From a virus: a stretch of DNA of 31,063 nucleotides. The notes under the pieces were generated by a model, which did no database searches, was not told the origin of the DNA, and saw nothing but the letters and a program-made list of their open reading frames with translations. The stretch's first letter is position 1, and each line of letters starts with the position of its first letter. The stretch covers positions 1-31,063 of the IMG/VR virus record IMGVR_UViG_3300025930_000026. One strand, given 5' to 3'. Below are positions 1 through 31,063 of this stretch, one piece after another. The position numbers were made by a program, and so were the translations under genes.

Positions 1-73
1 CATCGCCTTATCGACAAGCTTGCAGGGCCCGCGCTATCTTATGACAATCTGTCCACCACAGGAGTATGATATC

Positions 74-409
74 ATGCCCGGCGCCATTCGGATATCGCGC
101 AAGGTCACCGTCAGCTGGGCCACCGCCCCGCAGGCTCCGATCCCGGATCCCTATCCGATGAGCCAGACCGAATTCCAGCAGCTCTGCCGCGAGCTTGGTA
201 TCACCAATGCCATCACGGCGGCGGAGCTGTTCGGTCTCTCCGCCCGGACCTGCCAGCGATATCACTACGGCAAGCTCGACGTCCCCGGCCCGCTCGCCCG
301 GCTGCTGCGGCTGACCACGTCACTGAACCTTGGGCAGGACAAGCTACGCCGTTATGCCAAGCCGTTGACACCAAAGGGTACTCGACACCGGCGCCCTCCG
401 AGTCTATGA
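74..409 (+). CDS. Small helix-turn-helix-like protein
   Basis: A 111-residue protein of unknown role. I chose the ATG at 74 because ACAGGAG lies about ten bases upstream; an in-frame ATG at 41 and a TTG at 20 lack such a site. Residues about 44-80 (AITAAELFGLSARTCQRYHY and the following PGPLARLLRL) look like a small helix-turn-helix of the Cro/XRE kind, where the LFGLSARTCQRY stretch would be the turn and recognition helix. The C-terminus is basic. It precedes the NusG-like gene by 19 bases and so probably shares its transcript. It may be a small DNA-binding regulator of the late genes; that is inference from the fold-like pattern and position. The true start could lie further upstream, outside good evidence. 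Confidence 0.6.
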   Translation: MPGAIRISRKVTVSWATAPQAPIPDPYPMSQTEFQQLCRELGITNAITAAELFGLSARTCQRYHYGKLDVPGPLARLLRLTTSLNLGQDKLRRYAKPLTPKGTRHRRPPSL

Positions 410-428
410 CCTCACGCGGAGGCGAATC

Positions 429-929
429 ATGGCCCGATCGGATTGGGCGGCGATCCTGACCGAGCCTGCCGCCGAATACACCGCCCACACAGAATTGCGC
501 CGCTTCGGGCTCGACCCGTACATGCCGCAGATCAACAGGCGCCACGCCACCCGGGCTGGCGCCTTCGTCGCACGCGCCTACCCGCTGTTCCCGCGCTACC
601 TGCTGATCCCGATCAACACCGCACGCGACCCGGCGGTTCGTTTTGCCCGCGGCATATGCCGGCATCGCCACATCCTCGCCGACGACGACGGCCGTATCTG
701 GCGTGCGCCGGCCAAGGTCATCGACGCGGTTCGCGAGGCCGAGACCACTGGCCAGTTCAACGAGATCCTGCACAAGGGCGACACCGTCACGCTCGCCTAC
801 GGCGTGCTCGCGACCGTGCGCTTCGTGATGTCGGACACCGCGAGCGACGGCATGGTCGAGCTGCTGATGCCGCTGTTCGGCGGCTCGCGCGCCACCGTGC
901 GCGCCGATAAAATCGTCCACCACGTCTAG
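429..929 (+). CDS. NusG/RfaH-like transcription elongation factor, phage-encoded
   Basis: 166 residues. The N-terminal part (about 5-100) has the pattern of the NusG N-terminal domain: W6, then TEPAAEYTAHTELRRFG, the YMPQ element (31-34) and YPLFPRYLLIPI (51-62), matching the LFPxY core of NusG and RfaH. The C-terminal part (about 115-160) begins with KGDTV and ends RATVRADKI, as a KOW domain would. NusG proteins bind the RNA polymerase clamp; specialised paralogues such as RfaH and LoaP act on chosen operons as antiterminators. A strong GGAGG at 418-422 sits six bases before the ATG. Being directly before the terminase and the whole structural cluster, it may help polymerase read through this long operon. 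The family call is firm; the antitermination role is inference. Confidence 0.82.
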   Translation: MARSDWAAILTEPAAEYTAHTELRRFGLDPYMPQINRRHATRAGAFVARAYPLFPRYLLIPINTARDPAVRFARGICRHRHILADDDGRIWRAPAKVIDAVREAETTGQFNEILHKGDTVTLAYGVLATVRFVMSDTASDGMVELLMPLFGGSRATVRADKIVHHV

Positions 930-1090
930 CGTTCTGATATCGCGGACCCCCAACAACTTGACGGAGCGACAAAATCGCGAGTAGGTTGCCCGGCAATCTC
1001 TGCCAGTCCAGTTTCCGGGTCGACCGGGTGTCCTCGGAGGATTGTCAGGAAGGCACACCGGATGGGCTTCGCCCAGACCGAGTCGAGGAC
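930..1090 (+). promoter_or_regulatory. Leader region before the terminase genes, possible weak promoter
   Basis: This gap of about 160 bases is the longest non-coding stretch in the window. It holds TTGACG at 958-963, a good -35 match, followed after 18 bases by TAGGTT at 982-987, a poor -10 match. A GGAGG at 1036-1040 has no well-placed start codon behind it in the terminase frame. A short inverted repeat, TGGGC-TTC-GCCCA at 1063-1075, lies just before the likely start of the next gene. In-frame upstream starts (GTG 1028, TTG 986) could extend the next protein into this gap. The promoter call is weak and rests only on these matches. Confidence 0.25.
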
Positions 1091-1624
1091 ATGCCGAAGA
1101 ATCCAGACCGACCGAAGATCAAGTACAAGCGCGTCAAGAAGGCCCCACCGCCGCCGCTGACGCGCGAGCAGATCCAAGAACGGAATCTGGCCAAGCTGGA
1201 AAAGCGTCACCGCATCAACCCGGCCATGGTCACCCAGATGATTCTCAAGGAGCGCGGGCTCCTGACCCAAATCTGCCGATCGCTGAAAATTCCGCGCACC
1301 ACGCTGAAGCACTACATCGAGAAGCACGACGAGTGTGCCGAGGCCTTGGTCCAAGCTCGTGAAGCGATGGGCGACAAGGCCGAGAAGAAGCTGTTCCAGC
1401 TGATCGACCAAGGCGACGTGCGTTGCCTGCTCTACTATCTCTCGACCGTGCACGCCGCGCGCGGCTACGGCATCAACCGGGCCGCGGCGGCGGCGGCGGC
1501 AGGCAACGACATCGACGGCCGGCCGGTCTACGTCGAGACGGTCAACATCATCGGCATCCCGTCCGGCACCTTCCTGCCGAAGGAGACCGCGACCAGAGAA
1601 AATCTGGTCATCGATCACCGATGA
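1091..1624 (+). CDS. Probable small terminase subunit
   Basis: 177 residues from the ATG at 1091. The N-terminus is Lys/Arg/Pro-rich. Residues about 55-78 (RGLLTQICRSLKIPRTTLKH) form a plausible helix-turn-helix, followed by helices ending in LFQLIDQGDVRCLLYYLSTV, a layout seen in small terminase subunits, which bind the packaging site and recruit the large subunit. An Ala run (131-137) comes from a GCG-rich stretch. Position directly before the large terminase, with one small gene between, supports the call. The start is uncertain: GAGG lies only two bases before this ATG, while GTG 1028 or TTG 986 would add 21 or 35 residues. Another helix-turn-helix DNA-binding role cannot be excluded. Confidence 0.65.
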   Translation: MPKNPDRPKIKYKRVKKAPPPPLTREQIQERNLAKLEKRHRINPAMVTQMILKERGLLTQICRSLKIPRTTLKHYIEKHDECAEALVQAREAMGDKAEKKLFQLIDQGDVRCLLYYLSTVHAARGYGINRAAAAAAAGNDIDGRPVYVETVNIIGIPSGTFLPKETATRENLVIDHR

Positions 1625-1914
1625 TCAGCCCGTTCCGCTATCGGCCGACCGATCCCTCGGCCGACACCGATCACGATGGCGAGATCGCCGACTGGGAAGA
1701 CAATGGATTGTCGAATGCACTGGCGTGGGCGTCGGTCACGTTCGTACCGACATGGTGTCAGAACGAAGAGCACTGGACCTCTCGTGTCGCCGCTTACGTC
1801 TGGACGTCCTGTCCCTGCTGCGCGTTTTTTCGCGGTATCACCATCGGCATCGCTCTCAGTGTGCCGCTATGGCTGCTAATTCTCCTGCTCCTGTACCTCG
1901 CGCTCAGGGGATGA
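1621..1914 (+). CDS. Small membrane protein between the terminase genes
   Basis: 97 residues. The ATG overlaps the stop of the small terminase gene (ATGA at 1621-1624), and its own stop overlaps the ATG of the large terminase (ATGA at 1911-1914), so it is very likely translated by coupling. The first 40 residues are acidic and polar. A Cys-containing stretch follows (TWCQNEEHW, TSCPCCAFF), then one long hydrophobic segment at about 72-95 (GIALSVPLWLLILLLLYLAL) that should span the membrane, with a charged end. I do not recognise a family. A holin-like role is possible but not supported by anything beyond the single membrane segment; the location between terminase genes is unusual for that. 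Confidence 0.6.
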   Translation: MISPFRYRPTDPSADTDHDGEIADWEDNGLSNALAWASVTFVPTWCQNEEHWTSRVAAYVWTSCPCCAFFRGITIGIALSVPLWLLILLLLYLALRG

Positions 1915-3236
1915 AGCCGCGCAAGAAGCAGCTGACGCCGCGCCAGCCCGATCCGAACTTGAAGTACGCAACACCGAAAACCGATTCCGCTTCTACCAGT
2001 GCGGCCAGAAAAGCCGCAGCCGAGGCCAAGCTCGGCCAGAAGTTCATCGACACGCTGTTCGCCGAGGACATCCGCCACAAGGCGATCCACGGCGGCAGGG
2101 GATCGGCAAAAAGCTGGAGCGTCGCCACCTACCTGCCGATCAAGGCAGGCCAGTCCCGCAAGCGCATCGTCTGCGCGCGCCAGTTTCAGAATTCCATTCG
2201 CGATTCGTCCAAGGAGCTGGTCGAGAAACGCATCCGCGCTCTCGGCATGTCGAACCAGTTCACCATCACCGATCGCTACATCGTGCACAACGGCACGCAG
2301 AGCCAGTTCATCTTCGTCGGCCTTGAGCGCAACGTGGAGAGCATCCGCTCGCTTGAAGGCGCCGACATCGTCTGGGTCGAGGAAGCCAAGACGACCAACT
2401 CCAAGAGCATGGAGATCCTGCTGCCGACCGTGCGCGCCGCAGGCTCCGAGCTGATCTGGACGTGGAATCCCGACAAGGCCACCGACCCGGTCGACGCCTA
2501 CTTCAGAAAAGGAACGCCGCCGCCGCGCTCGATCGTCACCAAGGTGAGCTGGCGCGACAATCCGTTCTTCGAGCACACCGAAATGCCGGGTGAGATGCAG
2601 GTGCTCAAGGACGGCAACTACGCGCGCTATCTGCATGTGTGGGAAGGCGAGTATGACGTATCCTACGAAACCAAGGTATTTACTAACGTCCGAGTCGGGC
2701 GGCCCAACGTTCCTGCTAATACTCCTCCTCTGTACGGCATGGATTTTGGCTTTGGCAGCGATCCTTCCTTTGTGGTGAAGGTGTTCGTGCTGCACGCGGA
2801 GAGGCAGATCTACATCGCCAACGAGTCGTCCGGCCGTGTGACGATGGACCAGCTGCCGCACATGGTGCGGCAGGTCACGAGAGAAGACGGCGACGCGGTC
2901 AAGTGTGATTCCAGCCAGCCCGGCACGATCGAGTTTCTCCAGAGCCGCGGCATCAACGCGATGCCGGCCAAGAAGGGCCCGGGGTCTGTCAAAAGCGGCA
3001 TCCTGTTTCTTCAGGGCTTCGAGATCGTCATCGATCCGAACTGCGAGAAGATGCAGGAGGAGGCGCACCTCTACAGCTGGATGACCGACCGGCTGACCAA
3101 CCAAGCACTGTCCACGCCGGTCGACGCCTTCAATCACGGTTGGGACGCCACGCGCTACGCCACCGAGGACGCCGCGATGGACTTCGAGGCGATGGAAGAC
3201 GACGATGGCGGCGTGCTTTCCTTGAAACTATGGTAG
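1911..3236 (+). CDS. terL: Large terminase subunit (packaging ATPase and nuclease)
   Basis: 441 residues. This is the motor that drives DNA into the prohead and cuts it. The ATPase domain shows a Walker A motif GGRGSAKS at 61-68, a Walker B-like IVWVEEA at 153-159 with catalytic Glu, and TWNPDK at 184-189, typical of the coupling motif. The nuclease domain begins at YGMDFGFGSDPSF (about 275-286); its likely metal-binding acids are D278, D333 (in KCDSSQPG) and D405 or D412 (PVDAFNHGWDATRY). The order and length fit the Terminase_3/PBSX-like group. I chose the ATG at 1911, which overlaps the preceding stop as ATGA and follows CAGGGG; the reading frame extends further upstream but only over the membrane gene. 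Confidence 0.95.
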   Translation: MKPRKKQLTPRQPDPNLKYATPKTDSASTSAARKAAAEAKLGQKFIDTLFAEDIRHKAIHGGRGSAKSWSVATYLPIKAGQSRKRIVCARQFQNSIRDSSKELVEKRIRALGMSNQFTITDRYIVHNGTQSQFIFVGLERNVESIRSLEGADIVWVEEAKTTNSKSMEILLPTVRAAGSELIWTWNPDKATDPVDAYFRKGTPPPRSIVTKVSWRDNPFFEHTEMPGEMQVLKDGNYARYLHVWEGEYDVSYETKVFTNVRVGRPNVPANTPPLYGMDFGFGSDPSFVVKVFVLHAERQIYIANESSGRVTMDQLPHMVRQVTREDGDAVKCDSSQPGTIEFLQSRGINAMPAKKGPGSVKSGILFLQGFEIVIDPNCEKMQEEAHLYSWMTDRLTNQALSTPVDAFNHGWDATRYATEDAAMDFEAMEDDDGGVLSLKLW

Positions 3237-3245
3237 GAGCGGATC

Positions 3246-3440
3246 GTGGGATGTGGATGTGGCGGCAGATCGTACGCAAGGCCCGTAACCGGCGGGCGAA
3301 CCGGAAGTCAGCACGCGCCGCTCGCGCGTGTGGTGACTCAGCCCCGGCAGAATCACGCGCCGGCGATGGCAACGCCGAAAGTGGTGCAGGCTGCGGCACT
3401 GGCGCAGCGGCGCAGCGCGGTGGTGCGACGACAGGTATGA
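3246..3440 (+). CDS. Very small Gly/Cys-start protein before the portal
   Basis: 64 residues from a GTG start at 3246, with GGAG at 3236-3239 six bases upstream. The protein begins MGCGCGGRSYARPVTGG and ends in a basic tail (RRSAVVRRQV). Its stop overlaps the ATG of the next small gene (ATGA at 3437-3440), which supports this frame as the coded one. The same DNA is also open in the next frame from an ATG at 3251, giving an Ala/Arg-rich product that would fuse to the following gene; I take that as a shadow. Small proteins of unknown role between terminase and portal are common in phages. No function can be given. Confidence 0.55.
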   Translation: MGCGCGGRSYARPVTGGRTGSQHAPLARVVTQPRQNHAPAMATPKVVQAAALAQRRSAVVRRQV

Positions 3441-3628
3441 CGACCGACCTCCAGCGGCTCGCGGTCGCCTGCAACAAGGCGGCCGATCACTATTGCGCGC
3501 ACCCCAAGCACGCCGGACCGGACACGATCGTCGATCTCTATCGTGCGATGGCCGCGCTCGCGGCCATGCTCGACAACCAGATGAGTCAGCAGCCGATCCA
3601 CGCGGTCGAGCAGAAGCACATGCACTGA
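3437..3628 (+). CDS. Small hypothetical protein before the portal
   Basis: 63 residues, starting MTTDLQRLAVACNKAADHYC and predicted mostly helical, with a second helix around DTIVDLYRAMAALAAMLDNQM. Its ATG overlaps the stop of the preceding gene (ATGA), and its TGA overlaps the portal ATG by one base (TGATG at 3626-3630), so translation is likely coupled from both sides. I do not recognise a family. A longer reading from an ATG at 3251 in the same frame is possible but has unusual Ala/Arg-rich content typical of an out-of-frame reading. Confidence 0.6.
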   Translation: MTTDLQRLAVACNKAADHYCAHPKHAGPDTIVDLYRAMAALAAMLDNQMSQQPIHAVEQKHMH

Positions 3629-4947
3629 TGCGTATCGTCGATTGGCTCACCAAGAGAAAGCCGGACCGCGTCGAGACCGACGAGCCGGCCAGCCCGATCT
3701 ACATCATGGGCGGCCAGCCGGTCCGCTTCCTGTCCAATCAGGCGATCGCGACCGCCGATGTTGCACAGCGGAAATCCCCGCAGTTATACAGAATCACCAA
3801 TTTCATCGCTTCGAGCGTCCAGTCGGTGCCGTGGTATTGCGAGGAGGATCCCGAGGTCAACGTCTCGGAGCGGCTCGGCGCGTCCAAGCTCAAGGCGCTG
3901 AACGACCTGCTTAAATCGCCCAACGACACCTACACGGCGCAGCAGCTCCAGTACTGGATCGCGCTCAATTTGATGCTCTACGCGCGCAGCCACTTCAAGG
4001 TTGGCGTCGGCACCAACGGCACGCCGAACGGGATTTATCCACTGGCCGCCAAGCATGTGAAGGGAGTTCTCAACAGCCGCGGCATCGTGGACAAGTACGA
4101 GTACGGCATGGGCGAGAACAAGACCACGCTGCCGAGCCGCCGCACCGCCGAGCGCGGCGGCGCGACCGGCGTGTCCTATGCGGCCGAGATCGCGTTCCCC
4201 TCACTCACCGGGCTGGTCGAGTACAACAAGGCGCCGGCAGCGATCGAGAGCCTCAGTGTTCCGCTCATGATCATCGACGCGCTGATGCAGCGCGCGCTCG
4301 ACACGGCTAGTGGCCATCCGAACGTCAAGTATGTGATCACCGCCGAGAAGACCATCACCAAGCAGCAGAAGGCGGCGCTGCTCAAGCATCTGGAGGAGAG
4401 CGCCGCGGGCGGCGAGCATTCCGGCGAGGTGCTGTTCCTCTACAACACCGATGTGAAGGTCCACACGCTCGACAACAAGCTGTCGGACATTCACTCGAAA
4501 CTGCCGCTTGACGACATGACGCGGCAGATCGCTGGCGTGTTTGGTGTGCCCGTCGCTCTGTTGGGACTCGGCTCCGCCGACGCCGCCAAATACGCCAGCA
4601 ACTATGTCGAGAGTCGTCTCAGCTTCTGGCAGGACACCGTGGTGCCCTGCTATCTCGTGCCGATCGCCGCCGGCATGACGCAGGCGATCTGTCCGCCCGG
4701 TGCGCGGGTTGCGTTCGATCTCGACAAGGTGCCGGCTTTGTGGGAAGGCCGCGCCAATCTCGGCAAGACGCTGTCCGCAGTCACCTTCCTGTCGAACAAC
4801 GAGAAGCGTGACGTGCTCGGCTTCGAGAAGATGGCGGGCGAGGACAAGCTTCCAGAAATCAAGCCGCCGGCCGCGGCCGCCAACGGACGCGACGGTGGCG
4901 ATCACGAGCGTGAGCCGGCCGACAACGGTGGGAGAGCATTGCAATGA
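3628..4947 (+). CDS. Portal protein, HK97 family
   Basis: 439 residues. The portal is the twelve-fold ring at one capsid vertex through which DNA enters and leaves, and to which the neck attaches. HK97-type signs: SPQLYRITNFIASSVQSVPW near the N-terminus, PLAAKHVKGVLN in the wing, YNKAPAAIESLSVPLMIIDALMQRALD leading into the stem helix region, and a C-terminal MTRQIAGVFGVPVALLGLGSADAAKYASNYVES segment typical of the family. It starts at an ATG that overlaps the previous stop by one base and ends overlapping the protease start (ATGA at 4944). The last 25 residues are polar and probably disordered. Placement between terminase and protease is the classic head order. Confidence 0.93.
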   Translation: MRIVDWLTKRKPDRVETDEPASPIYIMGGQPVRFLSNQAIATADVAQRKSPQLYRITNFIASSVQSVPWYCEEDPEVNVSERLGASKLKALNDLLKSPNDTYTAQQLQYWIALNLMLYARSHFKVGVGTNGTPNGIYPLAAKHVKGVLNSRGIVDKYEYGMGENKTTLPSRRTAERGGATGVSYAAEIAFPSLTGLVEYNKAPAAIESLSVPLMIIDALMQRALDTASGHPNVKYVITAEKTITKQQKAALLKHLEESAAGGEHSGEVLFLYNTDVKVHTLDNKLSDIHSKLPLDDMTRQIAGVFGVPVALLGLGSADAAKYASNYVESRLSFWQDTVVPCYLVPIAAGMTQAICPPGARVAFDLDKVPALWEGRANLGKTLSAVTFLSNNEKRDVLGFEKMAGEDKLPEIKPPAAAANGRDGGDHEREPADNGGRALQ

Positions 4948-5726
4948 AAGCGCAGTGGCAGATCGGCGACAAGATCCAGTGCAACATTCCTTTTTCGGCG
5001 GTCAAGACCGGGATCGATTCAGCTCCCGAGGGCTTCATCGCCGGCATTGCGTCGACTCCCTCGACCGATCGCCACGGTCACAAGGTCATGGCCAAGGCCT
5101 TCGACGACAGCATCAAGGAAAAGGGTCTCGCCGGTCCCGGCGGCGTGCAGCTGCTCGCCGGTCACGACTGGAGCAAGGTCGTCGGCCAGATCAAGAAGCT
5201 GGAGACGGTCAACGAGAAGCTGATGCTCGAAGGGCAGATGAATCTCGACGTCCCGCACGCCAAGGATCTGCACACCACGCTCAAGCACAATGGCGGGCTC
5301 AATTTTTCTGTCGGCTTCACGCTGCTGGAATTCGAATTCAACGACGTCATGGAAGACGAGGACGATCCATGGCTGATCGTGCAGAAGGGCGACCTGATGG
5401 AAGTGTCGATCGTGACTTTCCCATCGCTGAAGGACGCCAAGATGACTTTCGTCAAGGTGGGCACCGGCAACGGCATTGGGCCGCAGGAGCTGGACACCAT
5501 GGCCGAATTCGAGCGCGCCATTCTCGCCGACACGCTGGATGGCGCGATCCGCACCCGTAATCAGGCGCACAAGTTTGCCCTTTGGGCGAAACAGAATGTG
5601 CACCTGTTGCAGCCGAAGCTACCCTTGCTGGTGGATAAGGCCCCGACGCATCCCTTGCTGGATGTCTCCATGCTCAGGCCGATGGCGGATCTGATCGCCA
5701 AGGCGCGGGCGCAACTTCCATCGTAA
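4944..5726 (+). CDS. Prohead maturation protease, HK97 family
   Basis: 260 residues. This serine protease is packed inside the prohead, cleaves the N-terminal scaffold region of the capsid protein and then itself. The likely catalytic residues are visible in the usual order: His74 in LLAGHDWSKVVG, Ser122 in GLNFSVGF and Glu153 in DLMEVSIVTFPS. The N-terminal GFIAGIASTPSTDRHGHKVM (about 30-49) is the typical first strand pair with a conserved D. The C-terminal hundred residues, after the catalytic core, are more helical and may bind the capsid protein. It overlaps the portal stop by four bases. Only one Cys is present, unlike many neighbouring virion proteins. Confidence 0.92.
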   Translation: MKAQWQIGDKIQCNIPFSAVKTGIDSAPEGFIAGIASTPSTDRHGHKVMAKAFDDSIKEKGLAGPGGVQLLAGHDWSKVVGQIKKLETVNEKLMLEGQMNLDVPHAKDLHTTLKHNGGLNFSVGFTLLEFEFNDVMEDEDDPWLIVQKGDLMEVSIVTFPSLKDAKMTFVKVGTGNGIGPQELDTMAEFERAILADTLDGAIRTRNQAHKFALWAKQNVHLLQPKLPLLVDKAPTHPLLDVSMLRPMADLIAKARAQLPS

Positions 5727-5741
5727 CCAAGGGTTAAACCA

Positions 5742-7184
5742 ATGAACAAGGCCAAGCTCAACGCGCTCAAGTCGAGCGTGTACAAAGGTGCGTTCCTCAC
5801 CAAGGAAGCGCCCGCCGACACCAAGACCGCAGAGGCGCTGCTCAAGCCGCTGCTCGACGAAATGGCCGCGATCGTCGCTGCCTTGGAGAAATCCAAGAAG
5901 GACGCGGAGGCGCAGTACACCGAGCTGAACAACCACTTCGGCGGCGTCAAGGCGACGTCCGAGGAGCTGAAGACGACGGTGCAGAAGCACGCCACCGACT
6001 ACGCCGAGATGATCACGAAGCAGCAGATGCTTCAGCAGGCGCTCGATCAGGTGAAGAAGGAGCTGGACGCTCCGCTGCTCAAGGGCGGCAAGGATCTGGA
6101 GGACTCGGACCGCGCCGCGGCTGTCGAGCTTCAGCGCCGCGCCTTCCTGTTCAAGGGCGGTTGCGAGTGGGACTTCAAGCCGGACCTCGACAACCTCGTC
6201 GACGCCAAGCACTACCGCTCGGCGGTGCGCAAGATGATGCAGGTCGGCATCGAGTCGAAGCAGAAGATCGTTCGCACGCTCACCGCGGACGAGACCAAGG
6301 CGTTCGAAGCTTCCAGTCTCGACAGCGCGATGTTCTCTCCCGAGATGCTCGGCATCGAGATCAACTGCATCGTCGAGTGCGCCGAGCTGCTCGATCTCTA
6401 CAACAGCGTCACCGTCGGCAAGTCGACGTTCATGTATCCGCAGATCATGGACTACGGCGCGATCGGCCAGTACGACTGCGATGCGAAGTGCGACGCCGAA
6501 TACGGACCGGAAGGCAACATCACCTTCAAGTCCGGCAACGTGTCGGATTTCCGCGGCGTGTTCTGCTTCCAGCGCAAGACGCTCGCCGAGGCCAACTACG
6601 ACCTGCTCGCCTTCATGTATCAGGCAGCGGCGCGGTCCTACCGCATCAACCGCAATCGCGCGACCATGGTCGGCGACGGCGTCAACGAGCCGCTCGGCTG
6701 GTTGCAGGCGAACTGCTTCACCAAGCGCAGCACGCCGGCGTCCAGCTTCACCCATGTCGACTTCCGGCTGTTCCACGGCGGCGTGCCGCTGGAATACGGC
6801 GAGCTGACCACGGTGATGCACCAGAACACGTTCGCGTTCCTGACGTCGCAGACCGACGGCAACGGGCGCTTCCTGTATGGTGACGGCCTGCTCACCTACT
6901 CGCCGACGGACGTGCGCGAGCGCATCCGCATCTCCAACTGCCTGCCCGACCCGACGCACGGTCTGACGTTGAACGGCGCCGACAAGCCGTTTATCACCGG
7001 CGAGTTCATCGCTGCGACCGGTGCGTGGAAGCAGGCCTATTACGTCGTCAACAAGCGTCCGCTGTGGATCGAGCAGTGGGAAGGCAAGTCGACGGCGTGG
7101 TGCGTCGCCTATTCGTTCGGTGGTGAGGACGGCGGCTTCGTGGCCTGCTGCCCGGCGGCCAGCATCCTCACGGTCGGTCCTTGA
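5742..7184 (+). CDS. Major capsid protein, HK97 fold with N-terminal scaffold region
   Basis: 480 residues. The first 115 or so are Lys/Glu/Ala-rich and helical, with coiled-coil character (DEMAAIVAALEKSKKDAEAQ), matching the delta scaffold region removed by the protease. The capsid part follows: FEASSLDSAMFSPEML (188-202), the E-loop region around TFKSGNVSDFRGVF, the long helix AEANYDLLAFMYQAAARSYR, and GDGVNEPLGWL, a hallmark of the family. All 11 Cys lie at or after residue 141, none in the scaffold region. The ATG follows AAGGGT by about nine bases. A 6-bp hairpin (CGGTCC/GGACCG, 7175-7192) spans the stop codon. No separate scaffold gene is needed in this arrangement. Confidence 0.93.
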   Translation: MNKAKLNALKSSVYKGAFLTKEAPADTKTAEALLKPLLDEMAAIVAALEKSKKDAEAQYTELNNHFGGVKATSEELKTTVQKHATDYAEMITKQQMLQQALDQVKKELDAPLLKGGKDLEDSDRAAAVELQRRAFLFKGGCEWDFKPDLDNLVDAKHYRSAVRKMMQVGIESKQKIVRTLTADETKAFEASSLDSAMFSPEMLGIEINCIVECAELLDLYNSVTVGKSTFMYPQIMDYGAIGQYDCDAKCDAEYGPEGNITFKSGNVSDFRGVFCFQRKTLAEANYDLLAFMYQAAARSYRINRNRATMVGDGVNEPLGWLQANCFTKRSTPASSFTHVDFRLFHGGVPLEYGELTTVMHQNTFAFLTSQTDGNGRFLYGDGLLTYSPTDVRERIRISNCLPDPTHGLTLNGADKPFITGEFIAATGAWKQAYYVVNKRPLWIEQWEGKSTAWCVAYSFGGEDGGFVACCPAASILTVGP

Positions 7185-7229
7185 TTGGACCGCTCGTTCA
7201 CTGAACCAGATTAACGAGAGGAAAAGGTC

Positions 7230-7628
7230 ATGAATATCAACGTTGCCAGCCAGAACAACGGGCTTCTGGCTTTCTCTGCGGCGGCTGCGGCCAGCCCGCC
7301 GATCGACATCCGGCATCACGTCAACTTCGGCTTCACGTTCCACGCCACGGCGGATCTCGCAGCCGATGCGGTGTTCAACGTGCAGGCCGCGCCGGCGAGC
7401 GACGCCGACCCGTGTCTGCCGGGTGCGTTTGCCGACGTGCCGGAGGTGCCGTTGTGCAGCAATGGTGCGGTCCCGGCGCCCAACTCGCACATCGTCATCC
7501 CGTCCGGCACGCCGGCCGGTGCGATCTGCACGGCTACGCTGCCGTGTCGTCCCGGCGCCTTCATCAAGGTGCTGCCGGTCAGCGGCGCCGGCGTCGATGT
7601 CGTGGTGGTTCTCGGCGGCCCCCGCTAA
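7230..7628 (+). CDS. Putative head decoration protein, copy 1
   Basis: 132 residues directly after the capsid gene, with a strong AGGAAAAGG before the ATG. It is a paralogue of the next gene (7694-8116): both have a short N-terminal strand, then VDxRHHVxFxFTF or a close form, an AxxxxDAVF stretch, an AAPA motif, a TATLPCxPxAFI segment and an end in GPR. Four Cys (62, 76, 100, 106) match four in the second copy. The product should be mainly beta-strand. Small beta-rich proteins made from genes straight after the major capsid gene often decorate the capsid surface, so I infer such a role; no named family is recognised. Confidence 0.65.
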   Translation: MNINVASQNNGLLAFSAAAAASPPIDIRHHVNFGFTFHATADLAADAVFNVQAAPASDADPCLPGAFADVPEVPLCSNGAVPAPNSHIVIPSGTPAGAICTATLPCRPGAFIKVLPVSGAGVDVVVVLGGPR

Positions 7629-7642
7629 CCGGGAAGCATCAA

Positions 7643-7668
7643 CGCAGCTGCCCGAGAGGGCAGCTGCG
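7643..7668 (+). promoter_or_regulatory. Perfect 11-bp hairpin with GAGA loop between paralogous genes
   Basis: CGCAGCTGCCC at 7643-7653 is exactly complementary to GGGCAGCTGCG at 7658-7668, leaving a GAGA tetraloop, which is of the very stable GNRA kind. It lies 15 bases after the stop of copy 1 and 13 bases before the AAAGGAAG site of copy 2. No run of U follows, so a simple intrinsic terminator is unlikely. It may protect the upstream mRNA from 3' exonucleases, act as a processing site or partial terminator, and so set the ratio of the two proteins. Structure is seen; role is inferred. Confidence 0.7.
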
Positions 7669-7693
7669 GCCTGCTCCATCAAAGGAAGACGCC

Positions 7694-8116
7694 ATGGGCA
7701 TGTTCAATACCGCCAACCAGCATCAAGGCATCGTCGCGTGGTCGGCTGTCGCGACCAATCCTGCTCCCCCTGTCGACCTGCGCCACCACGTCGGTTTTTC
7801 CTTCACGTTCAACGTGAAGGCGGACATCTTGGTTGATGCGGTCTTCGAGTTCGCTGCTGCGCCGGCTGATCCAGCGAATCCATGCGTTCCGCTGCTGCCC
7901 CAGTACAAGGTTCAGGAAGTGCTGACCTGCGCGGCGTCGTGGGGTGCGGTGCCGGCGGGTGATACCTTCGTCACCATTCCGGCCGGCACGTTGGCGGGCT
8001 CGGTCTGTACGGCGACGCTGCCGTGCAAGCCGGACGCTTTCATTCAGGTGGAGCCGGCAAGCGGTGATACCGGCAAGATCGAGGTGGTGATCACGCTCTC
8101 CGGGCCGCGGACCTGA
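7694..8116 (+). CDS. Putative head decoration protein, copy 2
   Basis: 140 residues from the ATG at 7694, preceded by AAAGGAAG. It is a paralogue of the protein at 7230-7628, sharing DLRHHVGFSFTFN, DAVFEFAAAPA, VCTATLPCKPDAFI and a C-terminal LSGPR. Its four Cys (64, 79, 105, 111) line up with those of copy 1, which suggests conserved disulfides or metal sites. The pair probably arose by tandem duplication and has diverged well. As with copy 1, a role on the outer capsid surface is inferred from position and beta-rich character only. The two may build alternating or distinct decoration sites. Confidence 0.65.
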   Translation: MGMFNTANQHQGIVAWSAVATNPAPPVDLRHHVGFSFTFNVKADILVDAVFEFAAAPADPANPCVPLLPQYKVQEVLTCAASWGAVPAGDTFVTIPAGTLAGSVCTATLPCKPDAFIQVEPASGDTGKIEVVITLSGPRT

Positions 8117-8118
8117 CC

Positions 8119-8526
8119 ATGCGGGTTCAGGTCGGACGCAAGTTGCGAGTCGGCCCGGGTGACGAGGTCGTCATCCGCGGTCGTCTCCCTGCGTCTGGCA
8201 AGCTTGGTCGGCTGTTCGTGTTCGCATCCGAGAACGGCGCGGAGTTCAGCCCCTACGTGCCTCACGTTGCCGACGCGCTCGTCGTCAACGGGCGGCCAAC
8301 ATTCATGACTCCGTTGAGCCTTCGCATTGTCGGCCCGGAAGCAGCGCGATCGCTGTCGTTCGTTGCCGACATCGACGGCTTCGTTTGCGTCATGCAGGAG
8401 GTCGACGCCTTGGATGATCCGAAGGCGAAGATCAAAATGACGCGCAAGGTTAACCCGACGCTCGGTTGGGTCGGTTGGTTCCAGCGAAAGTGTGCAGCGT
8501 GGCAGACACCGAAACTCACGTCGTGA
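8119..8526 (+). CDS. Hypothetical beta-rich protein
   Basis: 135 residues, beginning two bases after the stop of decoration copy 2. The N-terminus MRVQVGRKLRVGPGDEVVIRG and following segments alternate hydrophobic and polar residues like a beta-sandwich. The C-terminus is basic with Trp residues (LGWVGWFQRKCAAWQ). I recognise no family. No clear ribosome site lies directly before the ATG, so coupling to the previous gene is likely. From position it could be another head-surface or head-completion protein. Confidence 0.6.
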   Translation: MRVQVGRKLRVGPGDEVVIRGRLPASGKLGRLFVFASENGAEFSPYVPHVADALVVNGRPTFMTPLSLRIVGPEAARSLSFVADIDGFVCVMQEVDALDDPKAKIKMTRKVNPTLGWVGWFQRKCAAWQTPKLTS

Positions 8527-8792
8527 TGCTGGTTGTCAGCGGCCAAGGTCACGACACCCAGTGGTTCGATTACGTCACCAACTATTTCGCCCAGCCGACT
8601 CGGGTCGAGTGGGACAAGGGCACGATGTTCGCCGTGCTGCCGTCCGACACGGCAGGGTTTTTGATGACGCGCAACTACGCGCGACTGATGACGGAAGCCG
8701 AGATCGAGGAGTACACTGCGCCGGCACAGAAGTCCGAGCCGAACGTTGAATCGTCCCGGGCCAAGGCCCACAAAAGAGGAGAGTCGTCATGA
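8499..8792 (+). CDS. Small hypothetical head-region protein
   Basis: 97 residues if started at the GTG at 8499, which follows GAAAG by about eight bases; the ATG at 8526 overlaps the previous stop as TGATG and would give 88 residues. The body GHDTQWFDYVTNYFAQPTRVEWDKG is followed by FAVLPSDTAGFLMTRNYARLM and a polar, basic C-terminus. No family is recognised and there are no Cys residues. It ends overlapping the ATG of the 31-residue peptide (ATGA at 8789-8792). Start choice is undecided; the coupling pattern used elsewhere favours 8526 while the weak site favours 8499. Confidence 0.55.
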   Translation: MADTETHVVMLVVSGQGHDTQWFDYVTNYFAQPTRVEWDKGTMFAVLPSDTAGFLMTRNYARLMTEAEIEEYTAPAQKSEPNVESSRAKAHKRGESS

Positions 8793-8884
8793 TCGTCGTG
8801 AGATGCTCCAGCGCCTGCGCGCCGAACACGGCCGTACCGCTGGCACCCCCGCCTTGCTTCCAGTGTCCGCCGGCGGCTCCTTGA
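8789..8884 (+). CDS. 31-residue Cys/Pro-rich micropeptide
   Basis: A very short gene, MIVVRCSSACAPNTAVPLAP followed by PPCFQCPPAAP. It has one of the best ribosome sites in the window, AGAGGAGAG at 8775-8783, and its ATG overlaps the preceding stop as ATGA. Four of 31 residues are Cys, one in a PPCFQCPP motif, and seven or more are Pro. A terminator-like hairpin follows 18 bases after the stop. The strong site and clean coupling argue for a real product rather than chance. It might be a structural or metal-binding peptide in the Cys-rich virion; no homologue is known to me. Confidence 0.5.
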   Translation: MIVVRCSSACAPNTAVPLAPPPCFQCPPAAP

Positions 8885-8902
8885 TCGCCGATTGACTAAC
8901 CG

Positions 8903-8940
8903 CCCGGAGGTCCGCCCGCGATCTCCGGGTTTCATCTTAG
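8903..8940 (+). terminator. Possible intrinsic terminator after the head-decoration genes
   Basis: CCCGGAGGT at 8903-8911 pairs with ATCTCCGGG at 8921-8929 (nine pairs with one G-U), with a nine-base loop, followed by TTTCATCTTAG. The U run is short and interrupted, so termination would be partial. It lies in the only gap (8885-8952) in this part of the cluster and would separate the capsid and decoration genes from the neck and tail genes, allowing higher expression of the former. Confidence 0.45.
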
Positions 8941-8952
8941 TGGAGCGCCGCC

Positions 8953-9651
8953 ATGATGCATTTCACGGTCGAGGACTACACCGCGGTTGACGCCACCTGT
9001 CAGAAATGCTGCTGCCAGAAACTCAACCTCAAGCCCGGCACGGTCACCAAGGTCTCGGTCGGCTACGCGTCGTGGGCGGTGCCGATCGGCCAGCTGCACT
9101 GCACGCCTCAGTTCCAGCTTGAGCTGATGGACACCTGTCCGGTGCCGGTCGGCAGCAATATGCCGCCGCAGGCGACCGCCGAGATCAAGTTCTCGACGCC
9201 GGTCAACGCGCTGCTCGAAAACACCCTCACTGCCATGATTACCGACCCGGAAGCGGTCGCGCTGACGTTCAAGCTGCTGGCGCTGTACGGGCCGAAGAAC
9301 GGCAAGCTCGATCTCAAGCCCGACGGCACGTTCTCGTACCTGCCGGTGAACGGCTTTTCGGGTCAGGAGCGGTTCTACGTCAGCGCCTCCGACGGATTCA
9401 ACGACGTCGTCTTCGAGGTGATGATCGCGGTCGGCATCGACCCCGCCACCATGGCGGCGACGCCGCACGTCAGCGTCGGCCCGGCGACCGTCGACAGCCG
9501 ATACTTCAACGTCAGCTTCCCGGTGATCGTCACGCCGGCAGCCAACGAGTGCGAGGTCTGGCGGCTTACGGTTTTGCAGACCGCGATGGACTGTGCCTGT
9601 ACCTGCTTCACGCGCTCCGACTGTTTCGATATCGGCATCGTCAAATGCTAG
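8953..9651 (+). CDS. Cys-rich protein with cadherin-like Ig domain
   Basis: 232 residues. Residues about 70-160 match bacterial cadherin-like/VCBS-type Ig domains: PPQAT, LLENTLTAMITDPE, ALYGPKNGKLDLKPDGTFSY and GFSGQERFYVSASDG. Such domains occur in surface-exposed adhesive proteins and in phage head or tail decorations. Flanking regions carry 12 Cys, clustered at CQKCCCQ (16-22) and in the last 30 residues (MDCACTCF, SDCF), ending VKC. GGAG at 8942-8945 serves the start. Placed between the capsid and connector genes, it may be a head-surface fibre or decoration protein that binds cells or surfaces. Domain call is good, location in the virion is inference. Confidence 0.72.
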   Translation: MMHFTVEDYTAVDATCQKCCCQKLNLKPGTVTKVSVGYASWAVPIGQLHCTPQFQLELMDTCPVPVGSNMPPQATAEIKFSTPVNALLENTLTAMITDPEAVALTFKLLALYGPKNGKLDLKPDGTFSYLPVNGFSGQERFYVSASDGFNDVVFEVMIAVGIDPATMAATPHVSVGPATVDSRYFNVSFPVIVTPAANECEVWRLTVLQTAMDCACTCFTRSDCFDIGIVKC

Positions 9652-10349
9652 GCACGATTCCCAATCGACCGCTCAACGAACCGCCGTTTCCGATCGGCGA
9701 GGAGACGGCGCTCGACTGGGAAGCCCGACTGGGCATCGAGTTCATGCGCTCGCACGCCAAGATCGACGACGTGCAGTCGGTGATGGACGAGCAGCTGCGG
9801 CTCTATCGATCGGCGGCGATGGAGTCGGCCGAGCACTACACCGGGCTGCTGCTGAGCCGCCAGAAGACGGTGGAGGAGGCGGCGGAAGGACCGGCGCGAA
9901 GCCGGCCGGGCAAGCCGTTCTACACCCATGTGCTGCAATACCCGGTCGCCGACGGTTACGTGTACCTCTACGGCGGCACGCACATCGTCGACAACGCTAC
10001 CATCCGAGTGCCGCCCGGCACGCGCAGGGTCAAGATCCCGATCCGCAAGGACATCATCGACCTGACCAACTGCTGCGATCCGTGCGCGAAGCCGTGGATG
10101 TACAATGGCGGCATGCTGCTGTCGTATCGGGCCGGCTACAAGTCGGCCGCCGACGTGCCGCCGTCGGTCATTCTTGGAATGTTGCAGTTCATTACGTGGT
10201 GCATCGAGCATCCGGGTGACGAGCTGCTCACCCAGCGCAATCGGGTGGAGACCCGCGCCGGCCTCGCCGGCTTGCAGGGCTCCAACAACATCGCGATGAT
10301 CTCCGGGGCGTTGGAAACGTGGCGGGTCGTCGACCCGGAGGCGTTCTGA
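9645..10349 (+). CDS. Probable head-tail connector protein
   Basis: 234 residues from the ATG at 9645, overlapping the previous gene by seven bases. It has the helical layout of connector proteins that bind below the portal: EARLGIEFMRSHAKIDDVQS, LRLYRSAAMESAEHYTGLLL near the N-terminus, a beta middle region (YVYLYGGTHIVDNATIRVPP), and a C-terminal helical stretch ILGMLQFITWCIEHPGD with the ending GSNNIAMISGALETWRVVDP, as in gp6-like connectors where the last segment reads SGALxLW. Cys are clustered at NCCDPC. Its place after the capsid genes and before the adaptor fits. Family call moderate, from pattern recall. Confidence 0.65.
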   Translation: MLGTIPNRPLNEPPFPIGEETALDWEARLGIEFMRSHAKIDDVQSVMDEQLRLYRSAAMESAEHYTGLLLSRQKTVEEAAEGPARSRPGKPFYTHVLQYPVADGYVYLYGGTHIVDNATIRVPPGTRRVKIPIRKDIIDLTNCCDPCAKPWMYNGGMLLSYRAGYKSAADVPPSVILGMLQFITWCIEHPGDELLTQRNRVETRAGLAGLQGSNNIAMISGALETWRVVDPEAF

Positions 10350-10774
10350 TGAAGGATCCCGGCAGTCCAAAAATTCACGAGCTGGTCCACCGTGTGGCGC
10401 TGTGCTCGCAGAAGGATGTCGTGGTCAACTCCTCGACCATGGAGCTGCGCAGGACTGGTGTGGTCTGGGCTTGGGCGCGGATCAAGTCGCACTACGGTTT
10501 GCCGATGTTCACCGGTCAGCTCGGCTACGCGATCATGGACCCGGTCACCAAGGCGACGCACGCCATCACGGTGCGCGATGGTTTGGTCGAGTTCAGCGAC
10601 ACCGCCTACGTTTACGAGGAGCCGCGCAAGTCGCAGCCGCGCTGGTACAAGATCCTCGGCTATTCCGAGGTCAAGGGGTTCACTGTTCTGGTGGCGCGCT
10701 TGGTCGAGAAGTCGGACTACGCGATCCCGCCGCAGAACAGTCTCACGCCGCAGCAATCGCCGGTTACGCTATGA
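10349..10774 (+). CDS. Probable head-tail adaptor/head closure protein
   Basis: 141 residues, ATG overlapping the previous TGA by one base. The pattern IHELVHRVALCSQKDVVVNS followed by RTGVVWAWARIKS matches small beta-barrel head-closure proteins (SPP1 gp16-like), which have a VAL/VTIQ strand and a WAxI motif. These rings join connector to tail and help hold DNA in. The C-terminal part SQPRWYKILGYSEVKGFTVLVARLVEK continues the barrel. Next in line is a gp10-like protein, which is the usual neighbour. I am fairly sure of a neck role, less of the exact family. Confidence 0.62.
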   Translation: MKDPGSPKIHELVHRVALCSQKDVVVNSSTMELRRTGVVWAWARIKSHYGLPMFTGQLGYAIMDPVTKATHAITVRDGLVEFSDTAYVYEEPRKSQPRWYKILGYSEVKGFTVLVARLVEKSDYAIPPQNSLTPQQSPVTL

Positions 10775-10848
10775 GCACCCGACAGGCGGTCATCGCCGGT
10801 CTCGTTCTTGCTGCTGTCTGCATCATCATAGTGGTCGTGTTTAACTGA
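10771..10848 (+). CDS. 25-residue single-span membrane peptide
   Basis: MSTRQAVIAGLVLAAVCIII followed by VVVFN. Its ATG overlaps the adaptor stop (ATGA at 10771-10774) and its TGA overlaps the ATG of the next gene by one base (TGATG at 10846-10850), so it fills exactly the space between two neck genes. Nearly all residues from 6 to 24 are hydrophobic, enough for one membrane pass, with a single Arg at the N-terminal side. The exact fit between neighbours argues for a real gene. Function unknown; tiny membrane peptides in phages may affect lysis, superinfection or assembly at the membrane. Confidence 0.55.
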   Translation: MSTRQAVIAGLVLAAVCIIIVVVFN

Positions 10849-11231
10849 TGGCTGGATTCGAAATCGAGTTCTCGCCGTGGGGTCGCTTCCGTGCTCGCCA
10901 GAAGCCGGGGGCGATCGAAGGTTGGCTGCACTCGATCGGCAAGGCGGGTGTCGAAGCGTTTCGCGGTGGCATGGGCAAATATCCGGGACCGTCTGCTCCG
11001 GGGGCGTGGCCGAACAGCCGGACCGGGAATCTGAGGGGCTCGATCAATTACGAGGTTGGCGGCGGCGGCTCGTTTCACGCTACTGTGACCATCGGCACCG
11101 ACATGCCGTACTCAGGTTTCCTGCGGCATGGCACCAGCAAGATGGCGCGGCGCAAGATGAGCGACAACGCGCTGCAAGAGGGCATGAGAGCGGGCCGGCT
11201 AGGGCGCTGGGTCGAGTGGACAAAAGGTTAA
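10848..11231 (+). CDS. HK97 gp10-like neck/tail completion protein
   Basis: 127 residues. Signs of the family: an N-terminal amphipathic helix (GWLHSIGKAGVEAFR), then PNSRTGNLRGSINYEV, VTIGTDMPYSGFLRHGTSKMARRKM, corresponding to the S/TGxLRxSI and VGT-xPYAxFLExGT motifs of gp10-like proteins. These bind at the head-tail interface or complete the tail top. A one-base overlap with the preceding peptide starts it. It has no Cys. Confidence in the family is good from the two linked motifs. Confidence 0.75.
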   Translation: MAGFEIEFSPWGRFRARQKPGAIEGWLHSIGKAGVEAFRGGMGKYPGPSAPGAWPNSRTGNLRGSINYEVGGGGSFHATVTIGTDMPYSGFLRHGTSKMARRKMSDNALQEGMRAGRLGRWVEWTKG

Positions 11232-11246
11232 CCAGAGGAAACGGCA

Positions 11247-11459
11247 ATGTCTGACGAGAGCAACGAAGCCACGAAGGAAGAAGGCACGGCGCCAACGCAG
11301 AAGGAGCAGATCGCCAGCGCAGGTAAGGCACTCGCTGGTCAGGGGTTCAGCAAGGAGCAGATCGCCAAGCAGCTGAGTTCGAAGTTTCAGGTGACGGTCG
11401 ACGAAGCGACTGCTGCGCTCGCTGACAACGACGACGAGCCGAAAAAAGACGACGCTTGA
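11247..11459 (+). CDS. Small acidic hypothetical protein
   Basis: 70 residues with a clear AGAGGAAACGG before the ATG. It is highly charged: an acidic Glu/Thr-rich N-terminus, a central helical part ASAGKALAGQGFSKEQIAKQ then LSSKFQVTVDEATAALA that resembles a small three-helix domain, and an acidic end DNDDEPKKDDA. No family is recognised. It lies between two neck genes and may be a non-structural assembly helper. It contains no Cys. Confidence 0.6.
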   Translation: MSDESNEATKEEGTAPTQKEQIASAGKALAGQGFSKEQIAKQLSSKFQVTVDEATAALADNDDEPKKDDA

Positions 11460-11461
11460 TC

Positions 11462-12025
11462 ATGGATGCGGTCGTAGCACCGGCCAAGCAACGTTTCTTG
11501 CCGGCGCTCGCCGAACAGATCGCGCTGTGGTTTCCTGAATTGAATGGCCGCGCGCTCGCGGTCTCCGAGGTGTCGATCACCAAGGAGAACGTGCCGACGC
11601 TGCCGCTGGCGATGGTGGCGTTCATTCGCTCGACCGCGAACCCGCCGTCGCACAGCAATGCCGAGATGTTCGAAGTCGTTGACACCTTCATCGTCGACTT
11701 CTGGCTGGAGCCGGCGCGCTACAAGAAGGCCAACGGCACCGAGACGCCGTTCTGGAGCTACTACGATTACGAGGCCATTCGCGATACGCTGCTGTCCAAC
11801 ATGGTGCGTTGGGAGACGCCGGGCGGCGAGCGGCTTGCTTATCGTGGCCTGACGATTGAAGCCGAGCCACTGGCCGTGACGCTGACGTTCACGTTCATGG
11901 CGACGTTCCGCTGGTGTCCGAACAAAAAGGAATTCGGCGAACCGTTCACCATCGGCTTCAACCTGTGCACGGATCCGGGCTGCGTGCCGGATCCGTGCCC
12001 GGAGCCAGTCGACCCATGCCAGTGA
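11462..12025 (+). CDS. Probable tail terminator/completion protein with Cys-Pro tail
   Basis: 187 residues from the ATG at 11462; a TTG at 11456 is an alternative and no clear ribosome site is seen. An N-terminal helix (FLPALAEQIALWFPEL) is followed by strands: LPLAMVAFIRSTA, EVVDTFIVDFWLEP, LTIEAEPLAVTLTFTFMATFRW. That alpha-beta layout and the place just before the sheath fit tail terminator proteins, which cap the tube and join it to the neck. The last 21 residues hold five Cys in a Pro-rich tail (GCVPDPCPEPVDPCQ), an uncommon addition. The functional call rests on position and fold-like pattern. Confidence 0.52.
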   Translation: MDAVVAPAKQRFLPALAEQIALWFPELNGRALAVSEVSITKENVPTLPLAMVAFIRSTANPPSHSNAEMFEVVDTFIVDFWLEPARYKKANGTETPFWSYYDYEAIRDTLLSNMVRWETPGGERLAYRGLTIEAEPLAVTLTFTFMATFRWCPNKKEFGEPFTIGFNLCTDPGCVPDPCPEPVDPCQ

Positions 12026-12063
12026 CTTCTCGCTTCTCAACCCCGACGAACAGGAGGGCGCCC

Positions 12064-12285
12064 ATGCCCGTCATCTACGTAAAAACGAAGCCCGGTCGCC
12101 GGGCATTCTTCGAAGGCAAGATCATCCCGGAGGACAAGTTCGTTCCGGTGACCGAGAATTCGTACACTCGTCGCCTGATTGATCACTGGGAGGATCTCGA
12201 AGAGCAGGGCGGCAAGAAGGAGAAGACCAAGGCCAAGATCGTCGCGGCGCATGCCGCACCCAGCTACGCCAAGAAAGACAACTAA
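12064..12285 (+). CDS. DUF2635-like small protein before the sheath
   Basis: 73 residues starting MPVIYVKTKPGRRAFFEGKI, with AGGAGGG at 12052-12058 ahead of the ATG. It matches the DUF2635 pattern (VKPxxGxxVRxP...LPxxGxxVxxxxYWxRRLxDGD): here IPEDKFVPVTENSYTRRLID follows. In Mu and many relatives this gene (gp38) stands directly before the tail sheath gene, as it does here. Its function is not established. The C-terminus is Lys-rich and likely disordered. An upstream ATG at 12016 in frame lacks a good ribosome site. Confidence 0.72.
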   Translation: MPVIYVKTKPGRRAFFEGKIIPEDKFVPVTENSYTRRLIDHWEDLEEQGGKKEKTKAKIVAAHAAPSYAKKDN

Positions 12286-12323
12286 ACCTCAAACACGCCG
12301 ACCCGGCGAAAAGGAGCGACCCC

Positions 12324-13841
12324 ATGTCAATCGACAGCCTGCGGTCCGGCGCGATCCGCATCTGCTTCGACCCTTCCCTCAACGCCTACAAGAGCAAGTG
12401 CCGCATCCTGATCGAAGGTCAGATGCTCGAAACCGGCACTGCGGTCAGTGGAGAGCTGATCAAGATCCCGTCGCTGCGCGACGTCGACGTTCTGTTCGGC
12501 GAAGGCAGCATCATCGCCGAAGGCCTCAAGACGGCGTTTCTGTGCTGCCCCAACAACGCGATGGAGTTCTTTGCTCTGCCGTGGAAGGACGCCGATGTCG
12601 GCGCTGATCAGGCTGCGGCCTACACGCTGACCTTCACCGGGCCGGCGATGAGCGATGGTCGTGTCGACCTGTTCATGGTCGACGGGCGCTACAACACCTC
12701 GACGCGCGTGCATGAGGGCGACACGGCGGACGAGATTGCGACCAACGTGGCGACGGCGCTCAATGCCGAGCCGGGCCTGCCCTACGATGCCGTGGCAGCT
12801 GCCGGCGTCATCACATTGACGGCGAAGAACAAGGGCACCGTCGGCAACGCCATGAACGTCATCTACAACTGGCATGAGCGCCGCGACTACGCTCCGGCTG
12901 GTGTCGAGATGGCGTTCGCGCAGACGGCGCAAGGCACCACCATCGCTTTCGCGGTGCCGAACTACGACGCCATCCTTGGTGAGTGCTGCTACTGCTGCAT
13001 CGGCATGCTGTACGCCAACGACGACTGGCAGGATGCGATGATCGCGTACATTGCCAGCGCGTGGTCGTGCGACAAGCCGCAGTGCTTCGGCCACGGCTAC
13101 ACCTACAACTACGGCACGTTCGGCCAGATCCTCGCTTCCGACACCAACTCGGCCGAGGTCTCCCGCATCGCGCATTGCTACTCCGACCCGATCGTCGGCT
13201 GGATGAAGGCGGCGGCGTACGCGGCGCACAGCTGCTGCGTCACCATCGACCACCCGGAGATGTCGGTGCAGGGGCCGAACTTCGGCGTGCTTGCTTGCCT
13301 GCGTCAGCCTGAAGCCTGCTTCCAGTGCTTCACGTTCGACGAGCAGCAGCTGCTGCAAGCCACCGGCTTTGTCGTCACCGTTCCGCTTCAGGGCGGCACC
13401 GGCGGCCTCACCCAGCCGATGGTCGTCAACGACTCCACCAACAATCGCTACGACGAGAACGGTCGCCTCAACGCGACGTGGTGGAACGTCAACAGCCGGC
13501 GCCTCGCGGCGGCGACTGCCGATCAGGCTGCGATCGCGCTCGGTCAGGTCGTCGGCCTCGGCCTGTTCACCAAGAACACGACGGTCCCGGCCGGCGTGCG
13601 TGGCACCAACCCGCGCATGATCCTCGGCCAGTTCCGCGCGTGGGCGAAGTCTCAGGTCGGCTATCTGTTCTCGGAATTCGAGAACATCGATAACGACATC
13701 GTTCTCAAGACCGACTTCGAGGTCGCTCCAAAGTGTCAGGGTATCCCGGGCAAGTTGTGGATCGACTTCACCTACCGCCCGCCGGTCCGCATCTCGACCA
13801 TCATCATCAACGCGAAACCTGCGATGCTCAGCAACTGCTGA
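12324..13841 (+). CDS. Tail sheath protein, Mu gpL-like, Cys-rich
   Basis: 505 residues. The sheath surrounds the tube and contracts at infection. Evidence for the family: an N-terminal RILIEGQMLETGTAVSGELI segment and FGEGSIIAEGL as in Mu-like sheaths, a middle domain with TLTFTGPAMSDGRVDLFM and a TADEIATNVATALNA repeat, and the C-terminal VGYLFSEFENIDNDIVLKTD followed by LWIDFTYRPPVRISTI, which forms the conserved core strands. AAAAGGAG precedes the ATG. It has 18 Cys, with a striking CCYCC at 221-225, and its last residue is Cys (SNC). This is unlike typical Mu-type sheaths. Confidence 0.9.
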   Translation: MSIDSLRSGAIRICFDPSLNAYKSKCRILIEGQMLETGTAVSGELIKIPSLRDVDVLFGEGSIIAEGLKTAFLCCPNNAMEFFALPWKDADVGADQAAAYTLTFTGPAMSDGRVDLFMVDGRYNTSTRVHEGDTADEIATNVATALNAEPGLPYDAVAAAGVITLTAKNKGTVGNAMNVIYNWHERRDYAPAGVEMAFAQTAQGTTIAFAVPNYDAILGECCYCCIGMLYANDDWQDAMIAYIASAWSCDKPQCFGHGYTYNYGTFGQILASDTNSAEVSRIAHCYSDPIVGWMKAAAYAAHSCCVTIDHPEMSVQGPNFGVLACLRQPEACFQCFTFDEQQLLQATGFVVTVPLQGGTGGLTQPMVVNDSTNNRYDENGRLNATWWNVNSRRLAAATADQAAIALGQVVGLGLFTKNTTVPAGVRGTNPRMILGQFRAWAKSQVGYLFSEFENIDNDIVLKTDFEVAPKCQGIPGKLWIDFTYRPPVRISTIIINAKPAMLSNC

Positions 13842-13871
13842 CCTGATCGCACGACAGAAAGGAGCTAACCC

Positions 13872-14318
13872 ATGACTTGCGAAAATCAGGTCGGCGTGAA
13901 GAACATCCTCATGACGTTCCTCGACTGCGACACCGGCGCGATTTACGGGCCGATTTCGCACAAGCTGTCGAGCGAGGATCTCCCGACGTGGCGGCTGTGC
14001 GCCTACAACAACGACCCGCTGCCGCAAGGCTACGTGAAGCGGCAGCCGACCAACCCGGAGGTGGAGATCAAGGTCATCCGTGACCTGAGAATTCCGCTCG
14101 CGATGTATCAGGGCTGTAGCGACGTTGCGCTACAGGTCGAGTACTTCAATGGGCTGGTCTACTCCGCCGCGAAGGGCACTGGAACAGGTGACGAGAAGTC
14201 CGACACCCACGAGGTGACGCTCACGATCTCGTTCAAGGAGATCGACGAGCTGCTGCCCGCGGGCACGCTCGAATCCACCGAGCAAGTCGTTCAGCCGACC
14301 TTCGCAACAGCGGCGTAG
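13872..14318 (+). CDS. Tail tube protein, Mu gpM-like
   Basis: 148 residues with AGAAAGGAG just before the ATG. It lies directly after the sheath, the fixed place of the inner tube gene in Mu-like tails. The middle NPEVEIKVIRDLRIPLAMYQGCSDVALQVEYFNGLVYS and the late HEVTLTISFKEIDEL are strand-rich, as in tube proteins that form a hexameric beta-barrel. Four Cys are present. The family call is from position plus beta character, since the sequence itself is divergent. Confidence 0.75.
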   Translation: MTCENQVGVKNILMTFLDCDTGAIYGPISHKLSSEDLPTWRLCAYNNDPLPQGYVKRQPTNPEVEIKVIRDLRIPLAMYQGCSDVALQVEYFNGLVYSAAKGTGTGDEKSDTHEVTLTISFKEIDELLPAGTLESTEQVVQPTFATAA

Positions 14319-14342
14319 CAAACGGACGACAGGCGACCGAGA

Positions 14343-14368
14343 CGGAAGCAGGATAACATCCTCTTCCG
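14343..14368 (+). promoter_or_regulatory. Strong hairpin between tube and tail chaperone genes
   Basis: CGGAAG (14343-14348), a bulged C, and AGGAT (14350-14354) pair with ATCCT (14358-14362) and CTTCCG (14363-14368) around an AAC loop: eleven pairs and one bulge. No U run follows. It lies in an 80-base gap, the second longest non-coding stretch here. The AGGAT of the arm recurs at 14388-14392 inside the ribosome site AAGGAT of the next gene, so the ATCCT arm could pair with either copy. It may lower expression of the chaperone relative to the tube. Confidence 0.62.
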
Positions 14369-14398
14369 CTCGTGTTGCGCGTCAGCAAGGATCAACTC

Positions 14399-15034
14399 GT
14401 GAGTGAGAACGTAACCAAGTTGCCGGCCCAGCCCGAGCGGCTGCAAATTTCATTCGACCTCAACGGTGTCGTGATCGACGGCGCTGTCATTCGCCCGATA
14501 TCGTTCTCGGCGTTTTCCGACATCATCACTGCGGCGCAGCAGATGACCGAGCCGAAGCTGTTTGACGCGCGGATGCGTCGACTGCGCATGGTCCGTCAGG
14601 TCACCTACTACAACGGCGCCACCGTGGTGCCGATGAACACGGTGGACGTGCTCAAGATGCCGATCCCAGCAGCGCGGCTCATCGCAGGGCATCTCGATGA
14701 CGGCGAGGGCGCGGGCGGCAGGATTATTCGCGAAGGTGACGGCATCAGCGGTGCCATTATTTACGAGCTTGGCAATCCGATCCCGCTAGGGCAGGGCAAG
14801 GGTCACATCAAGGAGCTGGAGTTTCAGGCTGCGACCTACGGCGACATTGAGGATGTGCTGGCGGTCGACTCCACGATCCAGCAGACGGTGTCGCTGATCG
14901 CCAGCGTAGCCAAGCCGCTCGGCACTTCGCTGTCGCTGCTGCCGTCGTGGGCGGTCAACCAGATCACAATAGCCGACGGGGTCATGATCTCGCGGGAAGT
15001 CCTGCCGCGTTTTCTAGAGTCGCCGGGCGAGTAG
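14399..15034 (+). CDS. Tail assembly chaperone, short form (G-like)
   Basis: 211 residues from a GTG at 14399 that follows AAGGAT by about seven bases; a GTG at 14372 is in frame but lies close to the hairpin and lacks a site. It begins MSENVTKLPAQPERLQISFD, has VVIDGAVIRPISFSAFSDII and a helical C-terminal part. It sits between the tube and the tape measure, where Mu gp41-type and lambda G-type chaperones lie; these bind the tape measure during tail assembly and are not part of the virion. It has no Cys at all, in contrast with virion proteins. It probably also makes a longer frameshift form (see next entry). Confidence 0.72.
   Translation: MSENVTKLPAQPERLQISFDLNGVVIDGAVIRPISFSAFSDIITAAQQMTEPKLFDARMRRLRMVRQVTYYNGATVVPMNTVDVLKMPIPAARLIAGHLDDGEGAGGRIIREGDGISGAIIYELGNPIPLGQGKGHIKELEFQAATYGDIEDVLAVDSTIQQTVSLIASVAKPLGTSLSLLPSWAVNQITIADGVMISREVLPRFLESPGE
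15010..15014 (+). promoter_or_regulatory. Candidate -1 slippery site (U UUU C)
   Basis: The codons CGT TTT CTA at 15008-15016 let a Phe tRNA on TTT slip back one base to TTT. It is not the classical X XXY YYZ heptamer, and the lambda GGGAAAG is not found in the right frame in the overlap. It lies 18 bases before the zero-frame stop at 15032, a usual distance. I saw no certain downstream pseudoknot. Confidence 0.35.
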
Positions 15035-15189
15035 CCGAGCGAGCAGAGCAGTACCGCTACTATTCTGCTTCGGCCGGCGACCTGAGACAGCTCAGCATCG
15101 GGCAGCTGACGCTGCGCATCAATCAATTCACCAAGGTGCATAGCCAAGAGATGAAGTACCGGGTCCAGCTCGCCGGAGGTAAAGCGTAG
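15013..15189 (+). CDS. Frameshift extension of tail chaperone (G-T-like)
   Basis: In the -1 frame relative to the chaperone, the DNA is open from 14851 to 15189. The part past the chaperone stop reads VAERAEQYRYYSASAGDLRQ then LSIGQLTLRINQFTKVHSQE, a plausible helical domain, and ends three bases before the tape measure ATG. It has no good start codon or ribosome site of its own. A -1 slip at U UUU C (15010-15014, codons CGT TTT CTA) would join 205 residues of the short form to 58 more, total 263. Lambda and many other long-tailed phages make such a G-GT pair by -1 frameshifting. GGGC at 15025-15028 is a second possible site. Confidence 0.62.
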   Translation, partial: SRVAGRVAERAEQYRYYSASAGDLRQLSIGQLTLRINQFTKVHSQEMKYRVQLAGGKA

Positions 15190-15192
15190 GCC

Positions 15193-18100
15193 ATGGCCTC
15201 GTTTACGGAACAGGCGACTCTCAGCGTCGTCGACAAATCGTCGGCACAGCTCCGCAAGATCAACGCGGAGCTGAAGAAGTTGTTCACGACTGCCCAGTCG
15301 CTGAAGAACATCAAGATCGACATCAACGTCAGCGGGCTGACCAAGGCTACAGGCGAAGCGCGCAAGTTCACGGCCGAACTCAACAAGCTGAAGGCGATCA
15401 AGGCGACACCGAAGGTTGATGTCGCTGGCATCTCCAAGGCGACCGGTGAAGTCCACAAGCTCACCGCCGAAGTCCACAAGCTCAATTCCCAGCGCATCAA
15501 TCTCCACGCCAACACTGGCGGCATCCAGCAGGCACATGGTCGGCTTGCGGCGCTGCGCACGGCTGCGGCGCGGCCGTTCACGATGGGGAATTTTGTCGGC
15601 GGATATACCGCCGCGGCTGCCGTGCGCGGTGCGTATCGTGCCACCAAGGAAGGCACCGAAGACGTCGACGTCGCCAGAACCACTATGGACATGCTTCAAC
15701 TCGACAAGGGCGGGTATGAAGGACGTCGCAAGGAAGCCGAAAAGGCAATCGACAGGGTTATGAATACGCTGGCGTCCTTTCCGGGGGCGCAGCAATTCAA
15801 TCGCGGGCTTGTTGGACAGCGTTTTGCCGAGGCTCTGCTGCAAGTCCGTGAAGGTGAAGCCGCCGAAGCACTGCGTATACCACTAGACAGAACCAAGCCG
15901 TGGGGCGCAACGCGCGCAGCAACCGCCATCGAGATGCGCGAAGAGTCGCTGCGCCGCATGAATCAAGCGCAGCTGCGCACCGAAGAAGAACTCAATATCG
16001 CGGATATCATCGCCAAGCGCACGCCCGGCATGGACCCGCGACAGGCTATCGGAAAAGTCGCCGGCTACTTCAAGGCGATGGATCAGGCCGGCTGGCTGAC
16101 CGACGATGCCGGTAATTTCGATCCGCAAGGATTGCAGAAGGCAGGCAACTTCGTGCGCCGGATGATCGGCATGGTCGGCGAGGAAGCCACCGGCCGGTTC
16201 ATGCACACCCTGTTCAAGCGGGAGAAAGGAGCAAAATTCTCGCTCAACGAACGCGGTCAGTTGATGGCCGCGATTGTCGCTGAGGACATGGATCCGGCAA
16301 CCGCTGGTACAGCACTGTCGTCGTGGATGCGGCAGACGCAGGGTCAGGGTATCAGCAAGCAGGCAGCGGCGGCGCGCGTCGAAGCCGGCATGATGACGCC
16401 GATCTACGGCCCGCAGGAATACACCAAGAAAGGTAGGCCAAAGAAACGTAAAATCACCGGTTATAACGTCAAGGGTAAAGAATTGGCGATGACCGACCCG
16501 CTTGAATATTCCAAGCAGGTCATCATTCCCGGCCTCCAGCAGATGGGCCTGTCGTTAAAGGAGATCTACTCCGGCGACCCGAAGGATATGGCGAAGGTCA
16601 AGGGTGCGCTCGACAAGCTGCACTCCAACGTCAACGCTGCGCAGTTCGCCCAGATCCTGATCACCAAGGGCGACGAGATCAACAAGCAGATCATTGACGC
16701 CTACACGCGCGACGCCACGCAGGGAGCCGCGCGTGAAGCTTCGCAGATGTCGGTGCAGGCCTCTGTCAACGCAATCACTGGCCAGTTCAAGGGCATGATG
16801 GGACAAGCGGTGGTGGCGTTCGCGCCCGCCATCACTACAGTCGGCAAACACGTCGGCGATTTTTTCAGGGACAATGCGGACCTCATCAAGAAAGCTGGTG
16901 AGGGTGACATGGTGGCGCTCGGCAAGGTCACGGCCGCGGCGGGCGGAGCTGCTCTTGCCGGCGGCGCTGCCTATTGGGGTATCCGAAAGGTCATGCAGGC
17001 GACGGGCATGGCCGGTGCTATTGGCTACACCTCCGGCATGGTGGCGATGACGACCGGCGACGATGCCACCCGGTCACTGGGCGGAGCCGGCATTTCGCTG
17101 ATCGAAGCAGCCGATGCGCTGAAGAGCGCCGCGGCTACGCTGGCGAACGATCCCAGTCTCGGCCCTACCAGTCTCGATCCCAACGATCCAAGAAACAAAG
17201 GCAAGACGCCGCCCAAGACGGGCCCGGGTGGTGCTGGTCCGGGGCGCAAGGGGTTCTTCTCACGCTTGGGCACGGCGCTGGTGCAGAACGCCGGTGTCGT
17301 CGCTGATGCGGCGGTCGTCGCAGCCGTCACCGTCGGGAAGTATGTCATAGCCAACCCGGGCAAAATCCTCAAAGGGGCTGGCTGGTTGACGGCGCTCGGT
17401 CTGGCCTACGACTTCGTTGAATCTCAGCCGGACAACGCGCAGACACGGCGTGAGCGATCGGAGAATACCGAACGACTGAAGAAGGCACAAAAAGATCTCA
17501 AGCAATCGGAACAAATCGCGGCCGGCATCATAATGCGATCCGGCGGCAAGCCACTGAGCGCCGGCGTTCAGAAGCAGCTCGACTATGAACTTGCGCGTAT
17601 CAAGCAGTTGCGAGAAGAGATCGAGCGGCGTCAGATCCTGTACGAAGGGGCGAGGTTTGGCGCCAAGGCGACGCCGGTCCCGACCACCAAGATCAAACCC
17701 GGAGAAGAGCCGCAAGGTGTGATCCCCGGATCCAGTCCGATTCTCCAGCCGGGTGCATTCACCAAGGCCGTCACAGCGGGTGTGACGGCCAAGCCGATAA
17801 CGACCGTTTCGGTCACGCCGGGCGGAGAGCCGACCGGGACTATCCCCGGTGCCGCGCCGGTCATCCCCGGATTTACGCCTGCGACGCCGACGGCGACAGC
17901 GGCAGCGACGACGACTGCGGCAACGGAGGCGGCAACGACACTATCCTTGCTGGCGCCGCAGCTGACGGCGACATCGAACTCGATCACGCTGGCGTCGTCC
18001 GATCTGTCGTCGTCCGGCACCATGTTCGCTTCCACGTTCTCGACTGGCGCCAATGCGATCGGCAATGCCGGGCAGATTGCGGCCAGCTATCTTGCTGGTG

Positions 18101-18228
18101 CTGCGCCGGGCATCGGTGCGAGTATCGGTGCTGCGGCCGCCGCGGCCATCTCGGCGGCGACGGCCAACATCAACGTCAATGTCAACACCGAAGCCAAAGC
18201 CCCGACCGGGGTGGCGAAACCGGAATAG
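15193..18228 (+). CDS. Tail tape measure protein
   Basis: 1011 residues, the longest gene in the window, placed after the tail chaperone. It sets tail length by filling the tube during assembly and exits ahead of DNA. The first 150 residues are helical with near-repeats (GLTKATGEARKFTAELNKLK, GISKATGEVHKLTAEVHKLN). Hydrophobic segments lie near 575-600 (ALAGGAAYWGI) and 695-720 (VVADAAVVAAVTVGKYVI), of the type that may insert into the membrane. Residues about 835-1000 are Pro/Thr/Ala-rich with repeats around PGEEPQGVIPG and PGGEPTGTIPG. No lytic domain is seen. It contains no Cys in 1011 residues. At about 1.5 angstrom per residue it predicts a tail near 150 nm. Confidence 0.93.
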   Translation: MASFTEQATLSVVDKSSAQLRKINAELKKLFTTAQSLKNIKIDINVSGLTKATGEARKFTAELNKLKAIKATPKVDVAGISKATGEVHKLTAEVHKLNSQRINLHANTGGIQQAHGRLAALRTAAARPFTMGNFVGGYTAAAAVRGAYRATKEGTEDVDVARTTMDMLQLDKGGYEGRRKEAEKAIDRVMNTLASFPGAQQFNRGLVGQRFAEALLQVREGEAAEALRIPLDRTKPWGATRAATAIEMREESLRRMNQAQLRTEEELNIADIIAKRTPGMDPRQAIGKVAGYFKAMDQAGWLTDDAGNFDPQGLQKAGNFVRRMIGMVGEEATGRFMHTLFKREKGAKFSLNERGQLMAAIVAEDMDPATAGTALSSWMRQTQGQGISKQAAAARVEAGMMTPIYGPQEYTKKGRPKKRKITGYNVKGKELAMTDPLEYSKQVIIPGLQQMGLSLKEIYSGDPKDMAKVKGALDKLHSNVNAAQFAQILITKGDEINKQIIDAYTRDATQGAAREASQMSVQASVNAITGQFKGMMGQAVVAFAPAITTVGKHVGDFFRDNADLIKKAGEGDMVALGKVTAAAGGAALAGGAAYWGIRKVMQATGMAGAIGYTSGMVAMTTGDDATRSLGGAGISLIEAADALKSAAATLANDPSLGPTSLDPNDPRNKGKTPPKTGPGGAGPGRKGFFSRLGTALVQNAGVVADAAVVAAVTVGKYVIANPGKILKGAGWLTALGLAYDFVESQPDNAQTRRERSENTERLKKAQKDLKQSEQIAAGIIMRSGGKPLSAGVQKQLDYELARIKQLREEIERRQILYEGARFGAKATPVPTTKIKPGEEPQGVIPGSSPILQPGAFTKAVTAGVTAKPITTVSVTPGGEPTGTIPGAAPVIPGFTPATPTATAAATTTAATEAATTLSLLAPQLTATSNSITLASSDLSSSGTMFASTFSTGANAIGNAGQIAASYLAGAAPGIGASIGAAAAAAISAATANINVNVNTEAKAPTGVAKPE

Positions 18229-18240
18229 GAGATAGTTTAG

Positions 18241-19434
18241 GTGTCTCGTTCTGCATGCGCCATCGGCAAGGACGTCGTCCCCGCCTCGTTCAAGGGCGTG
18301 CCGTTCTATTGCACTGAAGCCGATATCCAAGGAGGCCGGCGTGGAGCAGAAGGAGAGTTTCCTTTTGGCGAGCATACTGCGTACGCCGACCTTGGTCGCA
18401 AGATCCGGGTCTACGCCCTCACCGCCTACTTCCGTGACGACAGTCATGTCTGGGATAGTCAGGCGCTGTTCGCAGCTTGCGAATCTCCCGGTCCGGGCAT
18501 TCTGGTTCATCCGACTCGCGGCGCCGTTATGGTGGCGTGCAGGTCGGTCAAGGTTAAGGACAAGCTGGAAGAATCGGCGGGCGAGACGTCTGCTGAGATG
18601 GAGTTCGTCGAGGCGGACACGGGATTCACGGGAATCGGCGCTTCGATCTTCGGGATCATATCAAGCACACTGCTCACGGTCTCGCAGGCGTCCTTTCTGA
18701 GGGACTACACGCCAACGATCGTGCCGCAGCCGTGGAAGGTCGACGTCATCAACAAGGCGCAGAGCCTGATCGAGGCCGTGGCCAAGGTGTCGGAGCACGT
18801 TGTCGTATCCGGCTCACCAGCCAACGACTGGCGCGCGATCTTCCGTATGTGGGAGGTCGTCAACGATGACGGGCTGGCAGAGTCCGGGCCGATCGTCGAT
18901 GACGCCATGTCGCAGGGTTTTGCGCTCATCAATCGCAACGTCGTCGACGCCAAGGCCAAGTTCGACATCTTTCGCCGGTTGGTCAACGTGGCGGTGCACG
19001 AGACCAACCTGCCGGTCGGCCCGGCGGTCGAGAGTGACGAAGCCGTTGTCAGCCGGCACCGGATACAGGCCGCCATCGGCATGGCCGACGCAGCGATGGG
19101 GCGGAAATACGCCACCATCGACGACTGCCTTGCTGCGCGCGACACCGTGATGACGGTGCTCAACGACGAGGCCAAGGCAGCCTACGCCGATTGTGACAAC
19201 GCGCTGTTTCTGGAGATCACGAAGTACGCCACCGAATTCAGCAAGATGATGTACGATCTGTCCTACCGGCTGCCCGGGCAGATACTGGTCAATTTTTCCG
19301 GTGGGGTTCACCCGCTGGTCGCATCCTACACGATCTACAAAGACGCCAAACGGCACCGTGAGCTTGAGGAGCGCAACATGGTCGATGCTAATGGACGCTT
19401 CGGCATGATTGTGTCCGGTGTCGCGCCGACATGA
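18241..19434 (+). CDS. DNA circularisation protein N-like (Mu gp43)
   Basis: 397 residues from a GTG start preceded by AGGAG. The N-terminal domain fits the DNA_circ_N family: VPASFKGVPFYCTEADIQGG, GEFPFGEHTAYADLGRKIRV, LFAACESPGPGILVHPTRGA and EMEFVEADTGF. In Mu this protein (gpN) is a tail or baseplate component; the DNA circularisation name comes from related proteins and may not describe its role in the virion. The C-terminal half is helical with YDLSYRLPGQILVNFSG. It directly follows the tape measure and overlaps the hub gene by four bases (ATGA at 19431), the normal Mu order. Confidence 0.88.
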   Translation: MSRSACAIGKDVVPASFKGVPFYCTEADIQGGRRGAEGEFPFGEHTAYADLGRKIRVYALTAYFRDDSHVWDSQALFAACESPGPGILVHPTRGAVMVACRSVKVKDKLEESAGETSAEMEFVEADTGFTGIGASIFGIISSTLLTVSQASFLRDYTPTIVPQPWKVDVINKAQSLIEAVAKVSEHVVVSGSPANDWRAIFRMWEVVNDDGLAESGPIVDDAMSQGFALINRNVVDAKAKFDIFRRLVNVAVHETNLPVGPAVESDEAVVSRHRIQAAIGMADAAMGRKYATIDDCLAARDTVMTVLNDEAKAAYADCDNALFLEITKYATEFSKMMYDLSYRLPGQILVNFSGGVHPLVASYTIYKDAKRHRELEERNMVDANGRFGMIVSGVAPT

Positions 19435-20798
19435 CGGTACCTGTTGTCATCACGATTGGTGGCGACTGCCTCAACACTTGGACCGAAATGACCCTGCAAC
19501 GGTCCAAGGACGAGATGACCGGTTCGCTCAGCGTCAGCATCTTCGGCGGCGCGATGCCGTCCGGGCCGATGGTGCAGGCTGCCAAATGCGGTGCCGAGAT
19601 CAACGTCTACATCGCAGGCCAGTTGGCATTCTGCGGGACGGTCGACAGCCGAAAAGGCAGCGGCACCAAGAAGGGCAAGAAGGGCGCCGACGAGACCAAC
19701 AAGAAAGCCGGCAAGGGCAAGGAGGGATCGAAGGCCAGCTCCAGCGTCTCGATCGGTCCGAACGAATACACCATCAAACTCTCTGCTCGCGGCAAGACCA
19801 AGCGCCTGATCGACAGCTCGCACCAGCATCCGACCACCAACATGATGCAGCCGACGACCAAGGAGGTGTGCGAGAAGCTGGTCGAGCCGTGGCAGATCCA
19901 GCTCGACTGGAAGGGCGAGGTCATCAAGCTCGACAAGGTTCGTTTTCGCGACGGCGCCAAGGTGATCGACGAGCTGCAACGGGTCGCCACCGAGAACTGC
20001 TACTTCATGTACGAGACGCGCGACGGCAAACTCAGGGTGACCGACGGTGTCGGAACGGAATCCGGCGGCGGCGACGCGCTGATCCTAGGCGAGAATATCC
20101 TGACGTTTTCGGCCGAGCAGTCGGAGGACAAGGCCAAGTCCGAGGTCAAGGTAAAAGGCCAGCGCACCAAAAAGACCATCCGCGGCAAGAAGGCGCTGGA
20201 GAAAACCTACAAGACGATCCGCAACGGCAAGGTCAAGAGCAAGAGCCTGCAAACCATACCGCACTACGGTGATGCGACCGACAAGGAGCTGGAGCGGCGT
20301 GCGCGGTTCGAAATGAACAAACGCAACAGCGAGAGCCAGAAGATCACGATCGAGGTGTTTCACGTCCAGACGCCATCGGGCGCGCCGTGGGACATCGGCA
20401 ACTGCCACTACGTCGAGGTGCCGCCGGAAGGCATCTTCGACATGTTCGAATGCACCGAGCTGACCTACCACGTCAACGCCGAGAAGGAGCTGAAGACCAC
20501 GCTCGTGCTGTCGCCGCCGCCGTCGAGCGGCGCGGGCGGCGGGGGCGGGGGCGGCGGTTTCGGCCTGTCGTCACTCAACATGGGCATGGGGTCGGCACGA
20601 CGCAGTCAGGCCAACATACCGATCGTCGAAGGGCAGTATCCCGACGCATGGGGCCCGCCTATGCTGAGCGAGGCGCCGTTCATGTCTCTGGTCGAGGCGG
20701 CCGCCAAGCCGCTGACCGACGCAGAGCGAAAAGAACAAGAAGAGATGCGTAAAACTCCGCCGTTAACCCTGCCACCGTGGTTTGGAGAGACCTCATGA
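19431..20798 (+). CDS. Baseplate hub protein, Mu gp44/gpP-like
   Basis: 455 residues. In Mu this forms the hub trimer (gpP, gp27-like) below the tube. The N-terminal VVITIGGDCLNTWTEMTLQR and LSVSIFGGAM, then INVYIAGQLAFCGTVDS, and later YTIKLSARGKTKRLIDSS are the family pattern. A Lys/Gly-rich insertion at about 74-101 (KGSGTKKGKKG, KKAGKGKEGSK) is unusual and basic. A further basic part is KGQRTKKTIRGKKALEKTYK. Near the C-terminus a run of Gly (about 367-376) leads to a Pro-rich tail. It overlaps the genes on both sides by four bases. Confidence 0.85.
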   Translation: MTVPVVITIGGDCLNTWTEMTLQRSKDEMTGSLSVSIFGGAMPSGPMVQAAKCGAEINVYIAGQLAFCGTVDSRKGSGTKKGKKGADETNKKAGKGKEGSKASSSVSIGPNEYTIKLSARGKTKRLIDSSHQHPTTNMMQPTTKEVCEKLVEPWQIQLDWKGEVIKLDKVRFRDGAKVIDELQRVATENCYFMYETRDGKLRVTDGVGTESGGGDALILGENILTFSAEQSEDKAKSEVKVKGQRTKKTIRGKKALEKTYKTIRNGKVKSKSLQTIPHYGDATDKELERRARFEMNKRNSESQKITIEVFHVQTPSGAPWDIGNCHYVEVPPEGIFDMFECTELTYHVNAEKELKTTLVLSPPPSSGAGGGGGGGGFGLSSLNMGMGSARRSQANIPIVEGQYPDAWGPPMLSEAPFMSLVEAAAKPLTDAERKEQEEMRKTPPLTLPPWFGETS

Positions 20799-21406
20799 CA
20801 GTACCGTTCGTCCCCTTCAATGCACGATCGAATGACGTTCAGGACGGTGTCGAGCGTCATGCTTGGCACGAGCTGACATACGAGGAGCAAGGATCCACCA
20901 TCAAGGTCAAGGGCACCGACACGCAGGACGAAGAGGCGACGGTGCTCATCATCGGCGGCGCCGGATTCAAGCTGAAGAAGGATCACGACGCGGAAGTGTT
21001 TTTGCTCTCGTCATCGAGCGACACGCAGCTGAAGGTGGCCGTGCTGACGACGCCGCATGACAAGCAGCGACGCTGGCCGGAAGGCGAGGGCGGCGTGCAA
21101 CATCCGACCGACGATGAGTTCTCGCTGCACTTCTCCGACAAGCTCGCGCACATCACCAAGAACAAATTCGCTGTCGGCGAGAAGGGCGAATTCGAGATCA
21201 AGGGCGATCAGGGCGTCTTTCGCGTCAGCAAGCTGATCGTCGACGGCGAGCTGGTGGTCAACAAGCTGGTCAAGACGCCACAGATCGTGCAGGGCAGGGA
21301 AGACCCGCCCGGTTTCGAGGGCAACAAGCAGGAGGCCAAGAAATCCAGCGGTAGCGGCGGCGGTCAGCCGACGCAACTCTCATTGGATCTCGGCGATGCT
21401 GCTTGA
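20795..21406 (+). CDS. Baseplate spike-region protein, Mu gp45-like
   Basis: 203 residues with GGAGAG before the ATG and an ATGA overlap with the hub gene. It reads DGVERHAWHELTYEEQGSTI with strands through GGAGFKLKKDHDAEVFLLSS, HLTTPHDKQRRW-type segments and a long repetitive beta part VGEKGEFEIKGDQGVFRVSK. Mu gp45 forms the central membrane-piercing spike, a trimeric OB-fold plus beta-helix. The C-terminus here ends in a Gly/Ser-rich linker rather than an iron-binding HxH tip, so the tip may be another protein or this chain may be divergent. It contains no Cys. Confidence 0.78.
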   Translation: MTVPFVPFNARSNDVQDGVERHAWHELTYEEQGSTIKVKGTDTQDEEATVLIIGGAGFKLKKDHDAEVFLLSSSSDTQLKVAVLTTPHDKQRRWPEGEGGVQHPTDDEFSLHFSDKLAHITKNKFAVGEKGEFEIKGDQGVFRVSKLIVDGELVVNKLVKTPQIVQGREDPPGFEGNKQEAKKSSGSGGGQPTQLSLDLGDAA

Positions 21407-21980
21407 TCCCTGCCTCACGCAGAACAACGGCCGTCGCCGGATCTTCTGGACGACGCGCGCGAATGCGTGCGGCAGCTATACGATGTGCGGCATCGAGTGT
21501 TCGTTGCCGGGACTGGAATACGAGAACGTCGAGGGCGAACACCCGGATCAGGGGCTGCCGGGTGAAGGTCCGTACCGGACCATCAAGAACGACGAGTGGC
21601 TGCAAGGTCTGATCCTGAACATCCTGAACACCCGGGCGCGCAGCGACGCGCGCTGCCCGACGCCTGCTGCGGTCTACGGCCACTGGTCCGAGTCCTACCG
21701 TGACGATGGCCTGTATATCGGATCTACGCTGTGGAATGCAGCAGAGAAGCCGTACGTTCGAACATCCGACGCCGTGAAGGCAATCGGCGTCGCCGTCCGA
21801 ACGGATATGGGGAAACTGATAGCTCTCGGCATTGCCGAATCTGTCGAGGTTGAAGCAACCTACAAAGGCTCCAACAGCGTCGAGGTCATCGTCACCGTGA
21901 CCACGACAACTGGGCGCAGTCGCATCAATCTGTCGGGCAGCTTCGTCTCCGAGACTTGGGTCTGGCGCGGGCAGTCATGA
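21396..21980 (+). CDS. Baseplate protein, Mu gp46-like
   Basis: 194 residues overlapping the spike gene by 11 bases. It shows the GP46 pattern: NDEWLQGLILNILNTRARSD, then GHWSESYRDDGLYIGSTLWN, TSDAVKAIGVAVRTDMGKL and IAESVEVEATYKG with a final beta hairpin. In Mu this protein, related to gpW/gp25, is part of the baseplate wedge that starts sheath assembly. The N-terminal 40 residues carry five Cys in total with the later ARCPT, consistent with the wider Cys enrichment. Its place between spike and J genes is fixed in Mu-like phages. Confidence 0.82.
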   Translation: MLLDPCLTQNNGRRRIFWTTRANACGSYTMCGIECSLPGLEYENVEGEHPDQGLPGEGPYRTIKNDEWLQGLILNILNTRARSDARCPTPAAVYGHWSESYRDDGLYIGSTLWNAAEKPYVRTSDAVKAIGVAVRTDMGKLIALGIAESVEVEATYKGSNSVEVIVTVTTTTGRSRINLSGSFVSETWVWRGQS

Positions 21981-23209
21981 CTTGCACAATCTCACGACCA
22001 GATCCGCAGGAACTGTTCGATCACCTGAAGAACATGTTCTCGTCGACCGTGCTCGGTGGCGGCAAGGTGATTCCTGAATCGAACGAGTGGTACGTCGTCT
22101 CCAACGACTACGCCGCGGCTGAGCAGTTCTACGCGATCGCCGATCAGATGTGGCGCGAGACCAATCCCGAGACGGCGTGCTGCGAGAACCTTTACAAGAT
22201 GGCGGCGCTGCATGGCGTCTATCCGCGGCCGCCGTCGCATGCCGAGGGCTATGCCAAGCTGACCGGCATCCCGGGCTCGCCGGTGCCGCCCTACTTCGAG
22301 ATCCAGACCGACATCGGCACGTTCGTGTCGGTCGGCACCGTGCCGCTCACCATCCCGGCCGAGGGATCGCTTACGGTGCGTATACGTGCGCTGACGCCGG
22401 GCGACACCATGAACTCCGCCGGTGCGGTGACAGAGGGCACGCTGGTCACGCCAGCCCCGGGAATCGACACTCTGGTGACGATCTGCGGCGGCCAGTTTTG
22501 CGGCGGCGCCGGCGAGGAGAGCTGTGAGGAGTTCAGGAAACGGTATCTGGAGCGGCTCGCCTACCAGCCGCGCGCCACCATGGCGTGGATCAAGCAGAAG
22601 TTCATGGAGTTTCCGTGCGCCACGCGGGTGTGCACGCGCGAAGGTTCATGCTGCCGCTGCACGCCGCAGTGCACCGACTGCGCCGCCTGCGGCTGCGACA
22701 ATTGCGGGAACAAGATGGAATTCTACGTCTTCTTCGACGGCATTTTCCCGTGCGGGATCCCGCCGCAGAACGTTGCCGACGATCTCACCGACTGGATGTT
22801 CGGCGAGCACCAAGGCTATGGCGAGGGGCAGGTCGAGATCGGCGTGTGCGGCAAGGTCTACGTGCCGAAGCCGCTGATGGTGAACGTGATCATCGACATC
22901 GCCGGCTGTCCGACCGCGGCGCAGAAGCAGACGATCGAGACCTACATCCACGAGCTGTTCGGTCGCATCTGCCCGTCGATGCCGCTGCGCGTGAGGCAGA
23001 TCGAGCTGATCGTCGCCGCGGTGATCGGGCCGGAATTCAACGTCAGCGTCCGCTTCGAGGTGGTCGGCTACGAAGATCAGATCCCGCCGTATCCGCGCGA
23101 CGACGTGTGGGTCACGCCGTGCGGCGATCTGGAGCCTGAGTGCGACGTGATCCCGTGCCTGAACGAGGTCACATTCACCCAGCCTGACCAGCGGACGCCG
23201 CCGTGCTGA
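21977..23209 (+). CDS. Baseplate J-like protein (Mu gp47) with Cys cluster
   Basis: 410 residues, ATGA overlap with the gp46-like gene. Baseplate J proteins make the wedge arms. The family pattern is seen in AEGYAKLTGIPGSPVPPYFE, then VPLTIPAEGSLTVRIRALTPG, a conserved IDTLVTICGGQF...ESCEEFRKRYLERLAYQPRA, and the C-terminal VYVPKPLMVNVIIDIAGC and RICPSMPLRVRQIELIVAAV. It carries a dense Cys insert at 214-243, with ten Cys in thirty residues (CTREGSCCRCTPQCTDCAAC and on to CDNCG). In all 24 of 410 residues are Cys, and the last residue is Cys. The insert may bind metal or form disulfides. Confidence 0.87.
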   Translation: MTCTISRPDPQELFDHLKNMFSSTVLGGGKVIPESNEWYVVSNDYAAAEQFYAIADQMWRETNPETACCENLYKMAALHGVYPRPPSHAEGYAKLTGIPGSPVPPYFEIQTDIGTFVSVGTVPLTIPAEGSLTVRIRALTPGDTMNSAGAVTEGTLVTPAPGIDTLVTICGGQFCGGAGEESCEEFRKRYLERLAYQPRATMAWIKQKFMEFPCATRVCTREGSCCRCTPQCTDCAACGCDNCGNKMEFYVFFDGIFPCGIPPQNVADDLTDWMFGEHQGYGEGQVEIGVCGKVYVPKPLMVNVIIDIAGCPTAAQKQTIETYIHELFGRICPSMPLRVRQIELIVAAVIGPEFNVSVRFEVVGYEDQIPPYPRDDVWVTPCGDLEPECDVIPCLNEVTFTQPDQRTPPC

Positions 23210-24156
23210 CCTCCGGGCGAGCGACGGATCCGCCGCTGTCAGGCCAGCCGCCGATGGCGATGATCCCCATCGCCAAGCTGACTGCCGACGGCTGCGTTCC
23301 TGTGGCGGTGCCGGAGGGGCCGTACTGCTGTCCGCCGCCGATGTGCGGCAATGATTTGTGCTGCACGTTCGTGGCGTTCATGAACCTGCTGCCGTCCGGC
23401 CCGCTGTGGGATTACTGGAAGGCGCAGGCGATCAGCTACTTCCAGAGCAACCCGGACGATCCGTCCGAGTGCCCGCTGATCCAAGACCCGAACTGCCCGT
23501 CGCTGGTGCTGCACGCGATCTATACCGTGCTCAAGCTGCGCCACGTCGTGCACGGCGCGCTGTGGCCGGCGCTGCGCGAGAGCAATCCTGCGACAGCGGT
23601 GACGACGCTGGACAACCATCTGGCGCGCCTCCAGTGGGAGGACTGCCACAACCAGCACTGCCGCTCGCTGCTGCTGGGTGAGATCACGCCGTACGAGATC
23701 TGGACCGAATGCGGTCCGGTGTTCTGTCCGCCGAACTTCCCGCCCGAGCTGGAGGCGGCGGTCAAGCGCGGCGTCGCGATTGCACTCACCCGGGCCAACA
23801 TGGGTGTGATCAAGAGCCTGTGCGGCATCAACTGGGTGATCTCGTCGCTCGGCGCGGAGCTGAAGCCGATCTACCCGGATCCGCCGCTGCCGCCGTCGAC
23901 CGACCCGTGCGACCCGTACGGCTGCAACACGCTGCCGTCCTACGAGCTGTGCTATTTTCAGGACTGGCTGGAAGGAGTCGGGTCTGGCGACATCTGCGAA
24001 ACCAACATGCCGCCGCCGCGCGTCCCGGCCTATTGGGACCGCGGCTGTGACAAGCCGGCGGGCTTGCCTGACAGGGTCTGGCCCGCCGTGCTGTCAGCCG
24101 AGTGCATCGTGCGCTCGCTGATGCACTGCCCCGCGAATATCAAGAGGTGCTGCTGA
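23203..24156 (+). CDS. Very Cys-rich protein in the gp48 position
   Basis: 317 residues from a GTG at 23203 that overlaps the J gene by seven bases; ATGs at 23254 and 23260 are alternatives without a good site. In Mu the gene after gp47 is gp48, which links the baseplate to fibres; this protein has the same place and a helical core (WPALRESNPATAVTTLDNHL, LEAAVKRGVAIALTRANM) but no motif I can name with certainty. It has 22 Cys (6.9 percent), including YCCPPPMCGNDLCC near the N-terminus and a final RCC. Many Cys occur with Pro or Asp. It is likely a structural baseplate or fibre-attachment protein. Confidence 0.6.
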   Translation: MLTSGRATDPPLSGQPPMAMIPIAKLTADGCVPVAVPEGPYCCPPPMCGNDLCCTFVAFMNLLPSGPLWDYWKAQAISYFQSNPDDPSECPLIQDPNCPSLVLHAIYTVLKLRHVVHGALWPALRESNPATAVTTLDNHLARLQWEDCHNQHCRSLLLGEITPYEIWTECGPVFCPPNFPPELEAAVKRGVAIALTRANMGVIKSLCGINWVISSLGAELKPIYPDPPLPPSTDPCDPYGCNTLPSYELCYFQDWLEGVGSGDICETNMPPPRVPAYWDRGCDKPAGLPDRVWPAVLSAECIVRSLMHCPANIKRCC

Positions 24157-24545
24157 TGCCCAGTATTTTCCCGGAGATCACGACCGGTGGCGGCGTCGTC
24201 GTTCGCGACATCGCAGGCAACCCAACCAATCCGCCGGACGTGCACAACGCCTACGTTCCGCCCGCGACGTTCGTGGCGTCGTGCGAGATCACCGCGCTGC
24301 CGACGACCTGCGACGCGCGCATCGAGGCCAAGCACATCAACGCGATCGTGTCGGAGCTGCTCGCGCTCGCCGAGTGCTTCGATGCAAACGGCGTGTGGGA
24401 CTGCACCAAGCTGAACAATCTGTGCGCGGCGTTCAACGTCTGGGTCGAGGCCAATCGTCTCTGGTTCGATCAGGTGTCGATCGTCGGCGCCGGCACGCAG
24501 GCAGATCCGCTGCATGTCGTCTCGATTGATTGTGGGAGTTATTGA
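24156..24545 (+). CDS. Small fibre-linked hypothetical protein
   Basis: 129 residues, TGATG overlaps at both ends. The C-terminal IVGAGTQADPLHVVSIDCG resembles the GxGTxxDPLxV motif found in phage fibre and baseplate-attachment proteins. The middle (RIEAKHINAIVSELLALAEC) is helical. Six Cys are present. It precedes the first tail fibre gene and may form the base or connector of the fibres. No family name can be given safely. Confidence 0.58.
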   Translation: MPSIFPEITTGGGVVVRDIAGNPTNPPDVHNAYVPPATFVASCEITALPTTCDARIEAKHINAIVSELLALAECFDANGVWDCTKLNNLCAAFNVWVEANRLWFDQVSIVGAGTQADPLHVVSIDCGSY

Positions 24546-26638
24546 TGGCTCTCGGCCCGCAAAAGGTTCAGGTCCGCCGCACGGCGACGCCGAACAATCC
24601 GCCGGTCGGTCTCGCGCCGGGCGAGCTGTCGGTCGAGATGGCCGATCCGATCCGGCTCTGGGTCGGCGTTCCGCCCGAGATTCATCCCGATCAGCGTCGC
24701 ATGCTGTCGGTGCCGCAGATCGTCACTGGCGATGCGCCACCCGTGCCGGAATACAATCAGCTCTGGTGGGAGAGCGACACCGGTATTCTCTGGCTCTGGT
24801 ATTTCGACGGCGACACTTCACAGTGGGTGCAGGTCTCGTCGAGCGGCGGGCTGGTCGGCGAGATCCCCGGCACCGGCGGGCCGGGCGCGGCGGGCGGCAT
24901 CACGTTCACGCCCGGCGGCAACCTGCAAGCGGATGATGTTCAAGAAGCGTTGATGGAGCTGGACACCGAGAAGGTGGCCAAGGCCGGCGACGCGATGACC
25001 GGCTTCCTGTTCCTGCCCGGCGATCCGACCAACGCGCTGCACGCGGCGACCAAGCAATACGTCGACGCGCGCGTCGGCGGCATCACCGAAGCGCCGACGG
25101 ACGGGCAGACCTATGGACGCAGCAACGCCACATGGCTCGCGATCGGAACTGGTGGCGGCGGTGCTTCCGACGCGCTCAACGTCACGTTCACGCCGACAGG
25201 CGGCATAGCGGCGACCGACGTGCAGGCGGCCATCTCGGAAGTCGACGCCGAGAAGGTAGCCAAGGCCGGCGACACGATGACCGGCAACCTGTCGATCGTG
25301 AAGGCCGGGCCGAAAGTTGTGCTCGACCGCAGCGACCTTGGACAAGGCGCTACCATCGAGTCGCGCTCGCAGGGTGGCCTGCGCTGGATGCTTGAGCTTG
25401 GGTGGGACAGCGAAACCGGCGTTCCGCTGATCGGCTCGAATTTCCGCATCCGCCGTATGGACAACGCCGGCGGCAATCTTGGCGCCGTGCTCGAAATCAG
25501 TCGCCAGACCGGGCTGGGCATCGTGTTCGGCAATCCAACGGCTCCCCTCGGCATTGCGACGAAGCAGTATGTCGACGCCAGCGTGGCTGATGCCGCGGCG
25601 AACAGCGGCATGCAGCTCAACGGCGCCTTCGAAGTGTCACAGGAGCGCGGCGCGGCGAGTGTGGCGCTGACGCCGGCCGGCGTGAATGTCTGCGACGTGT
25701 TCCGCGCCGGGTGCGGCACCGGGTGGACGATCTCCGCATCACAGGGCGCCGGTGCGATCGGTCAGGCCAACCTCAAAAACTTCCTGCTGCTGACGGCCAG
25801 CAACACTGTTGCGGTGGCTGCCGGCGACATCAACCACGTCTATACCGTGATCGAGGGCTCGCGGGTGGCGCGCCTGATGCTGGGCACGGCGCAGGCGCGG
25901 CCGTTCACCATTGCGTTCTGGGTCATGGCGAACATGCCGGGCACGTACAGCGTGTCGATCCGCAACGGCGATGCGACGCGATCGTATATCGCGAACTACA
26001 CCATCAATGCGGCGCTGACGCTGGAGTACAAGGTGATCACGATCCCCGGCGATACGGCGGGGACGTGGAACAAGGACACCGGCGCAGGTCTTAATATCCT
26101 GTTCCCGTTTACTTGCGGCACGCAATTCCGAACGCCGACTGCGAATGCGTGGCTGGCCGGCAATTTCATCGCGTCGGACGCGGCGACCGGGAACGCCTTC
26201 TCGGCGGCCAACAACAGCGTCTGGCTGGCGAACATCATGGTGCTGCCGGGCATCTACGCGCCGCCTTCCACCACGCAGATCATCGCGGCGCGCTCGGTCG
26301 ATACGGAGCTGCCGTTGGTGAAGCGGCTGTACGAGGTCGGCGGTGCCGGTTGGGTCGGCGCGTTCAGTTCCCAGACTGCTATTCAGGTTAACGGGCGCTA
26401 CGTGACCAAGCGCGCACTGCCGACGTTGTCGATACTGCCGACTGGAGACTACTACATCGAGCAAACGAACATCGGCAATGCGAGCGGGACCAATGCCTCG
26501 CTCGTGATCGTCAATTCCAATCTCGGACTCAACGGAGCGCGGGTGTCGTTGTCCCACGCGGCGACATCGGCAGTGCCGACATATGGCGACGTCGGTGCTT
26601 TGCTGTCCGACAGTCTGGTGTTTAGCGCGAGGTTATGA
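24545..26638 (+). CDS. Tail fibre protein 1, with C-terminal carbohydrate-binding-like domain
   Basis: 697 residues. The first 110 (ALGPQKVQVRRTATPNNPPV onward, including LSVPQIVTGDAPPVPEYNQL and WESDTGILWLWY) form an attachment domain nearly repeated in the fibre at 27036. Then come two modules with VQEALMELDTEKVAKAGDAM and VAKAGDTMTG, each ending ATKQYVDA, typical of fibre shafts. The C-terminal 330 residues (LNGAFEVSQERGAA, AFWVMANMPGTYSVSIRNGD, VITIPGDTAGTW) form a beta-sandwich found in many alphaproteobacterial phages and prophages, probably binding host surface sugar. It starts by a TGATG overlap. Confidence 0.85.
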   Translation: MALGPQKVQVRRTATPNNPPVGLAPGELSVEMADPIRLWVGVPPEIHPDQRRMLSVPQIVTGDAPPVPEYNQLWWESDTGILWLWYFDGDTSQWVQVSSSGGLVGEIPGTGGPGAAGGITFTPGGNLQADDVQEALMELDTEKVAKAGDAMTGFLFLPGDPTNALHAATKQYVDARVGGITEAPTDGQTYGRSNATWLAIGTGGGGASDALNVTFTPTGGIAATDVQAAISEVDAEKVAKAGDTMTGNLSIVKAGPKVVLDRSDLGQGATIESRSQGGLRWMLELGWDSETGVPLIGSNFRIRRMDNAGGNLGAVLEISRQTGLGIVFGNPTAPLGIATKQYVDASVADAAANSGMQLNGAFEVSQERGAASVALTPAGVNVCDVFRAGCGTGWTISASQGAGAIGQANLKNFLLLTASNTVAVAAGDINHVYTVIEGSRVARLMLGTAQARPFTIAFWVMANMPGTYSVSIRNGDATRSYIANYTINAALTLEYKVITIPGDTAGTWNKDTGAGLNILFPFTCGTQFRTPTANAWLAGNFIASDAATGNAFSAANNSVWLANIMVLPGIYAPPSTTQIIAARSVDTELPLVKRLYEVGGAGWVGAFSSQTAIQVNGRYVTKRALPTLSILPTGDYYIEQTNIGNASGTNASLVIVNSNLGLNGARVSLSHAATSAVPTYGDVGALLSDSLVFSARL

Positions 26639-27866
26639 TGGCGGATTACAGGCTCACCGCAAACGACGTTGTTGTCCGCACCGCGGACAATGCGTTCATC
26701 CCGAACGATCTCGGCAATGTCGATCGGATCGAATACGAAGAGTGGCGCGCAGCCGGCGGGCTGCCGGACGTGTACGTGCACGTTCCGTTCGAGCCGCCAC
26801 CGTCACCGGATATGCTGGAGGCGCTGCGCGCCAACAAGCGGCTTGACGACGGCGTGGTCGCGGCGCTCAACATCGCGATACAGGTGCGGCGGTCGATGCA
26901 CACGATCCCGAAAGAGTTCTCGCCGGAAAGCTTTTCCAAGATCAAGCTCCAGCTCGACATCCTCACCGATGCGTTCGTTTCGTTGATCGCCGCGCAGGCA
27001 CACAAGAACGGCAACGGCAACGGTAAGCCAAGCTGATGGCTCTCGGTCCGCAAAAAGTCCAGATCAGGCGCACGGCGACACCGGACAACCCGCCCGTCGG
27101 GCTCTCCCCCGGAGAGCTGTCGGTCGAGATGTCGGATCCGGTGCGGCTGTGGGTCGGCGTCCCGCCGGAGGTCCACCCCGACGAGCGCCGCCTGCTGTCG
27201 GTGCCGCAGATCGTCGTCGGCGACGCGCCGCCGGTGCCGGAGCCGAACCAGCTCTGGTGGGAGAGCGACAGCGGCGTGCTGTGGCTCTGGTACGACGACG
27301 GCACCTCGTCGCAGTGGGTGCAGATCTCGTCGAGCGGCGGGCTGCCGGAAGACGTCTCGCCGCCGGCATCGGGGATCGACTTCACGCCGGGCGGCAGCCT
27401 GTCGGCCGACGACGTGCAGGAAGCCTTGCTGGAGCTGGACGCCGAGAAGGTGGCCAAGGCCGGCGATGCGATGACCGGGCTGCTGGTGCTGTCCGGCGAC
27501 CCGATAAACGCCACCCACGCGGCGACCAAGCAGTATGTCGACGATGGCGACCTCGCCAATGTCGCGCAGCTCAACGGCAAGGTCTCGAAGGCCGGCGACA
27601 CGATGACCGGCCCGCTGTTCTTGATCGGCATGCCGGTCGATCCGCTGGAGGCGGCGACCAAGGCCTATGTCGACAGTCTGGCCGGCAGCGGCTCGGCCGA
27701 CGGCATAACGTTCACGCCGGCCGGCAATATCGTCGCCACCAACGTGCAGGCGGCGATCGTCGAGCTGGACACCGAGAAGGTCGCCAAGGCCGGCGACACC
27801 ATGACCGGTGCACTCTATCTGCCGGCAATCGCTCCGATCTTGCCGGAAGAGGCCGCGAACAAGAGC
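24899..27866 (+). repeat. Repeated fibre shaft modules (GDTMTG / ATKQYVD)
   Basis: Copies of a unit ending in KVAKAGDxMTG followed by ATKQYVD occur in fibres 1 and 2, for example near 24899-25070 and 25183-25300 in fibre 1 and 27379-27540, 27709-27830 in fibre 2. The DNA of the GAGAAGGTGGCCAAGGCCGG kind recurs nearly unchanged. Fibre 3 has one degenerate copy. Such repeats could recombine and swap fibre tips. Confidence 0.65.
26635..27036 (+). CDS. Probable tail fibre assembly-like protein
   Basis: 133 residues; the ATG at 26635 overlaps the fibre 1 stop (ATGA), and a second ATG follows at 26638. The N-terminal LTANDVVVRTADNAFIPNDLGNVDRIEYEEWRAAGG follows the VIRTSDGAxIPxDxxNxDYxEYLAW pattern seen in phage fibre-associated and fibre-assembly proteins. 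The remainder is helical (ALRANKRLDDGVVAALNIAI). It lies between two fibre genes and probably helps the fibre fold or trimerise. It has no Cys. The exact family is not certain. Confidence 0.6.
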   Translation: MMADYRLTANDVVVRTADNAFIPNDLGNVDRIEYEEWRAAGGLPDVYVHVPFEPPPSPDMLEALRANKRLDDGVVAALNIAIQVRRSMHTIPKEFSPESFSKIKLQLDILTDAFVSLIAAQAHKNGNGNGKPS

Positions 27867-29825
27867 TACGTCGACGGGCAGATCGGTGCGGTGAACATCG
27901 GGCTGGCTGGCAAAGTGTCGAAGATTGGCGACACGATGACCGGCGATCTGAAGATTGCAAAAGCCGTTCCCGTCCTTACGCTCGACAGCAGTGACAGCAA
28001 TACTGGCGGATTGATCTATGGCCAAAAGAGCGGCGTGAATAAATGGCTCATTCAATTAGGCAGCACTGCGACTTCTGATCTCTACATCACACGCTATGAC
28101 GATACACAGACAGTTGCTCATGCGCTGGTCATCGACCGTGTGACCGCTCTTGGAACTGTTGCCGGTGATCCGATCGCGCCGCTCGGTATCGCCACCAAGC
28201 AATACGTCGACACTGTCGCTTCGGGCGGCGGCAGCGGCAGCTATCTTCCCCTCACCGGCGGCACGCTGACCGGCACGTTGGTGATCAGCGGGACGCACCC
28301 GACTTTTCAGTTGAACAAGACGGCGGGGGGCGGCGGCTACAATTCGCTCGACGGGCTGGCCAGCGGTCTCCTGCGCTGGAAAATGCTGTTCGGCGACATC
28401 GGCGCAGAGACGGGCGCGAATGCCGGCTCCAATTTTACTCTCGTCAACTACACCGACGCCGGTGCCGAGGTTGGCGGCGGCTACCCGCTCATCATCAACC
28501 GCGCAACCGGCTTGATGACGATAAAGGGAATGGCCAGCGATCTGGTCGTGGGCACGACGGCGCAGGCGAACTCGCCGTTCATCAAGCTCAACTCCAGCAC
28601 GGGCGCTGCGTCGACCATCCAGAAGGTCGCAGGCGATCTGATCATCCGCGCGAAGGATGGACTTCCCGGTATCATCCTCAAGGACACCGGCAACATCGTC
28701 ACGGCGGACGCGACCGCTGCCACGCATGTGCCGACCAAAGGCCAGATGGATGCGGGCGATGCTGCCCGGCTGCCGCTCACTGGCGGGACGATCAGCGGTG
28801 CGTTGACTGTAACCGGTGCGTTCAACGCCGGCAGTGTGACCTCTCCGTACATTACCGCCACTGCTCAAATGCAGGTCTACGGCTGGGGCGGCAATGTCGG
28901 CATGAGCCTGATCTACATGAACAACACGGGCGCTGCCTACTTCCACTATGACGGTGCCAACTATCACCACGCCGGCGGCGGCGGTGTGTTCAACGGTAAT
29001 CTGTCCGCGACTGGCACGATCTCCACGCCCGGGTTGATACAAGGTGGCCAGCTCAGCTGTGTCGCAGGAGGGATCTGGAACTACGGCTACGCCGGCAATC
29101 CCGGTCTCGGCATCATGTACCTCGGCAATTCCGGGGCGCGCTACATCTACTGGGATGGCTCCAACTACAACATGCCGGGTGGCTCGGTTGTCTGCGACAA
29201 CTGCTATTGCCCGAACGGGACCGTGACGACGTACAATGCGACGGTCAACGGCACCGGAACGTTTAACGCCTGCACCGTCAACGGTACTTTTACCAGCAAC
29301 AATCATCAGTTCGCCGCTTTTGGAATGCGCTGCAAAAGTGGAATGTACGCTGGCTACAAGGACAACTGCGTCACCTTCGACTTCGATGGCGCCAATGCCG
29401 GCATCTATATCGACGCCACGTTCCAAGGCAATTTTTATTACAGCGACTACCGCACCAAAAAAGACGTCGCTCCGCTCGCCAGCATGTGGGACACGATAAA
29501 GACGCTGCGGCCGATCTCGTACACGCTTCAAGACTACACGCCGCCGGTCGAGGTGGAGCGTCTCACGCGCGAGGCGCAGGAAGCCGGCGAAGAAGCGAAG
29601 CCGTGGATAACCGGCAACGACAAACCGCAGTGGGGCTTTGTCGCGCATGAGCTTCAGGAGGCGTTGATCCAGAGCGCGGCGACCGGCGTGAAGGATCAGC
29701 CGGACTGCATCCAGTCGCCAAATCCGTTTACGCTGCTCGCGGTGACCGTCAAGGCGTTGCAAGAAGCGGTGACCCGCATCGAGACGCTCGAAGCGGAAGT
29801 TGCGCTGCTCAAGAGTGGAGCCTGA
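27036..29825 (+). CDS. Tail fibre protein 2 with S74 intramolecular chaperone
   Basis: 929 residues, TGATG overlap at its start. The N-terminal 110 residues repeat those of fibre 1. Several shaft modules with KVSKAGDTMTGPL or VAKAGDTMTG and ATKQYVD endings follow, then LPLTGGTLTGTL repeats and a Gly/Asn/Thr-rich beta-helical part (ATVNGTGTFNACTVNGTFTS). The C-terminus from Ser803 (YSDYRTKKDVAPL) is a peptidase S74-type chaperone: Ser803 and Lys808 have the S-x4-K spacing of the autocleaving dyad, followed by TIKTLRPISYTLQDY, WGFVAHELQEAL and a final coiled coil AVTRIETLEAEVALL. After the fibre trimer folds it should cut itself off, releasing about 127 residues. Confidence 0.9.
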   Translation: MALGPQKVQIRRTATPDNPPVGLSPGELSVEMSDPVRLWVGVPPEVHPDERRLLSVPQIVVGDAPPVPEPNQLWWESDSGVLWLWYDDGTSSQWVQISSSGGLPEDVSPPASGIDFTPGGSLSADDVQEALLELDAEKVAKAGDAMTGLLVLSGDPINATHAATKQYVDDGDLANVAQLNGKVSKAGDTMTGPLFLIGMPVDPLEAATKAYVDSLAGSGSADGITFTPAGNIVATNVQAAIVELDTEKVAKAGDTMTGALYLPAIAPILPEEAANKSYVDGQIGAVNIGLAGKVSKIGDTMTGDLKIAKAVPVLTLDSSDSNTGGLIYGQKSGVNKWLIQLGSTATSDLYITRYDDTQTVAHALVIDRVTALGTVAGDPIAPLGIATKQYVDTVASGGGSGSYLPLTGGTLTGTLVISGTHPTFQLNKTAGGGGYNSLDGLASGLLRWKMLFGDIGAETGANAGSNFTLVNYTDAGAEVGGGYPLIINRATGLMTIKGMASDLVVGTTAQANSPFIKLNSSTGAASTIQKVAGDLIIRAKDGLPGIILKDTGNIVTADATAATHVPTKGQMDAGDAARLPLTGGTISGALTVTGAFNAGSVTSPYITATAQMQVYGWGGNVGMSLIYMNNTGAAYFHYDGANYHHAGGGGVFNGNLSATGTISTPGLIQGGQLSCVAGGIWNYGYAGNPGLGIMYLGNSGARYIYWDGSNYNMPGGSVVCDNCYCPNGTVTTYNATVNGTGTFNACTVNGTFTSNNHQFAAFGMRCKSGMYAGYKDNCVTFDFDGANAGIYIDATFQGNFYYSDYRTKKDVAPLASMWDTIKTLRPISYTLQDYTPPVEVERLTREAQEAGEEAKPWITGNDKPQWGFVAHELQEALIQSAATGVKDQPDCIQSPNPFTLLAVTVKALQEAVTRIETLEAEVALLKSGA

Positions 29826-29830
29826 AATCA

Positions 29831-31063
29831 ATGGCGATGAACTTCCCCAACAACCCGCTGCTCGGTCAGGAGTTCACGTCCGGCAACGTGACCTACATCT
29901 GGAACGGATACGGCTGGTCGGTGCAGGGTCTGCCGGACTTCGTCGACGTCGCCGGCGACACGATGACGGGCGACCTCAAGATCAGCAAGAGCATCCCGGC
30001 GCTGATCCTCGACCGCGTAGACCTGAACCCTGCGGTGATCCAAGGCCGCTTCAACAACCTGAACCGCTGGGCGATCGTGCTCGGCAACACCGCTGCGGAG
30101 ACCGGCGCGAACGACGGCTCGCACATGCTGTTCACCCGCTACACCGACGCGGGTGCGGTGATCGACACGCCGATCCTGCTGAACCGCAAGACCGGCCGCG
30201 GCACGCTCTCGCAGAACCCGGTCGACCCGATGGACATCGCCACCAAGGGCTATGTCGACGCGGTGTTCGGCGGCGGCGGCCCGGGCTATCTGCCGCTCAC
30301 CGGCGGCACGCTGACCGGCGCACTCTATCTGCCGACGATGACGGTGAAGGCCGCCGCCGGTACCTACGGCGATGTCAATTTCTCCTACAACAACGTGCAG
30401 CAGTGGCTGGTGCGTGGCGCTGATCCGACTACCGGCAATTTCGAACTGCACCGCTACGGCAATGATGGCGGCTATCTCGGATCGCCATTCTCGATCAACC
30501 GCGCGAACGGCAATACCAGCGTCACACACGCGCTCGCGGTCGGTGGGCAGATGTCGGCTGGCAACGTGTGGTCTACGGTCGGCTATCTCAGCACGTTCTC
30601 GTCCGACAATGCGACGATCACCAATATCACGTCGTACGGCACGGCCAACCTGACCACGGTCAACTGCGGCAACCTGACCTCGTCCGGTACGTTCACGCAG
30701 TACGCCACGGCGAACCTGACTCACGTCAACGTGGGCGGCAATTTCAACGCGGCGGGTTATGCCTCTTTTAATGCTGGTGCGATCTATATCCGCACCACTT
30801 CCATCCATTGCAGTCTGTTTTTTCACGACAACACGGGCGCTGTCGGCACCGAGCTTCTCCAAGCCAACCCTCAAAGCCCCAGCAGCTTCAGCATCCGGCG
30901 CGGTGGCGACCCCGAACGCTCGCTCACGGTCTACGACAGCGGCTCTACGTGGTCGAGTTACGGCTACAACACCTGTGACGGCATCTACGGAGGCCCGCAG
31001 CCGAACTCCTTCAACTTCGCTTGGTCCGGTCAGCTCGGCGGGTGGATCGACAACTCGTTCCTC
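29831..31063 (+). CDS. Tail fibre protein 3, cut by window end
   Basis: At least 411 residues, open to the last base with no stop. It begins MAMNFPNNPLLGQEFTSGNV, then TYIWNGYGW, a short attachment domain of a type common in fibres, different from that of fibres 1 and 2. It carries DVAGDTMTGDLKISKSIPAL, a segment ATKGYVDAVFGGGG, LPLTGGTLTGAL and a beta-helical stretch with DNATITNITSYGTANLTTVN repeats. It starts five bases after fibre 2 ends. Whether it too ends in an S74 domain cannot be seen. Its role is host binding, as for the other two. Confidence 0.85.
   Translation, partial: MAMNFPNNPLLGQEFTSGNVTYIWNGYGWSVQGLPDFVDVAGDTMTGDLKISKSIPALILDRVDLNPAVIQGRFNNLNRWAIVLGNTAAETGANDGSHMLFTRYTDAGAVIDTPILLNRKTGRGTLSQNPVDPMDIATKGYVDAVFGGGGPGYLPLTGGTLTGALYLPTMTVKAAAGTYGDVNFSYNNVQQWLVRGADPTTGNFELHRYGNDGGYLGSPFSINRANGNTSVTHALAVGGQMSAGNVWSTVGYLSTFSSDNATITNITSYGTANLTTVNCGNLTSSGTFTQYATANLTHVNVGGNFNAAGYASFNAGAIYIRTTSIHCSLFFHDNTGAVGTELLQANPQSPSSFSIRRGGDPERSLTVYDSGSTWSSYGYNTCDGIYGGPQPNSFNFAWSGQLGGWIDNSFL

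Follow-up and report, generated by a model that had tools for sequence, protein, structure and literature searches.

The window analysed here is a stretch of DNA of 31,063 bases that makes up a complete IMG/VR virus record and that, judging from its genes, comes from a contractile-tailed phage. The following features were placed on it.

74–409, plus strand: gene of a small helix-turn-helix (HTH) protein, a possible regulator, ahead of nusG (open reading frame; HTH-family matches are weak only)
429–929, plus strand: gene of a NusG/RfaH-like protein (NGN + KOW) of 166 aa with an ATG start, here called nusG (profile matches, predicted fold, conserved place)
930–1090, plus strand: gap of ~160 nt from the nusG stop to the terS start (sequence)
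958–987, plus strand: sigma70-like late promoter, TTGACG (958–963), 18-nt spacer, TAGGTT (982–987) (conserved over 20 related loci)
995–1093, plus strand: structured leader RNA of ~97 nt, from the predicted +1 to the terS ATG (covariation)
1006–1042, plus strand: leader domain 1, with helix 1006–1009/1039–1042 and hairpin 1014–1024/1030–1038, conserved tip YGACCGGGUGUC (covariation, helices 1–2)
1052–1084, plus strand: leader domain 2, a three-tier hairpin, 1052–1054/1082–1084, 1059–1061/1078–1080 and 1063–1066/1072–1075 (covariation, helices 3–4)
1091–1624, plus strand: terminase small subunit, terS (weak match to Sf6 terS, Pfam E=1.3e-3; PHROG 309; position)
Between terS and TerL, plus strand: small gene with a hydrophobic C-terminus (sequence)
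1911–3236, plus strand: terminase large subunit, TerL, with which the long genes of the structural run begin (Pfam Terminase_3, E=4e-27)
3628–7184, plus strand: portal, prohead protease (S78) and major capsid genes (Pfam/PHROG matches)
12324–13841, plus strand: tail sheath of a contractile tail (PHROG 165, E=1e-50)

The sheath gene is followed on the plus strand by a long tape-measure-like gene, a baseplate hub gene and tail-fibre-like genes, and all gene-like open reading frames from terS (1091) to the end of the window lie on this strand. The initial annotation had described a one-strand run of about 38 genes after nusG; the single strand stands, and the number comes down to about 35 when the list of open reading frames is counted by eye. 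It had also made nusG the head of the structural operon, which is right in so far as the gene lies directly upstream, but nusG is outside the late transcript defined by the conserved promoter and ends immediately before that promoter. At the far end of the window, the successive tail-fibre-like genes at 24530–26638, 27036–29825 and 29831–end have repeated motifs in common (e.g. ELDTEKVAKAGDTMTG), which suggests that the three arose by duplication.

On the other side of nusG, homologues of the HTH gene (44–56% identity) were found upstream of nusG in 13 relatives. In locus L009, about 350–400 nt before nusG and just before the HTH gene, there is a palindrome, CCGTCA-N3-TGACGG, with similar ones in L002 and L016; it is operator-like and possibly belongs to the HTH protein. 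An extremely GC-rich palindromic tract of simple repeats (CGCGCTGCGC...) was seen upstream of the HTH gene in L002, L007 and L016, about 450–650 nt before nusG. Several contigs, the window (1–20) among them, end within about 430–520 nt of nusG, which may reflect a break in the assembly or else the physical end of the genome.

The product of 429–929 is a member of the NusG superfamily, with an NGN fold and a KOW barrel, as had been recognised from the sequence at the outset: the gene occupies exactly this place, PLFPRY stands at residues 52–57 and the C-terminus is KOW-like. The 166-aa protein reaches 22.8 bits against Pfam NusG (PF02357; gathering score 22.2), 39.9 bits against the NCBIfam RfaH model TIGR01955 (E=4.2e-10; below the equivalog cutoff of 144.5) and 19.2 bits against UpxY (NF033644; below the curated cutoff of 100), and it matches PHROG 6386, ‘transcription antiterminator’, at E=9e-6. 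All 14 aligned phage homologues matched the NusG, RfaH and UpxY models, and a profile built from these 14 aligned with the RfaH of E. coli at 83% probability and with its NusG at 4%. AlphaFold2 modelled the protein (pLDDT 84.8) as an NGN domain, for the most part over 90, and a KOW barrel in the beta form at 70–79, the CTD spanning 67–79. The nearest PDB structure to this model was RfaH bound to an elongation complex (8pen_P; Z 12.0, 2.2 Å over 98 residues), the complex being a paused one, and NusG was also among the top PDB matches; the KOW part gives a Z of about 8 against KOW domains. The CTD was predicted in the beta form only, without the alpha-hairpin of an autoinhibited CTD, a prediction in which AlphaFold2 may miss a second state.

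In a tree of 64 rows, housekeeping NusG formed a clade (99/98) that excludes the window’s phage group, itself a separate clade (100/98), the placement of the long rows (the Microcystis phage, Ssp-JY38 and plasmid ActX) being unsure. The protein thus does not cluster with housekeeping NusG, and the description of it as a specialised member of the family is upheld. As far as sequence comparison can tell, its affinity is with specialised paralogues of the RfaH type more than with housekeeping NusG. The homologue alignment was also run as a profile against 289 genomes from a single bacterial class, the one to which a Rickettsiales MAG belongs, and only 64 gave a match at E<=1e-6; where both kinds were scored, RfaH-like paralogues received about 100 bits and housekeeping NusG about 20 bits, from a profile that includes two bacterial RfaH-like rows.

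As a direct query, the window protein matched nothing in 50,697 phage records or in plasmids, and exact back-translated patterns of it matched nothing in viral contigs, so that relatives had to be reached through TerL. This search gave 18 IMG/VR relatives with 76–87% TerL identity, and nusG (53–72% identity) is in the same place in all 15 of the close relatives whose sequence extends that far. In deeper relatives (TerL 65–69%), nusG is at 36–44% identity and still directly before terS. Most TerL relatives at 55–61% TerL identity are without it, as are the Agrobacterium phages Milano and 7-7-1. On the TerL tree, nusG occurs in a single part of the family only (29 rows, 98/91), and there a subclade of four rows, L077–L080, is without an orthologous nusG.

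The initial annotation had proposed the gap at 930–1090 as the site of a loading signal for the protein. The gap does hold a conserved promoter and an RNA supported by covariation, and it is without an ops-like motif. Summed over 20 loci, the best promoter match came to 160, against 125.7 +/- 3.9 for dinucleotide shuffles, of which 0/200 scored as high. In 18 of the 20 loci the RNA element begins 6–10 nt after the end of the -10 box, and in the window the predicted transcription start is near 994. In L017, an extra gene lies between nusG and the promoter, and promoter and RNA are still together. In L050, the nusG stop is followed at 5757–5795 by a hairpin that has a T-rich tail, suggesting that the nusG transcript of this locus ends before the late promoter.

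As for the ops-like motif that the initial annotation had suggested looking for, there is no exact ops in the window, near-matches number 37 against 32.3 expected, and none falls in the leader. The lack of such a motif above chance favours an RNA-guided, LoaP-like mode. Terminator-like hairpins are likewise at chance (16 against 12.2 expected in 1–16000, and 8 against 9.7 in the rest); the strongest on the plus strand, at 8902, has a poor T tract, and the one at 14343 was not flagged by the terminator scan. This agrees with the earlier remark that the run contains only weak terminator-like hairpins, and no strong terminator was found for the protein to overcome, which would make Rho or pausing the likelier target.

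The leader downstream of the promoter is a conserved, previously uncatalogued folded RNA. In an alignment of 13 sequences, the four-helix structure leaves 96% of cells paired, 11/23 pairs are changed on both sides, and there are 35 double-change cells against 9.8 in shuffles. With 19 sequences, in an alignment made by the covariance model and hence leaning towards it, 94.3% of cells are paired, 17/27 pairs are changed on both sides and 74 double-change cells compare with 21.9 +/- 4.5 after shuffling. Sliding the partners by 1–3 columns brings pairing down to 30–47% with the 13 sequences and to 30–50% over both alignments. Departures within the stems, read on the plus strand, are G-U in 13 cases and A-C in 4 when one invariant G-U pair is excluded (26 and 4 when it is included), counts that are not independent as the rows are related; this excess of G-U over A-C argues for a transcript rather than duplex DNA. 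The core of domain 2, GGCA..CGGRUG/CCGAGUC, is conserved. Folded one sequence at a time, most members have unremarkable energies (z +0.2 to -1.6; L050, -3.6), and it is thus covariation that carries the structural claim. A search of Rfam gave no family match for the element and only three chance snoRNA matches outside it (E up to 10). A pseudoknot between loop and 3' end (YGAC with GUCR), which pairs in 12/13 sequences with only one position varying, was considered and is unproven. Each domain of the window’s leader contains the string GACCGRGU (1022–1032 and 1077–1084), possibly as two copies of one recognition motif; elsewhere in the window, this tip repeat is at chance level.

A covariance model (R1) trained on 15 close relatives found the element after nusG, ahead of the next gene, in loci outside its training set, at 52 bits in L017 and 39 in L083/084, and again next to nusG at 22–31 bits in L047–049, 20.3 in L050 and 18.5 in L074/076, the two lowest scores being near those of chance matches (up to 19.8 bits) and believable mainly by position. 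Retraining on 19 sequences, including L017, L047, L049 and L083 (which, with their near-copies, are not counted), gave a model (R2) that scored the held-out loci L050 and L074 at 30.7 and 26.4 bits, with chance matches at or below 16.6. In records of up to 70 kb there is a single credible copy, and it adjoins nusG. Model searches did not find the element in L077–L080, in outside clades or in other terminase relatives without an orthologous nusG; orthologous nusG and element always co-occur, and the subclade that lacks the one lacks the other too. When viral contigs were screened with a pattern of the element in DNA form, 20 stretches were retrieved, of which 14 belong to the same phage group and 6 are chance matches, unrelated and without NusG.

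NusG-like genes of other kinds were seen near terminase genes in other phages. In the phages of L151 and L152, neither the element nor the orthologous nusG is present; their NusG-like gene (3055–3561, G007; 1527–2030, G008), a very different one, lies 7–8 kb upstream of TerL, with opposite-strand genes apparently in between. Matches of 16–20 bits lying 3–4 kb from these NusG-like genes were considered as a detached element and rejected as chance, since they appear from the sequence to sit among genes read on the other strand. In Microcystis phage vB_MweS-yong2 (OM681334.1), a NusG-like gene is the last one annotated (43606–44271) and terS (70–702) and TerL come first, so that NusG-like gene and terminase adjoin only if the record is circular or permuted; its product (UNJ22101.1) is very diverged from the window protein. 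In L156 (2561–5117), inspection by eye gave a NusG-like gene (G027), two small genes, a terS-like and a TerL-like gene. No RNA element was found at either end of the yong2 record, the ends being searched separately, or with G027. As these two other phages, of unrelated or distant lineages, also have a NusG-like gene just before terminase, this gene order could have had more than one origin. In Synechococcus phage Ssp-JY38, a sequence 4 kb before TerL faintly resembles NusG (E=5e-5).

The phage locus can be set beside several known systems. In its place it resembles lambda Q, whose antiterminator gene is directly upstream of the late promoter, and, with lambda Q/qut and HK022 put, it has in common a promoter-proximal signal and a long late operon of terminase, head and tail genes; Q and put, however, are unrelated to the NusG family in kind and mechanism, and the known phage antiterminators N, Q, put and p7 are other kinds of factor. 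The protein itself is most like RfaH, its best match in both NCBIfam and PDB, with which it shares NGN and KOW, a PLFP-Y-L core and a conserved RG pair. RfaH loads in operon leaders, at ops sites (PMC7819879), and rides with RNA polymerase. Unlike RfaH, to which it is about 18% identical (E. coli), the phage protein is phage-borne, has no ops motif and a structured RNA leader, and its CTD is predicted as beta and not as alpha-hairpin. In the Bacillota, LoaP is likewise a NusG paralogue of long operons, and its antitermination requires a leader RNA hairpin (PMC12691694). The conservation of leader RNA structure together with a NusG paralogue in the phage group is as in LoaP-type systems; the LoaP leader, in contrast, has a small UNCG hairpin and an intrinsic terminator, whereas the phage leader is about 97 nt, has two domains and shows no terminator. 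ActX and other plasmid NusG-like proteins are also mobile-element paralogues heading a long operon, but one for conjugation and not for phage late genes, and ActX is on a separate branch of the tree.

From the computed family, fold, promoter, RNA and association of gene with RNA, we infer that the protein is loaded at the leader, acts as an antiterminator and is directed against Rho or host silencing. In the scheme that we propose, a phage NusG paralogue would be encoded directly ahead of the late promoter, as Q is in lambda. Transcripts from the promoter at 958–987 would begin near 994, and their first ~97 nt would fold as a two-domain RNA. During or just after synthesis of the leader, the NGN domain would dock the protein on the polymerase clamp, recruited or activated by the leader either in the LoaP way, as a nascent RNA hairpin, or in the RfaH way, as a paused complex. 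Riding with the polymerase from there on, the protein would protect it against Rho, pausing and weak hairpins over the ~30 kb of the structural operon. Loading at the phage leader is the simplest reading of an elongation-factor gene right ahead of the late promoter, a structured RNA at the start of the late transcript and an operon of this length; two known NusG paralogues, RfaH and LoaP, load at leaders. On this analysis, we lean by a little towards a NusG-like protein in the lambda-Q position that is loaded at the leader and makes late transcription processive. The narrower proposition, RNA-guided processive antitermination by a viral NusG-family protein through a dedicated ~97-nt leader at the late-promoter +1, is put forward tentatively, at somewhat less than even confidence.

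A different role for the RNA has to be weighed, namely that it is a translational or stability operator of terS, perhaps bound by TerS or by a ribosomal or host factor, with the NusG-like protein acting independently. The leader usually ends at the terS Shine-Dalgarno/ATG, and an alternative helix might cover the two in the window; this masking helix is not conserved, however, with 3–7 of 7 pairs kept across relatives. The element also persists where the apparent terS start is about 10–50 nt past it (L047/049, L050, L074) and in L017, where a gene other than terS follows. Evolutionary distances are less favourable to the NusG reading. Element distances track those of terS at least as well as those of nusG, and a mirror-tree test for NusG as the partner of the element did not single it out over TerS: with TerL distance removed, element divergence correlates with NusG at 0.31 (permutation p 0.02) and with TerS at 0.52. 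Furthermore, one terS type is common to the element-bearing phages, and in phages without the nusG–RNA cassette terS is too diverged to be called orthologous. As nusG, RNA and terS type are inherited as one cassette, their co-occurrence does not single out nusG, and this inheritance, along with the stronger TerS correlation, keeps an RNA that serves TerS or translation as a live rival, although on balance an unlikely one.

Alternatively, the NusG-like protein could act genome-wide (anti-Rho, anti-silencing or host takeover) and load without a sequence signal, the leader being a put-like antiterminator or a riboswitch that works only in cis. Sequence-blind action is described for housekeeping E. 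coli NusG, and RNA that acts alone for HK022 put (PMC7819879 and PMC9378689, respectively). The Microcystis phage yong2 and the phage of G027, with a NusG-like gene and no element found, would also fit. The constant co-occurrence of orthologous nusG and element, and their joint absence from one subclade, speak against a genome-wide action, and we consider it more doubtful still than the operator. That the conserved block serves DNA packaging, as a pac/cos signal, and is not an RNA seems highly improbable, for although it adjoins terS, next to which packaging sites are often located, its stems covary as the sequence changes and tolerate G-U and mostly not A-C on the transcribed strand, and the block starts at the +1 of a conserved promoter.

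The available text of two reviews of the NusG family (PMC7819879, PMC6391919) names no phage-encoded specialised paralogue, and a literature search, with most subscription journals outside its reach, returned no account of a system of phage NusG and leader. In conclusion, the phage NusG, the late promoter and the folded leader suggest a distinct way of switching on late phage genes, in which a NusG paralogue would be loaded at the start of the late transcript. The leader and protein pair could serve as compact material for asking in vitro how NusG paralogues select their targets. If the proposal is true, phages and bacterial antibiotic and capsule operons would have reached, or would share, the same protection for very long operons.
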